The position numbers and the translations under genes were made by a program. Shown here piece by piece: positions 1 to 64,000 of a DNA stretch of 64,000 nt. The stretch comes from Caldinitratiruptor microaerophilus (GTDB lineage Bacteria; Bacillota; Sulfobacillia; Symbiobacteriales; ZC4RG38). Each line of letters begins with the position of its first letter. The stretch's first letter is position 1. The stretch lies in contig NZ_AP025628.1 in NCBI RefSeq assembly GCF_025999835.1, forward strand, positions 2,232,001 through 2,296,000. The letters run 5' to 3'. The notes beneath the pieces are model-generated. The model did not search any database, was not told where the DNA came from, and saw only the letters and a list, made by a program, of their open reading frames with translations.

Positions 1-746
1 CGGAGCACCCGGTAGTCGCCGTACAGGGCGTCGAAGAGGAGGAGCCGGCTATCCATCGTCTCGCCCAGGCCCAGCAGGATCTTGATCGCCTCGAGGGCCT
101 GGAGCGTCCCGACATGGCCGACCATGGCGCCCATCACCCCGGCGTCGCCGCACGACGGAACCGCCCCCGGCGGCGGCGGGGTGGGGTACAGGCAGCGGTA
201 ACAGCCCTTCCCGGGCATGAAGACGGCCATCTGCGCCTCCCACATGAGGACGGAGGCGTCGACCAGCGGCCTCTTCAGGAGCACGCAGGCGTCGTTGACC
301 AGGTACCGGGTGGGGAAGTTGTCGCTGCCGTTCACCACCACGTCATACTCCCGGATGATGTCCAGGGCGTTCTGGCTGGAGAGCACGGTGGGGTAGGTGC
401 GCACCTGCACGTCCGGGTTGAGGGCGGCGATGGTGCGCGCGGCGGACTCGACCTTCGGGCTGCCGACCCGGTCGGTCGTGTGGATCACCTGCCGCTGGAG
501 GTTGTTCAGCTCCACGCGGTCGCCGTCCACGACCCCGATGGTTCCAACCCCGGCCGCCGCAAGGTACAGAAGGGCCGGCGAGCCGAGGCCCCCCGCCCCC
601 ACCACGAGGACGCGGCTGTCCAGGAGCCGGCGCTGTCCCTGCACCCCCACCTCCCGGAGCAGGATGTGCCGGCTGTACCGCTCCATCTGCTCGTCGGTCA
701 AGAGCGGGCGGGCCGCGGTGGCGGCACCCGCCGGAGCACCCGTCAC
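1..746 (-). CDS. ThiF/MoeB/HesA family adenylyltransferase (E1-like), 3' end cut by window
   Basis: E1-like enzyme that adenylates the C-terminal glycine of a ThiS/MoaD-type sulfur-carrier protein for thiamine, molybdopterin or cysteine synthesis. The visible part (about 248 residues) has a nucleotide-binding loop VVGAGGLGSP near residue 50, the conserved NLQRQVIH segment and a zinc-type CYRCLYP motif, followed by SCGDAG. The gene is read leftward and its C-terminus lies outside the window. The start is a GTG at 746, preceded by GAGGTGG. The family is certain; ThiF, MoeB and HesA cannot be told apart because the carrier-protein partner is not visible. Confidence 0.9.
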   Translation of the reverse strand, partial: MTGAPAGAATAARPLLTDEQMERYSRHILLREVGVQGQRRLLDSRVLVVGAGGLGSPALLYLAAAGVGTIGVVDGDRVELNNLQRQVIHTTDRVGSPKVESAARTIAALNPDVQVRTYPTVLSSQNALDIIREYDVVVNGSDNFPTRYLVNDACVLLKRPLVDASVLMWEAQMAVFMPGKGCYRCLYPTPPPPGAVPSCGDAGVMGAMVGHVGTLQALEAIKILLGLGETMDSRLLLFDALYGDYRVL

Positions 747-796
747 GGAGGACCACCTCGCGCACCCATTCTAGCACAAGGGCTTCTCGGGGCCAC

Positions 797-1003
797 TCAG
801 AGCGGCGGCCGGTTCTTCCCCTTGAGCCCGTGGCCGGCCTCCTCCGCCTCGTGACGGCTCTTGCCGGAGCACATGGGGCAGATCCACACTGCCCTGGCCG
901 GACTGCCGGTGACCTTGGCCCGCTCCGCCGCCTCCCGCTCCCGCGCGGCCGCCACCGGATCGTCCCCGGCGGGTCGTCCGCACAGCATGCACCGAAGCAC
1001 CAC
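797..1003 (-). CDS. small zinc-ribbon protein, YlaI/DUF2197-like
   Basis: A 68-residue protein with two CxxC knuckles, CMLCG near the N-terminus and CPMCSGK near residue 43, separated by a charged helix. This is the layout of the short YlaI-like (DUF2197) zinc-ribbon proteins of Gram-positive bacteria, whose function is unknown. The start is one of two adjacent GTG codons (1003 or 1000) downstream of a GGGAGTG-like ribosome site. It lies just downstream of another small minus-strand gene. The assignment rests on the cysteine pattern only. Confidence 0.65.
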   Translation of the reverse strand: MVLRCMLCGRPAGDDPVAAAREREAAERAKVTGSPARAVWICPMCSGKSRHEAEEAGHGLKGKNRPPL

Positions 1004-1053
1004 TACACCACTCCCGCCCGGGCGCGGCCCGACCCGTGACAGGGCCGGGGCGC

Positions 1054-1305
1054 TCAGAACAGCCCGCTCTGCCCCAGGGCACCCGGGCGCAGGTAGCGCG
1101 CGCTCGGCGCCACCCTGCGGACCAGGAAGCGCGCCACGTCCTCGTCGCTCAGGAGGTCCACCGGTGTCCGGTAGAACGCCTCGAGCTCCCGGGCCTGGCT
1201 CAGGCGAGCCTCCTCGACCTCGGTCAGCGGGACCTCGAATTCCCACCCCACGGGAACCGTCCGCCCGGGGCGGGCGGCCGTCTTTCCGGACCCTCGTTTC
1301 GCCAA
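1054..1305 (-). CDS. hypothetical protein, 83 aa
   Basis: Small soluble protein with a basic, Lys/Arg-rich start (MAKRGSGKTAARPGR), then a mixed helical region rich in Glu, Ala and Arg. No recognised domain. The TTG start at 1305 is supported by GGAGG nine bases upstream. Codon use resembles the neighbours and the frame is not explained by a gene on the other strand, so it is probably real. Confidence 0.5.
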   Translation of the reverse strand: MAKRGSGKTAARPGRTVPVGWEFEVPLTEVEEARLSQARELEAFYRTPVDLLSDEDVARFLVRRVAPSARYLRPGALGQSGLF

Positions 1306-1428
1306 CCCATACCGCCTCCGTGTTCGCCGGGCCGTCCCGGCCCCGGTCTGGCGATATGGTACCAGATCATAAGAGCAGCAGCAAGTTCCGGTCGATTCCT
1401 GTTGGCAATCGCGACGATTACCGCCGCC

Positions 1429-2106
1429 TCACGGAGAACGGCTCTCGTCGTCGGACGGGCCCGTTTCCTGCACCAGCCCCTCCCGGAAGGCGAACCGGAT
1501 CGCCTCGGAGCGGTTGCGCAGGTGCAGCTTCTCCATGATGTGACGCATGTGGTTCTTGACCGTGCTCTCGGCGACGTACAGCCGGGCGGCGATCTCCTTG
1601 TACGTGAGCCCCTGGCTGGCCAGCTGCAGCACCTCGACCTCGCGGGGGCTCAGGTTGTGCGAGTCCTCCGGCGCGCCCCCGGCCGCCTTGCCCTGGCGGA
1701 ACTCCTTCAGCACCTTGGCCGCCATGAGCGGGGAGACCGGCGCCTCTCCGGCGCCGGCGGCGCGAACCGCCGCGACGAGCTCCTCCGGCCCCAGGTTCTT
1801 GAGCAGATAGCCGTCGGCTCCGGCCTTGATGGCCTCGAACAGGTCGCGGTCGATGTCCGACACGGTCAGGATCACGATCCGGGTCTCCGGCACCTGCTGC
1901 TTGATGAGCCGGGTGGCCTGTACCCCGTTCATCTGCGGCATGTTGATGTCCATGAGCACCAGATCGGGCCGATAGCGCACTGCCAGGTCGACCGCTTCCT
2001 TGCCGGTGGACGCCTCGGCCACCACGGTGATGCCCTCGGCCGCCGACAGGGTCGCGTGCACGCCCTTGCGGAACATGATGTGGTCGTCGACCAAAAGGAC
2101 CCGCAA
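1429..2106 (-). CDS. NarL/FixJ-family response regulator
   Basis: Receiver domain at residues 2-118 with the acidic pair of LLVDDH and the phospho-acceptor Asp53 in VLMDINMP. A LuxR-type helix-turn-helix follows at about 150-215 (LSPREVEVLQLASQG, with recognition helix VAESTVKNHMRHIMEKL). It is translated right after its sensor kinase. I chose the TTG at 2106, eight bases after AAGGAG, giving the usual MRVLLVDDH start. A GTG at 2115 that overlaps the kinase stop is the alternative. Target genes cannot be read from the sequence; it is one of three very similar regulators in the window. Confidence 0.93.
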   Translation of the reverse strand: MRVLLVDDHIMFRKGVHATLSAAEGITVVAEASTGKEAVDLAVRYRPDLVLMDINMPQMNGVQATRLIKQQVPETRIVILTVSDIDRDLFEAIKAGADGYLLKNLGPEELVAAVRAAGAGEAPVSPLMAAKVLKEFRQGKAAGGAPEDSHNLSPREVEVLQLASQGLTYKEIAARLYVAESTVKNHMRHIMEKLHLRNRSEAIRFAFREGLVQETGPSDDESRSP

Positions 2107-2111
2107 CGCCC

Positions 2112-3647
2112 TCACTCCTTCGCCAGCGGGATCTCGACCTCCACCACGGTGCCGCGACCGGGCTGCGAGCGCACGGTCATGAGACCGCCGACCGACTTGG
2201 CCCGCTCCTGCATGATCTGCAGGCCGTAGTGACCCTTCCGGGGCCGCTGCCCCACGTCGAATCCGATGCCGTCGTCCTCCACGCGGATGACCAGGAGGCC
2301 CGGCCCCCGCCGCGCGAACTGCACCACGACGCGGCTCGCCTGGCTGTGCTTGCGCACGTTGCTGAGGGCCTCCTGGACGATGCGGAAGAGCTGCACCTCC
2401 ATCTGGAGCGGCACCACCAGCCCCGTGTCGGGAGCGGTGACGAGTTCGACGGGGATGTGGTGGATGAGGCTGAACTCCTCCAGGTACTCCCGCAGCGTCT
2501 CGATGAAGTCCGGCCCCAGCCCGACGGGGCTCTTCAGGTCGAAGATGGCCTGCCGGACCTCCCGGTGGGCCTGGTCCACGACCCGTTCGAGGGCCTCCAC
2601 GTACTCGCCGACCTCGCGGGAACCCTGGACGAGCATCCGGCGAAGCTCCCGCACCCGCTGGCCGATGATGGCGATGGTCTGGGCCAGGCTGTCGTGGATC
2701 TCCGCGGCCAGGCGCCGCCGTTCCTCGGCGACCGCCTGGTCCTTCAGGCGCGAGTACAGGCGATAGTTGTCGAAGGCCACCGCCAGATGATCGGCCGCAG
2801 CCTTCAGCAGCTCGACCTCGGCTTCGCCGAACGTGCGCCGCGTCCGGCTGCCCAGGACCAGGGAGCCCAGCACCTGGCCGCGGCTCTTGAGGGGCAGGTA
2901 GACCGCGCTCTTGACCCGCTCGCTGGTCATGAGCGGCGCGCGGCCCTTCCAGCCGCTGAGGTCCTCCTCCCAGTCCGGGATCACCCGGACCTCGCCGGCC
3001 GTGATCACCGGGCCGTGCAGGCTCTCGGCCACCGGAATCCGCTCGTGGCTGAAGTCCTGCTCGGTCCCGCTCAGGAACCGGTAGTAGAGGTACCGCCCGG
3101 AGTCCTCGAGCTCGAGGAGCCCCGCGACGTCCAGCCCGTAGAACTGCCGGAGCCGGTCGAGCGCCGCCCGGATGCCGGTGTCGGCCCCCGGCAGCGAGGC
3201 GAGGTCGCGGGCCAGACCGTACAGGAACTCGGCCTCCCGCCGGCGCGCGTCGAGCTCGGAGGCGAGCTTGCGCTGGGCCGACAGGTCGCGGAGGATGACG
3301 GAGACCATCTCCTCGCCCTCGACCTGCACCGCCGAGGCGCTGACGCTAACCGGCACCCGCTGGCCGCCGCCGCCCCGGACGGTCATCTCGAAGTACCGCA
3401 CCGGCACCCCTTGCTGCGCCTGCATGCACGGACAGGCGTGCGGCTCGAAGGCGCGCCCCTGCCCGTCCAGGCAGCCGAGGACCTCCTGACATGGCAGGTG
3501 ACACGCCGCCTCCGGCTCCCAACCCAGGAGGTGGCTTGCCGCCGGGTTCAGGGCACGGACGCGGCGAGACCGGTCCACGAGGACGATGGCGTCCGCGGCG
3601 TGCTCGAACAGCGCCCGTGCCACCTCTGCAGCCGTCAGGACCGCCAC
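2112..3647 (-). CDS. NarX/DegS-type sensor histidine kinase with PAS and GAF domains
   Basis: Soluble sensor of about 511 residues. Order: PAS domain (about 5-125), GAF domain (about 150-300), HisKA_3 dimerisation box with the phospho-accepting His near 318 (AAEIHDSLAQT), then a HATPase_c domain with N, G1 (DDGIGFD) and G2 motifs. No transmembrane segment is visible. The PAS domain contains an unusual cysteine cluster (Cys 49, 53, 59, 72, 74) that could hold a cofactor. The start is a GTG at 3647, preceded by GGGAGG; an ATG at 3677 has no good ribosome site. It is coupled to the downstream regulator, which begins at its stop codon. Confidence 0.92.
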   Translation of the reverse strand: MAVLTAAEVARALFEHAADAIVLVDRSRRVRALNPAASHLLGWEPEAACHLPCQEVLGCLDGQGRAFEPHACPCMQAQQGVPVRYFEMTVRGGGGQRVPVSVSASAVQVEGEEMVSVILRDLSAQRKLASELDARRREAEFLYGLARDLASLPGADTGIRAALDRLRQFYGLDVAGLLELEDSGRYLYYRFLSGTEQDFSHERIPVAESLHGPVITAGEVRVIPDWEEDLSGWKGRAPLMTSERVKSAVYLPLKSRGQVLGSLVLGSRTRRTFGEAEVELLKAAADHLAVAFDNYRLYSRLKDQAVAEERRRLAAEIHDSLAQTIAIIGQRVRELRRMLVQGSREVGEYVEALERVVDQAHREVRQAIFDLKSPVGLGPDFIETLREYLEEFSLIHHIPVELVTAPDTGLVVPLQMEVQLFRIVQEALSNVRKHSQASRVVVQFARRGPGLLVIRVEDDGIGFDVGQRPRKGHYGLQIMQERAKSVGGLMTVRSQPGRGTVVEVEIPLAKE

Positions 3648-3692
3648 TGGTTCCTCCCTCCCCGGGCCCACCGCCATGTTGCCGAGGCCGGG

Positions 3693-4118
3693 CTAGCGGG
3701 CACGACCTCTCAGCCTCCGCGCCGCGCGCCGGAGCCGGCCCACGCGGCGGGCCTCCCGGCTCTCTTCTCGCATGCGCTCCAGCTCGATCTGGTCCTCGAC
3801 GTCCAGGTCCCTGAGCCCCGCCTGGTCCTCCACGTGGTGGCGGAGCTCGTGGCGGATCGTGTCCCAGAGCTGCTGCTCCCACACCGAGTCCGGTTCTGCG
3901 CCGAACAGCCGCTGGAAGGATCCGTAGTAGAGCACGATCCTGGGCCCGAGCCATTCGTCCCGGATGTACTCCCCGAGGACGTACACGCCCTCGGGGTCCC
4001 CGGGATGGCGCCGGGGCCGCTCCTCGATCACGATCCCGCCCGAGAGCCCGGCGAGGAGGGGCTCCGGCAGGCGCTCCGCCAGGGCGTCGGCCAGGGCGCT
4101 GAACCGCTCGATGTCCAC
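3693..4118 (-). CDS. putative zinc metallopeptidase (Zincin_1/DUF1025 family)
   Basis: A 141-residue protein with the zinc-binding HExxH-like sequence RHELRHHVED near residue 90, preceded by YVLGEYIRDEWLGPRIVLYYGSF. This is the standard pattern of the short minimal metallopeptidases of PF06262. The C-terminal 40 residues are rich in Arg and Glu. The start is a GTG at 4118 with AAGGGG upstream. It sits between the sensor kinase and a SirB1-like gene, probably in a separate transcription unit from the kinase. The substrate is unknown. Confidence 0.8.
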   Translation of the reverse strand: MDIERFSALADALAERLPEPLLAGLSGGIVIEERPRRHPGDPEGVYVLGEYIRDEWLGPRIVLYYGSFQRLFGAEPDSVWEQQLWDTIRHELRHHVEDQAGLRDLDVEDQIELERMREESREARRVGRLRRAARRLRGRAR

Positions 4119-4124
4119 CGCCCC

Positions 4125-4979
4125 TTACCCTCCTCCATCACGGGTCCCCAGGACGTCCAGCAGCCGGTGGAGCTGGGCAGCCCGGGGTTCTTCCCCGCGC
4201 TGGGTCAGGCTGCTGATGAGGTTCGCCACCATGCGGGCGACCATCCGCCGCACGGTGGTCGGCCGCAGGTAGGCGTCGGTCGGAGCGATGCCCACGCTCC
4301 GCAGGTACGCGAAGCAGTCGGCGCGGCCCCACGTCCGCCCGCCTCCGGCCGGGTCGAGGTAGACCACCCCGGTCGGCAGGTCGGCCCGGGCGATGAAATG
4401 CCCCGGCAGCCCCACGCCCCGGATGGCGATGCCGAGCCGCCGCCCGACCAGGATGTAAATCGTCGAGAGGAGAATCGGGACCCCGACCTTCCGCTCGAGC
4501 ACGCGGTCGATGAAGGAGTGCTCCGGCTCCTCCACCCCACCGGCCCGCAGTCCGACCTCGGCTCCCAGGTACCGGCCCAGGATCTGCACCCGGTCCGCAG
4601 CCGGCATGTCCAGCGGCACCCGGTCGCGGACCCCGTCCGCCAGCTGGTCCAGGGCTGCGGACACACCGGTGGGATCCACGTCCGGGTTGCCGATCCGGGC
4701 GACCAGGATCGCGCCCTCCTCCAGGTCGAGGTCGGCGTCCGACCGCGCCCCGAAGGCGGCGAAACGGCTCTCGAGGTCTGCCTGGCGCAGTTCCTCCAGC
4801 AGGAGCCGGGCCCGGCCCCGGATCAGCGGATCCCCGGCGCGGGCCCCTTCCGCCAGGAAGGGGAGGGCGCGCTCTCCGGCTCCGATCAGATGTTCCCGGG
4901 CGATGCGGGCGGTGCGCCGGTCCTCGTCGCCCAGGAGGGTGACCAGGGCCTCCAGTTCACGATCCGTCAGTACCTTCAT
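4125..4979 (-). CDS. SirB1-like transglutaminase-fold protein
   Basis: A 284-residue protein. The N-terminal third is an all-helical, HEAT-like part. From about residue 110 it carries the Transglut_core2 (SirB1/DUF1347) signature: GNPDVDP, a central ERKVGVPILLSTIYILVGRR segment, and GVGLPGHFIARAD with the His of the fold. The YLDPAGGGR segment follows. The function of this family is unresolved; members are often peptidase-like proteins encoded near basic metabolism genes. The ATG start at 4979 lies inside the 3' end of ispH (23-base overlap), so the two are probably co-transcribed. Confidence 0.8.
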   Translation of the reverse strand: MKVLTDRELEALVTLLGDEDRRTARIAREHLIGAGERALPFLAEGARAGDPLIRGRARLLLEELRQADLESRFAAFGARSDADLDLEEGAILVARIGNPDVDPTGVSAALDQLADGVRDRVPLDMPAADRVQILGRYLGAEVGLRAGGVEEPEHSFIDRVLERKVGVPILLSTIYILVGRRLGIAIRGVGLPGHFIARADLPTGVVYLDPAGGGRTWGRADCFAYLRSVGIAPTDAYLRPTTVRRMVARMVANLISSLTQRGEEPRAAQLHRLLDVLGTRDGGG

Positions 4980-5862
4980 TCCCGCCAGCCCCCGGATCAA
5001 ACTGCTCCAGGAAACGGATGACCTCCCGGGTGACCGAGGTCGGTGTCGAGGCGCCGGAGGTGACCGCCACCCGGCGACGCCCGACCAGCCACCGCGGGTC
5101 GACCTCCCCCACGTGATCCACCAGATACGCCTCTCGCCCCCCGATTTCCTGGGCGACCTGGACGAGGCGCTTCGAATTGTTGCTGCGCCGGTCACCCACG
5201 ACGATGACGACGTCGGCTTCCGGCGCCGCCCGGGCAATCGCTTCCTGGCGGAGTTGCGTGGCCCGGCAGATCTCGTTGTATACCTCTACCCGGGGGTAAC
5301 GGGCACGGATCTGCTCGATCAGAGCCTGCGTGTCCCAGAGGGACATGGTCGTCTGCGTCGTGACCGCGATCTTCTCCGAGGTCAGGTGCAGGTGGTCCAG
5401 GTCCGCCGCGGTCTCGATGAGGTGGACCTTTCCGGGGGCCACGCCCAGGGCCCCCTCCGGTTCCGGATGTCCCCGCTTGCCCACGTACAGGATCTCGTAC
5501 CCTCTGGCGGCGAGATCCCGGATCAGGTCGTGGGTCCGGGTGACGTCCGTGCAGGTGGCGTCCACCACGTGGAGGCCTTTCTCGCGTGCCCGCTCGCGCA
5601 CCTGCGGGGACACGCCGTGAGCGGTGAAGATGACCGTGGCCGGCGGCTCGATCGACTCGAGGATCTCCAGGCGGCTCGGCCCGTCCAGCGTCTGCACCCC
5701 GATCCGGGCCAGCTCCTCGACGATGTGGTGGTTGTGCACCAGGTACCCGAGGATGTAGATGGGGCGGGGGACGGTCGGGTCCGCCGCGACCCGCCGGGCG
5801 ATCTGGACCGCATCGACCACCCCGTGGCAGTACCCGCGGGGGGTCACCTTCAAGACCTCCAT
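4957..5862 (-). CDS. ispH: 4-hydroxy-3-methylbut-2-enyl diphosphate reductase
   Basis: Last enzyme of the MEP isoprenoid pathway: an iron-sulfur protein reducing HMBPP to IPP and DMAPP in the cytoplasm. It is about 301 residues, the usual length. The three cluster cysteines are seen in PRGYCHGV near the N-terminus, VVDATCTDVT in the middle and NEICRATQLRQ near residue 195. The substrate-contact segments YLVHNHHIVEEL and GDRRSNNSKRLV are present. The start is the ATG at 5862 behind GAGGAG; longer versions add an unconserved N-terminus. The downstream SirB1-like gene overlaps its 3' end. Confidence 0.97.
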   Translation of the reverse strand: MEVLKVTPRGYCHGVVDAVQIARRVAADPTVPRPIYILGYLVHNHHIVEELARIGVQTLDGPSRLEILESIEPPATVIFTAHGVSPQVRERAREKGLHVVDATCTDVTRTHDLIRDLAARGYEILYVGKRGHPEPEGALGVAPGKVHLIETAADLDHLHLTSEKIAVTTQTTMSLWDTQALIEQIRARYPRVEVYNEICRATQLRQEAIARAAPEADVVIVVGDRRSNNSKRLVQVAQEIGGREAYLVDHVGEVDPRWLVGRRRVAVTSGASTPTSVTREVIRFLEQFDPGAGGNEGTDGS

Positions 5863-5959
5863 CGCCACTCTCCTCGAGGGGGAGCGCTTTGCATCATTAT
5901 AACACACGGAAGGGCCGGACCCCTCACGGCCCGGCCCCGTGCGGCCCGTGCGCGGGCGC

Positions 5960-6109
5960 CTAGTGGTGCCCGCCGCCGTGCCCCCCGTGCCCCCCGTGCC
6001 CGTGGCCGTCGTGCTCCGAACCGGTCTCGGCCCCGGCGTTCAGGCCCACCGCCCACCCGACGACCACGGCGGCGACGGCGAGAATCACAAGCCACGTCCA
6101 GAACGACAT
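5960..6109 (-). CDS. small membrane protein with His-rich tail
   Basis: A 49-residue protein: one hydrophobic helix (WTWLVILAVAAVVVGWAVGL), then an acidic linker and a tail of Gly and His (HGHGHGGHGGHGGGHH). The ATG at 6109 has AAGGAGG seven bases upstream. The His tail probably binds transition metal ions; other short proteins in this window have similar tails. No family name is offered. Confidence 0.65.
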   Translation of the reverse strand: MSFWTWLVILAVAAVVVGWAVGLNAGAETGSEHDGHGHGGHGGHGGGHH

Positions 6110-6184
6110 CCGAAGGCCTCCTTCTGCGGTGGTCGGTGCACGGCTGCATTGTGGCACAGCCCGCGTCTGCCTGTAAACGCGGCG

Positions 6185-6778
6185 TCACTCAGCGGGCGCA
6201 GGGTAAGGTCCGCCCCGGAGGGCCGCGTACGCCGCGTCGTGCAGGAGGGCGCGGTAACGGAACAGGCCGCGCCCGGTCGCCAGGAGCCGGCGGCGGATGG
6301 GCCCCGTGAGCTCCTCCAGGGTCGACCACCGGGCTCCGGCGATCTCGCCGTGGTCGCGGGGCAAGAGGCGCGTGCCCTCCGTGCGGGCCAGGAAGAGGTG
6401 CGAGACCCAGGGCTCCTGACTACCCGCCGGCGTCCGGAAGGTGACGTGGATGCGGACGAGGTAGCGCTCCAGCGTGATGTCGAGCCCGGTCTCCTCGGCC
6501 GCCTCCCGGGTGGTGCCGGCCACGAAGTCCTCACCGGGGTTCACCCCGCCGCTGGGGGCCCGCCAGACCCCCGGCGGGAAGGACGGTTTGCGGATGAGCG
6601 CCACCAGCGCGTGCGGGCCGATGATGAAGAAGGTCACGTCGTGGGACCGCCACCCTCGCCGCGAGGCCCGCACCATCTCCATCTCGGCGGGGCCGATCTC
6701 GACTTCCCAGTGGAGGACCCGCGGCATGCCGAAGCGTCGCGTCAGATCCGCCAGCAATTGAGGGTGGACGGTGTGCAC
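6185..6778 (-). CDS. NUDIX hydrolase
   Basis: Nucleoside-diphosphate-linked hydrolase of about 197 residues. A complete Nudix box (G-x5-E-x7-REAAEETGL) runs from GGVNPGEDF to about residue 110, and is followed by WVSHLFLAR, typical of the fold. The N-terminal 60 residues (HPQLLADLTRRFGMPRVLHWEVEIG) are less typical. The GTG start at 6778 is preceded by GGGAGG just after the stop of the HAD gene. An ATG at 6832 inside the HAD gene is an alternative. Probably co-transcribed with the HAD phosphatase; the substrate is not predictable. Confidence 0.88.
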   Translation of the reverse strand: MHTVHPQLLADLTRRFGMPRVLHWEVEIGPAEMEMVRASRRGWRSHDVTFFIIGPHALVALIRKPSFPPGVWRAPSGGVNPGEDFVAGTTREAAEETGLDITLERYLVRIHVTFRTPAGSQEPWVSHLFLARTEGTRLLPRDHGEIAGARWSTLEELTGPIRRRLLATGRGLFRYRALLHDAAYAALRGGPYPAPAE

Positions 6779-6803
6779 GGCGGGTCGCCTCCCGGAGTAT
6801 CTT

Positions 6804-7835
6804 TCAACAATTCCCTGCAGGCGACCCACCATCCTGCCGGGCCCGCACCAGCAGGTCCAGTACCGCCCCCGGCTCCGGGGCGATGACGTCGGCCCCCATC
6901 TCCCGGAAGATCGCCTCGGCGCGATCTCCCAGCACGCCGCCGGTGATCCCGGCGAACAGGAACGGGGGAGCCCCGGCAGGCTGCTCCTCACGATAGCGCC
7001 GGACCGTGAGGGCGTCGTCCACGTTGTCCCCCAGGAAGATGCCGCCCCGGCTCCCGAGCACCCGGGCGAGGTGCAGGAGCCCCTGCGGGTCCGGCTTGCG
7101 GTACGGCCCGTCGCTCGAGGCGATCGCCTCCGGGGCGAAGACCCCCGCCAGCCCGGCCTGCTCCAGCCCGAAGAGGGCCTCCCCCATGACCCGGCCGGTG
7201 TACAGGCCGAGCCGCATGCCGCTCGACAGGAGGCGGCCGGCGCCCAGCTGCGCTCGCTCCGCCCGGTACAGGCCGGGGCCCCGCACGTATCGGGGGCGGA
7301 ACCCGAACATGGGCTCACAGCCGTCCTCGCCGCCGTAGAACTCGCAGCAGATGCGGTCGATGAGCGCCCGGTCCCAGTCGGCCAGGACCCCCGCCCGCAG
7401 GGCGTCCGGCAGACCGGCGAGGGCCACCTCCACCGCGCCGCCCAGCCCGCCCCCGGCACGGGTGACGGCCTCGGCGAACTCCGGCAGGGTGGGCGGGGCC
7501 GCCACCAGCGCGCCCAGGTCGACCGCCCCCAGGCGGGCGGCCTTCGCCAGGTAGAACAGGATGACGGCCGCCGTGACGTCCCAGTCGCTGTTGAAGCCGC
7601 CGGCCCGCTTCAGGAGGGGGACCTGGTCGGCCCGGATCGGGTCGCCCCGGCCAGGCCAGCGCAGGATGTGGGTGAAGTAGAACCGGGCTGCCTCCTCGAT
7701 CACCCGCGGGTAGGACGCCGACGTGTCCAGCAGCACGCCGTCCACGTCGAAGACCACCGTGTCGACGCGGGCCAGAAGCACGAGCGCCCCGGGGCGCACC
7801 CACGCGCGCCCGGGGGCGGACAGGTCGTCCGTCAC
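6804..7835 (-). CDS. HAD-superfamily hydrolase
   Basis: A 343-residue phosphatase-like protein. HAD motif I is VVFDVDGVLLDTS near residue 33. A long helical cap follows, with SSGMRLGLYTGR as motif II, a conserved Lys in GPYRKPDPQG and motif IV FLGDNVDDALT. The architecture recalls phosphoglycolate phosphatases but the cap is larger than usual. The GTG start at 7835 has GGAGGAG upstream. It is followed at once by the NUDIX gene, so the two may act on related phosphorylated metabolites. The substrate is not assignable. Confidence 0.85.
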   Translation of the reverse strand: MTDDLSAPGRAWVRPGALVLLARVDTVVFDVDGVLLDTSASYPRVIEEAARFYFTHILRWPGRGDPIRADQVPLLKRAGGFNSDWDVTAAVILFYLAKAARLGAVDLGALVAAPPTLPEFAEAVTRAGGGLGGAVEVALAGLPDALRAGVLADWDRALIDRICCEFYGGEDGCEPMFGFRPRYVRGPGLYRAERAQLGAGRLLSSGMRLGLYTGRVMGEALFGLEQAGLAGVFAPEAIASSDGPYRKPDPQGLLHLARVLGSRGGIFLGDNVDDALTVRRYREEQPAGAPPFLFAGITGGVLGDRAEAIFREMGADVIAPEPGAVLDLLVRARQDGGSPAGNC

Positions 7836-7865
7836 GTGGGAATCTCCTCCGTGCGAGGGGTGGGA

Positions 7866-8921
7866 TCAGTACACCGCCGGGCCCGACCGCCCGAACACGG
7901 GGCGATACGCCGCGTAGCGCGCCGGCCCGGCCCGCGAGGCGCCGTCTTCCCGGAGCGGCGCGAGCCGGAGCACGGACTCGGCCCGGCCCACCTCGCTGCC
8001 GGAGACGAGCACGCGCACCGAGACCGGGTAGTCGCCCGGCGGCGCCGGGGCGCGACTCGACGGCAGGCGCGCGTCCCAATCGAGGCTCACGGCCGTCTGC
8101 TCGCCGGCCTTCAGGCCCTGGGGTACCCGACCCTCGGGGAGCGAGACCGGACCCTCGAAGGTCTCGAGCCGGCCGGTGACCGTCAGGGCGGGCAGGTCGG
8201 TGACCGCCCGGAGGGTGACCGCCAGGCGAACCGGTCGCCCGGCCCGGGGCGTCTCCCCGGCGGGGGCCACCGTGACCTGGGCGCTGTACTTCACCTGCAC
8301 GGTGGCCCCGGCCTCCGGGGCCACCTCGGACGCCCCGGCCGCCCCCACCGAGGCGCTCCCGGCACCCGATCCCTGAACCCGGAGGGTCGCCGCCCCGGCG
8401 CCGCCCGGCGTGGTCTCGCCGGCCACTCCCTGCGCGGCCGCGCCGTCCTCTGCACCGGACTCCCGGGCCGGAGCCGGGACGGGTGCAGCGGCCGCCCCCG
8501 GGACCGCCATGTCCTGCGCGACCATCGGGGCGGCGGACCGTTCGGTCCCGCCGCGCTCCGGCACGGCCGGGGCCCGGGGGCCGGCGGACGGGGCCGAAGA
8601 CGGCGCCGGAGCGGAAGTCGCCGCCTGGGGCTCGCTCTTCGCGGCCCGTCCGTGCAGGTAGGGCGCGAGCGCATCCGGCGGGCCCACGACCAGGAGAGCG
8701 ATCCCGATCGCCGCCGCCACGGTGACCCCCGCCAGCAGCCCCGGCCGGGCGTACCACGCCCGCGGCAAGGGGTGAGGCCCTGCAGCGTGCGGGCCCGACG
8801 GCACGGCGAGCCTTTGCCACACCCGCTCCCGCAACTCGCTGCCGAATTCCCACCCGCCCAGCGCCGCCTCGGCCTCGCGCCGGAACCGGCCCATGAGCTC
8901 GTCGAGATCCGGATCCTTCAT
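7866..8921 (-). CDS. anti-sigma factor-like single-pass membrane protein
   Basis: A 351-residue protein. The first 60 residues are a soluble helical segment (DELMGRFRREAEAALGG...LRERVWQRL), then one transmembrane helix (about 75-92, GLLAGVTVAAAIGIALLVV), then a long Ala/Gly/Pro-rich linker and a beta-rich extracellular domain. The first codon overlaps the stop of the upstream ECF sigma gene (ATGA), and the topology is that of a membrane anti-sigma factor. No zinc HxxxCxxC motif is visible, so the anti-sigma role is inferred from position and topology. Confidence 0.7.
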   Translation of the reverse strand: MKDPDLDELMGRFRREAEAALGGWEFGSELRERVWQRLAVPSGPHAAGPHPLPRAWYARPGLLAGVTVAAAIGIALLVVGPPDALAPYLHGRAAKSEPQAATSAPAPSSAPSAGPRAPAVPERGGTERSAAPMVAQDMAVPGAAAAPVPAPARESGAEDGAAAQGVAGETTPGGAGAATLRVQGSGAGSASVGAAGASEVAPEAGATVQVKYSAQVTVAPAGETPRAGRPVRLAVTLRAVTDLPALTVTGRLETFEGPVSLPEGRVPQGLKAGEQTAVSLDWDARLPSSRAPAPPGDYPVSVRVLVSGSEVGRAESVLRLAPLREDGASRAGPARYAAYRPVFGRSGPAVY

Positions 8922-9427
8922 GCGGTCACCCCCCGGGCGGACAGGGCGTCGCGCAGCTGCTGGCGGGCCCTGTGCAGGCGGGTCTTCACCGTGTTCTCGG
9001 GCAGGTCCAGTACCCGGGCGATGTCTCCCGTGCTCAGGTCCTGGTAATAGTACAGCACGAGCACTTCACGGTAGTGCACGGGCAGGGCCAGGACGTGCTC
9101 CAGCACGGCCTGCCGGCGATCCGCCTGCACAGCCGCTTCCTCCGGGAACTCGCCGCCGGTGGCGAGCGGGAGCTGCCCCGGCAGGGTCACGCGCCGCCAC
9201 CAGGGCGAACGCGCCCGGTCCCGGCAGACGTTGACGGCGATGCGGTACAGCCACGTGTACACCGCGCTGTCGCCCCGGAAGCTGTCCATGTGCCGGTACG
9301 CCCGGAGGAACACCTCCTGGGCCACGTCCTCGGCCAGGTGGCGGTCCTTCAGGTAGAAGTAGGCCAGGTGCAGGATCCGGGTGCCGTACTGCTCCATCCA
9401 CTGCGTGAGCAGTTCGTCCCGATCCAC
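8918..9427 (-). CDS. ECF-type RNA polymerase sigma factor
   Basis: About 169 residues. Region 2 carries LAYFYLKDRHLAEDVAQEVFLRAYRH and VYTWLYRIAVNVCRDRAR. Region 4 carries LPVHYREVLVLYYYQDLSTGDIARVLDLPENTVKTRLHRARQQL. It is a group IV sigma-70 factor. The start is uncertain: GTG at 9427 has GGAGG four bases upstream and gives MDRDELLTQWMEQ, while ATG at 9457 lacks a spaced ribosome site. The next gene overlaps its stop and looks like the cognate anti-sigma factor. Confidence 0.9.
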   Translation of the reverse strand: MDRDELLTQWMEQYGTRILHLAYFYLKDRHLAEDVAQEVFLRAYRHMDSFRGDSAVYTWLYRIAVNVCRDRARSPWWRRVTLPGQLPLATGGEFPEEAAVQADRRQAVLEHVLALPVHYREVLVLYYYQDLSTGDIARVLDLPENTVKTRLHRARQQLRDALSARGVTA

Positions 9428-9622
9428 CGCCCCTCCGGCTCCCAACAGCGCCCCCATCCCCTTCGCCGCAGTCGCTCCTTATGGTAACCGCACCGCTCGG
9501 GTGGCGCAAGCCGGCGGCGTGGGGATGGCCCGCTCCGCCTCTTGGACGGAGGTGGGACACGGTCCGTTTCACGCCGCCCGCCGGAAAGCGCCGGCAGGGA
9601 TTCTTCGCGCCCGGCGGCCGGC

Positions 9623-10807
9623 TCAGGCGATGTGCGGCCGGTCGATGGCCTCGACGATCTCCCGCACGAAGGTGAACGCACGCGCCAGCGTTTCGGGTTC
9701 GACGTTGGCGAGCACGTCGGTCGGCCAGTGCCAGTTCGGCAGGACCCCGTCCCGCTCGGCCCAGATGGCCAGCGTCGGGATCCCGGCGGCGAGGGAGGCG
9801 TGCGCGTCGGTGTAGGAGCCCGGAGGGACACGGCTCGGGCCGATCCGCCAGTCGGGGTGGCGGGCGGCCGACGCTGCCGCCAACCGCACCAGTTCCGGGT
9901 CGGAGCGGTGGAACCGGAGGTTGCCCTCGCCCAGGAGGTACCGGAGTTCGCCGGCTCCGAGGTTGTCGAGCACCAGGACGCTGGCCCCACGGAGTTCCGC
10001 CCGGTGGCGGGCCACCAGCCGGGCCATGCCCACGGGAGCGCCGACCTCCTCGCAGCCCGTGATCGCCACCCAGATCTCGGTCCGCTCAGGCCGGTTCTTG
10101 CCGAAGTGCTCGGCCAGGGCCAGCGCAAGGCCCACGCCGGAGGCGTTGTCGTTCGCCCCCTGCACCCACGGCATGGCCAGCTCGCGGTGGACCAGGAGCC
10201 CGAGCCCGTAGACCACCGGCACGAGCCCCGGGAGGGCGATCCACTCCCACCGCAGCGCGCCGGGCACGAGAGCCCCCAGCACCGCAGCCAGGGCGACCCA
10301 CACGCTCCCGGCCATGTGGATCCGGAGGTTGGTGCCGAAGCGGCGGGCTTGCGCAGGGTGAAAGAGCAGGGCCGCCTTCGTCGAGTCCGCGTGGGCCGCC
10401 AGCACCACCCGGCGCTCGGGACGCCCGGCCGGAGCCAGCCGGCCGATCACGTTGCGGCTCGCCCCGGTGGCGAAGAGGCGGCCCACGTCCAGCGCCACGT
10501 CGGCCATCCCGATGAACGCCACCACCCCGAGGATGCCGGCGACCGCCCCAAGCCCGCGCAGCCCCGGCCACCACGTCAGGATCCCGGCCGCCGTCACCAG
10601 GCTCCCCACGAGCAGCCAGGGCCAGGTGAAGGTCGTCTGGGACCGGAACGGCTCCACGCGGACGTCAAACCCGGCCCGTCGCAGCACCTCCTCGGCGTAG
10701 CCCTGGGCGCGCGCCTCGGCCGGGCCCGTGGCCGGTCGGGGGCCGATCTCGCCCGCCAGGACCTGCACGTGCTCCCACGCCCCGGTGGTATCCGCCCGCT
10801 CCGCCAT
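9623..10807 (-). CDS. M28-family zinc peptidase with central membrane segments
   Basis: A 394-residue protein of the aminopeptidase Y/M28 type. After an N-terminal part, two or three hydrophobic helices occur around residues 68-115 (WLLVGSLVTAAGILTWW, GAVAGILGVVAFIGMADV) and another pair near 205-245. Metal ligands are recognisable in AAHADSTK, DNASGVGLAL, TGCEEVGAPVG, VLVLDNLGAG and the late WHWPTDVLA. The membrane insertions inside a peptidase fold suggest a bilayer-embedded peptidase. The ATG at 10807 has GGGGTGAT upstream. It is transcribed away from the Nfu gene's terminator. Confidence 0.85.
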   Translation of the reverse strand: MAERADTTGAWEHVQVLAGEIGPRPATGPAEARAQGYAEEVLRRAGFDVRVEPFRSQTTFTWPWLLVGSLVTAAGILTWWPGLRGLGAVAGILGVVAFIGMADVALDVGRLFATGASRNVIGRLAPAGRPERRVVLAAHADSTKAALLFHPAQARRFGTNLRIHMAGSVWVALAAVLGALVPGALRWEWIALPGLVPVVYGLGLLVHRELAMPWVQGANDNASGVGLALALAEHFGKNRPERTEIWVAITGCEEVGAPVGMARLVARHRAELRGASVLVLDNLGAGELRYLLGEGNLRFHRSDPELVRLAAASAARHPDWRIGPSRVPPGSYTDAHASLAAGIPTLAIWAERDGVLPNWHWPTDVLANVEPETLARAFTFVREIVEAIDRPHIA

Positions 10808-10822
10808 CCCCATCACCCCACG

Positions 10823-10847
10823 AAAAAACCGGCGGTCCGCCGCCGGT
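10823..10847 (-). terminator. rho-independent terminator after the Nfu gene
   Basis: On the minus strand an 8-bp stem (ACCGGCGG/CCGCCGGT) with a CGGA loop is followed directly by TTTTTT. It lies just downstream of the Nfu stop codon and just upstream of the M28 peptidase start. Confidence 0.85.
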
Positions 10848-10874
10848 CGCCCCTTGCGAACCCACCGGACCGCC

Positions 10875-11108
10875 TCAGATGGCCACGACCTGCTTGACCT
10901 CCGGGACCGACTGGCGGACGGCCCGCTCGATGCCCATCTTGAGGGTCATCATGCTCATGGGGCAGTCCCCGCAGCTGCCGATGAGCCGGAGGCGCACGAC
11001 ACCCGTCTCCGGATTGTACTCGAGCAGCTCGACGTTTCCCCCGTCGACCTTCAGCGCCGGGCGGACCGCTTCCAGTGCCCGCTCGATCCGCTCCCGAATC
11101 TGATCCAC
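10875..11108 (-). CDS. Nfu-type iron-sulfur scaffold protein
   Basis: A 77-residue stand-alone NifU C-terminal (Nfu) domain, which carries and transfers Fe-S clusters. It shows VRPALKVDGGNVELLEY, the cluster-binding SCGDCPMS (C-x2-C) near residue 45, and ERAVRQSVPEVKQV. Length and motifs match single-domain Nfu proteins of Gram-positive bacteria. The gene has its own terminator and appears monocistronic. Fe-S clients in the window include the ferredoxin, the Rieske protein, IspH and the radical SAM enzyme. Confidence 0.93.
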   Translation of the reverse strand: MDQIRERIERALEAVRPALKVDGGNVELLEYNPETGVVRLRLIGSCGDCPMSMMTLKMGIERAVRQSVPEVKQVVAI

Positions 11109-11299
11109 CGACGCCCCATCCTTTCTCTCCGGCGAGGCTCACGGCCTCCTTTCCCCTGCGACGTCAGTCCGGCCCGAAGGGCCACGAAGCACCATGTAGT
11201 TCCTTTTCTTAGATGTAGTGTACCCTATCTAGACTCATTCTGTACAGGGGTGAGAACCGTTCGCAGGAGCCGGGCGATCGGAGCAGAATCGAGGAGGGT

Positions 11300-12076
11300 A
11301 TGGACGAGCAGCAGAAGCCGATGCCCCCCGAACTGCGGGCAGCCGCTGTGTTCCGCGAACACCCACGCTGGCAGGTCGTCGACCACTCCGGGACCCCCGC
11401 CCGGGGACCGCTCGAGGACACGTTCGCGTGGGAAGAGAGGTCGCTGGAGGCGGTCGGTCGGGGGGAGGACCTCCCGCTCCTGCACCTGTGGCGCCACGAG
11501 AAAGCGCTGGTGCTCGGCTACCGGGACACCCGGCTGCCCCGCTGGGCAGAGGCCGCCGAGGCGCTGCGCGCCGAAGGCTACGAGGTGCCGGTCCGGCTGT
11601 CGGGCGGCACGGCGGTGCCCCTCGACGCCGGCGTCCTGAACGTCTCCCTCGTCTACCCGGCGCGGGCGCTCCGGATCGAGGACGGCTTCGACGCCATGTA
11701 CGCCCTTCTGCGGGTCGCCCTGGCGGGCCTGCGGCTGCGCGCCACCCGGGGGCTCGTTCCGGGCGGGTACTGCCCGGGCGACAGCGACGTGGCGGTGGGC
11801 GGCCGGAAGGTCGCCGGCATCGCGCAGCGCCGCCGGCGCCTGGCTTCCCTGGTCCATGCCTTCGTGCTGGTCGAGGGGGAGGGCGCCTCCCGGGCGGGGC
11901 TCGCTGCCCGCTTCTACGCCCTCGCCGCGCCCGGGGTCGACCCCGGGCCTCCCGGCAAGGGTCCCTATCCGGAGGTCCACCCCGAAGCGGTGCAGAGCCT
12001 CTCGGAGGCGGCGGGCCGGCCGGTGCGCGTCGGTGAGCTGGCCGGAGCGCTCGCCGCTCTCCTGGCCCCGCACTAG
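11300..12076 (+). CDS. lipL: LipL-like octanoyl-[GcvH]:protein N-octanoyltransferase
   Basis: A 258-residue BPL/LplA/LipB-fold enzyme. VRLSGGTAVPLDAGVLNVSL is the lipoyl/biotin-ligase core. YCPGDSDVAVGGRKVAGIAQ carries the catalytic Cys (Cys158) in the position known for LipL of Bacillus subtilis and the acyl-binding Lys. LipL moves octanoyl groups from GcvH to E2 subunits by a thioester on that Cys. The ATG at 11300 follows GGAGGGT. The AT-richer 11200-11260 stretch upstream probably holds the promoter. LplA is less likely given the PGGYCPGD motif. Confidence 0.88.
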   Translation: MDEQQKPMPPELRAAAVFREHPRWQVVDHSGTPARGPLEDTFAWEERSLEAVGRGEDLPLLHLWRHEKALVLGYRDTRLPRWAEAAEALRAEGYEVPVRLSGGTAVPLDAGVLNVSLVYPARALRIEDGFDAMYALLRVALAGLRLRATRGLVPGGYCPGDSDVAVGGRKVAGIAQRRRRLASLVHAFVLVEGEGASRAGLAARFYALAAPGVDPGPPGKGPYPEVHPEAVQSLSEAAGRPVRVGELAGALAALLAPH

Positions 12077-12879
12077 CCTCCCGGCAACCGCACCCCGTCC
12101 CAGGGCCGGGCGGAGGGGCGCAGCGCGGGCCGGAGCTCCGGTTCGGACAGCATACGCAGGAAGTTGCTCACCGGCAGCGGCCCGAGGTCGTGCTTCCGGA
12201 CGAGACGCTCCAGGAAGGGCGCCATGCGCGCCGGGTCGGCGGAGGCGTTGGCGCCCGCCTCGTCGACCGCCACCAGGACGCTCGCCTCGGGGATCCGCCG
12301 CACCCGCCGCCCCGGCGCCGCCCGGAGCCACCAGTCCCAGTCCCAGTAGTCCCGCACGGTCACGTCGAAGAGGCCGAGCTCGTCGTGGAGCGCGCGCCGG
12401 TACAGCGCCGACGACGGAACGATCGTGTTCCACCGCCGCAAGAGCTGTGGATCGAAGTCGAAGGCGAAGGCGAACAGCTCCCGGCGCAACGGCACGCGCC
12501 CTCGGGGAGTCCACCGCAGCACGACCAGCTCGGCATCGGTGTACGCGAGGTCGGCCCCGGCCTCCGCGGCCGCCACCAGGCTGCCGAGGTGGCCCGGCAG
12601 CCAGAGGTCGTCGTCGTCGCACAGCGCGATGAGCTCCCCGCGCGCCAGCCGCAGCCCCTCGTTACGGGCTGCGGCGTGGCCCGCGTTCTGCGGCAGGTTC
12701 ACCAGGCGCACCGGCAACTGCGGGTGCTTGGCCAGCGCGGCGTCGACCGGGGGTCCGCCGTCGTTCACCACGATGCACTCGAAGTCGCGGTAGTCCTGGG
12801 CAGCGATGGCCCCCAGGCACTCCGCGAGCGCTTCCGGGCGCCGGTAGGTCGGGATCAGGATGCTCACCTTCGGGGCCAC
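12073..12879 (-). CDS. glycosyltransferase family 2
   Basis: A 268-residue GT-A fold enzyme. It starts with VSILIPTYRRPEALAECL, then QDYRDFECIVVNDGG. The nucleotide-sugar region is GHAAARNEGLRLARGELIALCDDDD, where DDDD is the DxD metal site, followed by DYWDWDWWLRAA. No transmembrane segments are visible. The GTG start at 12879 has GGGGGTGA upstream. Its stop overlaps the end of lipL by four bases on the opposite strand. The acceptor is unknown and no sugar-polymer cluster surrounds it. Confidence 0.9.
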   Translation of the reverse strand: MAPKVSILIPTYRRPEALAECLGAIAAQDYRDFECIVVNDGGPPVDAALAKHPQLPVRLVNLPQNAGHAAARNEGLRLARGELIALCDDDDLWLPGHLGSLVAAAEAGADLAYTDAELVVLRWTPRGRVPLRRELFAFAFDFDPQLLRRWNTIVPSSALYRRALHDELGLFDVTVRDYWDWDWWLRAAPGRRVRRIPEASVLVAVDEAGANASADPARMAPFLERLVRKHDLGPLPVSNFLRMLSEPELRPALRPSARPWDGVRLPGG

Positions 12880-12986
12880 GGGCCGTCACCCCCTGCAGGG
12901 CTCTGGGGGAACCGGGGCTCGCCCGGGCATCGGGGTGAGATTCGAGGTCGCCCGTCCGGGTCCTCCTTCTCTGCCTGGCGCGCCCG

Positions 12987-13307
12987 CTACGGGGCGAAGA
13001 TCGGCGAGAAGACGATCGGGACCGCGCCCCACGGGCCGGTCACGCCGAACAGGGCGCCGCGCTCCATGGCCAGGCGCTCCAGGCGGTCGAGCACGGCCGG
13101 CTCGTAGCCGGGGACATAGCCCAGGGCTTCGGCACGCTCGGCGGTCACGATGGCCCGGCGGGGATCCACCCCCCGGCCCACGAGGTAAGCGGCCACGGCC
13201 GCCTGCGCGATGGCGTGGATCGGCGAGGCACCGTAGACGAGTTCGGCCGTCGCATGCTGGATGACCGGAACGACCGACCGCAGCTCTCGAGCGGTCACCC
13301 GCTCCAT
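12987..13307 (-). CDS. hypothetical protein, 106 aa
   Basis: Small helical protein (MERVTARELRSVVPVI at the start) with a hydrophobic C-terminus (GPWGAVPIVFSPIFAP). No known domain. The ATG at 13307 is preceded by GGGGGGA, which favours this start over much longer versions of the frame that run through poorly coding sequence. It is divergent from the 13480 gene. Confidence 0.55.
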   Translation of the reverse strand: MERVTARELRSVVPVIQHATAELVYGASPIHAIAQAAVAAYLVGRGVDPRRAIVTAERAEALGYVPGYEPAVLDRLERLAMERGALFGVTGPWGAVPIVFSPIFAP

Positions 13308-13479
13308 GCTATCCCCCCGTCCTGAGGCGTGTCCTCTGCATATTATGTCGCCACGGGAGCACGTGACCCGGCGGCCGCGGTCCACCCGCGGCGCCGGGCG
13401 TGACCGCCGGGATGACCCCTCGAGATCGGCCTCCCGGGCGAAATCTCTGGCCCACGGTTCCAGCGCGGAGGTGCCGGCC

Positions 13480-13815
13480 TTGCTCGTTTCGGAAACGGCC
13501 CCTGATTCTGTCAGTGGCCTCCACTGCATCACCGGCCTCGTGCTCCTCGACGCCACGGAGCGCGTCGGGGTGATCACCGGGCGGGTCTTCCCACGCCTGG
13601 GCGACGGCATACCGGTTCGGCAGGTGGTGGGACCGGCCGGCGGGCCGGTCCCACTCACGGAGGTCGACGGAGAGAACGCGACGGTCTGTGGGCGGTTCGC
13701 CGTCCAGGACGGCGAGGTGGTGCTCGACGTGCGCCGGGTCATCCCCCGGCAGCGGGGGGTGAGCCCGCTCGTCCTCGTCGTGGCGCTGATCCTCCTCCTG
13801 GCCCTCCGGAACTGA
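13480..13815 (+). CDS. hypothetical C-tail-anchored membrane protein
   Basis: A 111-residue protein: a beta-rich soluble part (LVLLDATERVGVITGRVF, VVGPAGGPVPLTEVDGE, CGRFAVQDGEVVLDVRRVI), then one C-terminal hydrophobic helix (SPLVLVVALILLLALRN). The TTG start at 13480 lies six bases after GGAGGTG; an upstream ATG at 13261 would add an atypical basic leader. The function is unknown. Confidence 0.55.
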   Translation: MLVSETAPDSVSGLHCITGLVLLDATERVGVITGRVFPRLGDGIPVRQVVGPAGGPVPLTEVDGENATVCGRFAVQDGEVVLDVRRVIPRQRGVSPLVLVVALILLLALRN

Positions 13816-13890
13816 GCCGTGCTTGCAGGACGGGCAGGCGGCCCGTCCTGCGGCGCGTCCGGGGCCGGACTGCGTGCCGACCGGTGAGGT

Positions 13891-14043
13891 TCACGCGGGA
13901 CGGTCCGCGTCGCCGGCGGTTCCCCCGGCGGCCCGCACATCCCGGCGCAGCGCCCTCACCTCGTCGATGAGGTCGCGGAGGGCGGCGTAGATCAGGAACA
14001 GGACGAAGAGGCCGGCCAGGTCGAGCACGAGGAAGAGCGTCAA
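13891..14043 (-). CDS. small membrane protein, 50 aa
   Basis: One hydrophobic helix (LFLVLDLAGLFVLFLIYAAL) followed by a charged amphipathic tail (RDLIDEVRALRRDVRAAGG). The TTG start at 14043 overlaps the stop of the upstream membrane protein (TTGA), so the two are translationally coupled. No family assigned. Confidence 0.6.
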   Translation of the reverse strand: MTLFLVLDLAGLFVLFLIYAALRDLIDEVRALRRDVRAAGGTAGDADRPA

Positions 14044-14498
14044 GGCGCGTCCCCCCCGTGCCGACGCGCCATGCCTTGCAGAGCAGGGACGGGCGTCTGT
14101 CGCGTGGCGAGCGCCTGACCGATCCCGTAACCGGCCAGGATGCCGCCGATCTGTCTGACTCCACCCCTCAGCAGGGGATCCACCCAACCCAGGCGCGAGA
14201 ACAACCCGATCAGGCGCTCCTCCACGTACAGATCCGCCAGGACCAGACCCGGCAGCGCGTAGAGGAGAAACACGCCCCAGCGGAAGCGCCCGGCCGACCT
14301 GCCATCGGGCCACCAGGCCGGTGCAGCGAGTAGAAAACCGAGAAGGACCAGCAGCGCGAGGCGCACGGCCTCGAGGTGCCAGGCCATCGTGAACGTGCGA
14401 GCGAGGTGAGCCCCGATCGCTGTGTCTACCCGCCCCACCACGTAGGGCAAGACGAGCGCCGCCGTCACCGCGAGGAGATGCGGGATCCGGTCTCGCAT
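14040..14498 (-). CDS. hypothetical integral membrane protein
   Basis: A 152-residue protein with about four transmembrane helices (LLAVTAALVLPYVVG, LALLVLLGFLLAAPAWW, WGVFLLYALPGLVLADLYV, IGGILAGYGIGQAL). The ATG at 14498 has GGGGAG upstream. It is coupled to a 50-residue membrane protein. No motif identifies a function. Confidence 0.65.
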   Translation of the reverse strand: MRDRIPHLLAVTAALVLPYVVGRVDTAIGAHLARTFTMAWHLEAVRLALLVLLGFLLAAPAWWPDGRSAGRFRWGVFLLYALPGLVLADLYVEERLIGLFSRLGWVDPLLRGGVRQIGGILAGYGIGQALATRQTPVPALQGMARRHGGDAP

Positions 14499-14559
14499 GG
14501 CTTCTCACTCCCCGTAAGTCAGATGCTGCCGGCGGGCCGCGCGTTCCGCGGAGTCGGGC

Positions 14560-14588
14560 TTGACAACTCCGAACACATGTTCTATGCT
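14560..14588 (+). promoter_or_regulatory. sigma-A-type promoter containing a LexA box
   Basis: TTGACA (14560-14565) and TATGCT (14583-14588) are separated by exactly 17 bases. The spacer holds CGAACACATGTTCT (14570-14583). This is the inverted repeat GAAC-N4-GTTC of the Gram-positive LexA/DinR (SOS) box, placed where a repressor would block polymerase. It drives the radical SAM gene starting at 14619. Confidence 0.75.
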
Positions 14589-14618
14589 CTCGGTACACAC
14601 CGAAGAGGGGGCGCGTGG

Positions 14619-15590
14619 ATGCCCCGGCCCACCGTGCACGAGATCGAGTGCAAGTCGGTTCTCAACCGCGTCACCGGCATGCCGTTCGCCTGGTCGGCGA
14701 ACCCGTACCGGGGGTGCGCGCACGCGTGCATCTACTGCTATGCGAGGGAGACCCACACCTACCTGGACCTCGACCCCGGCACGTCTTTCCAGGAGGTGCT
14801 CTTTGCCAAGGTCAACGCCCCGGCGGTGCTGCGGACGGAGCTCGCCAGGCCCTCGTGGACGCATGAGCACGTGGTGGTCGGCACCGCGACCGACCCCTAC
14901 CAGCCCGTGGAGGGGAAGTACCGCCTCACCCGCCGCATCCTGGAGGCTTTGGCCGAGTTCGCCACCCCTGCGTCCGTGACGACCAAGGGCACCCTCGTGG
15001 TGCGCGACATCGACGTCCTGCAGGATCTCGAGCGCCGGGCAGGCGCAGCCGTGAACGTGACCGTCACCACGCTCGACCGGGTCCTGTGGCGCCGGCTCGA
15101 GCCCGGCGCCCCGCCGCCCGAGAAGCGGCTGGAGGCCGTGCGGCGGCTGGCCCGGGCCGGCATCCCCACCGGGGTGTTCGTCGCCCCTGTGCTGCCCGGA
15201 CTCAACGACTCGGCCGCCAGCCTCCGCCAGGTCATCCGGGCGGCCGCCGAGGCGGGTGCCCGCAGCGCCATCGTGAGCCCGCTCCGGATCGATCCGGCGG
15301 TCCGGGAGTACCTCCTGGAGATCCTGGGCGAGTTCTACCCCGCCCTCGCCCGGCAGTACGAGGCCTTCTACCGCGGGCGCACCACCGCGCCCCCGGAATA
15401 CCGCCAGCGCCTGACCGCGCGGGCCGAGGCGATCCGGGTGGCCGCTGCACTGGGTTGTGATGTCCACCCGGCAAGCCGGGCGGAGCAGCGGGGAAGGGCG
15501 GCTCCCGGCCCAGGTTCCCGGCCGTGCGGCCAGGGTCCGCAGCCGCCCCGCGCAGCCACGCGGGTCGTGCAGGCGCGCCTCAAGTTGTAG
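14619..15590 (+). CDS. Rv2578c/SplB-like radical SAM protein
   Basis: A 323-residue radical SAM enzyme of the group related to spore photoproduct lyase. The cluster motif is C-x3-C-x2-C in RGCAHACIYCYAR near residue 35. It is followed by VVGTATDPYQPVEGKYRLTR, VTTKGTLVVRD and IPTGVFVAPVLPGLND. The Arg-rich C-terminal tail of about 45 residues is unconserved in appearance. The start is the ATG at 14619 with AGAGGGG upstream. The promoter contains a perfect-core LexA box, so a DNA-damage role is plausible. The substrate of this subgroup is not established. Confidence 0.88.
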   Translation: MPRPTVHEIECKSVLNRVTGMPFAWSANPYRGCAHACIYCYARETHTYLDLDPGTSFQEVLFAKVNAPAVLRTELARPSWTHEHVVVGTATDPYQPVEGKYRLTRRILEALAEFATPASVTTKGTLVVRDIDVLQDLERRAGAAVNVTVTTLDRVLWRRLEPGAPPPEKRLEAVRRLARAGIPTGVFVAPVLPGLNDSAASLRQVIRAAAEAGARSAIVSPLRIDPAVREYLLEILGEFYPALARQYEAFYRGRTTAPPEYRQRLTARAEAIRVAAALGCDVHPASRAEQRGRAAPGPGSRPCGQGPQPPRAATRVVQARLKL

Positions 15591-15680
15591 CGCACATCGT
15601 TGGCTCATCGGCACCAGACCCGCCACCCACGAAGGTTCCGACGGGACTGGCCTCGACCGGCCGGTATCGGGCCTTGCCGC

Positions 15681-17198
15681 CTACCGGGAATCCTGTACGA
15701 ATACATGGAGGCTGGTGTCAACACCGTGGGAGGCGGTCACCCCCACCCAGCCGGGGCCCTCGAGTACCTGCATCACGGCCCCCGGGACGCCGGTGTCCAG
15801 CACGCGGCCATCGGGCAAGAGGAGCCGGAGGCCGGCGGGCGCGCCGCGGCGGTCCCGGGCGGCGAGAAGGATCCCCTCGCCGACACGGGGCGTGAAGACC
15901 TGCTCGAGCGCCGTCACCGAAGAAAGGCCGCTGATGATCTTCTCATGCCCTTGGTCACCGACGATCCGGATTGTGGGCTGCTCGCCCTCCGACTCGCCGA
16001 AGACGACAACCGTGCGCCCGTCCGGCGCGTAGCTGACCCCGTAGGCCTGTCCCAGCCGTCCCAGAGCGCGGACGCCGCCCTCTCGCCAGTTCCACTCCAG
16101 CAACTGGGCGGGGCCGAGCACGGGCAGGCCTTCCGGGTCCCGCCTGCCCATGTCGGAATGGCAGATGAGGAGAAGCCGGTCCACTTGGGGCGACCACAGC
16201 CAGTCCGTGAGCAGCCATCCGGGGTCCGACTTGAAGACCGCCTGCTCCGCCCCTTCCGGGTCGAGCACGGCGACGCGCTGCACGGCCATCCAGTCCGCGA
16301 CCCCGGAATAGAGGAAGTAACCGGGGCCGCGCCCGTCCCCGACCCCTACTGCCAAGTGGCGCCCATTCGGCGCCCAGCGCGGCGTCGCGAACGACCGGCC
16401 CGGCCGCCCGACGGCCTGCACGGCTCCACCCGCCAGGTCGACAAGCCACAGGACAGCTGAACCATCCTCTGGACCACGCAGCACGAAGGCCGCGCGCCGC
16501 TCGTCCCCGCTCCAGGACGCGCCGACCACGTGCAGCTCACGGTCGCGAGGAGGGGTGGTTCGGAGCGGCCTCAGTTCCCAGCGGGCGATGTCCAGAACCT
16601 CCGCGCGGAAGTCCGGCCGGACGATCAGAACCTGGGTTCCGGTCGGGGAATGGAACGTGGCCCTGGGCGCCTGCCCGGTGCCACCGGTGGCGTGAATGGG
16701 CGGCCGCTCGTCGAGGCCGGTCTCGACGTCGATGCGGTGCCACGCCGAGGCACGCCAGTCCTCCCCGGGCGCCATCACGGTAAGGGTGTCCTCGTCAACC
16801 CACCCCACCGGGATGAAACCGGACCGCCCCGGAACCGGGCGCGCGGTGGCACCGTCCTGGAGTTCGGCCCACGAGAGCGCGTCTGACTCGGCCTGGAGAT
16901 CGAACCGGGCAAACTGCATCGCCAGCCGCCGGCCGTCCGCTGAGAGGGCCAGCGCCGGGTATCCGTTCGGCAGGGGGCGAATGCGGTAGTGCCGGGCGCC
17001 GGCGAGGTCGGGCAGGGCCTCCACGACCAGCGACCCAGTGAGTCCGGGAGGAACGATCTGATCATCGGTCCGCGCGAGCTCCTGCGATCCGTGCACCCCA
17101 GGCGAGCCCGGAGAAGCCGGAGGACTGCAGGCAACCGTCGCGAGAAGGCCGAGCATCACCGTGGTGGCCACCGTCAGACGCCGCCCCAGATGCGGCAT
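15681..17198 (-). CDS. beta-propeller (WD40/TolB-like) lipoprotein
   Basis: A 505-residue exported protein. It has a basic N-region, a hydrophobic core and a lipobox (LLATVAC) ending at Cys24. Repeated beta-propeller blades follow, of the kind found in TolB/PD40 proteins (ALSADGRRLAMQF, PRWAPNGRHLAVGVGDG, GVSYAPDGRTVVVFGE). The ATG at 17198 has AAGGAG upstream; a longer frame to 17540 runs through the riboswitch and is not believed. It is transcribed away from the cobalamin riboswitch. The function is unknown, probably a surface scaffold or binding protein. Confidence 0.75.
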   Translation of the reverse strand: MPHLGRRLTVATTVMLGLLATVACSPPASPGSPGVHGSQELARTDDQIVPPGLTGSLVVEALPDLAGARHYRIRPLPNGYPALALSADGRRLAMQFARFDLQAESDALSWAELQDGATARPVPGRSGFIPVGWVDEDTLTVMAPGEDWRASAWHRIDVETGLDERPPIHATGGTGQAPRATFHSPTGTQVLIVRPDFRAEVLDIARWELRPLRTTPPRDRELHVVGASWSGDERRAAFVLRGPEDGSAVLWLVDLAGGAVQAVGRPGRSFATPRWAPNGRHLAVGVGDGRGPGYFLYSGVADWMAVQRVAVLDPEGAEQAVFKSDPGWLLTDWLWSPQVDRLLLICHSDMGRRDPEGLPVLGPAQLLEWNWREGGVRALGRLGQAYGVSYAPDGRTVVVFGESEGEQPTIRIVGDQGHEKIISGLSSVTALEQVFTPRVGEGILLAARDRRGAPAGLRLLLPDGRVLDTGVPGAVMQVLEGPGWVGVTASHGVDTSLHVFVQDSR

Positions 17199-17289
17199 AG
17201 GCCCCACTCCTTCCCCGCGGGCCGCCGTGTCTGGCATGATCCCCGTTCCCCCCTGGACGGCTCTTTTCCTGTCATGGTAGACTGCAGCC

Positions 17290-17475
17290 AACACAAACGA
17301 GGCGTCCTGGTGGCCCGACGCGGGCTGAAAAGGGAAGGCGGTGCGAATCCGCCACGGTCGCGCCACTGTGACCGGGGAGCAACCCGGCGTGATGCCACTG
17401 CCGTCCGGCGCAGACGGTGGGAAGGTGCCGGGAAGCGGTGATCCGGAAGTCAGGAGACCTGCCAGGACGTCGGCC
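17290..17475 (+). ncRNA. cobalamin (B12) riboswitch
   Basis: Leader with the consensus elements of the adenosylcobalamin aptamer in order: AGGGAAGGCGGTGCGAATCCGC (P3/J region), the invariant GCCACTG at 17372-17378, AACCCGG, and the B12-box-like AAGTCAGGAGACCTGCC at about 17447-17463. It lies about 180 bases upstream of cobO. When B12 is plentiful it should shut off cobO-cobQ. The exact ends are estimated. Confidence 0.92.
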
Positions 17476-17555
17476 CGGCTTCTCCCCGCGGGCTGGGAGG
17501 GTTGCGGCTGCCCCCGCCGCCGTGTTGGCGTGCGAGGCAAACCCGCACGTGCTCG

Positions 17556-17595
17556 GCAGCCACCCCCGGCCCTGACGCGAGCCGGGGGTGTGCCG
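17556..17595 (+). promoter_or_regulatory. hairpin between the B12 aptamer and cobO, possible expression platform
   Basis: CACCCCCGGC (17561-17570) pairs with GCCGGGGGTG (17581-17590), extended by CGGCA/TGCCG. No U-tract follows, so it is not a canonical terminator. It may act by rho or by affecting initiation. Confidence 0.45.
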
Positions 17596-17655
17596 TTCGG
17601 CGAGGCGATCCGTTCGGCAGCGGGAGAGCCTCAGCCAGCGGAAGGGGGCAGGCGA

Positions 17656-18201
17656 ATGTCCGAAACCCGAGGGCGGGTGCTCATCTACACCGGCGACGGA
17701 AAGGGCAAGACGACGGCGGCCATGGGCCAGGCGGTACGGGCGGTCGGCGCCGGCATGAAGGTGCTGATGATCCAGTTCATCAAGGGGAAGTGGAAGGTGG
17801 CGGAGATCGACGGGCTCCGGCACCTCCCGAACTTCGAACTGCGGCGGCTCGGGCTCGGATTCACCATCCCCGAGCGACGGGTCGGGCCGCTAGGGGAGCA
17901 CCAGGCAGCCGTGGAGGCCGCCTGGAGGCAGGCGCGTGAGGAAGCGATGTCCGACCGGTGGGACCTGGTGATCCTCGACGAGATCTGCAACGTCGTCTCC
18001 GACCCGGACCTGAACTGCATCGTGAGTACCGAGGACGTGCTCCGTCTGCTGCGGGAACGTCCGGCCCGCCTGCATGTGGTGCTGACCGGCCGAGACGCCC
18101 CACCGGAGCTGGTCGCGGCGGCCGACACCGTGACGGAGATGGTGGCGGTCAAACACGCCTACCAGGCTGGCATCCGGGCTCAACGGGGCATCGAGTTCTG
18201 A
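17656..18201 (+). CDS. cobO: cob(I)yrinic acid a,c-diamide adenosyltransferase
   Basis: A 181-residue CobA/CobO-type ATP:corrinoid adenosyltransferase that attaches the 5'-deoxyadenosyl group in B12 synthesis or salvage. The P-loop is IYTGDGKGKTTAAMGQAVRA near residue 9, followed by IQFIKGKWKVAE, DLVILDEICNVV and LTGRDAPPELVAAADTVTEM. The ATG at 17656 has GGGGG upstream. It lies directly below the cobalamin riboswitch and is followed by cobQ, so it is B12-repressed. Confidence 0.96.
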   Translation: MSETRGRVLIYTGDGKGKTTAAMGQAVRAVGAGMKVLMIQFIKGKWKVAEIDGLRHLPNFELRRLGLGFTIPERRVGPLGEHQAAVEAAWRQAREEAMSDRWDLVILDEICNVVSDPDLNCIVSTEDVLRLLRERPARLHVVLTGRDAPPELVAAADTVTEMVAVKHAYQAGIRAQRGIEF

Positions 18202-18229
18202 GGGGTTTGTGGTGGTGCAGAGGTGCCAC

Positions 18230-19786
18230 ATGCCCGCGCGGACGATCATGATCCAGGGGACCGCCTCGAACGTCGGCAAGAGCCTGCTGGTGACGGCGCT
18301 GTGCCGCATCTTCCGGCAAGACGGCTGGCGCGTGGCGCCCTTCAAGTCCCAGAACATGTCCAACAACAGCTACGTCACGCCGGACGGCCTCGAGATCAGC
18401 CGCGCCCAGGGCGTGCAGGCGGAGGCGGCAGGCGTGCTGCCCACGGTGGACATGAACCCCGTCCTGCTGAAACCTGCCGGAGACGACGCGTCCCAGGTGG
18501 TCATCCACGGGCGGCCCTACGCGACCATGAACTTCCGAACCTATCGACAGGAGGGCTACGCGGTGGCGGCCGCGGCCATCCGGGAGTCCCTCGACCGGCT
18601 CCGGGCCCGGTACGACGTGGTGGTCCTGGAAGGGGCGGGCTCACCCGCCGAGGTGAACCTGCGCGACCGCGAGCTCGTCAACATGCGCATCGCCGCCTGG
18701 GCAGAGGCCCCGGTGCTGCTGGTGGCAGACATCGACCGGGGAGGGGCGCTGGCCGCCCTGGTCGGCACCTTGGAGCTGCTGGAACCGGTGGAGCGGGAGC
18801 GGGTCGCGGGGCTGGTCATCAACAAGTTCCGCGGCAACCGCGCCCTGCTGCAGCCGGCGGTCGACTTCCTGGAGCGGCGTACCGGCAAGCCGGTCCTGGG
18901 CGTGCTGCCCTACCTCGACGTCGACCTGGAGGCCGAAGACGCGGTCGTGGTGGACGATGCCGCCCGGCACACGCCCGGCGACAGCCGGGGCGAGGGGCAC
19001 CTGCGCATCTGCGCGATCCGGCTCCCCCACCTCAGCAACTCCACGGACCTCGACCCGCTGCGCCACTCACCCGGCGTCCGGGTGTTGTGGGTGCGGGCGC
19101 CCTCCGAGCTGCAGGGCGCCGACGCCGTGGTGATCCCCGGAACCAAGAACACGGCCGCCGACCTGCGCTGGCTCTGGCAGACCGGCCTGGGCACCGCCGT
19201 GCAGCGGCTGGCGGCCCGGGGCGTGCCGGTCGTGGGCATCTGCGGAGGCTACCAGATCCTGGGGAGGCGGGTGCTGGACCCCGGACAGTACGAGTCGCCG
19301 CACCGGGAGACGCCCGGCCTCGAACTCCTGGACGTGGAGACGGAGTTCGCACCGGCGCGCGAGAAGACCACCCGCCGCACCGCCGCCGTGGCGGTGGGTG
19401 GGCAGGGCCCCTTCGCGGGGCTGCAGGGCGCCCGGGTGGCCGGGTACGAGATCCACATGGGCCGCACCCGCCTGGGGGTAGACGCCCGGCCGCTGTTCAC
19501 GGCCCCGGACGTGCTCGCCCCGGAAGACCCGGCGGCAGGCGACGCCCTTGGCGCCAGCGACGCCTCCGGGCAGGTCTGGGGCACGTACCTGCACGACGTC
19601 TTCCACAACGACGATCTCCGGCGCGCATGGCTCGCCTGGCTCTGGCGCCGGCGGGGGCTCGAACCGATGGAGACAGGGCCGGATCGCGCGGCGCTCCGCC
19701 GGGAAACGACCTTCGACCGCCTGGCCGCCTGTGTGCGATCCGAGCTGGACATGGCCCGCATCTATGCCATCATGGGGCTCCGGTAG
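18230..19786 (+). CDS. cobQ: cobyric acid synthase
   Basis: A 518-residue glutamine-dependent amidotransferase that amidates four carboxyls of adenosylcobyric a,c-diamide. The N-terminal DRTG/CobQ P-loop-like domain shows QGTASNVGKSLLVTALCRI and KSQNMSNNSYVTPDG. The C-terminal class I glutaminase domain has the nucleophile in VVGICGGYQILGR and the late His in GTYLHDVFHND. The ATG at 18230 follows AGAGGTG; a GTG at 18209 is a less family-like alternative. It forms an operon with cobO under the cobalamin riboswitch. No other cob genes are in view. Confidence 0.96.
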   Translation: MPARTIMIQGTASNVGKSLLVTALCRIFRQDGWRVAPFKSQNMSNNSYVTPDGLEISRAQGVQAEAAGVLPTVDMNPVLLKPAGDDASQVVIHGRPYATMNFRTYRQEGYAVAAAAIRESLDRLRARYDVVVLEGAGSPAEVNLRDRELVNMRIAAWAEAPVLLVADIDRGGALAALVGTLELLEPVERERVAGLVINKFRGNRALLQPAVDFLERRTGKPVLGVLPYLDVDLEAEDAVVVDDAARHTPGDSRGEGHLRICAIRLPHLSNSTDLDPLRHSPGVRVLWVRAPSELQGADAVVIPGTKNTAADLRWLWQTGLGTAVQRLAARGVPVVGICGGYQILGRRVLDPGQYESPHRETPGLELLDVETEFAPAREKTTRRTAAVAVGGQGPFAGLQGARVAGYEIHMGRTRLGVDARPLFTAPDVLAPEDPAAGDALGASDASGQVWGTYLHDVFHNDDLRRAWLAWLWRRRGLEPMETGPDRAALRRETTFDRLAACVRSELDMARIYAIMGLR

Positions 19787-20202
19787 CCGATGTGGCCCCC
19801 GGTTCGGCGCACACGCTACGGCTACAGGTCGCACCGGGGGATCGGAATTGACGTCACGACGGGAACAGGTGCGGAACCGACTGGAGTTCTTTCACGATCA
19901 GGCCCACCAAACGGCGGAGCGCCTCGAGCACCTCGCGGAGCGGCTGCCCGTGCCGATCCGGCCGGAATCGGTGACCTACGGAAGAGACCTCGCCCCCTGG
20001 AAGAACGAACACGACCGGTTGGCGCGGGACTGCCCTCTCCGGGTTCGTTCCGGAGTCCAGCGGGTTGGGCTCCCTTCCCCGTTGACGCCGCCCGGTCGCG
20101 AAAGGTACCATGACCGACAGGTTTTCAGCCGAACGCCCGCCGGGGCGGCGGCCCGCTGCGGCCCGCGCAGGCCGCCCCGCCAATCAAGACGGGAGGTGCT
20201 TC
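19787..20202 (+). other. 416-base stretch without a convincing gene
   Basis: Between cobQ and the propeller gene. From a TTG at 19849 a plus-strand frame reads REQVRNRLEFFHDQAH... with coding-like GC3, but has no stop before it runs deep into the next gene. A minus-strand frame (20183-19854) is open too. I do not call either. The 3' part carries the probable promoter of the propeller gene. Confidence 0.4.
20082..20111 (+). promoter_or_regulatory. probable promoter of the Asp-box propeller gene
   Basis: TTGACG (20082-20087), 18-base spacer, TACCAT (20106-20111), about 90 bases before the start codon. A reasonable but imperfect sigma-A match. Confidence 0.4.
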
Positions 20203-21162
20203 ATGGGCAAGAACGCAAGCCGGCGCTCGAAGGCCACCCGCGCCGGCGGTGGTCCCGGCCAGGCGAGCGCTTCCCCGCCGGACGCTACCCGCTGGGTGGT
20301 GCCGATCGCGGCCCTGGTCGGGGTCGCGCTCCTCGCAGTCGTGATCCTCGCCGGCCGGCCGGGAGGCCCGCGTCCCCTGGCCGTGCTGCGGACGAACGAC
20401 TTCCACGCGCTCGCGTTCCGCCCCGACAACCCGGACGTGGTGTACTTCGGCCACCACAACGGCGTCATGCGCAGCGACGACGGCGGCCGGACCTGGCGGC
20501 CGGTGATCGAGCGGCCGAACTTCGATGCCATGGGGCTGGCCGTCAGCCGGGCGGACCCGCAGGTCCTCTACCTGGCCGGGCACGACATCCTCCAAGTCAG
20601 CCGGGACGGCGGCGCCACGTGGGAGCCGATCGCCCACGATCTCCCCGGCACCGACGTCCACGGCTTCGCCCTGGCACCGGGCGACCCGGAGCGCCTGTAC
20701 GCCTTCGTGGTCGGCCACGGGCTGTTCCGGAGCGAGAACGGCGGCAGGAACTGGGAGCGCCTCACGGGCAACGTGCCGGGGGACGTCACGTCGCTGACCG
20801 CCGCCAGCGGGAACCCGCCCGTGCTGTACGCGGGCAGTGCGAGCGCCGGGGTCCTCCGAAGCGCCGATGGCGGCCGCAGCTGGAGCCCCCTGGCGGGCCT
20901 CGCCAGCGGGACCGCGCTGGCGCTCGCCACCGACCCCGCTGCGGCGCAAACCGTCTACGCCGCCGTTGACGGCACCCTCTACAAGAGCACCGACGGCGGC
21001 ACCACCTGGAGCCGTCTCGCCGTCCCACGGGGGATGGTCGTGTCGCTGGCCGTCAGCCCGGCCCGGCCGGGACGGGTGCTGACCGTCACGGTGGACGGGC
21101 GGCAGGGGCTCGTCTACCGCAGCGAGGACGGGGGCGCGACCTGGGGCCAGAGCAAGCCATGA
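20203..21162 (+). CDS. membrane-anchored Asp-box (BNR) beta-propeller protein
   Basis: A 319-residue protein. It has a basic N-terminus, one transmembrane helix (about 32-50, WVVPIAALVGVALLAVVILAG), then a sialidase/sortilin-like propeller with six Asp-box repeats: SDDGGRTW, SRDGGATW, SENGGRNW, SADGGRSW, STDGGTTW and SEDGGATW. The architecture fits F510_1955-type extracellular glycosyl-hydrolase-like proteins, but catalytic residues are not evident. The ATG at 20203 has GGGAGGTG upstream. It is monocistronic, followed by a strong hairpin. A binding or scaffold role is more likely than catalysis. Confidence 0.8.
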   Translation: MGKNASRRSKATRAGGGPGQASASPPDATRWVVPIAALVGVALLAVVILAGRPGGPRPLAVLRTNDFHALAFRPDNPDVVYFGHHNGVMRSDDGGRTWRPVIERPNFDAMGLAVSRADPQVLYLAGHDILQVSRDGGATWEPIAHDLPGTDVHGFALAPGDPERLYAFVVGHGLFRSENGGRNWERLTGNVPGDVTSLTAASGNPPVLYAGSASAGVLRSADGGRSWSPLAGLASGTALALATDPAAAQTVYAAVDGTLYKSTDGGTTWSRLAVPRGMVVSLAVSPARPGRVLTVTVDGRQGLVYRSEDGGATWGQSKP

Positions 21163-21195
21163 CCGGAAGCGCACAACATGACCGGAAGCGCACAA
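21158..21195. repeat. 19-bp tandem duplication at the 3' end of the propeller gene
   Basis: CATGACCGGAAGCGCACAA occurs twice head to tail (21158-21176 and 21177-21195), the first copy spanning the TGA stop. It looks like a recent slippage duplication. Confidence 0.9.
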
Positions 21196-21240
21196 GGGCC
21201 GCCGCCCGCTGCCGGGCGGCGGCCCCGTCTTCTCCCCTCG
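21196..21240 (+). terminator. strong hairpin between convergent genes
   Basis: A 13-bp perfect stem, GGGCCGCCGCCCG (21196-21208) with CGGGCGGCGGCCC (21213-21225), loop CTGC, followed by a weak pyrimidine tract CGTCTTCTCCCC. It ends the propeller gene. Confidence 0.7.
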
Positions 21241-21246
21241 CTCTGC

Positions 21247-21879
21247 CTACTCCGCCTTGACGACCTTCAGCGTGCCCCGCTGCCCGAGCTGGGCGTGACC
21301 CGGGATGTCGCAGAGGAACTCGTACGTACCGGGTTCATCGGCGTTCAGTTCCACGGTGCGGCTGGCGCCGGGGGCGATGCCCACCAGCCGCAGGTTGAGC
21401 TCCGGGATGGCGAAGTTGTGCGGGACCGTCCCCTCGTTCTTGACGGTGAGGACCAGCCGCTTGCCCGCCTCCACCTCGATCTCCGCTGGCTCGATCTTCC
21501 ACTCGGTGATCGTCGCGGTCACTTCGACCTTCGCCGCGCCGGGCTGCGCCGGGGCATCGGGAACCTGGTCCGTCCCGCCGGACCCCCACGGGCCGTACCC
21601 GCCCCACATCGCGGCGTGCATGCCCGCCATCCACTGGGCGGCCGCCTCCGGGTCGCCGCCGTGGACCTGGGCGTGCATCCGGCCCATCTGGCGGAAGACG
21701 TCCGGTTCCACGTTGGCCGCATCGCCGGAGCCCCACCACGGGCCCATCATGAAGCCCCACCGGCCGGGACCGGGGCCCCACGCCGCCGCCGCCACCGGTG
21801 CACGGGCAAGGGTGAGGGCGCCGGCCACCACCAGGGCGGCGGCACCGCCAAAGATGATCCACCGCTGCTTGCGCGTCAT
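21247..21879 (-). CDS. exported cupredoxin-domain protein with Met/Trp/Gly-rich spacer
   Basis: A 210-residue protein: an N-terminal hydrophobic signal/anchor (residues 7-32), a spacer of about 80 residues rich in Trp, Gly, Met and His (WGFMMGPWWG, GMHAAMWGGYGPWG), then a plastocyanin-like domain (about 117-208). Copper ligands are His154 (VPHNF), Cys190 and His195 (CDIPGH). The usual axial Met is Gln200 (GHAQLGQ), as in stellacyanin-like sites. The gene is divergent from a sensor kinase; an 18-bp palindrome shared with the copper genes lies 110 bases upstream. Confidence 0.87.
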   Translation of the reverse strand: MTRKQRWIIFGGAAALVVAGALTLARAPVAAAAWGPGPGRWGFMMGPWWGSGDAANVEPDVFRQMGRMHAQVHGGDPEAAAQWMAGMHAAMWGGYGPWGSGGTDQVPDAPAQPGAAKVEVTATITEWKIEPAEIEVEAGKRLVLTVKNEGTVPHNFAIPELNLRLVGIAPGASRTVELNADEPGTYEFLCDIPGHAQLGQRGTLKVVKAE

Positions 21880-21988
21880 CGGGCATCCTCCTGTTCGCTG
21901 TCCGGCTGCTTGCCGTTTCGTGCCCTCATCATACCCCCGGGGTGTACGGACCGTGTGGATCCCGTGTGGAGATTTCGTGAACGCCCCG

Positions 21989-22006
21989 ATCCCCCATCCG
22001 GGTGAT
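21989..22006. promoter_or_regulatory. 18-bp palindromic motif, site E
   Basis: ATCCCCCATCCGGGTGAT is the reverse complement of site C (49520) with one mismatch. It lies between the divergent cupredoxin (start 21879) and the sensor kinase (start 22101). Confidence 0.55.
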
Positions 22007-22100
22007 GGCGGCTCACCCGTTCGGAGTATGGCTGGAATCTCCCGTCCCGCTTAGGATGAGTCGTAACAAAAGGTATGGTCCAGGCGAGGAGGGGGTCGCG

Positions 22101-24251
22101 ATGCCCTTGGTCCGCCTCCCCAGCCTGCGCGTCCGCATCATGGTCTCGGCCGCCGTGGCCGTGGCCGTGCTCCTCCTTTCGCTCGGCGGCGTGGCGACAC
22201 GGATCCTCCACCACCAGGCAGAGGACGTCATGCGGGAACGCCTGCGCGTAGCGGAACTGGCGGCATCCAGGCTCGACGCCGCCCTCGCCGCCGACCTCGG
22301 CCGCCTCCGCGCGCTGGCGGGCACCGAACCGGTCCGGCCCCTGGCGGTGCAGATCTTCAACCTGGGAATCCTGCGGCTCGACCAGGACGGCCGGGTGCTC
22401 TGGTACAGCCCGGGCCGGTCCGGCGGTGATGCGCCGGCGCTGGCCGGGACTCTGGTCGGTACGCAGGCCTTCCAGACCGCACTGCGCGCGGGCCGGACGG
22501 CGTGGACCGACCTCACGCGCACGCCGGCGGGCCAGCCCGTGGTGGCGGTGCTCGAGCCGGTACCCGGGGCCGGCGGCCGGCCGGCCGGCGTGCTCGCAGG
22601 CGTGATCGACCTCGGCGCGCGCGGCCTGGAGCCCTTCCTGGCCGGCACGCTCCCCGGAGGCAACACCGCCCACGTGGTGCTGGTCGATGGGGACGGTTGG
22701 GTCCTGGCAAGCACCGGGCCGATCCCTCCGTATACACGGGACGAGCACCCCGAGTTCTTCTCTGCACTCATCCGGTCAGGGATGCCCCAGATCGGCCGGA
22801 CCGATGACGGAGCCGGGGACACGCTCCCCCACGTCATGGCCGCGGCCCCGCTGCGCGTCGCCCCCTGGGCGGTCAGCGTGGGCCAGGCCGAACGGGAGGC
22901 CATGGCGCCGGTGAGCCGGCTGCGCTGGCTCCTCATCCTCTTCGGCGCTGCGGCCGTGCTGCTCGCCATCCTCTACTCCTGGTGGGACACCGGCGCGGTC
23001 ATCGAGCCCCTGGCTCGCCTCACCCGGGCAGCCCAGGAGGTCGCCCGGGGGAACCTGGACGAGCCCGTCCGGGTGGAGCGCAGGGATGAGATCGGCACCC
23101 TGGGAGAGGCGTTCGAAACCATGCGACTCCGCCTGCGGGAAGCCCGGGAGGAGCTGCAGCGGGCCCTGGAGGAGGCGAAGCGGCGCGAGCAGGAGGCCGC
23201 GGCGCTGTACCGCGTGGGGAGCGAGATCCTCTCGTCGCTCGACCTGGAAACCATCCTGCAGACGGTCGTCGACCAGGCCCGCACCCTGCTCGGGGCCGAG
23301 GTCGCCGTGCTCTGCCTCGAGGAGGACGGTAGCCTGCGCGTGGCGGCCGCCAGCGACCCGGGCGGGCGGCTCCAGACAGAAGGCGCGGTGGAGACCGCTC
23401 GCAGACCCGACACCGCGCTGTGCGCGGGGTGCCCCGCTCCGGCGGTCGCGTGGCTACCCCAGCGGGCGTCGGCGACCCTGTCGGCCGGCAACCGGACCAT
23501 CGGCTTCCTGTGCGCGGGGGGGCAGAACCCGGTCGGCCCCGTGGAGTCGCGGCTCCTCGCCGGACTCGCAAACCAGGCTGCGATCGCCATCGAGAACGCG
23601 CGCCTTTACGAGAACGTGAAGACGCTGGCGGTGTACGAGGAGCGGGACCGCATCGCACGGGAGATGCACGACAGCGTGGCGCAGTCGCTCGGTTACATGT
23701 ACTCCCGGCTGCGTCTCCTCCAGGACCGCTACCCGCAGGACCGGGAACCGGCGCTGTGGGCCGACCTCGACGACCTGGCCCGGGTCGCCTCCGCCAGCTA
23801 CGACGAGGTCCGGTGGGCCATCTTCGGCCTCCGGACCGGCCGCCCGCACCGCGCGGGTCTCCTGTCGGCGCTCGCGGGCTACGTCCGGGATTTCACCACC
23901 CGTACCGGCGTCCGCGCCGAACTCGCCGGGGAGACCCTGGGGCGGGTCGCCCTGGCGCCCGAGGCCGAGGCGCAGCTCGTCCGGATCGTCCAGGAGGCCC
24001 TCACCAACGTGGCGAAGCACGCCGCCGCCACGCAGGTCTGGGTGCGCGTGGAGGCCCGCGGGGACTCCGTCCACGTGGTGGTGGAGGACAACGGCGTCGG
24101 GTTCGAGCCCGGTGCGAAGGCCGGGCAGGACGGTCACTACGGCCTTGCCACGATGCGAGAGCGTGCGGAGAGCGTCGGGGGGCACCTGGAGATTGACACC
24201 GCGCCCGGCGCCGGCTGCCGGGTCCACATCGCCATGCCGCTCGTTCACTGA
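22101..24251 (+). CDS. membrane sensor histidine kinase (NarX-type) with extracytoplasmic, HAMP and GAF domains
   Basis: About 716 residues. TM1 at 12-34, an extracytoplasmic sensing domain (about 35-270, Cache-like), TM2 near 274-295, HAMP to about 350, a coiled linker (LREAREELQRALEEAKRREQ), GAF (about 365-505), HisKA_3 with His near 523 (AREMHDSVAQSL), then HATPase_c (DNGVGFEPG, HYGLATMRERAESVGG). The ATG at 22101 follows GGAGGGGG; the frame is open further upstream but without support. It is followed after 31 bases by its response regulator. The stimulus is unknown; a cupredoxin lies upstream and an Fe-S/NrfD module downstream. Confidence 0.93.
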   Translation: MPLVRLPSLRVRIMVSAAVAVAVLLLSLGGVATRILHHQAEDVMRERLRVAELAASRLDAALAADLGRLRALAGTEPVRPLAVQIFNLGILRLDQDGRVLWYSPGRSGGDAPALAGTLVGTQAFQTALRAGRTAWTDLTRTPAGQPVVAVLEPVPGAGGRPAGVLAGVIDLGARGLEPFLAGTLPGGNTAHVVLVDGDGWVLASTGPIPPYTRDEHPEFFSALIRSGMPQIGRTDDGAGDTLPHVMAAAPLRVAPWAVSVGQAEREAMAPVSRLRWLLILFGAAAVLLAILYSWWDTGAVIEPLARLTRAAQEVARGNLDEPVRVERRDEIGTLGEAFETMRLRLREAREELQRALEEAKRREQEAAALYRVGSEILSSLDLETILQTVVDQARTLLGAEVAVLCLEEDGSLRVAAASDPGGRLQTEGAVETARRPDTALCAGCPAPAVAWLPQRASATLSAGNRTIGFLCAGGQNPVGPVESRLLAGLANQAAIAIENARLYENVKTLAVYEERDRIAREMHDSVAQSLGYMYSRLRLLQDRYPQDREPALWADLDDLARVASASYDEVRWAIFGLRTGRPHRAGLLSALAGYVRDFTTRTGVRAELAGETLGRVALAPEAEAQLVRIVQEALTNVAKHAAATQVWVRVEARGDSVHVVVEDNGVGFEPGAKAGQDGHYGLATMRERAESVGGHLEIDTAPGAGCRVHIAMPLVH

Positions 24252-24282
24252 CTCGTTGTCCTGAGGAAGGGAGGCGGCCCCA

Positions 24283-24972
24283 GTGGGGACCATCCGGGTC
24301 TGTCTGGTGGACGACCACACGCTGGTGCGGCGGGGTATCGCCGCGCTGCTGGCCGGCGATCCGGAGATCGAGGTCGTGGGCGAGGCGAGCGACGGTCTGG
24401 AGGCGATCGAGCTCACGCGGGCGCTCCGGCCGGACGTCGTCCTCATGGACATCCGCATGCCCGGGTGCGACGGCCTGCGCGCGACCCGGATCATCAAGCA
24501 GGAGATGCCCTCCGTGCGGATCGTCGTGCTCACCGTTTCCGAAGACGACGAGGACCTCTTCGAGGCGGTGAAGGCAGGAGCCCAGGGTTACCTCCTCAAG
24601 CGCATGGAGCCCCGGGACCTCTGCGCCATGGTGCACAGCGCCTACCGGGGCGAGGCCCCGATCGCACCGGCCATGGCGGCGCGGATCATCCAGGAGATCA
24701 GCGGAGGCCCGCGCCCGGACGTCCGGGAGCGTGACGAGGAGGTGCTCTCTCCCCGGGAGCAGGAGGTGCTGGCGCTGGTCGCCCAGGGTCTCGCCAACAA
24801 GGAGGTGGCCGCCCGGCTGGGGATCAGCGAGTACACGGTTCGCAACCACCTCCGCAGTGTCCTGGAGAAGCTGCACCTGCGGAATCGGGTGGAGGCGGCC
24901 GCCTACGCTCTCCAGCGCGGTCTGGCAGCGCCACCTGCCGACCCCGGGCCGCGGGGGCCCGGACCGGTCTAG
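24283..24972 (+). CDS. NarL-family response regulator
   Basis: A 229-residue regulator. Receiver domain with VCLVDDHTLVRRG and phospho-Asp56 (VLMDIRMPG), then a LuxR-type helix-turn-helix (LSPREQEVLALVAQGLANKEVAARLGISEYTVRNHL, split here at the conserved ANKEVAAR). The GTG at 24283 has GGGAGG upstream. It forms a two-gene unit with the kinase before it and a terminator follows. It is the likely regulator of the ferredoxin/NrfD genes downstream, by position only. Confidence 0.94.
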   Translation: MGTIRVCLVDDHTLVRRGIAALLAGDPEIEVVGEASDGLEAIELTRALRPDVVLMDIRMPGCDGLRATRIIKQEMPSVRIVVLTVSEDDEDLFEAVKAGAQGYLLKRMEPRDLCAMVHSAYRGEAPIAPAMAARIIQEISGGPRPDVRERDEEVLSPREQEVLALVAQGLANKEVAARLGISEYTVRNHLRSVLEKLHLRNRVEAAAYALQRGLAAPPADPGPRGPGPV

Positions 24973-25010
24973 GGCTAGCGTGGTTCATCTGTACCATTCC
25001 AGGGCGTTCA

Positions 25011-25047
25011 GGGGGTCATCTGAACCAGGATGGCCCCCTTCACTTTT
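25011..25047 (+). terminator. terminator after the second two-component pair
   Basis: GGGGGTCATC (25011-25020) pairs with GATGGCCCCC (25029-25038) with one G-T wobble, followed by TTCACTTTTG. Confidence 0.7.
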
Positions 25048-25158
25048 GCCCCGGCAAGATCGCCCACCCCGGGAATGGGCCCCGTGCCTGCCCCCCGGTA
25101 GAAAGGAAGTGAGCCGGCCCGGGGGCCGAGCTTCAGGAGACGGAGGAGGTATCGTCCC

Positions 25159-25617
25159 GTGCGAAACGTGGCCGCTTTCCTGGCGGCGTTCGGCGTGGTG
25201 ATGGGGACAGCGGCCGGGGCATTCGCCCTGACCCAGAACCGGGTCCAGGCGTCCCCCGGGTCCGCCGCCCCGCTGCTGCCGCCGGGTCCCCCGACGGAGC
25301 GGCAATTCACCGTCACCATGGTGATGTTCGGGGGCGAGGAGAACGAGGTGCACCGGTGGACGCCTGGCACGCTGGTGGCGCGGGTCGGTGACCCGATCAC
25401 CCTCCGCGTGCTGAACGCGGACGTCGACTGCGCCAAGTACCCGCACGGTTTCGCCCTGACCGCCTTCGGCATCGACGTCCCGGCGATCCAGGTGGGGGAG
25501 GAGAAGACGTTCACGTTCACCCCCGACAAGCCCGGCGTCTTCGAGTTCAAGTGTTCCAACAAGGATTGCGGAAAGGACCACGACCGGCAGACGGGTCAGC
25601 TCCTCGTCCTGCCGTAG
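25159..25617 (+). CDS. exported cupredoxin with CuA-like Cys-x4-Cys-x3-His site
   Basis: A 152-residue protein with an N-terminal signal/anchor (VAAFLAAFGVVMGTAAGAFAL) and a cupredoxin domain from about residue 48. Candidate ligands are His96 (YPHGFAL), Cys132, Cys137 and His141 in KCSNKDCGKDH, then Gln144. A CuA centre has C-x3-C-x3-H-x2-M; here the loop is one residue longer and Gln stands for Met. It could therefore be a modified CuA or a different copper site. The GTG start at 25159 has GGAGG upstream. First gene of the ferredoxin/NrfD cluster. Confidence 0.8.
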   Translation: MRNVAAFLAAFGVVMGTAAGAFALTQNRVQASPGSAAPLLPPGPPTERQFTVTMVMFGGEENEVHRWTPGTLVARVGDPITLRVLNADVDCAKYPHGFALTAFGIDVPAIQVGEEKTFTFTPDKPGVFEFKCSNKDCGKDHDRQTGQLLVLP

Positions 25618-25631
25618 GGGGCGTCGCTGTC

Positions 25632-26591
25632 ATGACGGACGTATCCCGGCGCCGGTTCCTGGGCCGTCTGGCTGCAGCAGGGGCAGGCGTGGCCGCCAGC
25701 ACCCTGTTGCCCAAGGTGGACCTGGCCGCACACGAAGCGGCCGGCGTCGCCACGTCCCCGATCGGGCTCTCGGGCGAGGGGTTCGCCTTCACCGCCGACG
25801 CGTCGAACACCGGCCGCCTCATCCGCTGGGGGGCGGGGGTGGCCCAGGCCGCGGAGACAGGCAACCCGCCCGAGGCGGGAAACACCCACAACCATCGGGG
25901 CTTTCCGTACCACGTGCCGGCGACCAAGCAGTGGGTGATGGTCATCGACCTCGCTCGCTGCAACGGGTGCGGCGACTGCCAGGTGGCGTGTGGCGCGTTC
26001 CACCGCGTGCCACCGGGGCAAGAGTGGATCAAGATCTTCAAGCTCAAGGACAGCGAGGACGGCACCCCGTACTGGTTCCCCCGGGTGTGCATGCAGTGCG
26101 ACAACCCGCCGTGCGTGAAGGTGTGCCCGGTGGGCGCGACCTTCAAGCGGGAGGACGGCATCGTCCTGATCGACCAGGACCGGTGCATCGGGTGCCGTTT
26201 CTGCCTCGCCGCCTGCCCGTACTCGGCCCGGTACTTCAACTGGGGCGAGCCGCCGGAGTCGCCTGAGGAGAAGGCCGAGCCGTACAACATCGAGATGAAC
26301 ACCCCGCACCGCCGGGGCGTCGCCGAGAAGTGCCTGTTCTGCCCGACGCTGACCCGGCAGGGCAAGCTCCCCGCCTGCGCCGCCGCCTGCCCGATGGACG
26401 CGATCTACTTCGGCGATCGGAACGAGGACGCCGTGACGAACCGGATCGGGGAGACCCTGAAGCTCTCCGAGATCCTGGAGCAGGGCGCTTACCGGTACCA
26501 GGAGGAACTCGGCACCGAGCCGCGGGTGTACTACCTGCCGCCGCGGGGCCGCCGCTACCCGCCGCCGGCCGAGTCCCCGGCCCGGGTCTGA
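25632..26591 (+). CDS. Tat-exported four-cluster ferredoxin (NrfC/DmsB/HybA-like)
   Basis: A 319-residue electron-transfer subunit. A twin-arginine signal (SRRRFLGRLAAAGAG) begins at residue 5. Four [4Fe-4S] motifs follow in the standard order: CNGCGDCQVAC, CMQCDNPPCVKVCP, CIGCRFCLAACP, and CLFC-x11-CAAACP. All 16 cysteines are present. Such proteins link a periplasmic active site to an NrfD-type quinol-interacting membrane subunit, which is the next gene. The ATG at 25632 is 15 bases after the cupredoxin stop. No catalytic molybdopterin subunit is present in this cluster. Confidence 0.95.
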   Translation: MTDVSRRRFLGRLAAAGAGVAASTLLPKVDLAAHEAAGVATSPIGLSGEGFAFTADASNTGRLIRWGAGVAQAAETGNPPEAGNTHNHRGFPYHVPATKQWVMVIDLARCNGCGDCQVACGAFHRVPPGQEWIKIFKLKDSEDGTPYWFPRVCMQCDNPPCVKVCPVGATFKREDGIVLIDQDRCIGCRFCLAACPYSARYFNWGEPPESPEEKAEPYNIEMNTPHRRGVAEKCLFCPTLTRQGKLPACAAACPMDAIYFGDRNEDAVTNRIGETLKLSEILEQGAYRYQEELGTEPRVYYLPPRGRRYPPPAESPARV

Positions 26592-26617
26592 CGCCGGCCA
26601 CGTGAGGAGGGCACGGC

Positions 26618-28006
26618 ATGAAGGAAGGCACCGTGCGTTTCGACGCTGCCGGAGCGACCGTGCAGCTGCCTGTCGGAACCCGGCCGGCTCCGGAGCCCGA
26701 GGAGGCCGGCGTCCCGGAGCTGCTGCTCCCGGTGGTGCGGAGCGGCACCGGCTTCTACGTCCTGCTGGGCGTGCTCGTCGGGACCATCGTCTGGGGCCTC
26801 GTCGCATACCTCAACCAGCTCAAGTACGGCCTGATCGTCACCGGCCTGCGGAGCTACTTCTCGTGGGGGCTCTACATCACCAACTTCGTGTTCTTCATCG
26901 GCGTGAGCCACGCCGGAACCCTCATCTCCGCCATCCTGCGGGTGACCGGGGCCGACTGGCGACGGCCGATCACCCGGATGGCCGAGGTCATCACGGGCGT
27001 GGCGCTCCTCGTGGGCGCCCCCATGGTGATCATCGACCTGGGCCGGCCCGAACGCCTCTTCAACCTCTTCCTCCACGGCCGGCTGCAGTCGCCGCTCCTG
27101 TGGGACGTCATCTCCGTGACGACCTACCTGTTCGGCAGCCTGGTCTACCTGTACTTGCCGATGATCCCGGACCTGGCTGCCCTCTACCCGCACCTGGAGA
27201 CCCGGCGCCCCATCCTGGCGCGCGTCTACCGGGCCCTGTCCCTGGGCTGGCGGGACACGCCCGAGCAGCACCGGCTCCTCGAGAAGACCATCTCCGTGAT
27301 GGCCATCGTGATCATGCCGGTCGCCGTGAGCGTCCACACCGTCGTCTCCTACATCTTCAGCATGACGATGCGCGAGGGCTGGCACTCGTCTATCTTCGGC
27401 CCGTACTTCGTGATCGGCGCGATCTACTCGGGGATCGCCGCGATCATCGTCGCCATGTGGATCTTCCGCCGGGTGTACCGGCTCGAGCGGTACATCACGG
27501 AGATCCACTTCCGAAAGCTCGGCTACCTGCTCCTCGCCGTCGGCCTGGTCTACTTCTACACCACGTTCAGCGAGTACCTGACCATGTTCTACACCGGCAA
27601 GGGTCCTGAACGGCGGCTGGTCACCGACCTGTTCGTCGGCCGCTTCGCCGGGGTGTTCTGGACCGGGATGGCCCTCACCTTCGTGCCGGTGGTGGTCGCG
27701 GCCTTCGCCCGCTGGACGGGGGTGACGGGGCTCGTGCTGGGGTCGTTCGTGGCCAACGTCGGCATGTGGCTCAAGCGCTACATCATCATCACCCCGACGC
27801 TCGCCAACCCGTTCATGCCCATCCAGAACGTCCCCGCCGACTACGCCGTGTACCGCCCCACCTGGGTGGAGTGGTCGATCACCGCCGCCGCCGTGGCCAC
27901 CTTCGTCCTGCTCTACGTCCTGTTCTCCAAGCTCTTCCCGATCGTGTCGATGTGGGAGACTCGGGATCTCGTGGCCGATTCGCACGCAAAGGGGGTGCGA
28001 GGATGA
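26618..28006 (+). CDS. NrfD/PsrC-family quinone-interacting membrane subunit
   Basis: A 462-residue polytopic protein with about ten helices, from GFYVLLGVLVGTIVWGLVAYL near residue 45 to ITAAAVATFVLLYVLFSKLF near the end. The segment YFSWGLYITNFVFFIGVSHAGTLIS carries the NrfD signature, and VVSYIFSMTMREGWHSSIFGPYFV is also characteristic. The family exchanges electrons between quinones and a four-cluster ferredoxin without haem. It follows the ferredoxin by 26 bases and overlaps the next gene (ATGA). Confidence 0.95.
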   Translation: MKEGTVRFDAAGATVQLPVGTRPAPEPEEAGVPELLLPVVRSGTGFYVLLGVLVGTIVWGLVAYLNQLKYGLIVTGLRSYFSWGLYITNFVFFIGVSHAGTLISAILRVTGADWRRPITRMAEVITGVALLVGAPMVIIDLGRPERLFNLFLHGRLQSPLLWDVISVTTYLFGSLVYLYLPMIPDLAALYPHLETRRPILARVYRALSLGWRDTPEQHRLLEKTISVMAIVIMPVAVSVHTVVSYIFSMTMREGWHSSIFGPYFVIGAIYSGIAAIIVAMWIFRRVYRLERYITEIHFRKLGYLLLAVGLVYFYTTFSEYLTMFYTGKGPERRLVTDLFVGRFAGVFWTGMALTFVPVVVAAFARWTGVTGLVLGSFVANVGMWLKRYIIITPTLANPFMPIQNVPADYAVYRPTWVEWSITAAAVATFVLLYVLFSKLFPIVSMWETRDLVADSHAKGVRG

Positions 28007-28662
28007 AGCGGCCAGTGGGCCTTTCTCTCGCAGTTGCAGTCGTCCTCCTCACCCTGGTCGGGCTGGGCGGGGTGGCGCTCGCGCACGGCGGCGAGGCGCA
28101 CGAAGGGGAGGAATCCACCAGCCCGGCCGCTCCGCCGGCCGGGGCAGAGGTGGCCCCGACGGTCTCTCAGACCCCGCAGCTCACGCTCACCCTCTCGCGT
28201 GACGCGAAGGGCACAGGGGTGGCGGAAGCCCGCCTGACCGACGCGATGGGCATGCCCGTGCAGGGCGCGAAGGTCCGCTTCGTCCGCAAGACCACGTTCG
28301 GCGAGCTGGACCTGGGCCCGGCGACCACGGACGGGGCCGGGGTCGCCCGGATGGCGCTGCCGGTGGCTCCCGGCCAGGAGGTGGCCGTGACCGCACAGTT
28401 CGCAGGCGGGGCAGGCCTCGCGGCGGCGAGCGCCGGCGCCACCCTCTCGATCCCCGCCGAACCCGTGCCGGCACGGCCCGGCGGGCTCACCACCCGTTAT
28501 CCGAACCCGTGGTTCGTCGCCATCCTGGCGACGGTCGTCGGGGGCGTGTGGTTCACGTACGGCTGGGTCTTCTGGACGCTCGGGCGCATCCGCCGGCTGG
28601 GCCGGGTGGTGCCCGAGGGCCGGCATCCTGGCCTGGCCGCGCAGGAAGCCACCGCGGACTGA
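28003..28662 (+). CDS. membrane-anchored beta-domain protein of the NrfD cluster
   Basis: A 219-residue exported protein. It has a signal sequence ending near ALAHGGEAHEG, a transthyretin/Ig-like beta domain (about 50-145, EARLTDAMGMPVQGAKVRF), a Pro-rich linker and one C-terminal transmembrane helix (WFVAILATVVGGVWFTYGWVFW). It shares layout and the LTDxxGxPVxGAxxR motif with the protein encoded at 32588-33163 in the ccm operon, so the two are probably paralogous. Translationally coupled to the NrfD gene. No catalytic residues seen. Confidence 0.7.
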   Translation: MKRPVGLSLAVAVVLLTLVGLGGVALAHGGEAHEGEESTSPAAPPAGAEVAPTVSQTPQLTLTLSRDAKGTGVAEARLTDAMGMPVQGAKVRFVRKTTFGELDLGPATTDGAGVARMALPVAPGQEVAVTAQFAGGAGLAAASAGATLSIPAEPVPARPGGLTTRYPNPWFVAILATVVGGVWFTYGWVFWTLGRIRRLGRVVPEGRHPGLAAQEATAD

Positions 28663-28717
28663 GGCATCACCCGCTGCCCTCGGGTGGCGAATCACATCCT
28701 GAGAGGAGGCCGTACCC

Positions 28718-29152
28718 ATGAGGAAGCTCGCCCTGGGTCTCGCCGTGGCCGCACTGACCGTCCTCACAGCTGTGCCCGCCCTGGCCCACCTGGAAAGCTC
28801 CAAGATCACCGCGACCTTCCTGGGCAAGGAGTTCGACGAGCCGGTCTACTACCACACCGAGTCCTTCCGAACCTACGTGCACGGCGAAGACCTGGTCGGC
28901 ATCCTGGGCGGCTCCATGGCCTACGACGCCGCCACGAAGCAGGTGACGGTCAAAAAGGGTGATACCGTCATCGTCATGACCGTCGGCGACCACAAGACGG
29001 CCACCGTCAACGGGCAGCCGGTGGCCATCGACGCCGGCCCGCGCGACCGGGAGGGGGAGATCCTGCTGCCCATCCGCTTCCTCGCCGAGAAGCTCGGCTA
29101 CAAGGTCGCCTGGCACGGCGACCGCCAGCACGTGGAGGTCTCAACGCCGTAG
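28718..29152 (+). CDS. exported copper-amine-oxidase N-terminal-like (PF07833) stalk domain protein
   Basis: A 144-residue protein with a signal peptide (LALGLAVAALTVLTAVPALA) and a copper amine oxidase N-terminal-like domain: VGILGGSMAYDAATKQVTVKKGDTVIVMTVG ... PVAIDAG ... LLPIRFLAEKLGYKVAWHGDRQHVEV, split across the domain. In Gram-positive bacteria this domain is a common extracellular module with no oxidase activity. The ATG at 28718 follows GAGAGGAGG. It is the last gene of the ferredoxin/NrfD cluster, followed by a terminator. Confidence 0.82.
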   Translation: MRKLALGLAVAALTVLTAVPALAHLESSKITATFLGKEFDEPVYYHTESFRTYVHGEDLVGILGGSMAYDAATKQVTVKKGDTVIVMTVGDHKTATVNGQPVAIDAGPRDREGEILLPIRFLAEKLGYKVAWHGDRQHVEVSTP

Positions 29153-29167
29153 CACGCGTATGAAGCC

Positions 29168-29213
29168 GCCGGCCACCCTTCCCCGCGACGGAAGGGTGGC
29201 CGGCCTTGCTTTG
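29168..29213 (+). terminator. terminator of the ferredoxin/NrfD cluster
   Basis: A 15-bp stem, GCCGGCCACCCTTCC (29168-29182) with GGAAGGGTGGCCGGC (29190-29204), then CTTGCTTTG. It separates the cluster from the convergent third two-component pair. Confidence 0.85.
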
Positions 29214-29235
29214 ATGCGGGCGGCTGGTGGGTAAG

Positions 29236-29916
29236 CTACGCTCCGGCCGCGCCTTCCGGCGGGTCGATCAGCCCCTCCCGCTGCGCGTACGTCGCTGCCT
29301 GGACCCGGTTCTGGAGGTGCAGCTTCTCCAGGATGTTGCGCAGATGGATCTTGACGGTGTTCTCGGTGATGTAGAGGGCCCGGGCGATCTCCCGGTTCGT
29401 GAGCCCCTTGCCCACCAGGTTGAGGACCTCGCGCTCCCGGGCAGTGAGGGCCGCGAGTCCCTGGCGGGGCGCCCCCGCGGGCGGCTCGGGGGCCGACGCC
29501 ACCTCCGACAGGATCCGGCCCGCGACGCGGCTCGAGATCGGCGCGTAGCCCCGGTACACCTCCCGGATCGAGTCGAAGAGCCGCTCCGCAGGCAGGTTCT
29601 TGAGGAGGTACCCCTGCGCCCCGTGCTTGATCGCCTGGAACAGGTCCTGGTTGTCCTCGGAGACGGTGAGCATCAGGACCTTCGTGCTCGGCATCTCCGC
29701 CTTGATGATCCCCGTCGCGGTGATGCCATCCCCGCCGGGCATCTGGATGTCCATGAGGATGACGTCGGGCATCAGTTCCCGCGCCTTCTCGATGGCCTCC
29801 TGGCCGCTGGCGGCCTCTCCCACGACCTCCAGGTCGGGCTGGGTGCGAAGGAGACTGGCGATCCCCTGGCGCACGAGCTGGTGGTCATCCACGAGCAGGA
29901 TCCGTATGGGCTCCAA
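29236..29916 (-). CDS. NarL-family response regulator
   Basis: A 226-residue regulator with receiver ILLVDDHQLVRQG, phospho-Asp56 (VILMDIQMPG) and LuxR helix-turn-helix (LTAREREVLNLVGKG, ITENTVKIHLRNILEKL). The TTG at 29916 follows GGAGAGGGGG and overlaps the 3' end of the sensor kinase by 32 bases, so the two are coupled. It is closely similar to the regulators at 1429 and 24283. Confidence 0.93.
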   Translation of the reverse strand: MEPIRILLVDDHQLVRQGIASLLRTQPDLEVVGEAASGQEAIEKARELMPDVILMDIQMPGGDGITATGIIKAEMPSTKVLMLTVSEDNQDLFQAIKHGAQGYLLKNLPAERLFDSIREVYRGYAPISSRVAGRILSEVASAPEPPAGAPRQGLAALTAREREVLNLVGKGLTNREIARALYITENTVKIHLRNILEKLHLQNRVQAATYAQREGLIDPPEGAAGA

Positions 29917-31711
29917 CGTTCTGCCCCCTCTCCGGCGTCGCCGGGCCGGAGGGTCCGGCCAGCGGAAGCCGTACCCGGACCTCGCTTCCGGCACCGGGCT
30001 CGCTCTCGACGGTCAGCTCGCCCCCCGCCTTCTCCGCCCGCTCGCGCATGATGCCGAGCCCGAAGTGCCCCGCAGCCTGGACGGCGGCGGGATCGAAGCC
30101 GATCCCGTCGTCCCGCACGGTGACGTGGAGGCCGGAAAGCTGCACGTCGAACCGCACCAGGACACGCCGCGCCCGCGCGTGCTTGACCACGTTGTGGAGT
30201 GCCTCCTGCACGATCCGGATGAGGTGGGCCTCGGAGGCCGGCGGGAGGGGCGGAAGCGCGGCCGGCGGCAGGACCAGCTCGACGTCCAGGTGGTGCGCCT
30301 GTGCGAACTCGTGCAGGTACTCGGCCAGGTATCCGCCCAGGTCCGTCCCCTCGGGCAGGCGCTGCTTGAGGTTGAGGATCGCCTGGCGGACGTCCGCGTA
30401 GGCTGCGGCGCAGGCGGCCTTCAGGCGCTCGAGTTCGCCCGCCAGGTCCGGAACGGGGCCGGACCGCGCGAGGAGCGACAGCGCCTCGAGCCGCAGGTGC
30501 AGGAACGTGAGGGACTGGGCCAGACCGTCGTGGATCTCCCGGGCCAGCCGGTCCCGCTCCTCCAGCATCGCCACCTTCTCGGCCTCACGGTACAGGCGGG
30601 TGTTCTCGAGGGCGATCCCGAGCTGACCTGCCACGTTCTCGAGGAACCGGACCTCTTCGTCCGTGAAGGCGTGCGGCTGCCGGTAGCCCACCAGGAGCGC
30701 CCCGGTGACCTCCCCACGCGCCCCGACGGGAACCGCCAGGCAGGCCACCAGTCCCTCGACCTGGAGCAGCGGGTAGGAGTCGGGATACTCCGTCAGGTCT
30801 TCCGGGAACCGCTCGGTCCGGAGCGGCCGGCCGGAACTGACCACCCGGCCGAGGGCGCCCTGACCCAGCCGCAGCCGGATCCCGGCCACCCGCTCCGGGT
30901 CCCGTGACCCGCTCATGGCCTGGCAGCGCACCTCCCGCTGGACCGGGTCCAGGACTCCGTAGACGGCCACGTCCGCCTGGAGCATGTCCCGGACCCGGGC
31001 CAGGGGCACTTCAAGATTCCGCTCCGCATCCAGGAGCGACGAAAGGCTCCGGCTGATCTCGTACAGCGCCTCCGCCTGGCGCCGCCGCCGCTCCGTCTCC
31101 GCGAGGAGCCGGGCCACCTCCGCCTCCAGTGTCCGCTTCTCGCTGAGGTCACGCAGCACCACGGCCACCTGCACCACCTGCCCGGACTCTCCCGGGACGG
31201 GCGAGAAGCTGGCCGTCACCGGGAGGAGCCGCCCGGTGCCGGTGGCGACGGTCGCCTCCAGATAGGGGATTGCCCGGCCGGTGCGGACGACCTCCGTCAC
31301 CGGACACTGTTCGGGGCCGACGGGACTCCCATCGGGAGTACGGCACAGCTCCTCCCACAGGTGGACGCTGGTCAGGTCCGATTCGCTCCGCCCGGTGAGC
31401 CGCTCGGCGGCGGGGTTCGCCCGGAGGATCCGGCCCTGCGCGTCGGTCAGGAGGATGGCGTCCGAACTGTGCGCGAAGATCGCGTTCAGCTTCTGCTGCT
31501 GCTGGGCCAGGCGGTCGCTCATCCGGCCGATCCAGCCGATGACCACGTGGGTGAACGCCCCGGCACCCAGCACCAGGAAGGCACTGGCGATGAGCGTGCT
31601 CACCAGCGGAGAGGTCACTCGGTCCAGATACGTGTGGCGGACGCCCTCCACGAGAAAGATGCCGAGGACAGCGCTGCTGCCGACAAGCCAGCGAAGCTGG
31701 GCGAGGTTCAC
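29885..31711 (-). CDS. membrane sensor histidine kinase with PAS and GAF domains (NarX-type)
   Basis: A 608-residue kinase. Two N-terminal transmembrane helices (about 5-20 and 35-62, SPLVSTLIASAFLVLGAGAF), PAS (about 75-195, with a Cys pair in WEELCRTPDGSPVGPEQCP), GAF (about 215-375), HisKA_3 with His near 393 (AREIHDGLAQSL), then HATPase_c (DDGIGFDPA, HFGLGIMRERAEKAGG). The very short loop between the two helices suggests sensing in the membrane or through PAS/GAF. The start is the GTG at 31711. Convergent with the ferredoxin/NrfD cluster. Confidence 0.92.
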   Translation of the reverse strand: MNLAQLRWLVGSSAVLGIFLVEGVRHTYLDRVTSPLVSTLIASAFLVLGAGAFTHVVIGWIGRMSDRLAQQQQKLNAIFAHSSDAILLTDAQGRILRANPAAERLTGRSESDLTSVHLWEELCRTPDGSPVGPEQCPVTEVVRTGRAIPYLEATVATGTGRLLPVTASFSPVPGESGQVVQVAVVLRDLSEKRTLEAEVARLLAETERRRRQAEALYEISRSLSSLLDAERNLEVPLARVRDMLQADVAVYGVLDPVQREVRCQAMSGSRDPERVAGIRLRLGQGALGRVVSSGRPLRTERFPEDLTEYPDSYPLLQVEGLVACLAVPVGARGEVTGALLVGYRQPHAFTDEEVRFLENVAGQLGIALENTRLYREAEKVAMLEERDRLAREIHDGLAQSLTFLHLRLEALSLLARSGPVPDLAGELERLKAACAAAYADVRQAILNLKQRLPEGTDLGGYLAEYLHEFAQAHHLDVELVLPPAALPPLPPASEAHLIRIVQEALHNVVKHARARRVLVRFDVQLSGLHVTVRDDGIGFDPAAVQAAGHFGLGIMRERAEKAGGELTVESEPGAGSEVRVRLPLAGPSGPATPERGQNVGAHTDPARG

Positions 31712-31774
31712 GGGACTTCCCTCCCCGGCCGGTGTGCTACCCCCTCCCCGTACTATGATTGTCGCGCAACCTCG

Positions 31775-32557
31775 TCACAGAAACCAGTAAAGAATGGTGT
31801 CATTCAGGCCGAACAGGAGAAAGACCACCCCCGCCCCGACCCGCAGCCACCGGTCCCACGCACGCACGCGGCGGTGCCAGTCCGAGACGAGCCCCATTCC
31901 GAGGGCGACAAACGCGGCGAACACGAGGAGCGGTAGCGCCGTCCCCACCGCGAACACGGGCGGCAGGGCGATCCCGCCGGGGGTCCGCAGCCCCAGCGGC
32001 ACCAGGAGGCCGAAGAAGACGAGCGCCATGGTCGGGCAGAAGGCAAGGGAATACGTTGCCCCCAGGGCGAAGGAACCCGCGGCCCCCCGGTCCCTGCCCG
32101 TGGCGGCGAACCACGCGTCGAACCGTTCCGCCAGCCGGCCGCCGGCGGTGAAACGCAACCGCACCAGCCCGAGAAGGTGCAGGCCGAAGAGCACCATGAA
32201 GGGGCCGAAGAGCTTGCGCAGCACCGCCATGGCAGCCGTCGGCAGCCGCAGGCCGAGCAGGATGGCGGCGCTCCCCAGGAGCGTGTACACGGCGACCTTG
32301 CCCAGCACGTAGGACCACGCCGTGGACCAGAGGACACGGCGGCCGCCACCGGCCCGGCTCGACAGGTAGGCGATGGCGCCGGCGTTCGCGCTCATCTGGC
32401 ACGGCGCCAGGCTACCCAGGACGCCGAAGAGAAAGGCGGACAGGATCGGGATGTTGAGGCGCATGGCCAGGAGCCCGACCGGGTCGCTGAGTCGGGCTTC
32501 GACCTGACTCAGGGCGGTGTACCACTGCCAGCTGACTTCTCGCAGGGACTCGAGCAA
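31775..32557 (-). CDS. CcdA/DsbD-like membrane thiol transporter
   Basis: A 260-residue protein with about six helices after a 35-residue N-terminal extension. It has two buried cysteines in the pattern of the CcdA/DsbD family: GSLAPCQMSANAGAIAYL and SLAFCPTMALVFFGLL. The family passes reducing equivalents across the membrane to keep apocytochrome and CcmH/TlpA thiols reduced. It is the last gene of the ccm operon, 30 bases after the beta-domain gene. The TTG start at 32557 has a G-rich site upstream. A TauE/HupE-type transporter is a weaker alternative. Confidence 0.8.
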   Translation of the reverse strand: MLESLREVSWQWYTALSQVEARLSDPVGLLAMRLNIPILSAFLFGVLGSLAPCQMSANAGAIAYLSSRAGGGRRVLWSTAWSYVLGKVAVYTLLGSAAILLGLRLPTAAMAVLRKLFGPFMVLFGLHLLGLVRLRFTAGGRLAERFDAWFAATGRDRGAAGSFALGATYSLAFCPTMALVFFGLLVPLGLRTPGGIALPPVFAVGTALPLLVFAAFVALGMGLVSDWHRRVRAWDRWLRVGAGVVFLLFGLNDTILYWFL

Positions 32558-32587
32558 GGTTTCGGAACCCCCCCGGCTTTCAGTGCT

Positions 32588-33163
32588 TCACCGTGAACCG
32601 CCCTTCCCCGGTACCCGAACGGCCGCGGAACGGCGCCGCACGGACAGCCCCATCCAGAGGGATGTGATCGCGGCGAGGAAGCCCAGCAGTACGGCGCCCC
32701 GAGCCTCTTCGGACCAGACGCCGCCCACGTTCTCGGTGAGCGAGGCGACCAGCCGCTGCCCGGCTACCTCCACTTCGACGCGCACCTGCCAGATCCCCCT
32801 GGCCGGGTAGCGGACCTCTGCCCGGTAGAGGCCCGGCTGCCCCGCCGGCGCGAACGTGCCGTCCACCAGACCGCTCAGTCCGGCGCCGCTGGTGGCGTAG
32901 ACGGCCCCCGGCAGTTCCGCTTCCAGCCGGGCCCGGGCGCCGGCGACGGGAACGCCGGCCGGATCGGTCAGTCGCAGTGTGTAGACCGCGCGGCCGTCCT
33001 GCATGGCTTCCCCGGTGACCTCCGCCCGGAGCCCTCCGGCGCCGGTCGCGCGGGCGGAGCCGGCCCCGGCGGGGGCGACGAGAAGCCCGAGCCACAGTAC
33101 TGCGGCCAGCGCAACTCGGATGGCAGAGGACCGCATCCCGGCGGAAAAGGCAGCGTCATTCAC
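32588..33163 (-). CDS. membrane-anchored beta-domain protein of the ccm operon
   Basis: A 191-residue exported protein with a signal sequence (IRVALAAVLWLGLLVAPAGA), an Ig/transthyretin-like domain (about 40-140, TLRLTDPAGVPVAGARARLE, recalling YtkA/FixH-type domains) and a C-terminal transmembrane helix. The GTG at 33163 overlaps the ccmD stop by eight bases. It resembles the protein at 28003. The function is unknown; position suggests a role in cytochrome assembly or copper delivery. Confidence 0.65.
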   Translation of the reverse strand: MNDAAFSAGMRSSAIRVALAAVLWLGLLVAPAGAGSARATGAGGLRAEVTGEAMQDGRAVYTLRLTDPAGVPVAGARARLEAELPGAVYATSGAGLSGLVDGTFAPAGQPGLYRAEVRYPARGIWQVRVEVEVAGQRLVASLTENVGGVWSEEARGAVLLGFLAAITSLWMGLSVRRRSAAVRVPGKGGSR

Positions 33164-33290
33164 GGGGCGCCAGCCTCTCCCGCACCGTCTGCAGTTCCTC
33201 CTCCAGCCGCCGCTGACGGGCCGAAAGGACGAGCAGGTAGGCGAAGAGCAGGACCCATACCGCCGCGTACCCGAAAAACAGGTAGATCAT
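33156..33290 (-). CDS. ccmD: CcmD-like small membrane protein
   Basis: A 44-residue protein with one transmembrane helix (IYLFFGYAAVWVLLFAYLLVL) followed by a charged helix (SARQRRLEEELQTVRERL). This is the CcmD pattern. CcmD helps release haem-loaded CcmE from the CcmABC complex. The ATG at 33290 overlaps the ccmC stop (ATGA), and its own end overlaps the next gene. Confidence 0.85.
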   Translation of the reverse strand: MIYLFFGYAAVWVLLFAYLLVLSARQRRLEEELQTVRERLAPRE

Positions 33291-34006
33291 CCGGACATCG
33301 CCCCCTCGCCCGCCCGTGCGCGCAGGGCCGCCAGGGCCTCCCGTACGGCCTCGAGGCGGGCACGCTGCTGCAGGAACCACCCGTAGACCAGGGTGAAGGC
33401 GAGCGTCATGGCGACCATGGCGGGGACCATCCGAGGGTCTACGTTCACCTGCCCCTCCCTGACCACGAGCGGGTGGATCGAGCGCCACCAGGTCACCGAG
33501 AGGTGGACCACCGGAACGTTGGCGAACGCCACGATCCCGTAGACGGCGGCGTACCGCGCCCGGCGGGCGTCTCCCTCGGCTGCGGACCGGATCAGCAGGT
33601 ATCCGACGTACATGAACCAGAGGATCAGGCTGGTCGTGAGGCGCGGGTCCCAGGTCCACCACGTGTTCCACACCGGCCGGGCCCAGAGCGAGCCGGTGAC
33701 GAGGACGAGGGTCATGAAGAGAACCCCGACCTCCCCGGAGGCGTACGCGAGCCGGTCCCACCGCCGGTCCCGCGTCACCAGGTAGAGCGCGCTGCCCACG
33801 AGGACCACCGTGAACGCGAGGAAGCCGTTCCAGGCCACCGCCACGTGCAGGTAGAACAGGCGCTGGACGTCACCGAGGTGCACGTCCCGTGGGGCCTGGA
33901 CCAGTGCCAGGTACAGGCCGGCGACGATTGCCACCGCCCCGGCCAGGGCCAGGAGTGGCCCACCGACCCGACTCGCGGCCGGCGGGCGCGCCCGTGACTC
34001 CCGCAA
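33287..34006 (-). CDS. ccmC: haem exporter/handling protein CcmC
   Basis: A 239-residue protein with six helices and the haem-handling Trp-rich motif (VWNTWWTWDPRLTTSLILW) near residue 110. The flanking His residues are in FYLHVAVAWNGF and VPVVHLSVTWWRSIHP. It presents haem to CcmE. The TTG at 34006 follows GGAGGTG by eight bases; longer versions of the frame overlap ccmB as a shadow. It sits between ccmB and ccmD in the usual ABCD order. Confidence 0.95.
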   Translation of the reverse strand: MRESRARPPAASRVGGPLLALAGAVAIVAGLYLALVQAPRDVHLGDVQRLFYLHVAVAWNGFLAFTVVLVGSALYLVTRDRRWDRLAYASGEVGVLFMTLVLVTGSLWARPVWNTWWTWDPRLTTSLILWFMYVGYLLIRSAAEGDARRARYAAVYGIVAFANVPVVHLSVTWWRSIHPLVVREGQVNVDPRMVPAMVAMTLAFTLVYGWFLQQRARLEAVREALAALRARAGEGAMSG

Positions 34007-34011
34007 CGACC

Positions 34012-34689
34012 CTACACCTCCACCAGGGACTCGAACAGGACGTACGGCAGTGCGAGGGCTGCGGCGTCGTAAGCGACCAGAAGCCTCAGCCACAGGCCGG
34101 CGTCTTGCACGGCGCCGGGATCCAGGACCCCCCGCGTGACCTGTACCACCCCCAGGACGAGGGGGACCAGGACCGGGAAGAGCAGCACCGGCAGGAGCGC
34201 CTCCCCGGCCCGCGTCGCCGCGGCCAGCGCCGCCAGGAGGGTCCCCGTGGCCGCAAACCCCACGGTCCCCAGGAGGAGGACCGGCACGAGGGCCAGCGGC
34301 CGGCCGGCGGGACGGTAGTCGAAGAAGAGGAAGTAGGCCGGCACCGCGACAGCCTCCAGCAGCAGGAGGAGGACGGCGTTGGCGAAGAGCTTGCCGTAGT
34401 AGATCGCCGCCCGGTCCACGGGCGCCAGCATGAGCCCGGCCAGCGTGCCGCCCCGAACCTCCCCGAAGAACGACCGGTAGACCCCCAGCATCCCGGCGAA
34501 GAAGACGGTGAGCCACAGGAGACCCGGAAAGACTTGCGGCAGCGCCTCTCTTGCCGGGTCGAGCGCGAAGTTCCACAGGGCCCCGGCGATCAGCGCGAAC
34601 ACCACCATCACGGGGACCACTTCCCGGGACCGGAGTTCCGTCTGCAGGTCCTTCCGGCAGATGGCCAGCGCCGTTCGCAGGAGGCTCAT
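34012..34689 (-). CDS. ccmB: CcmB, membrane subunit of the CcmAB haem-release ABC complex
   Basis: A 225-residue protein with six helices. Family features include AICRKDLQTELRSREVVPVM at the start, WLTVFFAGMLGVYRSFFGE, and LLFPVLVPLVLGVVQVT. It works with CcmA to release haem-CcmE from CcmC. The ATG at 34689 overlaps the ccmA stop by four bases, and ccmC follows after five bases. Confidence 0.95.
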   Translation of the reverse strand: MSLLRTALAICRKDLQTELRSREVVPVMVVFALIAGALWNFALDPAREALPQVFPGLLWLTVFFAGMLGVYRSFFGEVRGGTLAGLMLAPVDRAAIYYGKLFANAVLLLLLEAVAVPAYFLFFDYRPAGRPLALVPVLLLGTVGFAATGTLLAALAAATRAGEALLPVLLFPVLVPLVLGVVQVTRGVLDPGAVQDAGLWLRLLVAYDAAALALPYVLFESLVEV

Positions 34690-35372
34690 CTCGACCCCTC
34701 GCCCGCAAGCGCGCGCAGCGCCCACCCCGCCGGCCCCTCCGCGAGCCGGCCCTCGCGCAGGGTGAGCCAGCGACAGGCCAGCCCCTCGAGCTCGGACGGA
34801 TCGTGGGTGACCACCAGAGCCGCCCCGCCGCGGTCCCGGTGCTCCCGGAGGAGCCCCCGGAGCACCCCGGCCCCCTCGGCGTCGAGCCCCGTGAACGGCT
34901 CGTCCAGGAGCAGCACCGGTGGGTCGTGGAGGAGCGCCCGGGCCAGGGTGAGACGCTGCCGCATGCCGTGGGAGAGCCGGGCCACCTGCAGATGGGTATG
35001 GGGCTGTAGCCCCACCCGCTCCAGAAGGACGGCCGCCCGGCGGAGCGTCTGGGCGCGGCCCAGGCCGTAGAGCCGGCCGTAGAACTCCAGGTTCTCTGCC
35101 ACGGTCAGGGTCGTGTACAGGAGGGACTCGTGCAGGACCACCCCGAGCCGCCGGCGGAGCTCCGCTCCGTCCTCCCGGGCATCCCGGCCCTCGATCCGGA
35201 CGCAACCCGCCTCCGGCCGGAGGAGGAGCGCCAGGATCCGGATCAATGTGGACTTGCCGGCCCCGTTCGGTCCCACCAGGCCCACCACCTCGCCCGGACG
35301 CACGTGCAGGCTCACCCCGGCCAGCACGACCTGGTGCCCCACCCGGTACCAGACCCCCTCGGCGCGGATCAC
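34686..35372 (-). CDS. ccmA: CcmA, ATPase of the haem-release ABC complex
   Basis: A 228-residue ABC ATPase: Walker A GPNGAGKSTLIRIL, a Q-loop variant (VVLHESLLYTTLTV), signature LSHGMRQRLTLARALL, Walker B PVLLLDEPFTGLD and switch His in VVTHDPSE. The GTG at 35372 overlaps the stop of the preceding 261-residue gene (GTGA). The assignment to CcmA follows from its place directly before ccmB and ccmC. Confidence 0.95.
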   Translation of the reverse strand: MIRAEGVWYRVGHQVVLAGVSLHVRPGEVVGLVGPNGAGKSTLIRILALLLRPEAGCVRIEGRDAREDGAELRRRLGVVLHESLLYTTLTVAENLEFYGRLYGLGRAQTLRRAAVLLERVGLQPHTHLQVARLSHGMRQRLTLARALLHDPPVLLLDEPFTGLDAEGAGVLRGLLREHRDRGGAALVVTHDPSELEGLACRWLTLREGRLAEGPAGWALRALAGEGSR

Positions 35373-36154
35373 GGCCGGCTCACTCCGGCCCGCGCCAGGA
35401 GCCGGCGCCCCGACCGCCGCGTCCCGACGACCGCCGCCGCGAAGGCCACGACGATGAAGGCGAAGTTGATCGCGACCTTGAGCGGGTTCCCGCCGTGGGC
35501 GTGGGCAATCTCCCGCTCGCCGGGAGCCAGGGGCGGGGCCTCCGAGAGCCCGCCGGCAGGGTTCGTCGGGTCGGCCGGACCCGGGGCGGGGGCCCGGACC
35601 TGCACCGACAGAGAGGTCCCGGGTGGTACCGTTCCCGGCGTCTGATAGAGTTCGAACCGGATGCCTTCCAGCTCGAAGAGCCCCTGGTTGACGAGCCGGG
35701 GAGCCTCGACCTCGGCCCCCTGCGGCACGGCGAGGTCGAAGCGCCCCACCCCCGCCGGGAAGGCGAGGGACAGATTCGCGTCGCCGGGCGGGAGCGACAC
35801 CGCCACGCCGATCTGGCGCCCGGCCCCCGCTTCGAGCCCGCGCCGGTCCACCAGGGCTCCGCCTTCCGGCTGCAGCTCCCCGGGGGTCTCGCTGCCCCCG
35901 AGTACCACCTCGACCTGCCGGGCCGCGTCCGGCAGCGGCACGACCAGACGGTCGACGCGGCCGGGACCCGGATTCCGGAAGTCCGCCAGGATCATGCCCG
36001 ACCAACCCCCGTCCCGGGGGACCACCACCATGCGGAGGTGCACGAGCACCGGGGGCGTGCCGGTGTCATCTTGTCCCGCGCGGGCGACGGCCGGGGCCAC
36101 GACAAGGGCGAACGCCGCCAAGAACAGGGCGACTCCGGACCGGCGCCGGCTCAT
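35369..36154 (-). CDS. exported protein with C-terminal membrane anchor in the ccm operon
   Basis: A 261-residue protein with a signal peptide (GVALFLAAFALVVAPAVARA), a beta-rich extracellular domain (about 30-190), a Pro-rich linker and one transmembrane helix (VAINFAFIVVAFAAAVV). It overlaps both neighbours by four bases, so it is firmly part of the operon. I do not recognise a family. It may take the place of missing chaperone functions of CcmI or CcmH. Confidence 0.6.
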   Translation of the reverse strand: MSRRRSGVALFLAAFALVVAPAVARAGQDDTGTPPVLVHLRMVVVPRDGGWSGMILADFRNPGPGRVDRLVVPLPDAARQVEVVLGGSETPGELQPEGGALVDRRGLEAGAGRQIGVAVSLPPGDANLSLAFPAGVGRFDLAVPQGAEVEAPRLVNQGLFELEGIRFELYQTPGTVPPGTSLSVQVRAPAPGPADPTNPAGGLSEAPPLAPGEREIAHAHGGNPLKVAINFAFIVVAFAAAVVGTRRSGRRLLARAGVSRP

Positions 36155-36426
36155 CGGGACCCCTCCTCCGCGTCAAGAAGCGCCGCCGCCTGCTCGAGGA
36201 GCGCTTCCCGCAGCGTCTGGTACTCCTCCTCGGACATCTTCCCCGAGCGGTAGTCGTACTCGAGGTCGGCGAGCCGGGCGTAGACCTTCTCCCGTTCCTG
36301 AAGCGGGTCCGGGGGCTCCTCGTCGAAGGCGGGGCCGCTCTCCCGGCGCCTCAGGGGGGCCAGGGCGAAGGCGGCGAGGGCCAGGAAGAGGAACCCGCCC
36401 ACCGCGTACGGCAGGTAGGAAGTCAA
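36151..36426 (-). CDS. CcmI-like short membrane protein
   Basis: A 91-residue protein: one N-terminal helix (YAVGGFLFLALAAFALAPL) and a helical tail YARLADLEYDYRSGKMSEEEYQTLREALLEQA, split here at its SEEEY turn. The LxDLExDxxxGKxxEEEYxxLR pattern is that of the membrane-proximal part of CcmI and of SHOCT-like segments. The TPR part of full CcmI is absent. It lies just after ccmH and overlaps the next gene by four bases. Confidence 0.7.
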   Translation of the reverse strand: MTSYLPYAVGGFLFLALAAFALAPLRRRESGPAFDEEPPDPLQEREKVYARLADLEYDYRSGKMSEEEYQTLREALLEQAAALLDAEEGSR

Positions 36427-36458
36427 CTCTCCGGCTCACCTCACAGACAGGGAACGTC

Positions 36459-36986
36459 TCAGAAGAACTCCAGCCACTCGGCGGCGGCGCGAGCGCGGGA
36501 ACGTGCGGACGGCCTGCGGGCCCGGGGGCCAGGGCCCGGGGCCCCCTCCGCAGCGCCTCCCGCGCCGGGGCTGTCCGCTCCGCCCGGGTAGACCCGCAGC
36601 CAGCGGCGCAGGAGCGTGACCAGGACGGCCCCGCCAAGGGCGACCGCGGCGAACGGAGCCAGCCACATGAGCCAGAACACCCCGCGCCGCGGGGGGTACA
36701 TGAGGATCCACGCCCCGTACCGGGCCTCGTACGCCGCCAGGATCTGCTCCGGTGTCTCGCCGGCGTGGAGGCGCCGCTCCACGTCGGCGACGATCTCCCG
36801 CGAGGGCAGGGTGTCCGAATCCCAGGCGGACAGGTTCTTGCAGAGCGGGCAGCGGATCTGCCTGGCCACCGCCCGGACCTGGTCGGCCGTATGCACGGCG
36901 CCGGCAGGGCGGGCACCGCCGAGGACCATGAGGATGGAGGCGGCCAGGGCCAGCAGAGCCGCACGCACCCGGGACACGGCGGTCAC
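36459..36986 (-). CDS. ccmH: CcmH/NrfF-like apocytochrome thiol oxidoreductase
   Basis: A 175-residue protein with a signal peptide and a CcmH domain. The redox pair is in IRCPLCKNLSAWDSDT (C-x2-C) near residue 46, followed by GETPEQILAAYEARYGAWILMYPP. One transmembrane helix comes next (LMWLAPFAAVALGGAVLV), then an Arg/Pro-rich tail. It reduces the CxxCH thiols of apocytochrome c. The GTG at 36986 follows GGGGAGGT and overlaps the ccmF stop. Confidence 0.92.
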   Translation of the reverse strand: MTAVSRVRAALLALAASILMVLGGARPAGAVHTADQVRAVARQIRCPLCKNLSAWDSDTLPSREIVADVERRLHAGETPEQILAAYEARYGAWILMYPPRRGVFWLMWLAPFAAVALGGAVLVTLLRRWLRVYPGGADSPGAGGAAEGAPGPGPRARRPSARSRARAAAEWLEFF

Positions 36987-39016
36987 CTCCCCGTGAGGCC
37001 GGTCACCGGGGCCGTGGTCGGGCCGGCCTCCGCCGGCGCCGGCAGCGTCCCCGGGGTACCCACCCGCCGGCCGGAGGTCACGCGCTCGGGTTCAGGCCAC
37101 AGGGCGACGAGCGTCCCGGCCAGGAGCAGGTACTGGCCGATCCAGACCCAGGCGACCAGCGGGTTGATGTAGATCTTGTAAGAGGCGGCCCCGGTGTCGT
37201 CCCAGCCGCCAAGCACCACGTAGAGATCCTCAGCCAGGCCGCCCAGGACGGCGACCTCCGTGGTGGGCTGCTCGTTGTAACGGAAGAGCTGCTTCTCGGG
37301 GCGCAGGACCCCGATGTCCCGGCCGTCCTTGCTCACCCCGAGCCGGGCGAACACCTCCACGTGGTCGTCCTCCCGCGCTGCCCACACCCCGCGGTGGGTG
37401 AGCACGTACCGCCCCATCGCGAACGGCTCTCCGGGCCGCAGCGTCACGGTGGCCTCCTGGCTGTACGCGCTCGACCCGATGAAGCCGGTCACCATGACGA
37501 CGATGGCGAGGTGGACCAGGTACCCGCCGTAACGCCGCCGGTTGCGGCTGATGAGGCGCACGAGCGCGACGGGGATGCGCTCGCCGGTCACCTGGCACCG
37601 GGCCTGCACGCCGCGGATGAACTCCTGCACGTGCGCGGCGGCCGCAAATGCGGCCACGGTGAAACCCACCAGCGGAGCCGTGCGGGTGACCCCTGCCAGC
37701 AGCAACACGGCGGCCGCGAGCGTGGCGAACGCGACCGGGTAGAGGTAGGAATGGGCCAGGTTTTCCATCTGCGCCCGCCGCCACGGCAGCAGCGGCCCGA
37801 GACCCATGAGGAGGACCAGGGCGAGCCCGAGGGGCACGTTCACCTGGTTGAAGAAGGGCGGGCCCACCCCGACCTTCATGCCGGTGACCAGCTCCGACGT
37901 CACGGGGAGAAGGGTGCCCCACAGGGTGGCGAAGGTGATCCCCAGGAGGAGCAGGTTGTTCAGCAGGAAGGAGGCCTCGCGGCTGAGGAGCGACTCGATC
38001 CCGTGCGGGCTGGCGTACACGCGCGAGCGGTCGATGAGCAGGTAGACGGACACGACCGCCATGATCCCGATGAAGCCGAGGAAGAACGCCCCCAGCGGCC
38101 CGTTGGCGAACGCGTGGACGGAGACGACCACGCCGCTCCGGGTCAGAAACGTGCCGAAGATCGTCAGCAGGAAGGTGATGACGATGAGGACCACGTTCCA
38201 GCCCTTGAGCATGCCCCGCTGCTCCTGGACCACCGCGGTGTGAAGGAACGCCGTCCCGGTGAGCCACGGCATGAGCGACGAGTTCTCGACCGGATCCCAG
38301 GCCCAGTAGCCCCCCCAGCCGAGCTCCACGTACGCCCACTGGCCCCCGTAGAGGATCCCCATGCTGAGGAACAGCCACGCCAGGAGCGTCCAGCGGCGGG
38401 TCACCCGGAGCCACACGTCGCCCGTGTCCCCGGTGATGAGCGCCGCCATCGCGTACGCGTAGGGCACCGAGAACCCCACGTAGCCGAGGTACGTGTAGAT
38501 GGGATGCAGCATCATCCCCGGATTCTGGAGGAGCGGGTTGAGACCTCGTCCCTCCGCAGCCGGCTCAGGCAGCAGGCGGAACGGCGGGCTGACGAAGTTC
38601 ACCAGCGTCAGGAAGAACACGGCGGTCACCAGCAGGAACGTTCCGACCCACGGTTGGAGCCGCCCGGCGCCGGGATGACGAGTGGAGACGGCCGCGGCGC
38701 TCAAAAGGCTCAGCACCCAGACCCACAGGAGCAGCGAGCCGGCGTTGCCGCCCCAGAAGGCGCCGATCTTGTACAGGAGGTCGAGGTCGCGCGTGGTGTA
38801 GTTCGCCACGTACTCGTACCGGAAGTCCGACGTGACGAGAAGGAACAGCAGCGCGGCCGAGGCAACGGTCGTCAGCAGGGCCACGCCGTAGAGCGCCCTC
38901 CGCCCGACCTCCACCCAGCGCCCGTCCCGCCGCACCGCCCCCAGCACGAACGCCGCGATCCCGAACACGGCCGCGACGAGGGCCCCGGCGAGGGCCAGCC
39001 TTCCCAGGGTGCCCAT
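36983..39016 (-). CDS. ccmF: CcmF, haem lyase subunit of cytochrome c maturation
   Basis: A 677-residue protein with about 14 helices. The Trp-rich haem motif is GGYWAWDPVENSSLMPWLTGTA near residue 230, preceded by YVELGWGG. Conserved His residues are in LHPIYTYLGYVGF and AFLHTAVVQEQRG. It attaches haem from CcmE to apocytochromes. The ATG at 39016 shares its A with the ccmE stop (TGATG). The C-terminal extracellular domain between the last two helices is present. Confidence 0.96.
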   Translation of the reverse strand: MGTLGRLALAGALVAAVFGIAAFVLGAVRRDGRWVEVGRRALYGVALLTTVASAALLFLLVTSDFRYEYVANYTTRDLDLLYKIGAFWGGNAGSLLLWVWVLSLLSAAAVSTRHPGAGRLQPWVGTFLLVTAVFFLTLVNFVSPPFRLLPEPAAEGRGLNPLLQNPGMMLHPIYTYLGYVGFSVPYAYAMAALITGDTGDVWLRVTRRWTLLAWLFLSMGILYGGQWAYVELGWGGYWAWDPVENSSLMPWLTGTAFLHTAVVQEQRGMLKGWNVVLIVITFLLTIFGTFLTRSGVVVSVHAFANGPLGAFFLGFIGIMAVVSVYLLIDRSRVYASPHGIESLLSREASFLLNNLLLLGITFATLWGTLLPVTSELVTGMKVGVGPPFFNQVNVPLGLALVLLMGLGPLLPWRRAQMENLAHSYLYPVAFATLAAAVLLLAGVTRTAPLVGFTVAAFAAAAHVQEFIRGVQARCQVTGERIPVALVRLISRNRRRYGGYLVHLAIVVMVTGFIGSSAYSQEATVTLRPGEPFAMGRYVLTHRGVWAAREDDHVEVFARLGVSKDGRDIGVLRPEKQLFRYNEQPTTEVAVLGGLAEDLYVVLGGWDDTGAASYKIYINPLVAWVWIGQYLLLAGTLVALWPEPERVTSGRRVGTPGTLPAPAEAGPTTAPVTGLTGR

Positions 39017-39471
39017 CAGGAGGTCCCCTTCCCGGCGGCCTCCGCCGTACCGCCCGGCGGCCGGTATCCCGGCGGGGCCGGTTCTCCCTCGTAGCGGGAC
39101 GGGCACTTGATCATGACCTTGGACGCGACGACCCGGCCGTCCGGGGACAGCCTTCCCTCCACGATGGCCTCCCAGCCGTCGTTCATGTTGTCCGGCTTGA
39201 TCCCCTCGTAGACCACGGGCAGGCGCGCGCCGGAATCCCCCGCCACCTCGAACTCGAGCCGGGTGCCGAGGTTCTTCACCTCCACGGTCTCGCCCACGAT
39301 CTTCCCCATCACCCGCACGGAGCGCCCGGTGTACCGCGTGCGGGCCCGGACCAGTTCGTCCACGGTCATGTAGTACGAGGTGGACTGGCGGAGCCCCGTC
39401 ACCATCAGGTACGCCGTGGCCGCGACCACCACTCCCAACGCCAACCCGATCCGGAGGCGTGCGCGCCTCAT
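39016..39471 (-). CDS. ccmE: CcmE haem chaperone with CxxxY motif
   Basis: A 151-residue protein: one N-terminal helix, then an OB-fold (VDELVRARTRYTGRSVRVMGKIV, LPVVYEGIKPDNMNDGWEAIVEG, VASKVMIKC). The haem-binding motif, HxxxY in proteobacterial CcmE, is C123-PSR-Y127 here. That is the CxxxY variant described for the so-called System I* of some archaea and Desulfovibrio. The tail is Pro/Gly-rich. It is followed by ccmF with one base of overlap and preceded by a TlpA-like gene. Confidence 0.94.
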   Translation of the reverse strand: MRRARLRIGLALGVVVAATAYLMVTGLRQSTSYYMTVDELVRARTRYTGRSVRVMGKIVGETVEVKNLGTRLEFEVAGDSGARLPVVYEGIKPDNMNDGWEAIVEGRLSPDGRVVASKVMIKCPSRYEGEPAPPGYRPPGGTAEAAGKGTS

Positions 39472-39475
39472 CCTG

Positions 39476-40006
39476 TCACCTCGCCGGCGACCCTCCCACG
39501 GCCTCCACCTGACGCACGAACTCGCGCATCTGGGCCAGGGTCATGGGGCCGATGTACTTGAGCCGGATGATGCCGTTCGCGTCGAGGAAGAACGTCTCCG
39601 GGATGCCCGTGAGGCCGTAACGCGTGGCCAGCTCGTCGGTCCGATCCAGGACGATGGTGAAGGTGATCCCGTACTGGTCCACGAAGCGCCGCACCGTGTC
39701 CACGGGTTCCGCCCGGTCGACGCCGACGATGCGGACCCGGCCTCCCATCTCCTCGTGCAGCTGCTGGAAGGCCGGCATCTCCTGCTTGCAAGGGGGGCAC
39801 CACGTGGCCCAGAAGTTGAGGATCACGAGCTGCCCCCGCAGCGAGGACAGCCGCACGGGGTTCCCGTCCAGGTCGGGGAGCGTGAAGTCCGGCGCCGGAC
39901 TCCCGACCTCGGCCACCCGGGTCGACTGACCCACCCGGATCGCGCCCAGCACGGCCAGGACGGCGGTGAGGGCCAGCACCGAGATGAGCCACAGCCGCTT
40001 GCGCAT
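39476..40006 (-). CDS. TlpA/ResA/CcmG-like membrane-anchored thioredoxin
   Basis: A 176-residue protein with an N-terminal anchor (LWLISVLALTAVLAVLGAI) and a thioredoxin fold with the redox site NFWATWCPPCKQEMPAF near residue 70 and the cis-Pro region GIPETFFLD. It is the likely CcmG/ResA equivalent that reduces CcmH or apocytochrome thiols on the outer face. It is the first gene of the ccm operon (ATG at 40006, GGGGGAG upstream), four bases before ccmE. Confidence 0.93.
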   Translation of the reverse strand: MRKRLWLISVLALTAVLAVLGAIRVGQSTRVAEVGSPAPDFTLPDLDGNPVRLSSLRGQLVILNFWATWCPPCKQEMPAFQQLHEEMGGRVRIVGVDRAEPVDTVRRFVDQYGITFTIVLDRTDELATRYGLTGIPETFFLDANGIIRLKYIGPMTLAQMREFVRQVEAVGGSPAR

Positions 40007-40092
40007 GCGTCTCCCCCTTCTCTGGCCGCGGCCGCCCCGGGGTCAGAGCAAGGTTAGCACTTAAGTTTGAAGAAAGTGTGTAGGGTCAGCAT

Positions 40093-40128
40093 GCGGGCCG
40101 CCTGCACCGCAGGGTGCAGGCGGCCCGC
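40093..40128. terminator. strong hairpin between the YHS gene and the ccm operon
   Basis: A 16-bp perfect stem, GCGGGCCGCCTGCACC (40093-40108) with its complement at 40113-40128, loop GCAG. There is no U-tract on either strand, so it is either a rho-dependent or processing hairpin downstream of the minus-strand YHS gene. Confidence 0.5.
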
Positions 40129-40154
40129 GTCCCCCGGGACCCCGTCCGGGTCAC

Positions 40155-40361
40155 TCAGCAGCAGTGGTGCCCGCCGTGGCCGTGTCCGTGACCGCCGTGC
40201 CCGTGACCGTGGTGCTCCCCCCCGACGTACTTGCCGGGATCCCGGTCGAACTCCTTCTTGCACGCGGGCGAGCAGAAGTAGTACGTCTGCCCTCCGTACA
40301 CCGACGTCGCCGCGGCCTTGCCGGGGTCCACGTCCATGCCGCAAACCAGGTCCTTCGCCAA
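40155..40361 (-). CDS. YHS-domain metal-binding protein with His-rich tail
   Basis: A 68-residue protein. The YHS domain shows VCGMDVDPGKAAATSVYGGQ, TYYFCSPACKKEF and DPGKYVG; the metal cysteines are Cys7, Cys30 and Cys34. The tail is EHHGHGHGGHGHGHGGHHCC, split from the domain by GG. YHS proteins bind copper or other soft metals. The TTG start at 40361 has GGAGG upstream. It lies next to the Rieske and copper genes, so copper handling is likely. Confidence 0.85.
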   Translation of the reverse strand: MAKDLVCGMDVDPGKAAATSVYGGQTYYFCSPACKKEFDRDPGKYVGGEHHGHGHGGHGHGHGGHHCC

Positions 40362-40469
40362 GTGGTTCGCCTCCTTCCGGATGTCCGCAGGCGGACCTCC
40401 GTGATCTGGAACCGGGGGCCGGGGTCTGCCTCGCGCCCTCCAGGATTCCCGGAATCAGGACGCCGGCGG

Positions 40470-41003
40470 TCAGAGACGGTAGACGTGTTCGGGCCGGTGT
40501 ACCGGCCGCCGGGTGATCTTCGACGTGTCCACGATGATCTGATCGCCGTCCACCTCGACGGCCATGATGTCGAGCGGCCTCGGGGCGGGGCCGGCGATGT
40601 TCTGCCCGGTGCGGGTGAACACCGACCCGTGGCATGGGCAGTGGAACTGGCCTTCGGCCTCGTTCCACGGCACCGTGCAGCCGAGGTGCGTGCACTTCCA
40701 GTACAGGGCCATGATCCCCTCGGGCAGGCGGGAGATGTAGAACTTCCCCTGCCGCACGACCAGGGGCGGATCCTCCGGGCGCAGGCTGCTCAGCGGGACC
40801 GGGACCACCACCTTGCCCCCGAACCCTTCCACCTTCCTGGGCCAGAGCATGACCCCCGCTCCCACGGCGGACTGAGCGAAGACCAGACCGATGGTGCCGT
40901 ACATCCCCTGGCGCAGGAGTTGCCTCCGCGTGACGCCGCCGGAGCCGCCCGCTGCGTTCCCCGTTCCCGGGGGTGCTTCGTTATGCCGGTCCACCCTCCT
41001 CAC
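40470..41003 (-). CDS. Rieske [2Fe-2S] protein
   Basis: A 177-residue Rieske subunit of a cytochrome bc/b6f-type complex. Membrane anchor at about residues 33-53 after TRRQLLRQGMYG. Cluster ligands are Cys104 and His106 in CTHLGC, and Cys122 and His125 in CPCHGS, with the disulfide cysteines Cys109 and Cys124. It moves electrons from quinol at the Qo site to cytochrome c or a copper protein. The cytochrome b partner is 9.4 kb away (50385), with the copper genes between them. The start is the GTG at 41003. Confidence 0.95.
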   Translation of the reverse strand: MRRVDRHNEAPPGTGNAAGGSGGVTRRQLLRQGMYGTIGLVFAQSAVGAGVMLWPRKVEGFGGKVVVPVPLSSLRPEDPPLVVRQGKFYISRLPEGIMALYWKCTHLGCTVPWNEAEGQFHCPCHGSVFTRTGQNIAGPAPRPLDIMAVEVDGDQIIVDTSKITRRPVHRPEHVYRL

Positions 41004-41016
41004 CCCTCACCACCTC

Positions 41017-41039
41017 GAGGGATCACCCAGCGATCCCTC
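41017..41039 (-). promoter_or_regulatory. inverted repeat upstream of the Rieske gene
   Basis: GAGGGATC (41017-41024) and GATCCCTC (41032-41039) with a 7-base loop, between the YHS-like gene and the Rieske start codon. It could be an attenuator or a regulator site. Confidence 0.4.
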
Positions 41040-41066
41040 CGCCGAAGAGCAACCTGGAGGCGGGCC

Positions 41067-41264
41067 TCAGTGACAACCGTGCCTGCCGTGCCGCGCGCAC
41101 CCGCCGTCGGCATCCGCCACGGCCCCCGAGAGGTACGCTTCGGGGTTGCGAGTGAAGCGCTCCAGGCAGTGGTGGCACTTGAAGAAGTACACCTGGCCCT
41201 TGTACTCGAGCGCCGGCGCCGTCCCCGGGTCGACCGGGTTATGACAGACCGGACAACGCAGCAC
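41067..41264 (-). CDS. small Cys/His-rich YHS-like metal-binding protein
   Basis: A 65-residue protein: LRCPVCHNPVDPGTAPALEY with C-x2-C, then YFFKCHHCLERF with a second C-x2-C, NPEAYL as in YHS domains, and a Cys/His tail (GCARHGRHGCH). The GTG at 41264 follows the near-perfect AGGAGGTGATC. Its paralogue is at 49972 in the second copper block. Probably a copper- or zinc-binding accessory protein. Confidence 0.75.
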   Translation of the reverse strand: MLRCPVCHNPVDPGTAPALEYKGQVYFFKCHHCLERFTRNPEAYLSGAVADADGGCARHGRHGCH

Positions 41265-41281
41265 GCCGATCACCTCCTTTC

Positions 41282-41527
41282 TCATGCGAACACCCAGAGC
41301 AGAAGGACAGCCCCGAGCAGGGCCAGCCCGCCCCAGAGCCAGTAGGCGCCACCGGCACCGGCACCAGCACCGGCACCGTACCGGGCCCCGACCCGGGACC
41401 CGCCGACCAGCCGCGCCCCCGGCGGCGTGTTCCGGCGATCCGGACGGTGCCCGGCGTGGGCGGCGTCCCCGGCGTGCACACCGCGCGTGCGCGCTCCGTG
41501 AGAGCCATGTCCACCGCAGCAACCCAT
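41282..41527 (-). CDS. small membrane protein with Cys/His N-terminus
   Basis: An 81-residue protein beginning MGCCGGHGSHGARTRG, then a His-containing linker, a Gly/Ala-rich stretch, and a C-terminal helix (WLWGGLALLGAVLLLWVFA). The ATG at 41527 follows GGAGCG. It resembles other tiny metal-tail proteins nearby. Possibly a metal-sensing or trafficking peptide; no family name. Confidence 0.55.
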   Translation of the reverse strand: MGCCGGHGSHGARTRGVHAGDAAHAGHRPDRRNTPPGARLVGGSRVGARYGAGAGAGAGGAYWLWGGLALLGAVLLLWVFA

Positions 41528-41635
41528 GGTTCTCGCTCCTCTCCTCTTCGCGCCTGGCCGGAATGACGGGCCCGACGAGCCGGGCGGCCCCCGAAGATCC
41601 GGGGGGTCCCTGGGGGCCCGCCCGGCCCGGGCGGC

Positions 41636-42654
41636 TCAGAACCCGTGCATGGGCTTGAACCGCTTGAGCAGGCCCGAATTGGTGACCACCGATACCGAGC
41701 TGAAGGCCATGGCCGCCCCGGCGATGGCAGGGGCCAGGTACCCGAAGGCGGCGATCGGGATGCCCAGCGTGTTGTAGATCAGCGCCCAGAACAGGTTCTG
41801 CTTGATCTTCCGCATGGTCTGCCGGCTCAGGCGGATGGCGGCGACGATGCCCCGCAGGTCGCCCCGCATGAGCGTGATGCCGGCCGTCTCCATCGCCACG
41901 TCGGTGCCGGTGCCGATGGCGAACCCCAGGTCGGCGGCGGCCAGGGCCGGGGCATCGTTGATCCCGTCGCCCACCATGCCGACGACCTTGCCGGTACCCT
42001 TGAGGTGGGCCACCTGGGCGGCCTTGTCCTCCGGCAGGACCTCCGCCATGACCTTGTCCGGGTCGATGCCCACCTGCCGGGCGATGGCCGCCGCGGTCCG
42101 GCGGTTGTCGCCCGTGATCATCCAGACAGGCGCCACTGCCGCTTCATCTCCCGCTCCCGCGCCTCTTTCTCGGCGTCGGCGGCGCCTTCTTCGTCCTTGG
42201 CGAATGCCTCGTACCCCAGATCCTTGACAGCCTTCTTCATGTCGGCCACGCCGACGGCCCCGGGAAGGTAGCGCACGAGGGCGGTCTCGGCGGCGAAGTT
42301 CACCGTCGCCTCGAGTACACCGGGGAGCTGGTTCAGCTTGCGCTCGATCCGCTGCGCGCAGGCCTGGCACGTCATCCCGACCAGGCTCAGCTTCACGGAG
42401 CCGTCCACGACGCCGTAGCCCAGGTCCTCGACGACCCGGCGGAAGGCCTCCGGCCCCGCCTGGGCCGGATCGAAGGTGACCGTCGCCTTCTCGGTGGCAA
42501 AGTTCACCACCGCTTCCTGCACCCCGGGTACCTTCCGGAGCCCGGACTGGATCCGGTTGGCACAGGACGCGCAGGTCATCCCCTTGAGTCCGAACGTCAG
42601 GCGGGTGACCCCGCCCTTCACGTCGCCTCGGTGCAGCGTCGCCGCTTCCGACAC
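41636..42654 (-). pseudogene. copA: copper-exporting P1B ATPase gene with large internal deletion (copA remnant)
   Basis: The N-terminal part encodes two HMA domains (GMTCASC and GMTCQAC) and the linker [14 protein letters not shown]. It then jumps, in another frame, to [30 protein letters not shown] and the last two helices through [15 protein letters not shown]. Against the intact CopA at 46158, about 500 residues are missing: helices 1-6, the actuator domain, the CPC site and the phosphorylated DKTGT. The join is at about 42126-42135. The first frame ends at 42118 as a protein of about 178 residues that could still bind copper. The start is a GTG at 42654 behind GGAGGTGG. Confidence 0.9.
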
Positions 42655-42693
42655 GATCGCCACCTCCGCTGCGCGAACTCGCCGCCCGCGCGG

Positions 42694-42996
42694 TCACCGG
42701 CAGAACTTGTAGAGGATCGCGATCAGCTCGTCGTAGGCCGCCGGCCCGTCCCCCCTGCGGACGGCGTCCGTCACGCACGTTTCCAGGTGGCTGCGGAGGA
42801 GAAGTCTCCCCACCTGGCGCAGGCCCTCCCGGGCCGCCTCCACCTGGATCAGGACGTCGACGCAGTAGCGGTCCTCGTCGAGCATCCGCTGCAGCCCCTG
42901 CACCTGACCGGCAATCCGCAACAGGCGGTGGCGGATCTCCTTCCGGGTCTCGGGGTCGACCCGTGTCTTGTGCGGGCTGGTGGCGGGGTTCACCAT
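42694..42996 (-). CDS. csoR: CsoR copper-sensing repressor (block 1)
   Basis: A 100-residue CsoR/RcnR-family protein. Cu(I) ligands are complete: Cys45 (DRYCVDVL), His70 and Cys74 (SHLETC), the same spacing as in Bacillus subtilis CsoR. It represses copper-export genes and lets go when Cu(I) binds. The ATG at 42996 follows GGAGGTGAGC. A TACCC-N5-GGGTA operator lies 20 bases upstream, so it is autoregulated together with the damaged copA that follows. Confidence 0.95.
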
Positions 42997-43015
42997 GCTC
43001 ACCTCCGCTACACCG

Positions 43016-43030
43016 TACCCGTATGGGGTA
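43016..43030. promoter_or_regulatory. CsoR operator of block 1
   Basis: TACCCGTATGGGGTA: inverted arms TACCC/GGGTA around five bases, the known form of CsoR operators, just upstream of csoR. Confidence 0.8.
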
Positions 43031-43077
43031 GTTGCCGCGTTCTGGGTTCAGTCTAAGCCGATCGGTCCCGTCCGTCC

Positions 43078-43095
43078 ATCACCCAGGTGGGTGAT
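43078..43095. promoter_or_regulatory. 18-bp palindromic motif, site A
   Basis: ATCACCCAGGTGGGTGAT, perfect 7-bp arms, 82 bases upstream of csoR (block 1) and 48 bases beyond its CsoR operator. It is flanked by GTCC and TTTCG exactly as at site B. Confidence 0.6.
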
Positions 43096-43113
43096 TTCGA
43101 CGCGAAGCCGGTC

Positions 43114-43851
43114 TCAGGCCAGTGCCAGCGCCAGCAAGCCCGTCGCGGTGACCAGCAGGCCCAGTGCAAGGCGGAGCGCTTCCCGGGAGCGGACATGCCA
43201 GCGGGAGATCCGGAGGAGCGCAGCCCGACTCGTGGCGGCCAGAACGACGAGGACGAGGGGCAGCACAAAGCCCACGTTGTAGACCAGCAGAAGGACCAGC
43301 GCCCCCGCCCGGTTCTCCAGGAGCGCCAGCACGCCGCCGACGGCGAGATAGAGTCCTCCACCGCATGGAATCGTGCAGAGTCCGATGAGCACTCCCGCAA
43401 CGAATGCGGCTCCGCCGCTCGCAGGCCTGGTCCACCGCCGGACCAGGCCGTGCAGGCTGTCGGGGGTGCGAACGCGTACGGGGCCCTCCGGATAGAAGTA
43501 CTCGGCCGCCATGGCGAGCCCGAGGATCACCGCGCCGACCCCCGCCACCCGGGTGGCGAGGTGGCCCCGCGACAGGGGCGCCAGCCAGGCAAACTGCAGA
43601 AAGCCGAGGCCCAGGAGGAGGTAGAGCAAGAAGACCCCGGTGATGTAACCGCCGGCCACGGTCCAGATGCGAAGGCGGGCGACCTGGGCATGGCCCCCCG
43701 CCACGGCGGACCCCACCGTCGTCAGAAGAGCGCCCACGAACAGGATCAGAACCGTGATGGCGCACGGGTTCAGGCCGTCCAGGAACCCGGCGCCGAGCGC
43801 GAGTGGGATGACCCAGGGGGAATCGGCCGCGCCGAGCGGTATCCCGTGCAC
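43114..43851 (-). CDS. CcdA/DsbD-like membrane protein (copper block 1)
   Basis: A 245-residue protein with about six helices. The paired cysteines are in GLNPCAITVLILFVGAL and LIGLCTIPCGGGLYLAVGG, typical of the CcdA/DsbD transmembrane domain, here with an additional cysteine just before the second one. It probably carries reducing equivalents outward, for example to a copper-loaded thiol protein. The GTG at 43851 follows directly after the stop of the cupredoxin gene, so the two are coupled. It is a second CcdA-like gene besides 31775. Confidence 0.85.
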   Translation of the reverse strand: MHGIPLGAADSPWVIPLALGAGFLDGLNPCAITVLILFVGALLTTVGSAVAGGHAQVARLRIWTVAGGYITGVFLLYLLLGLGFLQFAWLAPLSRGHLATRVAGVGAVILGLAMAAEYFYPEGPVRVRTPDSLHGLVRRWTRPASGGAAFVAGVLIGLCTIPCGGGLYLAVGGVLALLENRAGALVLLLVYNVGFVLPLVLVVLAATSRAALLRISRWHVRSREALRLALGLLVTATGLLALALA

Positions 43852-44322
43852 TCACTCCACCACCAGAACCCCGCGCATCGCCGGGTTGTCCTTGCCGCCG
43901 CAGCAGATGTCGCAGTAGAACTCGTACCGGCCGGGTGCGGGCGCCGCGAGCTGGAAGGTCTGCGTGCTGAGGGGTGCCACGACCTGCCGCACGCCCAGGG
44001 CTTCCACCACGAAGTTGTGGTACCCGCCTCCGTCGGTGTGGAAGCGGTCGTCCGGGTTCACGAGCGTGATCCGGACCGGCTGGCCTGCGCGCACCCGGAT
44101 GATTCGGGGCTGGAAGCCGCTCATGTCGATCCGGACCCTGAGCGAGCCTTCCGGAGCGTCCCAGGCCAGGAGAGCCGGTTTCGACAGCAGAAGCCCGACC
44201 AAAATGACTGCGACCGCAACCAGGGCCCAGAACACCCACCGCCGGGAGTTCACACCCGTGCCGCCTCCGGTCCGAGCGGGCGTCCCCGGCTTCTTGCCGC
44301 TACGGCGCTGGCGCTCAGGCAA
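43852..44322 (-). CDS. membrane-anchored cupredoxin with Cys-rich metal loop
   Basis: A 156-residue protein with one N-terminal helix (about 29-47) and a cupredoxin domain. Candidate ligands are His102 (YHNFVV), then CDICCGGKDNPAM: Cys137, Cys140, Cys141 and Met149. A blue-copper loop would have a His where Cys141 stands, and a CuA loop a His where Asp145 stands, so the site is neither. The paralogue at 49554 has His at the matching position. The TTG start at 44322 has GGAGGGG upstream. Coupled to the CcdA-like gene. Confidence 0.82.
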   Translation of the reverse strand: MPERQRRSGKKPGTPARTGGGTGVNSRRWVFWALVAVAVILVGLLLSKPALLAWDAPEGSLRVRIDMSGFQPRIIRVRAGQPVRITLVNPDDRFHTDGGGYHNFVVEALGVRQVVAPLSTQTFQLAAPAPGRYEFYCDICCGGKDNPAMRGVLVVE

Positions 44323-44340
44323 GCCGGACCCCTCCTGTCG

Positions 44341-44595
44341 TCATAACTGCCCCGGGCCATGGTCCCGCCGCGGCTGCAGGACCGAACGCGATTCCCCGGA
44401 AGAACAGTCGTGTGTATGGCCGGTACGGCACAGAACCACACACACGGCCACGTACAGGGCGAGCAGGGCCAGCGCAACGGTCAGCGTGGCCTCCGACCCG
44501 ATGCGCGGCCGCAGCAGGAGGATCACGAAGGGAACCGTGCAGAGCCACAGAAAGATGGCCATCGCCAGCATGGGCACACGGTATTGCCGCTCCAT
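44341..44595 (-). CDS. small two-helix membrane protein (copper block 1)
   Basis: An 84-residue protein with helices YRVPMLAMAIFLWLCTVPFVILLL and LTVALALLALYVAVCVVLC, then a polar tail with HTHDC. Start ATG at 44595. It lies upstream of the cupredoxin and has a positional counterpart of the same size and topology at 50123. Function unknown. Confidence 0.6.
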   Translation of the reverse strand: MERQYRVPMLAMAIFLWLCTVPFVILLLRPRIGSEATLTVALALLALYVAVCVVLCRTGHTHDCSSGESRSVLQPRRDHGPGQL

Positions 44596-44601
44596 GCGGG
44601 C

Positions 44602-45786
44602 TCACCCTCTCGTGCCCTCACCACGGGAGGATCCGCGGTCCGCGACGATGCCCTGCAGCAGGTCGGCGACCCGGCTCGACCCGATCCGGTGGATCAGCTG
44701 GCGGTAGGAGGTATGACCCGCGGCCACGTCCCGCAACCACTCGAAGGCCGCCGGGTACCGTTGAAGCCACTCCTGTGTCAGCTGCGGCGACCACCCGACC
44801 ACCCGGGCCAGGATCATGGCCCAGTACAGGTCCCCACGAAGCGTTTCGGTGAGTGATGCCTCGTACACCCGCCCGGCATTCGGTCCGGGCCCGGTGGCGA
44901 GAAGCGCGGAAGCAGCCAGCGCAGCGCTCTGGACGGCGTAGTAGATGCCCTCGCCGGTGAGGGGATCGGCCAGTCCGGCGGCGTCCCCCACCAGCAGGAC
45001 GGAACCGGCCGAAACCCGCTCGTTCCTGCACCAGACCGGGATCATCCACCCGCGGACGGTCGCCGCATCCGGGTCGAGGGAATGTGCGGCAAGAAAGGCC
45101 CTGAGCGCGGGCCTGAGCCTGTTCCCCGTCGTCAGGCCGCTCACGCCCACCGAGATCCGGTCGCCTTTCGGAAACATCCACGCGTACCCCATGGGCACGA
45201 CCCCGTGGTCGACCCACGCCTCTTCTCCGGACCACCCGGGCGCGGAAGATACCGGTATCTCCGCCTCGAGCGCTGGCGCGCGCCGGGGCTGCGGGCGGAT
45301 CCGGAGGGAACGGGCTACCACCCCCCGGGCCCCATCGGCGCCGATCACGGCACGGGCCAGCAGCACGCCCCGGGGCGAGCGAACCTCGAGCACGCTGTCC
45401 CCCCACTCAACTCCGGTCACCCGCCATCCGGTGACCACCTCCGCCCCCGCCTCCGCGGCGGCGTTCGCCAGCAGGAAATCGAGCACGTCCCGGGAGACGG
45501 TGTGCCAGAGCGGTTCACCGCCCGAAAACCGCAAGGGCGACCGCCCCTGGGCCCACACTACCACGCTGCGAACCGCCGATTGGACAGCGGCATTCCACCG
45601 CGGTCCGAGGATCGGCTGGAGAAGGGCCCGTGCCCTGGGCGTGACCCCACCGGCGCACACCTTGGTCCGGGGGTACTGCTCCTTCTCCACCAGGGCGACG
45701 CGCGCCCCCGCAGACGCCAGCATGTAGGCTGCGGTTGTCCCGGCAGGGCCGCCACCGACCACGACGGCGTCGTAGATCACGCGCAC
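44602..45786 (-). CDS. geranylgeranyl reductase-family FAD oxidoreductase
   Basis: A 394-residue flavoprotein: dinucleotide-binding motif YDAVVVGGGPAGTTAAYML at the N-terminus, KVCAGGVTPRA as in the geranylgeranyl-reductase family, and the second FAD motif VLLVGDAAGLADPLTGEGIYYA near residue 275. These enzymes saturate isoprenoid chains (menaquinone, archaeol-like lipids). The GTG start at 45786 has GGAGGTGA upstream. It sits between the two copper blocks, seven bases before the small membrane gene. The link to copper is unclear; quinone side-chain modification is an alternative. Confidence 0.88.
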   Translation of the reverse strand: MRVIYDAVVVGGGPAGTTAAYMLASAGARVALVEKEQYPRTKVCAGGVTPRARALLQPILGPRWNAAVQSAVRSVVVWAQGRSPLRFSGGEPLWHTVSRDVLDFLLANAAAEAGAEVVTGWRVTGVEWGDSVLEVRSPRGVLLARAVIGADGARGVVARSLRIRPQPRRAPALEAEIPVSSAPGWSGEEAWVDHGVVPMGYAWMFPKGDRISVGVSGLTTGNRLRPALRAFLAAHSLDPDAATVRGWMIPVWCRNERVSAGSVLLVGDAAGLADPLTGEGIYYAVQSAALAASALLATGPGPNAGRVYEASLTETLRGDLYWAMILARVVGWSPQLTQEWLQRYPAAFEWLRDVAAGHTSYRQLIHRIGSSRVADLLQGIVADRGSSRGEGTRG

Positions 45787-45908
45787 CTCGTGTTCACCTC
45801 CGTGCGGCCGGTGGCGACCCACCGGTCAGCCCTCGAGACCTGGCCGACTGCAACTGGTTCCCGTCGCTTTGCCCGTGCCGCCGGCTACCGCTGCCCGGGC
45901 AGCCGCTG

Positions 45909-46124
45909 CTAGTGGCCGTGACCGTGGCTGCCGATCTTCTCTCCCTTCACCAGCGGGATGACCAACGGCATCGTGACGATGAGGCTCAGGAGGAGAACCC
46001 ACACCGCACCGCCCCAGCGGGCCACGGGGGTGTACTCCGGACTCCACGTCAGGAGCACGAACAGAGCCGCAAGCCCCAGCGAGATGCCGCCGTAGATCAG
46101 GGCGGCCTTCTGCCTCCACCCCAC
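45909..46124 (-). CDS. small two-helix membrane protein with His tail
   Basis: A 71-residue protein: KAALIYGGISLGLAALFVLL and AVWVLLLSLIVTMPLVIPLV helices, tail GSHGHGH. The start chosen is the GTG at 46124, well spaced from AAGGAGGTG; a GTG at 46133 is the alternative. It is directly downstream of the intact copA, so probably copper-regulated with it. Confidence 0.65.
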   Translation of the reverse strand: MGWRQKAALIYGGISLGLAALFVLLTWSPEYTPVARWGGAVWVLLLSLIVTMPLVIPLVKGEKIGSHGHGH

Positions 46125-46157
46125 GTCGGTCACCTCCTTCGGGATTTGTGTGGGTGA

Positions 46158-48722
46158 TCAGTGAGCATGCGCCGGAGCAGCGATCTCACGCTCTCCCGCA
46201 GGGCTCGTGGGGCCGGGCCGCCGCAGGCTCGGCCGGAAGTTCTTGAGGAGCAGCGTGTTCAGGGTCACCGACACCGAGCTGATGGCCATGAAGAAGGCGG
46301 CCAGCTCGGGGCTCACCACGAGGCGGGTCCACGGGTAAAGCAGGCCCGCCGCCACGGGGATCCCGACCGTGTTGTAGATGAACGCCCAGAACAGGTTCTG
46401 GTAGACCTTGCGCATGGTCGCCCGGGCGATCTCGATGGCCGAGACCACGTCCCGCAGGTCACTCTTGATCAGGATCACCTGGCCGGTCTCCTTCGCCACG
46501 TCCGTGCCGCTGCCGATCGCGATCCCGACGTCGGCCTGTGCGAGCGCAGGGGCGTCGTTGATGCCGTCGCCCACCATGGCCACCCGCTTGCCCTGGGCCT
46601 GCAGCTTCTGCACCTCGTTCGCCTTGTCCTGCGGCAGGACCTCGGCCAGCACGGTGCGGATCCCGACCTGGCGGGCGATCGCCTCCGCGGTGCGGCGGTT
46701 GTCGCCGGTGATCATGGCCGTCTCGAGGCCCATGGCGTGCAGCCGCCGGATCGCCTCGACGGTGCTGTCCTTCAGCGTGTCCGCCACGGCGACCAGGCCG
46801 GCCATGCGACCGTCGATCGCGAGGAACATGACCGTCTTGCCCTGCGCCTCCAGGGCCTCCGCCTGCTGGAGGGCCTCCTCGAGGGCGATGTCCTGCTCCC
46901 GCATCAGCTTCCGGTTGCCCAGCAGCACGTGCCGCCCCGCGACGCGCGCTCGGATGCCGTGTCCGGGGATCGCCTCGAACTCCTCCGCATCGGCCAGCGC
47001 CAGCCCCCTCTCCGAGGCGCCCCGGACGATGGCCTCACCCAGCGGGTGCTCCGAGTTGCGCTCGGCTGCGGCCGCCAGGGCGAGGATGGTCGACTCGTCG
47101 TTGCCGGCGAGGGCCACCACGTCGGTGACCGAAGGCTCGCCCCTGGTCAGGGTGCCGGTCTTGTCGAAGACGATGGTGGTCAGCTTCGCGGTGTTCTCGA
47201 TGGCCTCGGCGCCCTTGAAGAGGATCCCGTGCTCGGCCGCCTTGCCCGTACCGGCCATCATGGCGCTCGGCGTGGCGAGGCCCACGGCGCACGGGCAGGA
47301 GATGACCAGCACCGTGATGCTCTCCAGGAGGGCGAACCCGAAGACGCCGATCTCCCCCAGCGTGTACGGCGAGAGGATGAAGCGGCTGTCCGGGCTGAAG
47401 AAGCGTTCGAAGCCGAAGAAGAACCAGAACCCGAACACCAGCAGCGCCAGCACGTGGACGCCCAGGATGAAGTGGCCGGCCACCCAGTCCGCCACCTTCT
47501 GGATCGGGGCCTTGGACGCCTGGGCATCTTCGACCAGCTTGATGATCTGGGCCAGCGCCGTCTCCTTGCCCACCTTGGTGGCCCGGAACCGGAAGGCTCC
47601 GGTCTTGTTGATGGTGCCACCGATGACGGTGTCGCCGACCTTCTTCTCGACGGGGATGCTCTCGCCCGTGATCATCGACTCGTCGACGGCCGAGTAGCCC
47701 TCGACGACCTCTCCGTCGACCGGAATCCCTTCGCCGGGCCGGACCTGGATGAGGTCGCCGACCTCGACCTCGTCGGCCGGGATCTCCACCTCGACGCCAC
47801 CCCGGATCACCCGCGCCACGCGGGGCTGCAGGGACATCAGGCGGCGGATGGCCTCGGACGTCCGCCCCCGGGTCAGCGCCTCGAGCCACCGCCCCAGGAT
47901 GATGAACGCCGTCAGCAGAGCGGCCGACTCGAAGAACGTGGCCTCAGGCCCGCCGAATCCCGCGTCGGGCCAGAGCGTGTTGATCACGCCGATCAGGTAG
48001 GCCGCCCCGATCCCCGTGGCGTACAGGAGGTTCATGTCGGTGACGCCGTGCTTCAGCCCGTTCCAGCTGTTGGCGAAGAACTGCCAGCCGGGGCCGAAGA
48101 CGATGGGGGTCGTCAGGAGCCCGAGGACGTAATTGTTGCCGAGCCACTCCGGAACGAATCGCGGGAAGATCCAGTAGTCCCGGAAGGTCCCCAGCATCAC
48201 GAGGATCGAGATGGGCCACGCGAACCACATGAACCGGCCCTGCCGGCGGATCTCCCTCTCGCGCGCCTCCCGCTCCCGGTCCATCTGGGCCTGACCGGAA
48301 AGTTTCTCTTCCGCGTCGTAGCCGAGTTCCCGGATCGTCCTCTTGATATCCGCCTTCTCGACCACTCCCGGGAAGTACCGGACCTTGGCGATTTCGGTGG
48401 GAAGGCTCACCGCCACCGAGACGACGCCGTTGAGCCCCCCGACAGCCTTCTCGATCTTGTGGACGCACGACGCGCAGCTCATGCCGGTAACATGGAGCGT
48501 GACTTCCTCGGTGGCCACCTCGTAACCCAGTTCGGACACGGCCTGCGCCAACGCCGGAATTCCGACGCGGTCCTCGTCGTACCGAACGTGTGCCAGGCCC
48601 GCCGTCAGGCTCACCTGGGCTTCGGCAACCCCATCCAGGTTACGGAGTGCCTTCTCGATCTTGCTGACGCAGGACGCGCAGCTCATCCCCTGAATCCGCA
48701 GCTGGATCTCGCGAACCGCCAA
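46158..48722 (-). CDS. copA: copper-exporting P1B-type ATPase CopA
   Basis: About 854 residues (TTG at 48722 behind GAGGAGGTG; an ATG at 48749 is possible). Two N-terminal HMA domains with GMSCASC near residues 12 and 80, eight helices, actuator TGES near 352, the ion-binding CPC near 476-478, phosphorylation site DKTGTLT near 520, SEHPL, MITGDN near 670 and GDGINDAP. Helix 7 ([13 protein letters not shown]) and helix 8 ([13 protein letters not shown]) carry the YN and MxxSS residues of Cu(I) pumps. The C-terminus ends in APAHAH. It exports Cu(I) and is under csoR of block 2. Confidence 0.97.
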
Positions 48723-48796
48723 CGCTGGCACCTCCTCAGACGTCGACATGCGGATCGGTCCACCGGACTCGAGCGAGAAGCGGCAACGCGGACAGG

Positions 48797-49096
48797 CTAT
48801 CTCGCAAACTTGAGCAGGGCGCTCTTCAGCTCTTCGCAGACTGCCGGCCCTTGTTGCCTCCGGACAGCCTCCGTGACGCGGGACTTCAGGTGACTTCGGA
48901 GGGCCAGCCGCCCCACAAGGCGCAGAACCTCCCGGGCCCGCTCCACCTGGAAGAGCACCTCGACGCAGTAGCGATCCTCGTCCAGCATCCGCTGCAGCTC
49001 TTGTACCTCAGTGACCATCCGCTGCAGACCGAGGCGGAGTTCCTTCCGGGTTTCGGGATCGAGCCGTGTCTTGTGAGGACTGGTGGTGGGGTTCAC
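48797..49096 (-). CDS. csoR: CsoR-family regulator lacking one copper-ligand cysteine (block 2)
   Basis: A 99-residue CsoR-family protein. The ligand set is Cys44 (DRYCVEVL), His69 and Arg73 (SHLKSR): the third ligand, Cys in true CsoR and in the block 1 paralogue, is Arg. The rest of the sequence, including the DNA-binding Arg and Lys, is close to block 1. It may be a Cu-blind repressor or sense something else. The GTG at 49096 follows GGGAGG. A CsoR-type operator is 25 bases upstream. copA follows. Confidence 0.93.
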
Positions 49097-49120
49097 GATG
49101 CTCACCCTCCCACTACACCC

Positions 49121-49135
49121 TACCCGTAGGGGGTA
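49121..49135. promoter_or_regulatory. CsoR-type operator of block 2
   Basis: TACCCGTAGGGGGTA upstream of csoR (block 2); same arms and spacing as the block 1 operator. Confidence 0.8.
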
Positions 49136-49183
49136 GCATGCAGCGTCTTGCCACCAGTGTAGGGCGTGCGGGGCTGCCCGTCC

Positions 49184-49201
49184 ATCACCCAGAGGGGTGA
49201 T
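49184..49201. promoter_or_regulatory. 18-bp palindromic motif, site B
   Basis: ATCACCCAGAGGGGTGAT, perfect 7-bp arms, 88 bases upstream of csoR (block 2), with the same GTCC and TTTCG flanks as site A. It overlaps the end of the small gene at 49185. Confidence 0.6.
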
Positions 49202-49295
49202 TTCGCAACCGGACCAGGTGGTAGACGGCAAGAGCCCAGAACGCAAGCCCCATGGCGGTTCCCAGCAGGGTGAGGGTGAAGAGGACGAACTCCAC
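49185..49295 (-). CDS. very small single-helix membrane protein
   Basis: A 36-residue protein: EFVLFTLTLLGTAMGLAFW leads a helix that continues into AVYHLV, followed by a short basic end (RLRNHPSG). The GTG at 49295 follows GGAGGGAC with good spacing, better than the longer frame from 49442, whose extra residues look non-coding. Function unknown. Confidence 0.5.
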   Translation of the reverse strand: MEFVLFTLTLLGTAMGLAFWALAVYHLVRLRNHPSG

Positions 49296-49458
49296 GTATA
49301 GTCCCTCCAATCCAGTTGGCTCCCACAAGAGACCCCATGTTCGTCCGAGAAGGAGGCCGGGCAGTTGCCCGGACTCCACCCCTTCTCCGGCCCGAGTCCA
49401 GACGGGGACCATCCTGTACAATCGGGACGAACCAGAGGACAACAGGAACTGCGAGTGC

Positions 49459-49473
49459 TACCTGTGGGGGGTA
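49459..49473. promoter_or_regulatory. degenerate CsoR-type operator
   Basis: TACCTGTGGGGGGTA keeps the TACC/GGTA ends and the 15-base length of the two better operators. It precedes the small gene at 49295. Confidence 0.45.
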
Positions 49474-49519
49474 GAGGTACCTCTGGAGGTGAATATGGCA
49501 CGTCTCGCTCGCCTTCTCC

Positions 49520-49537
49520 ATCACCCGGATGGGCGAT
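49520..49537. promoter_or_regulatory. 18-bp palindromic motif, site C
   Basis: ATCACCCGGATGGGCGAT; one arm varies by one base. It is nearly identical to site D and to the complement of site E. Confidence 0.55.
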
Positions 49538-49553
49538 GGCCGGGCAGCACCGG

Positions 49554-49991
49554 CTACTCCGCCATCAGGACACCGCGCATCGCCGCGCCGGGCATGCCAC
49601 CGTGACCGACGTCACAAGAAAACTCGTACCTGCCGGGTTCCATCAGCACCAGCTGGAAGGTCTGGGTGCTCAGGGGTTCCAGTACCTTCCGCACGCCCAG
49701 CGACTCGATCACGAAGCGATGGTAGCCGCCACCCCCGCTGCGGAACGGGTTGTCCTCGTTGGCCAGGGTGAGCACGACCGGCTTTCCCGCGCGCACTCGG
49801 AATGCGCTGGGCCGAAACCCGGCCGTGTCGACCCGGATCCTCATGGCTGTCACGGGTGCGTCCCCGGGGACCAGCGCCGGTTTCGACGCCATGAGACCGG
49901 CGAGCACCAGAACAGCGGCGAGGAGCGTCCCCAAACGCCTCCGGGCCGTTGGCCGCGGGTCCGCCGGCCCGTCATGCGCGCCGCCTGTCAC
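49554..49991 (-). CDS. membrane-anchored cupredoxin (copper block 2)
   Basis: A 145-residue paralogue of the protein at 43852: N-terminal helix (LGTLLAAVLVLAGLMAS), then a cupredoxin domain with His91 (YHRFVIES), Cys126, His130 and Met138 in CDVGHGGMPGAAM. The loop resembles a type 1 site with a long His-Met spacing. Both paralogues share LSTQTFQL. The GTG at 49991 overlaps the upstream gene by 20 bases; its ribosome site is weak, so translation is probably coupled. Confidence 0.82.
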   Translation of the reverse strand: MTGGAHDGPADPRPTARRRLGTLLAAVLVLAGLMASKPALVPGDAPVTAMRIRVDTAGFRPSAFRVRAGKPVVLTLANEDNPFRSGGGGYHRFVIESLGVRKVLEPLSTQTFQLVLMEPGRYEFSCDVGHGGMPGAAMRGVLMAE

Positions 49992-50193
49992 GACCACGCC
50001 GGAACAGGTGGAGGGAGCGCGCCCGGCACGGATCATCCTCGGCACCCCGCTTGAGGAACCGTTCCGTATCCTCCAGGAAGTACTCGAGACAGCGCGTGCA
50101 CCGGAACTGGTAAACCGTCCCCCTATAACGGAGGTGCGGAGCGGCCGCCGGGTCGACCGGGCTGCGGCACACCAGGCAGATCCGCCTTGCCAC
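49972..50193 (-). CDS. small Cys-rich YHS-like protein (copper block 2)
   Basis: A 73-residue protein with ICLVCRSPVDPAAAPHLRY and YQFRCTRCLEYFLEDTERFL, two C-x2-C pairs spaced as in the paralogue at 41067, then an Arg-rich tail instead of a Cys/His tail. GTG start at 50193. Probably metal-binding. Its 5' end overlaps the upstream membrane protein by 71 bases. Confidence 0.7.
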   Translation of the reverse strand: MARRICLVCRSPVDPAAAPHLRYRGTVYQFRCTRCLEYFLEDTERFLKRGAEDDPCRARSLHLFRRGRDRRRA

Positions 50194-50377
50194 TGGACAC
50201 CGCCCCTTCGAGCCGCCTCACGACACGCAGGAGAAGCGTGCCGGCGAGAACCAGGGCCGGCACGGTCAGAGCCAGCCACGTCCCGGACCCCACTCCGGCC
50301 CGCCACGCCTGCCCAAGGCGCCACGTCCAGCCCAGAAGAACCGTGGTCATCAGAAAGAGGAGCCAGAAGGCCCGCAT
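50123..50377 (-). CDS. small two-helix membrane protein (copper block 2)
   Basis: An 84-residue protein: AFWLLFLMTTVLLGWTW and TWLALTVPALVLAGTLLLRVV helices, then a polar tail encoded within the overlap with the next gene. The ATG at 50377 has GAGGATC upstream, seven bases after the cytochrome b stop. Its counterpart in block 1 is at 44341. Confidence 0.6.
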   Translation of the reverse strand: MRAFWLLFLMTTVLLGWTWRLGQAWRAGVGSGTWLALTVPALVLAGTLLLRVVRRLEGAVSSGKADLPGVPQPGRPGGRSAPPL

Positions 50378-50384
50378 GAGATCC

Positions 50385-51446
50385 TCACATCCCCACGTGC
50401 TCCGAGGGTCCCGCCAGGTAGCCCATGATCAGCAGGACGAGCACGGCTGCAGTGACGAGGCCGCCCAGGGTCAGTAGCCACCGGCGGCTCCTGAGGCTGT
50501 TGTCCCGGCTCCGGTCCAGAAACGGGACAAGGGCAAGGAAGCCAAACAGGAGTAGCGGGACCACGATCAGAGGCCACAGTCCCCACCGGTCCTCCAGGGG
50601 GAACAGCCAGACGAAGGCCCACGGCGGCTTGGAAACCTCGATTCCCTCCACGGGGCTCGGGCCGACGGCGGGGGGTAACACCACCGCCAGCACGGTGACG
50701 GTGCCGAGGTACACGAGCCCGTACCCGAGGAGTTTGCGCAGGTGGTCGGTGAACGTGTGCGTATGCGGCTGAGCGGCCGCGTACCCACCTGGACGCCATT
50801 CCGGCGGCAGGGGCGAGATGCCGTGCTTCTTGATCAGGAGTACGTGGATGCCCAGCAGGACGAAGAGAAGTAGCGGCAAGATGCTGACGTGGGCAATGTA
50901 GAGGCGCGGCAACATGGGAACGTTCCTGGCCAGGGTCGGCGAGAACCATGCGCCGAGCCCGCCCAGGAGTTCGGCAACCCCGGTGTTGTGCGCCAGCGCC
51001 TCAAAGCCTTCCTGATCGTACTTGAGGACCGTGCCGGTGAAGTAGAGCAGCGCGGTGAGGCCCAGAAGCCCCAGCCCCACGAGCCAGTTGCCCTCGCGCG
51101 GCCGGCGGTAGCTGCCGGTGATGAACACCCGCGCGAGGTGCAGGCCCGCCGTCACCAGGACCGCCTGCGCGGTCCAGAAGTGGATCCCCCGCACCACCCG
51201 GGCAAGCGGCACTTCGGTCATCATGAAGCGTACGCTGGCGTTTGCGGCCTCCGGCATCGGATCGAACCACTGGGCCAGCAGGATACCGGTGGCCACCATG
51301 ATGATCATACCCACCACGGTGATCCCGCCCAGGGTATACCCCAGGGTGTTGGCGTGGGGCGGAACCGGATAGGCCAGCTCGCTGAGGCCGAACCGCTCGT
51401 CCAGCGCGGCCCAGAACCCCTTCCGGGTATCTGCCGCCTCAGACAT
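50385..51446 (-). CDS. cytochrome b (bc/b6f-type, fused N and C parts)
   Basis: A 353-residue cytochrome b with about eight helices. The four haem ligands are in GIHFWTAQAVLVTAGLH (His89, His103) and IAHVSILPLLLFVLLGIH (His186, His201). The C-terminal part corresponds to subunit IV. The Qo-site PEWY motif is replaced by PPWA (274-277, KPPWAFVWLF), one of several known variants. It oxidises quinol together with the Rieske protein, whose gene lies at 40470. The ATG at 51446 follows GGAGGTGA and overlaps the preceding gene by eight bases. Confidence 0.94.
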   Translation of the reverse strand: MSEAADTRKGFWAALDERFGLSELAYPVPPHANTLGYTLGGITVVGMIIMVATGILLAQWFDPMPEAANASVRFMMTEVPLARVVRGIHFWTAQAVLVTAGLHLARVFITGSYRRPREGNWLVGLGLLGLTALLYFTGTVLKYDQEGFEALAHNTGVAELLGGLGAWFSPTLARNVPMLPRLYIAHVSILPLLLFVLLGIHVLLIKKHGISPLPPEWRPGGYAAAQPHTHTFTDHLRKLLGYGLVYLGTVTVLAVVLPPAVGPSPVEGIEVSKPPWAFVWLFPLEDRWGLWPLIVVPLLLFGFLALVPFLDRSRDNSLRSRRWLLTLGGLVTAAVLVLLIMGYLAGPSEHVGM

Positions 51447-51933
51447 CCCGCGTCACCTCCCCGAGCACGTGGCTCCTGGCCCGGTCTTCGCTGGCAATCC
51501 ACCCGCCGGCGACCACGGCCACAAGCCCGGCCACGACCAACGCCCATTCCGACGCCGTGCCCCCGAAGCGGGGCTCCAGTGGGACATCGTAGAACGGTAC
51601 CTGCTCATGGTCCACCGGAGCCGGGAGGGCAGACCGGATCAGAGCCCTGGCGTCGTCGAGGCGCCGCTCCCGAAGGGCCACGATCGCCTGCTCCAGTGGC
51701 TCGTACCGGATGCCTCCGCTGTCTTTGGCGTTGAGTGCGTCCTCGACCTTTTCCTTGGCCCGCACCCGGTACACGTCGTACGTGTCCGCCTGCTGCAGGT
51801 AGGCCAGCGCCTGGCGTGCGAGCAGGGGGGCAGGCAGGTTTTCTTCCTCTCCGCCCCCGTGGGCCAGGACCGGCACGCCGATGAGGACCAGTGCGGCGGC
51901 CAGAGCCAGCCCCGCGAGCCAGCGCTTCATCAT
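51439..51933 (-). CDS. exported protein of the cytochrome b operon
   Basis: A 164-residue protein: signal sequence (WLAGLALAAALVLIGVPVLA), then HGGGEEENLP and a helical domain (RQALAYLQQADTYDVYRVRAKEKVEDALNAKD, split at YRV) and a C-terminal transmembrane helix (WALVVAGLVAVVAGGWI). The start is the first of two ATG codons (51933) after GGGGGGAG. It overlaps cytochrome b by eight bases, so it may be an accessory subunit. No family recognised. Confidence 0.65.
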   Translation of the reverse strand: MMKRWLAGLALAAALVLIGVPVLAHGGGEEENLPAPLLARQALAYLQQADTYDVYRVRAKEKVEDALNAKDSGGIRYEPLEQAIVALRERRLDDARALIRSALPAPVDHEQVPFYDVPLEPRFGGTASEWALVVAGLVAVVAGGWIASEDRARSHVLGEVTRDV

Positions 51934-51953
51934 CTGTTCTCCCCCCTCAGCGT

Positions 51954-52463
51954 TCACGGCAGCGTGAACCCCATCGCCCGGGCGCTTTCCTTCAGACCTT
52001 CCCGCACTTGCCGTACGAGTTCCGGAGCCTTCTCGGGACCCCGCCTCAGCGCCCGCCCAAGGGCGTGCACAGAGTCCTCCACCCGCTCGCGCAGGGCTGC
52101 GTCAGGGACATTCTGGGCGTAGGCATCAAAGAGTTCATCCAGTTTCTCTCCGAGATCGGCTGCCTCGGCCGCCTTGCCTTGCCCGACCAACTCGTCAATC
52201 TGGTCCAGCAACGCCCACGCCGCGCGTGCCTGCTCCTCTGCCTGTCCGACCGGTTTGCGCGCGCCGCCCTGGGCCTGCTCGACCGGAGCAGTCGGCGGCG
52301 AGGAGTTCGGAGCGGACGGGGCCTGCGGCGCTCCTGCCGGGGCCGGCGTAGCCTGAGAGCCGGCCTTCGGCGCGGCACCATCCGTCCGGGTATTGCCGCA
52401 CCCGGCTGCGAGGGCGACCGCGGCGACGATGAAGAGGCCGGTCATGAGGGTCGTCTTGCGCAC
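51954..52463 (-). CDS. lipoprotein with helical domain
   Basis: A 169-residue protein with a lipobox (VALAAGC, Cys near 23), a Pro/Ala-rich linker, and a helical domain (EQARAAWALLDQIDELVGQGKAAEAADL ... LRRGPEKAPELVRQVREGL, shown in parts). The GTG at 52463 follows GGGAGGG; the longer frame is not supported. First gene of the unit leading into cytochrome b. Site D of the palindromic motif is 99 bases upstream. Confidence 0.68.
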   Translation of the reverse strand: MRKTTLMTGLFIVAAVALAAGCGNTRTDGAAPKAGSQATPAPAGAPQAPSAPNSSPPTAPVEQAQGGARKPVGQAEEQARAAWALLDQIDELVGQGKAAEAADLGEKLDELFDAYAQNVPDAALRERVEDSVHALGRALRRGPEKAPELVRQVREGLKESARAMGFTLP

Positions 52464-52547
52464 GGGTTTATCCCTCCCTGGCTCCCATGCTAAGCGGCGC
52501 TCGTCCGGAGGCGGAATTCCGCGAACGGGCGACATCCGGCCGCCAAG

Positions 52548-52579
52548 CCGGGTGACGGCGCGTCACCCGGATGGGCGAC
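52548..52579. promoter_or_regulatory. palindromic region with site D of the 18-bp motif
   Basis: CCGGGTGAC and GTCACCCGG form an inverted repeat (52548-52556, 52562-52570). GTCACCCGGATGGGCGAC (52562-52579) is site D. It lies between the divergent lipoprotein/cytochrome b unit and the SHOCT gene. Confidence 0.55.
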
Positions 52580-52670
52580 ACCCCACACGGGAAGCCTTCA
52601 CAGGACCTCCACAGTTCCTGCACAATTCGGTGGTACAGTGGTGGAAAAAGCCCGATAAGGGGGTTGCGCC

Positions 52671-52877
52671 ATGGGCTGCGGCGGTCACGGCGCACATGGC
52701 TGGAACCGGGGCTGGTACAGAGGACGCCACGGACACGGTCAACCGGTTCCATCCCGGGAACCGGACGCGGCAGGTGCCGGGGGCGAAGATCCCCTGATCA
52801 TCCTGAAACGACGCCTGGCCCGGGGCGAGATCACGCTGGAGGAGTACCAGAAGCTGGAGGCCGTTCTGAAGGGCTGA
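52671..52877 (+). CDS. small SHOCT-domain protein with Cys/His-rich start
   Basis: A 68-residue protein beginning MGCGGHGAHGWNRGWYRGRHGHG and ending in a SHOCT motif (DPLIILKRRLARGEITLEEYQKLEAVL, given in part as LKRRLARGEITLEEY). The ATG at 52671 follows GGGGGTTG. SHOCT segments are short oligomerisation modules; the Gly/His N-terminus probably binds metal. Monocistronic, with a hairpin after it. Confidence 0.75.
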   Translation: MGCGGHGAHGWNRGWYRGRHGHGQPVPSREPDAAGAGGEDPLIILKRRLARGEITLEEYQKLEAVLKG

Positions 52878-52920
52878 GGGCAAGGCGCAGGTTCCGACCT
52901 GCGCCTTGCCCGCATCATTG
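52878..52920 (+). terminator. hairpin after the SHOCT gene
   Basis: A 14-bp stem, GGGCAAGGCGCAGG (52878-52891) with CCTGCGCCTTGCCC (52898-52911), then GCATCATTG; weak U-tract. Confidence 0.65.
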
Positions 52921-52958
52921 ACATCGCCTAAGTGGAGGAAGAAGGGAGGAGCAACGCC

Positions 52959-53186
52959 GTGATCACCGCCAGACCCGATGAACTCGGGGCGATCCAGATG
53001 TTACAGCGCATCGCCTATTTTCGCGACCTCGGTCCGGACCGGTTGAAAGCTCTTCACGGGCAGACGGTCCGGCGTCTCTACCGGGCGAAGGAGACCATCT
53101 TCCTCGAGGGGGAACCTTCTCCGGGACTCTTCTGGGTGGAAAGGGGACGGGTGATCATCCGGCCTGTCTCGGTTGACATGCTGTAG
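52959..53186 (+). pseudogene. truncated Crp/Fnr-family regulator
   Basis: Only the start of a cyclic-nucleotide-binding-like domain remains: IAYFRDLGPDRLKALHGQT, VRRLYRAKETIFLEGEPS and GLFWVERGRVIIRPVS, about 75 residues. Then VDML and a stop. The rest of the sensory domain and the helix-turn-helix are missing. The GTG at 52959 has GGGAGGAG upstream. Homology ends at about 53170, where an insertion-sequence-like segment with its own promoter begins. Confidence 0.82.
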
Positions 53187-53201
53187 AGGTTCGACTACGA
53201 T
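53173..53201 (+). promoter_or_regulatory. sigma-A-type promoter at the breakpoint of the Crp/Fnr gene
   Basis: TTGACA (53173-53178), 17-base spacer, TACGAT (53196-53201). It is probably the promoter of the inserted element. Confidence 0.55.
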
Positions 53202-53420
53202 CTTTCCAAACTTACATAACATCGGAAGTTGTAAGGAGCCTGTTTTACGAGCCCAGTGGTTTGTACGGGCTCCGTCCGGTGAAGCGAGATCCGCTGTTCT
53301 TGCCTCCACCCAGCCTGCGCGACCCTTGGGCCGGGTGGCCGAGGCCCACCCGGCCTGGTTCCTGGCCGATGCCATCAAGGTCAGCAGGCGCGGCTGATCT
53401 CGATCGGAACAAGCGATCCT
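53187..53420 (+). mobile_element. probable IS1182-type transposase remnant
   Basis: Lower-GC stretch. One frame reads LRPVKRDPLFLPPPSLRD (53261-53323), and after a frameshift another reads VAEAHPAWFLADAIKVSR (53335-53390). Together they match the N-terminal pattern of IS1182-family transposases (LLPPSLRDWL-EDHLAxF-xDxV). The body of the transposase is gone. The recognition is from memory of the family and should be taken as tentative. Confidence 0.5.
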
Positions 53421-53469
53421 GCGGAACTCCTGCCGGCTTGGCCTCCCGCCAGGCCGGCAGGAGTTCCGC
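53421..53469. repeat. 17-bp perfect inverted repeat
   Basis: GCGGAACTCCTGCCGGC (53421-53437) and its complement (53453-53469) around a 15-base loop, each flanked by AAGCGATC. It may be an element end, a MITE-like unit or a terminator of the transposase remnant. It lies 34 bases before the next gene. Confidence 0.7.
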
Positions 53470-53502
53470 CAAGCGATCTTCGCAAGGATCGAGGTGGTCC
53501 CC

Positions 53503-53781
53503 TTGTTCGGCAGGAAGAAAAACGGCGACGACAGAGAGAAGAAGGCCGGGCTGGGCACCATCCTGAAGAGTGTCCTGTACGGGATGGTGTCACACGATGA
53601 AGTGAGCGCTGCCCTCCGAACCCGGATGCACTTCGAGCACGTGTTCATGTTCGTCACGCTCGGCGACATGTTGGGGATCCCGATCCTGCCGCCGTACTAC
53701 AGCCTGCGGGTCCTGCCCTACGCCGTGCCCAACATCGATACCTGGAAACGGCGGGTGTTCCGTGAGCGCGACATCTTCTGA
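53503..53781 (+). CDS. conserved-looking hypothetical protein, 92 aa
   Basis: Small protein: basic Lys-rich start (FGRKKNGDDREKKAG), then a region (LYGMVSHDEVSAALRTRMHFEHVFMFV) and LGDMLGIPILPPYYSLRVLPYAVP. The TTG at 53503 follows GAGGTGG; a GTG at 53494 is possible. Its balanced composition suggests a real gene, but no function can be assigned. Confidence 0.6.
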   Translation: MFGRKKNGDDREKKAGLGTILKSVLYGMVSHDEVSAALRTRMHFEHVFMFVTLGDMLGIPILPPYYSLRVLPYAVPNIDTWKRRVFRERDIF

Positions 53782-53894
53782 CGTATACGGGGAGTAACAG
53801 CGGTAACACGGAGGCGGCCTGGTCCAGGCCCCCGGGTATCGAGCGGACCGGCGTTGCTCCGCAACCTTCACACGCCCGCCGGCCCGGGTTTCCG

Positions 53895-53923
53895 TTGACA
53901 TCCCGTCGGGGTTCGGCTAGGAT
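53895..53923 (+). promoter_or_regulatory. promoter of cysK
   Basis: TTGACA (53895-53900), 17 bases, TAGGAT (53918-53923), 65 bases before the ATG. Confidence 0.7.
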
Positions 53924-53987
53924 CGTCGTAAAGCATATCGGAATGCCATGGTTACACACTGCAACAGCGGGCAACCGGAGGGAAAGC

Positions 53988-54911
53988 ATGGCCCACCGTT
54001 ACCACTCCATCCTCGACCTCATCGGGAACACACCGGTGGTGCGGCTCAACCGCCTGCCGGACCCGGGGGGCGCCGAGGTGTGGGTGAAGCTCGAGTCGCG
54101 CAACCCCGGCGGGAGCGTGAAGGACCGTCCGGCGCTCAACATGATCCTCGCGGCGGAGGCGGCAGGCCTCATCCGCCCCGGTTACAGCACCATCATCGAG
54201 CCCACGTCCGGGAACACCGGCATCGGCCTGGCCATGGTGTGCGCGGCCCGTGGCTACCGCTGCATCATCACGATGCCGGACAGCGCGACACAGGAGCGGG
54301 TAAAGATCCTGAGGGCCTACGGAGCGGAGGTGCACCTGACGCCGGCCAGGGAGCTGATGCAGGGCGCCATCGACCGGGCCAAGGCGCTGGCGGCCGAGAT
54401 TCCGGGTGCCTTCATCCCGCAGCAGTTCGAGAACCCGGCGAATCCGGACGCCCACCGTCGCACCACGGCGCTGGAGATCCTGGAGCAGATGGAGGGGCGC
54501 CTGGACCTCTTCGTCCTCACGGCCGGCACGGGGGGCACCGTGACCGGCGCCGGCGAGGTGCTCAAGCAGCACCTGCCCGACCTCCGGATCTACGTCGTGG
54601 AGCCCGCCTCCTCCCCGGTGCTCGCCGGAGGCAAGCCGGGGCCGCACAAGATCCCGGGCACGGGGCCGGGGTTCATCCCGCCGATCCTGAACCGGAGCAT
54701 CTTCGACCGGATCTGCCACGTTACGGATGAAGAAGCCCAGACCATGGCCCGCCGCCTGGCGCGTACGGAGGGCATTTTGCTGGGGGCCTCGGGGGCGGCG
54801 GCGGTACACGTGGCCCTCCTGGCAGCACGGGAGATGGCCCCCGGCCAGCGGGTGCTGGCCATGGCCCCGGACAGCGGCGAGCGCTACCTGTCGTCCGACC
54901 TCTTCGAGTAA
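53988..54911 (+). CDS. cysK: cysteine synthase A (O-acetylserine sulfhydrylase)
   Basis: A 307-residue PLP enzyme making cysteine from O-acetylserine and sulfide. The PLP lysine is in NPGGSVKDRPA, the substrate loop in EPTSGNTGIGLAMV, the phosphate loop in TAGTGGTVTGAGE, and the PLP-N1 serine in GASGAAAV. The ATG at 53988 has GGAGGG upstream. Followed by an ABC importer that may bring in an organosulfur or amine substrate. Confidence 0.95.
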   Translation: MAHRYHSILDLIGNTPVVRLNRLPDPGGAEVWVKLESRNPGGSVKDRPALNMILAAEAAGLIRPGYSTIIEPTSGNTGIGLAMVCAARGYRCIITMPDSATQERVKILRAYGAEVHLTPARELMQGAIDRAKALAAEIPGAFIPQQFENPANPDAHRRTTALEILEQMEGRLDLFVLTAGTGGTVTGAGEVLKQHLPDLRIYVVEPASSPVLAGGKPGPHKIPGTGPGFIPPILNRSIFDRICHVTDEEAQTMARRLARTEGILLGASGAAAVHVALLAAREMAPGQRVLAMAPDSGERYLSSDLFE

Positions 54912-54946
54912 GCGACCCGGTTCCCGTCCCAAGGAGGATGGCGACG

Positions 54947-56041
54947 ATGCGACGGCTACGCCGGCGACTCCTACCCGTGTCGCTCGTGCTCGTGCTCGTG
55001 ATGCTCGTGTTGACCGCCTGCGGCGGTGCCCGGACCTCCGGGGGGGCTTCGGGTCCAGGACCTGCCGGAGGCAGCGCTTCCGCCCAGGGTAGCGGAGCCG
55101 GCGCCCCGGTGCCCGGGCCGCGCCGCTCGCTCAAGATCGGCTACCTGAACGTGATGGACGATGCACCGGCCATGCTGGCCAAGGATGCCGGGCTGTACGA
55201 GAAGTACGGCCTGGACGTCGAACTGGTCCTGTTCGAAAGCGGCACGGACCTGATCAAGGCCATCGTCGGCGGCCAGCTGCAGGCCGGCGTGCTCGGCTTC
55301 ACCAACGCCGTCACCTGGGCGGCGAAGGGCGCCGACCTCAAGGTGGTGGGTGGCGCCCAGGTAGGGTACCACTCCCTCGTGGTCCGCAAGGACAGCGGCA
55401 TCAAGACCGTCCAGGACCTCAAGGGGAAGCGGCTGGCCTCCCAGAAGCAGGGGAGCACGGCCGACATCGTCCTCAACGGCGTCGTGTTCCGGCAGGCCGG
55501 GCTGAGCCGTCAAGACGTCCAGATGGTGTACGTGGAGCCCGCGGCAGCGATCCAGTCCCTCGCGGCAGGCCAGGTGGACGCCGCCCTCGTCTTCGAGCCC
55601 TACGAGCAGATCGCCAGGGCGACGGGCAACGTGGACGTGATCTACGAGATCGGCAAGGTGTGGCCGTTCCCCTGCATGGTGGTGATCACGTCCGGGAAGC
55701 AGCTTGCCACGGACCGTGAGGCGGTCGACCGGCTACTGGACGCTCAGAAGGACGCCATCGCGATGCTCGAGACGCAGCCCGATGAAGCCGCCCGCTACCT
55801 CGTCAAGCGCTTCGTGCAGGACGAAGAAGTCCGGGGTCCCAGCGGGAGCGTGAAGGCGGTCGACCTCGTGCGCAAGGCCATCGAGACGCAGACCTTCCGG
55901 TGGGAGATCTCGGACCAGGACATCCGGCGGATGGAGGAGATCGTCGACATCATGGTGAGCCAGGGCCTCCTCGAGCGGAAGATCGACGTGAAGACGATCC
56001 TCGACCTCTCATGGCAACAGCGGGCCGAGAAGAAGGTCTAG
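54947..56041 (+). CDS. ABC transporter substrate-binding lipoprotein (NMT1/SsuA/TauA-like)
   Basis: A 364-residue lipoprotein. The lipobox is VLTACGG, then a Gly/Ser-rich linker, then an NMT1/TauA fold: KIGYLNVMDDAPAMLAKDAGLYEKYGLDVELV, VGGQLQAGVLGFTNAV, and LKGKRLASQKQGSTADIVLN, each a family hallmark. The start is the ATG at 54947, nine bases after AAGGAGG; an ATG at 54938 is too close. With the next two genes it forms an importer for nitrate, sulfonate, taurine or a pyrimidine precursor. The substrate is not decided by sequence. Confidence 0.9.
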   Translation: MRRLRRRLLPVSLVLVLVMLVLTACGGARTSGGASGPGPAGGSASAQGSGAGAPVPGPRRSLKIGYLNVMDDAPAMLAKDAGLYEKYGLDVELVLFESGTDLIKAIVGGQLQAGVLGFTNAVTWAAKGADLKVVGGAQVGYHSLVVRKDSGIKTVQDLKGKRLASQKQGSTADIVLNGVVFRQAGLSRQDVQMVYVEPAAAIQSLAAGQVDAALVFEPYEQIARATGNVDVIYEIGKVWPFPCMVVITSGKQLATDREAVDRLLDAQKDAIAMLETQPDEAARYLVKRFVQDEEVRGPSGSVKAVDLVRKAIETQTFRWEISDQDIRRMEEIVDIMVSQGLLERKIDVKTILDLSWQQRAEKKV

Positions 56042-56073
56042 CACGGCCGCGCTCCATGCGAGGGGTATCCAGG

Positions 56074-56853
56074 ATGACCCGACGGCCCTGGCGCGACAAG
56101 CTGGCCTACGTGGCGGCGATCGCCACCCTCCTCCTGATCTGGCAGATCGCCGCCCTCTTCTTGCCGAGCTTCCTGCTCCCGTCAATTCCCCAGACGGCGG
56201 CGCGGGCCGTGCGGCTCTTGGGCGACCCCACGTTCCTGGGCGGGATCCGGGACAGCTTCCTCCGTCTGGGGATCGGCTACCCGCTCGCCTGCCTGCTCGG
56301 AGCGGCGCTCGGGCTGGCGGGCGGGCTTTTCCGGCCCTTGGCGCTCTACCTGCGCGGCCTCATCTCGATCCTGCAGTCGGTGCCGCCCATCACGTGGGTC
56401 CCGTTCCTCCTCATCCTGCTCGGCTTCGGCAACGCCCCCGTGATCATCGTAATCACCATCGCCAGCTTCTTCCCGATGGCGCTCGCCGTCTTGAACGGGA
56501 CCGAGGGGGTCAGCCGCACGCACGTCGAGGTCGCCCGGGTGATGGGCGCCTCCCGCTGGCAACTCCTCACCAAGGTCTACGCCCCGGAGACGCTGCCGGC
56601 GGTGATCACCGGGGCGCAGGTGGCGTTCGGCAACGCGTGGCGGTCGCTGATCGCCGGCGAGATGGTGGCGGGCGTGAGCAGCGGTCTGGGTTGGTCGATC
56701 AGCTACGCGGGCGAAGTCGCCGACATGGCCGGGGTCCTCGTCGGCATCGTGGTGGTGGGGGCCGCGGCGGCCGCCATCGACTCGCTCGTGCTCGAGCAGC
56801 TGAAGCGTCGCCTCCTGCACTGGCGGAACGGAGCCGGGGGAGATGCCGCATGA
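56074..56853 (+). CDS. ABC transporter permease (SsuC/TauC-like)
   Basis: A 259-residue permease with about six helices and the EAA loop HVEVARVMGASRWQLLTKVYAPETLPAVITG, centred at residue 170 and typical of the nitrate/sulfonate/taurine class. The start is the ATG at 56074 after AGGGG. Its stop overlaps the ATPase start (ATGA). Confidence 0.93.
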   Translation: MTRRPWRDKLAYVAAIATLLLIWQIAALFLPSFLLPSIPQTAARAVRLLGDPTFLGGIRDSFLRLGIGYPLACLLGAALGLAGGLFRPLALYLRGLISILQSVPPITWVPFLLILLGFGNAPVIIVITIASFFPMALAVLNGTEGVSRTHVEVARVMGASRWQLLTKVYAPETLPAVITGAQVAFGNAWRSLIAGEMVAGVSSGLGWSISYAGEVADMAGVLVGIVVVGAAAAAIDSLVLEQLKRRLLHWRNGAGGDAA

Positions 56854-57590
56854 CCGGAGGAATCGCCCTGGAAGGGGTCAGCAAGCGGTTCGGCGACCTG
56901 CAGGTCCTCACGGACGTGAACCTGCAGGTCGCCGAGGGGCAGTTCGGCGTGATCGTCGGTCCGTCGGGGTGCGGCAAGAGCACCATCCTGCGGATGCTCG
57001 CGGGCCTCGAGCGCCCGGATGCGGGCCGGGTGCTCAAGGACGGGAAGCCGGTCACCGGACCGGGGCCGGACCGCATCCTGATCTTTCAGGAGCATGCGCT
57101 CTACCCGTGGCGGACCGTCGCCGGGAACGTGGCCTTCGGGCTGGAGCTGGCCGGCGTCCGCCCGGCCGACCGGGCCGCTCGCGTGGCCGACGTGCTGGCC
57201 CGGGTGGGTCTTGGCGGCTTCGAGCGGTACTACCCGCACCAGCTGTCCGGCGGCATGCGGCAACGAGCCGCCATCGCCCGCGCGCTCGTGATGGACCCCG
57301 AGGTGCTGCTCCTGGACGAGCCCTACGGGGCCCTGGACGCCATGACCCGGCTGACCATGCAAAACGAGCTGCTCCGGCTCTGGCAAGGCTCGGGCAAGAC
57401 GATGCTGATGGTCACCCACGACATCGAGGAAGCGATTTACCTGGCCGACCGGCTCTTCGTCATGAGCCCTCGGCCAGGGCGCGTCCTGCGGCAGATCGAG
57501 GTGGAGCTGCCGCGGCCGCGCAGCCGGACCGACGCCCGGATGGTGCGCCTGAGGGAAGAAGTCCTGGGGTTGCTCCAGATCGCGGCCTGA
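56850..57590 (+). CDS. ABC transporter ATPase (SsuB/TauB-like)
   Basis: A 246-residue ATPase: Walker A GPSGCGKSTILRML, Q-loop IFQEHALYPWRTV, signature LSGGMRQRAAIARAL, Walker B VLLLDEPYGALD and switch VTHDIEEA. The FQEHALYPW form is characteristic of the sulfonate/nitrate/taurine importers. It completes the three-gene importer after cysK. Confidence 0.95.
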   Translation: MTGGIALEGVSKRFGDLQVLTDVNLQVAEGQFGVIVGPSGCGKSTILRMLAGLERPDAGRVLKDGKPVTGPGPDRILIFQEHALYPWRTVAGNVAFGLELAGVRPADRAARVADVLARVGLGGFERYYPHQLSGGMRQRAAIARALVMDPEVLLLDEPYGALDAMTRLTMQNELLRLWQGSGKTMLMVTHDIEEAIYLADRLFVMSPRPGRVLRQIEVELPRPRSRTDARMVRLREEVLGLLQIAA

Positions 57591-57655
57591 GGACGGGCAC
57601 GCCGGCTGGGGAAGGCCATGTGCGGGCCGGCGCGCCTGGCGCCCGCCCCCGTTTC

Positions 57656-57931
57656 TCAGTCGAACAGCTCGAAGTCGAACAGCTCGTGCCAGAAGCTCTT
57701 GCGCCGGTGCGGGTGGAACTTCTCCGGCCCCCGGTGCCGGTGCTCGGGTGCCGGCGGTTCATCGGGCGGCAGGCGCGATTCCTCCCAGCGGTCGGCGGTT
57801 TCGAGGAGCTTGTTGAGTTCTCCGCGATCGAGCCAGACCCCACGGCATTCCGGGCAGACGTCGATGAGCACGCCGCGCCTCGGGACCTCCCGCATGGGCA
57901 CGTCACAGAGCGGGCAGCGGACATTCCGCAC
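57656..57931 (-). CDS. TFIIB-type zinc-ribbon protein
   Basis: A 91-residue protein with the zf-TFIIB pattern: VRCPLCDVPMREVPRRGVLID, VCPECRGVWLDRGELNKLL, then a Pro/His-rich linker and an acidic end (WHELFDFELFD). The two C-x2-C pairs bind zinc. The GTG at 57931 is well spaced from GGGGGTGA; a GTG at 57940 is possible. The function of this family is unknown. It is convergent with the importer. Confidence 0.82.
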   Translation of the reverse strand: MRNVRCPLCDVPMREVPRRGVLIDVCPECRGVWLDRGELNKLLETADRWEESRLPPDEPPAPEHRHRGPEKFHPHRRKSFWHELFDFELFD

Positions 57932-58092
57932 ACCGGTCACCCCCGACGCGAACTCCGACTGTCAACGCCCATGATACCGTGCTCACCTTGCTCATCGCCA
58001 GCGGCACCAACCCGCCGCCGGCCCCCTCTTGCGGGCACCGGCGGCCTTCTTCCATGCCGAGCGCCCGGCCGGTCCCTTCCCATGACACAGGA

Positions 58093-58125
58093 GGAGAATC
58101 TTCATCGATTCTCCTTCTTTCTTCC
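58093..58125 (+). terminator. terminator-like hairpin upstream of the M23 gene
   Basis: GGAGAATC (58093-58100), loop, GATTCTCC (58107-58114), then TTCTTTCTTCC. Plus-strand orientation; it may stop read-through from the importer or regulate the M23 peptidase. Confidence 0.6.
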
Positions 58126-58219
58126 ACCCATTCTTCACAACCTGCACGTAACCTCACAGGTGGGTCGACCCCGTCCAGACGAGACACCCCTGCAACTAGG
58201 GTGCGAATGGGGACCGGAG

Positions 58220-59410
58220 GTGCAGGCGACGATTCTTCACAGGCGTGGGAACCGCCGTGTGATCACGGCATTGACGCTGGCCGCCGTGCTGGTCGCCGCT
58301 CCGCTCGGGTCGACGGCGTGGGCCGGGTCCGCCCGTGAACAGCTCGAACAGATCCGCGAGCGGCAGGCGCAGATCTCCCGTCAGGCGGCTCAACAGCGCG
58401 CCCTCCTGGCACGGTTGGAGGCGGAGGCCAGGAGCGCCGCCGAAGCCTATGCCCGGGCGCAGCGGGAAGAGGAAGAGGCCAACCGCCAGCTCGCCGGAGT
58501 GACGGCGGCCCTGTCCCAGGCCCAGGCGGCACTGCGGGAGGCCGAGGCGGAACTGGACCGGGTTTCTCGGCAGTTGAAGGCGCGCCAGCAAGTCCTGGGC
58601 GATCGGTTACGATCCTTCTACGTGTATGGAGAAGTGCAGTACCTCGAAGTGCTGATGGGCGCCACCAGCTTCGACGATTTCCTCAGCCGGCTGGACTTCC
58701 TGCAGCTCCTCGCCGAGCGCGATGCCCAGATCGTGCAGGACGTGCAGACGGCCCAGGCACAGGTCGCTGTCAGACGTCTGGAGGCGGAACAGCGCCGGAA
58801 TGAACTGCAGGCGCTCGAAGAGCAGCGGCGGAAGCAATACGAGGAAGCCGCCGCCAAAACGGCAGCTGCGGCCCGGTACAGGCAGCAGCTCAGCCAGCGC
58901 GAGGCCGCGCTGCGGCAGGCCCTGGATGAGTTCGAGCGCGAAGGGCAGGAGCTTGCCCGAAAGGCCCGGGAACTGGAACAGCAAGTGGGCCGTGAGCTCG
59001 GGCGCCTGGTACTGAGCTACCCGGTACAGCAGCCGGCTCGCATCACCGACGGCTTTGGCTGGCGGCTGCACCCGATCCTGAAGACACGCCGGTTCCATGC
59101 CGGGGTCGACTTCGCCGTCCGCGTGGGGCAGCCCATCTACGCGGCGGCCGACGGAAAGGTGCTCTTCGCCGGCTGGCAGAACGGCTACGGGAACGTCGTG
59201 ATCATCGGCCACGGCAAGGTGCAGGGCAAGTCGGTCGCCACCCTGTACTCGCACAACTCGGCCTTGACGGTCCGTGTGGGACAGGAGGTGAAACGGGGCG
59301 ACGTCGTCGCGCTGGGCGGCAGCACCGGCCTCGCCACGGGCCCGAACGTGCACTTCGAGGTCATTGTTGACGGCAAACAGGTGGACCCCATGGACTGGCT
59401 CCCGAAGTAG
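58220..59410 (+). CDS. M23-family murein hydrolase activator/peptidase (EnvC-like)
   Basis: A 396-residue exported protein: signal sequence (VITALTLAAVLVAAPLGSTAWA, given in part), two long coiled coils (about 35-120 and 155-255; PcsB-like SFYVYGEVQYLEVLMGATSFDDFLSRLDFL lies between them). The C-terminal LytM/M23 domain has metal motifs FHAGVDFAV (H-x3-D) and GPNVHFEV (HxH-type) plus VTLYSHNS-like ATLYSHNS. It cleaves or activates cleavage of peptidoglycan during growth or division. The start is uncertain (GTG 58220 or 58259). Confidence 0.9.
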   Translation: MQATILHRRGNRRVITALTLAAVLVAAPLGSTAWAGSAREQLEQIRERQAQISRQAAQQRALLARLEAEARSAAEAYARAQREEEEANRQLAGVTAALSQAQAALREAEAELDRVSRQLKARQQVLGDRLRSFYVYGEVQYLEVLMGATSFDDFLSRLDFLQLLAERDAQIVQDVQTAQAQVAVRRLEAEQRRNELQALEEQRRKQYEEAAAKTAAAARYRQQLSQREAALRQALDEFEREGQELARKARELEQQVGRELGRLVLSYPVQQPARITDGFGWRLHPILKTRRFHAGVDFAVRVGQPIYAAADGKVLFAGWQNGYGNVVIIGHGKVQGKSVATLYSHNSALTVRVGQEVKRGDVVALGGSTGLATGPNVHFEVIVDGKQVDPMDWLPK

Positions 59411-59419
59411 CGACCCGAC

Positions 59420-61612
59420 TCACCTCTTCCCCGCGGCCTCCGGAAGCAGTGGGCTGAAAAGCGTGTGCCCCAGCACGGTCCCCAGGGACAAGGTCATGGC
59501 GAGCATCGCCCAGGCCGGGTGGATCCGCCCCGAGAGCGAAGCCAGGACGCCGATGGCGTTGAAGCCAAGCGCCAGGAGCAGGTTCCGGACCGTCAGCCGG
59601 TAGCTGGTCCCGGCGAGCGTGTGCGCCTCGGCCAGGGCGCTCAGCCGCCCGCCCGGCAGGACCAGGTCCGCGGCGTCGATGGCGATGTCTGTGCCGGCTC
59701 CGATCGCGATGCCCACGTCTGCCTGCATGAGCGCCGGCGCGTCGTTGATCCCGTCGCCGGCGAAGGCGACCCGCCGGCCTGCTCGCTGGAGAAGGCGCAC
59801 GAGATCCCGCTTCGCCTGTGGCAACAGCTCCGCGTGCACCTGGGCGATCCCCAGCTCTCGGGCCACCGCGCGGGCGACACGTTCGTGATCGCCCGTGGCG
59901 ATCACGGGCTCCACGCCCCGGCCTCGTAGCGCGGCGACGGCCTCGGCGGCGCCGGGCTTCACACGGTCAGCGAGCGCCAGTGCGCCCACGAGCCGGCCCC
60001 CGGCGGCCACGTAGACAACGGTGCGGCCTTGTTCACGCTGCTGGGTGGCCCAGGGCAGAGCCGCATCCACCCCGGCAACCCGGTGCGCCGCCAGCAGTTT
60101 CTCCGTGCCGACCAGCACCTCCTCTCCCGCCACGCGGGCCACTACACCCTGCCCCGGGATCGCGGTGAAGGCTTCAGGGTCGGTGACGCGCACCCCCCGC
60201 TCCGCCGCTCCGGTCACGACGGCCCGGGCCAGGGGGTGCTCGGACGGGTGCTCGGCGGACGCGGCGACGGCCAGCACGCCCTCCGGGTCGCCGCCGGCGG
60301 CCCAGACGGCCCCGACATGTGGCTTCCCCTCGGTCAGGGTGCCGGTCTTGTCGAGGACAATGACATCGACCCGGTGAAGCAGCTGAAACGCCTCACCGGA
60401 GCGCATGAGGATGCCGCGTTCGGCCGCCTCGCCGCTGGCCCGGAGGATGGACAGCGGGGTGGCCATCCCCAGGGCGCAGGGATAACCCATGACCAGCGTG
60501 CCCAGAACGGCGAAGCCCGCCCGGACCCAGTCCGGCTCGCCGGCATAGAGCCATGCCCCGACCGTCCACCCCAGGCCCCCGGTGGCAGCCAGACCGAACA
60601 CGGCCGGTACGTACGCGAGGAGGATGCGGTCCACGAGGCGCAGGATCCCCGGCTTCATCGCCCGCGCCTCCGCCACCTGGCGGGCCACCTGGCGAACGAA
60701 CGAGTCCTCGCCCACCCGTGTAACCTCGACGACCAGACTGCCGGTCAGGTTCACCGAGCCGCCCACGACCGAATCGCCGGGCCCGAGGTCGACCGGCAGC
60801 GGCTCGCCGGTCACCAGCTGCTGGTCGACGGCCGACGTCCCCTGTACCACGACGCCATCGACCGGAATCCGCTCGCCGGGGCGGATACGGACTCGATCGC
60901 CCGGGTGCAGGTCACCCACGGCCACCTCCCGCTCCCCGTCCTCACCGAGCCGGATGGCCGTCTCCGGCTGAAGTGCCAGAAGCCGGCGTACCGACTGCGA
61001 AGCCCGGACGTGAACGAGCACCGAGGCATACCCGCCGACGGCGTGGAAGGCCAGGATGTACGCCGTCGCGGCAAGGAACGCACCGGCCGGGAAGCCGGGC
61101 CACACGAACCCCGCCACGCCTCCCATGAGGCCGGCCAGCGCAGCCGCCGCGGCGAGCACGTCCTGGTTGAGGATCCTGCGTCGCAGCGACTGCCAGGCGT
61201 TCCGGAAGACGAACGAAGCAGGGCCGAAACCTGCGCTCAGCGCCAGCGCGGCCTGGATCCCCCACAGCGCGCGGTCCGGCCCGTACGCTGCGCTGACGCC
61301 CATCACGGCAGTTGCTGCCGCCACCAAGAGCCCCATGACCACGGCGATGCGGCGGGCCCGCTGGAGCTCCCGCTCCTCCTCGGCGAACACGTCCTCACGG
61401 TCCGGCTCCCGCACCGTGTAGCCCAGGTCCAGCAGCGTGGCGGTGACTGCCTGGGGGTGCAGGCGCCCCGGTTCGTAGTGCACGAGGACCTCTTCGTGGG
61501 CGAGGCTCACCTGCACGTCCATGACCCCATTGAGCCGCCGGAGTGCCCGGCGGATGGACTCGGTGCACAGGGAGCAGTGCATCCCGCCGACCCTCAGATG
61601 CAGGGTGCTCAA
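59420..61612 (-). CDS. heavy-metal P1B-type ATPase with YPC in the ion-binding helix
   Basis: A 730-residue pump. One N-terminal HMA domain with HCSLC (residues 12-16), eight helices, actuator TGEP near 268, the ion-binding motif Y377-P-C (GYPCALGMATP) where CopA has CPC, DKTGTLT at 421, HPSEHPL, ATGDH in place of TGDN, and GDGINDAP. Helix 7 has GFNAIG rather than YN, and helix 8 lacks MxxSS. The metal-site residues therefore differ from classical Cu(I) exporters. The TTG at 61612 follows GGGAGTG. A CsoR-family gene is just upstream. Confidence 0.92.
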   Translation of the reverse strand: MSTLHLRVGGMHCSLCTESIRRALRRLNGVMDVQVSLAHEEVLVHYEPGRLHPQAVTATLLDLGYTVREPDREDVFAEEERELQRARRIAVVMGLLVAAATAVMGVSAAYGPDRALWGIQAALALSAGFGPASFVFRNAWQSLRRRILNQDVLAAAAALAGLMGGVAGFVWPGFPAGAFLAATAYILAFHAVGGYASVLVHVRASQSVRRLLALQPETAIRLGEDGEREVAVGDLHPGDRVRIRPGERIPVDGVVVQGTSAVDQQLVTGEPLPVDLGPGDSVVGGSVNLTGSLVVEVTRVGEDSFVRQVARQVAEARAMKPGILRLVDRILLAYVPAVFGLAATGGLGWTVGAWLYAGEPDWVRAGFAVLGTLVMGYPCALGMATPLSILRASGEAAERGILMRSGEAFQLLHRVDVIVLDKTGTLTEGKPHVGAVWAAGGDPEGVLAVAASAEHPSEHPLARAVVTGAAERGVRVTDPEAFTAIPGQGVVARVAGEEVLVGTEKLLAAHRVAGVDAALPWATQQREQGRTVVYVAAGGRLVGALALADRVKPGAAEAVAALRGRGVEPVIATGDHERVARAVARELGIAQVHAELLPQAKRDLVRLLQRAGRRVAFAGDGINDAPALMQADVGIAIGAGTDIAIDAADLVLPGGRLSALAEAHTLAGTSYRLTVRNLLLALGFNAIGVLASLSGRIHPAWAMLAMTLSLGTVLGHTLFSPLLPEAAGKR

Positions 61613-61656
61613 ACCCCGTCACTCCCGGCGTCGCCCGTCCGGCAGGGCCTCCTGCC

Positions 61657-61962
61657 CTACCGGGTGTGCTTGAAGAGCACCTCGATGATGTCGTCGTAGG
61701 CCGCCTGCACCTGTTCAGGGTCGCCGGACCGGATGGCGTCGGTGGCGCAGCGCTCGAGGTAGTTGCGCATCATGAGCTTCGTCACGTGACGAAGGGCCTC
61801 TTGGGCCGCGGAGAGCTGGACGAGGATCTCGATGCACGGCCGGTCCTCGTCGAGCATCTTCTTCAGGCCCCGGATCTGGCCCTCGATGGAGGACAGGCGC
61901 CGGTACGCGTTGGCCCGCAGTTCGGGCATGACGTGGCGGTTCGCAACGGGTAGTTCCTCCAC
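61657..61962 (-). CDS. CsoR-family repressor with Cys-Tyr-Cys ligand set
   Basis: A 101-residue CsoR-family protein. Positions equal to the copper ligands are Cys43 (DRPCIEIL), Tyr68 and Cys72 (NYLERC): the His of CsoR is Tyr, while both cysteines remain. A two-cysteine, His-less set recalls the persulfide sensor CstR, but CstR-type neighbours (rhodanese, TauE) are absent. It more likely controls the YPC ATPase that follows after 44 bases. The GTG start at 61962 is preceded by an 11-base run of G on its strand, which serves as the ribosome site. Confidence 0.9.
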   Translation of the reverse strand: MEELPVANRHVMPELRANAYRRLSSIEGQIRGLKKMLDEDRPCIEILVQLSAAQEALRHVTKLMMRNYLERCATDAIRSGDPEQVQAAYDDIIEVLFKHTR

Positions 61963-62272
61963 GGTCCGTTCCCCCCCCCCCGGCGTCGGTGTCGTCCGCC
62001 ATCACCCCCACCCCGTGGGGGTGTTATTCAACGAGAGATGGTACCCCCTTGCGGGGTCACTGTCAAGTCGGCGGGAGCCTTCTGCGACGGGGGCCTTCAA
62101 CGGCCCGGCGGTGGCACTCCCCTGCGCTCGACACGCCATCGCCAGGGAAGCGAACAGTACCATCGGATCGCGGGCCACGATGGGCTGCCGGTGCATTCCT
62201 AAGTAGGGCGAGGCGGGTGAGGGCCAGGTCCGGAGAAGTGGCGCAGGCGGCCCCATTCGGGCCGCCTGCGCT
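61963..62272. other. regulatory region upstream of the CsoR-family/ATPase pair
   Basis: No gene seen. It contains an 11-C homopolymer (61971-61981), a perfect 9-bp inverted repeat CACCCCCAC/GTGGGGGTG (62003-62011, 62015-62023), and a second ACCCC/GGGGT repeat at 62043-62057. Both repeats resemble GC-rich CsoR-family operators. Confidence 0.55.
62003..62023. promoter_or_regulatory. probable operator of the third CsoR-family repressor
   Basis: CACCCCCAC-CCC-GTGGGGGTG, a perfect inverted repeat about 40 bases upstream of the repressor start. ACCCC-N5-GGGGT at 62043-62057 may be a second site. Confidence 0.55.
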
Positions 62273-62479
62273 TCAAGCCAGTGCCGCCGCGGCCGTCGCC
62301 GCCTGTAGCTGCTGCAACGACCACTGGCACTCCTCGATGCAGAGCCGCAGGTGGTGCGCACCCTCGCTCAGCATCTTCTTCGCCTGCGGATTCACATCCG
62401 CGGCAGCCATGTTGCGGAGCTGGGCTTCGACCTGCTGGCACTGCTGGATGCAGGCCTGAATGTCCTGATGGACCGGCAT
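62273..62479 (-). CDS. mini copper-storage-like (Csp/DUF326-type) Cys-rich helical protein
   Basis: A 68-residue all-helical protein with Cys pairs spaced one helical turn apart: ACIQQCQQVEAQL and LRLCIEECQWSL, plus a His pair (GAHHLRLC). Csp proteins are four-helix bundles with the core lined by Cys that store Cu(I); this is about half that length and could form a bundle by dimerising. The ATG at 62479 follows GAGGAGG. A shorter paralogue lies directly upstream, and a metal ATPase and CsoR-family gene directly downstream. Confidence 0.75.
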   Translation of the reverse strand: MPVHQDIQACIQQCQQVEAQLRNMAAADVNPQAKKMLSEGAHHLRLCIEECQWSLQQLQAATAAAALA

Positions 62480-62498
62480 GCGCGCACCTCCTCGCGGC

Positions 62499-62675
62499 TC
62501 ACGCCATCTGCATGACCTGCTCACAACCCCGGACGCACTGCTCGATGTGGTGCGCGCCCTGGGTGAGCATGTCCCGTACGGCGGAGTCCGGCACGTTGTT
62601 GGCGGCGGCGCGGAGCGTGTTGGCGGCCTGCACGCACTGCTGGATGCAGTTCTGGACCTGTTGCTTGTTCGCCAC
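62499..62675 (-). CDS. second mini copper-storage-like protein, 58 aa
   Basis: A short protein in the same pattern as its neighbour: NCIQQCVQAANTLRAAAN, then a turn (NVPDSAVRDM), GAHHIEQCVRGCEQVM. Four cysteines in two C-x3-C pairs and a His pair before the second. The GTG at 62675 follows GGGAGTGAAGG. The gene ends 20 bases before the next one starts, so the two are a tandem duplication in one transcript. Confidence 0.72.
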   Translation of the reverse strand: MANKQQVQNCIQQCVQAANTLRAAANNVPDSAVRDMLTQGAHHIEQCVRGCEQVMQMA

Positions 62676-62824
62676 GGACCTTCACTCCCGTCTGCTCCGT
62701 CGTTCGCGCCCTGGACAGGGGGAAGTTTCGCGTCCCCTACCCACCACAGGTATGGTCCCCACCGGTCCCCACGAGCTTGCGCCGCATCGAGCGGAAGAAC
62801 GTGGGAACCGGCGGCTGGCGAACG

Positions 62825-63352
62825 TCAAACGGCCTGCAGCTTACCGGCGCCGGACTGGTCGAGCATCCTGCGCAGGCGGCGGAGCGCGACGTGGAGCCGG
62901 GACTTGACGGTTCCGAGGGGGATCCCCAGCGTGCGGCCGATGGCGTCAAGCGACATGTCGTTGAGAAAACGGAGCACCACGACGACGCGATAGTGTTCGT
63001 CCAGACGACGGACCGCATCCCAGACCTCCCCCGGCGGGTCCGGCAACGACCGGCCGGGTTCGGGCCTCAGCTTCTCCGGCCGCCCGACGGGGACAAGGCG
63101 CCAGCGACGTCTCAGAATCTGCAGGGAACTGTTCACGACGATGCGCCGCATCCAGGGCACAAACGTCGCCTTCCCGCCCCGCAGGCGGCGATAGGCGAAA
63201 AACGCGTGGACCACGCTCTCCTGAAGGGCATCGCGGGCGTCCGCCTCGTTGCCGAGGAGCGCCAGCGCGAGCCGGTAGAGCTTGCCCTGCTCCGGCGCAA
63301 GCAACGTAAAGAATTCATTTTCCTCCGGCCGCATCCGGTCCGCCACGGGCAC
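62825..63352 (-). CDS. ECF-type RNA polymerase sigma factor
   Basis: A 175-residue group IV sigma factor. Region 2: KLYRLALALLGNEADARDALQESVVHAFFAYRRL. Region 4: LDEHYRVVVVLRFLNDMSLDAIGRTLGIPLGTVKSRLHVALRRLR. The GTG at 63352 follows GGGAGGACGGGGGG. No anti-sigma gene is adjacent; the mini Csp genes follow. Divergent from a TlpA-like gene. A 10-bp inverted repeat lies in the shared upstream region. Confidence 0.9.
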   Translation of the reverse strand: MPVADRMRPEENEFFTLLAPEQGKLYRLALALLGNEADARDALQESVVHAFFAYRRLRGGKATFVPWMRRIVVNSSLQILRRRWRLVPVGRPEKLRPEPGRSLPDPPGEVWDAVRRLDEHYRVVVVLRFLNDMSLDAIGRTLGIPLGTVKSRLHVALRRLRRMLDQSGAGKLQAV

Positions 63353-63393
63353 ACCCCCCGTCCTCCCGGATCACGGTCAGGATAGCACCTGAC

Positions 63394-63433
63394 TGTGAAG
63401 AACCGATGGAGGCGCTGCGGCGAGTTCTTCACA
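63394..63433. promoter_or_regulatory. 10-bp inverted repeat in the divergent sigma/TlpA promoter region
   Basis: TGTGAAGAAC (63394-63403) and GTTCTTCACA (63424-63433), 20 bases apart, between the two divergent genes. TTCTTCACA also occurs twice upstream of the M23 gene (near 58131 and 58232). Confidence 0.45.
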
Positions 63434-63479
63434 TTTTCTACACAGAAGCACCTTAGAATCGGGGGCCGGAGGGATGAAC

Positions 63480-64000
63480 TTGAACCGGTACCTCTCCTAC
63501 GCGATGGTGGCGCTCGTCGCCGTGCTCCTGCTCGGGGGCAGCCTGCGGCCGGCCGGTGCCCGCGCGGGGGAGCGACCGGAGGTCGGGTACCGCGCCCCGG
63601 ACTTCCAGGTCCTTGACCTGGAAGGGCGGCCGGTACGGCTCTCCGACTATCGGGGGGACGTGGTCTTCCTGAACTTCTGGGCCAGCTGGTGCCCCCCGTG
63701 CAAGGCCGAGATGCCCGAGATCCGGCGGCTGCACGAGGAAGGGTTGCCCGACCTGACCATCCTGGGGGTAGACCTCACCAACACGGAGGCGTCCCCCGAG
63801 GCGGTCGCCCGCTTCATGGCCGCGGGAGGCTACCGCTGGCGGGTCCCCCTCGACACGGATGGGGCAGTGGCCCGGGCATACAACGTCATCTCGATCCCGA
63901 CCAGCTTCTTCATCGACGCCCGCGGCATCATCCGCAGCAAAGTCATCGGCCCGATGACCTATCCGGCCATGAAGGCAGAGTACGAACGGACCCTTGCCTG
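63480..64000 (+). CDS. TlpA/ResA-like thioredoxin, 3' end cut by window
   Basis: At least 173 residues: N-terminal anchor (LSYAMVALVAVLLLGGSL), then a thioredoxin fold with NFWASWCPPCKAEMPEI and cis-Pro region SIPTSFFIDARGI. It is an extracytoplasmic thiol reductant, similar to the first gene of the ccm operon. The TTG at 63480 lies six bases after GGAGGG; the ATG at 63474 is too close to it. The C-terminus runs off the right edge. Confidence 0.9.
   Translation, partial: MNRYLSYAMVALVAVLLLGGSLRPAGARAGERPEVGYRAPDFQVLDLEGRPVRLSDYRGDVVFLNFWASWCPPCKAEMPEIRRLHEEGLPDLTILGVDLTNTEASPEAVARFMAAGGYRWRVPLDTDGAVARAYNVISIPTSFFIDARGIIRSKVIGPMTYPAMKAEYERTLA

Follow-up and report, generated by a model that had tools for sequence, protein, structure and literature searches.

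The four-gene core of a five-gene module in the hot-spring bacterium Caldinitratiruptor microaerophilus probably encodes a membrane-bound menaquinol:cupredoxin oxidoreductase—i.e. a minimal relative of alternative complex III (ACIII) that lacks the Mo-like domain as well as haem subunits. C. microaerophilus JCM 16183 is a cultivated microaerophilic nitrate reducer with a genome of 3,599,694 bases (PMC9933637), and the stretch analyzed here, hereafter the window, spans 64,000 nt with the module on its forward strand at 25159-29152. Coordinates and profile scores confirm what the initial annotation had described, namely five same-strand genes that include a C-x4-C-x3-H cupredoxin, a Tat FeS protein with 16 cysteines and an NrfD, followed by a terminator. 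The features of the locus are as follows:

22002..24251 (ORF limits), + strand: NarX/NarQ-like sensor histidine kinase, probable regulator; NarQ model 161.8 bits (cut-off 553)
24283..24972, + strand: NarL-type (LuxR family) response regulator
25010..25039, + strand: terminator-like hairpin after the regulator genes and ahead of the module
25159..25617, + strand: cupredoxin gene; GTG start, 152 aa
25552..25581, + strand: copper loop C132-SNKD-C137-GKD-H141 (C-x4-C-x3-H) within the cupredoxin gene
25632..26591, + strand: Tat-exported 4x[4Fe-4S] ferredoxin subunit of the DsrO/NrfC/ActB-C-terminus type
26618..28006, + strand: NrfD quinone subunit, ActC type; PF03916 120.8 bits (cut-off 25.8)
28003..28662, + strand: Ig-like (Big_1-type) extracytoplasmic domain with a C-terminal TM helix; orthologues adjoin NrfD or are fused to it
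28718..29152, + strand: exported PF07833 protein; 73.3 bits (cut-off 24.2)
29168..29204, + strand: strong terminator hairpin at the operon end (15-bp, GC-rich)

The five genes are separated, in module order, by 14, 26, -4 (an overlap) and 55 bp, and a Shine-Dalgarno-like GGAGG/GAGG precedes 3 of the 5 starts. The hairpin at 25010-25039 parts the module from the kinase and regulator genes upstream, a pair that also adjoins the module in many relatives, and a scan for sigma-70 promoters at the locus found none. There is no molybdopterin gene in the 64-kb window; those closest to the module in the same genome lie ~49 kb upstream and ~42 kb downstream. The genome has 4 other NrfD genes, each with a molybdopterin gene alongside, which makes the module the odd one out within its own genome. 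The operon has no c-type cytochrome gene, and the window holds no second NrfD-like ActF.

The cysteines of the FeS protein (319 aa) number exactly 16 and fall into four cluster motifs, and its twin-arginine motif reads SRRRFLG. In the PDB it matches PsrB and ActB, the latter in its C-terminal part, and it stands alone, with no Mo-like domain fused to it as in ActB. When the NrfD profile is compared with solved structures, ActC of all four ACIII structures comes out on top (1e-71 to 1e-76) and no PsrC chain rises above the threshold. Residues S158 and D163 of the NrfD are invariant with ActC and, by approximate ActC position, probably fall in the region that the NrfD literature assigns to the quinone site.

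The Big_1 domain of the fourth gene product scores slightly below its cut-off (31.6 bits vs 34.9) and has no match to solved structures by sequence, yet the gene is supported by its orthologues. In Terriglobia, Gemmatimonadota and some Bacteroidales the Ig domain is fused to the C terminus of NrfD, and these natural fusions identify the Ig protein as a subunit, not a bystander. We rejected the PF07833 gene as a conserved subunit, because G041 carries a di-haem cytochrome gene in that place; a search of the window's genome, run without a positive control and so of low weight, found no homologue of that cytochrome. Another locus, L148, encodes a fusion of a PF07833 domain with two type-1 cupredoxin domains next to the same kind of module.

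The cupredoxin begins with a hydrophobic helix, either a signal or an anchor. Its Pfam score is slightly below the cut-off (25.4 bits vs 27), but in the AlphaFold2 model (pLDDT 83.9) the predicted cupredoxin fold is clear. H96, C132, C137 and H141 are the probable copper ligands, and the C-x4-C-x3-H loop is conserved in both close orthologues (L025 and L145) and in L114. CuA domains of COX2 and NosZ share the cupredoxin fold and the set of His, two Cys and His, whereas the window cupredoxin is a separate protein whose loop is one residue longer and has no Met: the upstream His is present, but the CuA signature C-x3-C-x3-H-x2-M is not. Members of the close family (E < 1e-60) were found only in the window genome and in G168 among 398 Bacillota genomes, and both bear the module.

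NrfD searches returned ten other Bacillota genomes with moderate-to-close relatives, as well as 80 named loci from many phyla. Genes around each NrfD were called mechanically, with the NrfD frame as the seed of the script, and the neighbors were then clustered. The constant core among relatives is the FeS and NrfD pair, usually with an Ig-like TM protein related to the fourth window gene. One of the ten other module-bearing Bacillota genomes has an NrfD 82% identical to that of the window. In each of the 22 Mo-linked loci the FeS gene is directly preceded by a molybdopterin gene, compared with none of the 68 others (0/68), an absence judged within the flanks at hand since many loci are metagenome contigs, some of them short; 50 of the 68 have > 3.5 kb of upstream sequence. 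The sole exception in the Mo-less group is L152, where a molybdopterin gene lies four genes downstream with an FeS gene of its own. The absence of a molybdoenzyme from the cluster, as originally reported for the window, thus holds both here and in all close relatives of its NrfD.

A maximum-likelihood tree of 94 NrfD sequences, from which distant NrfD rows were left out because an earlier tree contained long-branch joins, is divided by a single branch. On one side are the Mo-less loci (65 rows); on the other are the Mo-linked loci, ACIII ActC and three incomplete loci (29 rows). This branch has a support of 100/99 and is present in all 200 bootstrap trees examined. As the Mo-less loci make up one side of a supported branch, the absence of a molybdopterin gene is a property of a large lineage. 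QrcB-like Mo subunits are found in the Mo-linked sister group.

The partner position is filled in several ways among the Mo-less loci. A cupredoxin gene lies no more than four same-strand genes away in 19 of the 68 Mo-less loci and in none of the 22 Mo-linked ones (Fisher P = 0.005, indicative only, as the loci are kin). The association is scattered on the tree, with 9 changes, gains and losses taken together, of which at least 6 are forced by supported branches. Among Mo-less loci with flanks > 2.5 kb, 32 of 36 encode a carrier, copper or haem, within the cluster and 4 show none. The type of carrier differs among lineages. For example, C-x4-C-x3-H cupredoxins occur in the window, G041, G168 and as one of the Armatimonadetes CSP1-3 cupredoxins, Chloroflexota have membrane-anchored type-1 cupredoxins, and the cupredoxins of Terriglobia carry the CuA motif C-x3-C-x3-H-x2-M, exact in all except L060. 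Other Mo-less loci have a mono-haem cytochrome as the partner, or else the Ig subunit itself carries a CxxCH motif. In L022, L100 and L148 a cupredoxin domain is fused to the Ig subunit; that of L022 matches the CuA domains of NosZ and ba3 in its predicted fold, a comparison made with the cupredoxin part alone since the confidence of the whole fusion model is low (pTM 0.39). These fusions, like those between Ig domain and NrfD, indicate that the fused partners are subunits.

A position filled in turn by mono-haem cytochromes, Ig-borne haem and type-1 or CuA-motif cupredoxins looks like that of an electron carrier. The initial annotation suggested that the copper protein may take a catalytic or donor position; its redox-partner role stands as the best reading, as a carrier, and the catalytic one is not favored by the evidence, since the slot in relatives holds ordinary carriers. 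Relatives had also been expected to tell against the idea if they always carried a molybdoenzyme or a cytochrome gene: the outcome is mixed, as those in the group lack the molybdoenzyme, but many do have a cytochrome, as the carrier. With a Mo-less group and a copper protein in the partner position, a quinone-linked copper electron route is the best reading of the module.

In the route we propose, the ActC-type NrfD would bind and oxidize menaquinol near the outer face of the membrane. The Tat-exported FeS subunit would accept the electrons and relay them singly via its four [4Fe-4S] clusters, while the Ig-like subunit, with one helix beside NrfD, may organize the outer face. The cupredoxin would then take single electrons to extracytoplasmic acceptors, so that a copper carrier stands in for the ActE-type haem carrier. 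Gene content, protein families, the place of the NrfD on the tree, the missing molybdopterin gene and the fusions in relatives are observed; for C. microaerophilus itself we infer that the subunits form a complex, that quinol is the donor, that the cupredoxin is loaded with copper and that electrons flow in this direction.

Several known systems resemble the module in part. In Chloroflexus, ACIII acts as a menaquinol:auracyanin oxidoreductase; it has haem subunits, and the auracyanin genes are distant (PMC3150298). The two share an ActC-type NrfD and an ActB-like four-cluster FeS domain, and the module would likewise pass electrons from quinol to a one-electron carrier, which in that one ACIII case is a copper protein. 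Unlike ACIII, the module has an Ig-like subunit and a copper protein in its own operon, and it is without the Mo-like ActB domain, pentahaem ActA and mono-haem ActE that define ACIII, although it would work in a similar way. SirCD of Shewanella likewise pairs FeS and NrfD subunits as a quinol dehydrogenase and has no catalytic subunit of its own, but it serves respiratory pathways of the CymA cytochrome, and no cupredoxin or Ig subunit is mentioned for it (PMC11434368). Cbc4 (CbcSTU) of Geobacter, a three-subunit relative with a cytochrome (PMC11434368), has a quinone-linked membrane subunit, an FeS subunit, a single redox partner and no Mo subunit, and differs in that the partner is a c-type cytochrome; the distantly similar tetrahaem, FeS and NrfD loci L081, L087 and L097 resemble it. 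SirCD and Cbc4 also correct the premise that FeS/NrfD pairs normally serve a catalytic subunit.

Among named models, DsrO and DsrP of DsrMKJOP fit the FeS and NrfD genes best, but both fall below their cut-offs (189.3 bits vs 200 and 113.1 vs 350, respectively), and genes for DsrM, DsrK and DsrJ are absent from the cluster. Qrc likewise has an FeS/NrfD redox pair between a periplasmic one-electron carrier and menaquinone; by contrast, it has Mo-like and multihaem subunits and no copper protein, and the module scores well below the QrcC (145, cut-off 400) and QrcD (55.4, cut-off 570) models. Mo-enzymes with an NrfCD-type membrane module differ by the molybdopterin catalytic subunit, which the cluster lacks. 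A literature search, mostly without subscription journals, found no paper that describes a cupredoxin and an NrfD as one module; PMC5244752 names both, but separately. Reduction of a copper protein by an NrfD-type complex is itself known, from ACIII to auracyanin.

The same complex could run in reverse, with an extracytoplasmic donor passing electrons to the cupredoxin and menaquinone being reduced by the FeS/NrfD pair in a Qrc-like manner, which we consider unlikely. NrfD complexes run either way, and QrcCD reduces menaquinone from cytochrome c3 (PMC13059093). Neighboring genes in two lineages bear on the direction. SCO, subunits I, III and IV of an aa3 oxidase, and a subunit II with CuA and haem c are encoded after the core in the Bacteroidales loci L121, L122 and L127. 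In Terriglobia, genes near the cupredoxin are of the MtrA type (L060 and L062), the MtrB type (L074) and the MtrC type (L060). Both sets fit a quinol:carrier oxidoreductase; that of Terriglobia also allows the reverse direction, as an outside donor could well be oxidized through MtrA/B conduits next to the module. However, the Bacteroidales oxidase operon and the affinity to ActC favor quinol oxidation, and reduction of menaquinone is uphill from high-potential copper centers.

A catalytic cupredoxin, whose nitrosocyanin-like site would turn over NO or some other small molecule with electrons from the FeS/NrfD pair, appears improbable. Nitrosocyanin is the nearest solved fold to the cupredoxin model (Z 14.4, 32% identity), ahead of NirK domains and the NosZ CuA domain (~12), NarX/NarL-like regulators lie upstream, and a qNOR gene is present in each of the three genomes whose modules are closest, a count with no base rate behind it that would make NO part of their physiology. 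Beyond the shared fold, however, the window protein has His where nitrosocyanin has Glu and an additional, second Cys, it scores only 26.1 against a cut-off of 142.85 for the nitrosocyanin equivalog model, and the corresponding slot in relatives holds type-1 or CuA-motif cupredoxins and mono-haem cytochromes. As an acceptor for the module, qNOR was set aside, since it draws electrons from quinol itself.

A further rival, in which the catalytic partner of the FeS/NrfD pair is a molybdopterin or multihaem protein from another locus of the same genome, is very unlikely. The genome does hold about a dozen molybdopterin-type genes, but the four other NrfD genes each have an adjoining one of their own, and the entire group is without the molybdopterin gene that its sister group has.

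The genome of C. microaerophilus has no acceptor gene adjoining the module; genes for NirK, NosZ, a caa3 oxidase and qNOR are present elsewhere in it. Cupredoxins feed NirK/NosZ-type enzymes in other bacteria, and with NirK, NosZ and qNOR all encoded in this genome the cupredoxin could be a dedicated NirK or NosZ donor in a denitrification chain. We rejected either enzyme as a dedicated acceptor, because both are missing from all ten other module-bearing Bacillota genomes (0/10), among them the genome whose NrfD is 82% identical, while several relatives have NirK without the module; such a role is thus highly improbable. That the cupredoxin is a copper chaperone or copper-defense protein co-transcribed by chance has next to no likelihood: genes for a P-type Cu-ATPase and CsoR lie 13-20 kb from the module in C. 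microaerophilus, and copper ATPase genes are near it in G041 and G008, but the association of cupredoxin and module recurs in separate branches, fusions of cupredoxin to the Ig subunit occur, and haem carriers replace it elsewhere.

The proposed menaquinol:cupredoxin oxidoreductase of C. microaerophilus may belong to a widespread, as yet undescribed family of Mo-free, ACIII-like quinol oxidoreductases, composed of FeS, ActC-type NrfD and Ig-like subunits with a modular slot for a copper or haem carrier, some lineages of which link the quinone pool through a CuA-motif protein to MtrA/B/C for extracellular electron transfer; we regard the chances of this broader proposal as evenly balanced. Respiratory chains center on quinol:acceptor oxidoreductases, and, to our knowledge, the well-known ones (bc, b6f, and ACIII) all use haem. 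Electron transfer from quinol via FeS clusters to copper without any haem would, if true, be an additional respiratory architecture. The single gain or loss of the Mo partner that the tree shows, over many phyla, also bears on the origin of ACIII and of the Mo-containing NrfD complexes. The link from copper to MtrA/B in Terriglobia is a testable proposal for how quinones may be joined to extracellular electron transfer, and since C. microaerophilus is a cultivated thermophile, the idea of a haem-free route is directly testable in this organism.

The PF07833 gene that closes the module may be explained by a fusion protein at a relative's locus (L148), which adjoins the same FeS/NrfD module. In the closest relative (G041), the place of the PF07833 gene is occupied by a cytochrome gene.

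L148:5623-6798, (-), PF07833 domain and two type-1 cupredoxin domains in one fused protein
L026:1261-2064, di-haem cytochrome c gene in G041

At L095 the module is adjoined by a haem b protein, and a similar-looking protein is found at L106; such proteins are a possible third kind of carrier.

L095:11517-12488, EB_dh-type (haem b) periplasmic protein

At six loci (L100, L111, L114, L115, L152, and L024), NrfD is followed by one or both of two secreted proteins, of ~190–260 and 480–570 aa, in which no cofactor motifs were found. A single Bacteroidales locus (L119) carries two FeS-NrfD sets in tandem. The Ig protein is separate in one set; in the other, NrfD is longer and probably includes the Ig domain as a fusion.

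The window encodes two further cupredoxins.

21247-21879, (-), second cupredoxin, divergent from the kinase gene upstream of the module
43852-44322, (-), third cupredoxin, loop CDICCGG...M

The second has an unusual, Trp/Met/Gly-rich N-terminal segment (GPGPGRWGFMMGPWWGSG), and a protein resembling it lies ~9 kb past the window end (L155:9067-9705). The third neighbors DsbD-like, CsoR, and copper ATPase genes.

Two of the window's three regulator pairs flank the module. Module-adjacent histidine kinases in Chloroflexota, i.e. at L085 and also at L086, L092, L093, and L103, contain two CxxCH motifs and are possibly haem-binding sensors.

1429-3677, 22002-24972, and 29236-31711, kinase/LuxR-type regulator pairs
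L085:4663-6162, histidine kinase with two CxxCH motifs, adjoining a Chloroflexota module

Other genes lie further downstream.

G000:C1:2300477-2302075 (L155), formate dehydrogenase-like gene a short way beyond the window end
34012-39471 and 40470-51957, (-), cytochrome c maturation cluster and Rieske/cytochrome b complex, downstream of the module on the opposite strand

The formate dehydrogenase-like gene has a single in-frame TGA, which probably encodes selenocysteine. Given the maturation cluster and the Rieske/cytochrome b complex, the organism therefore also has a conventional bc-type route.
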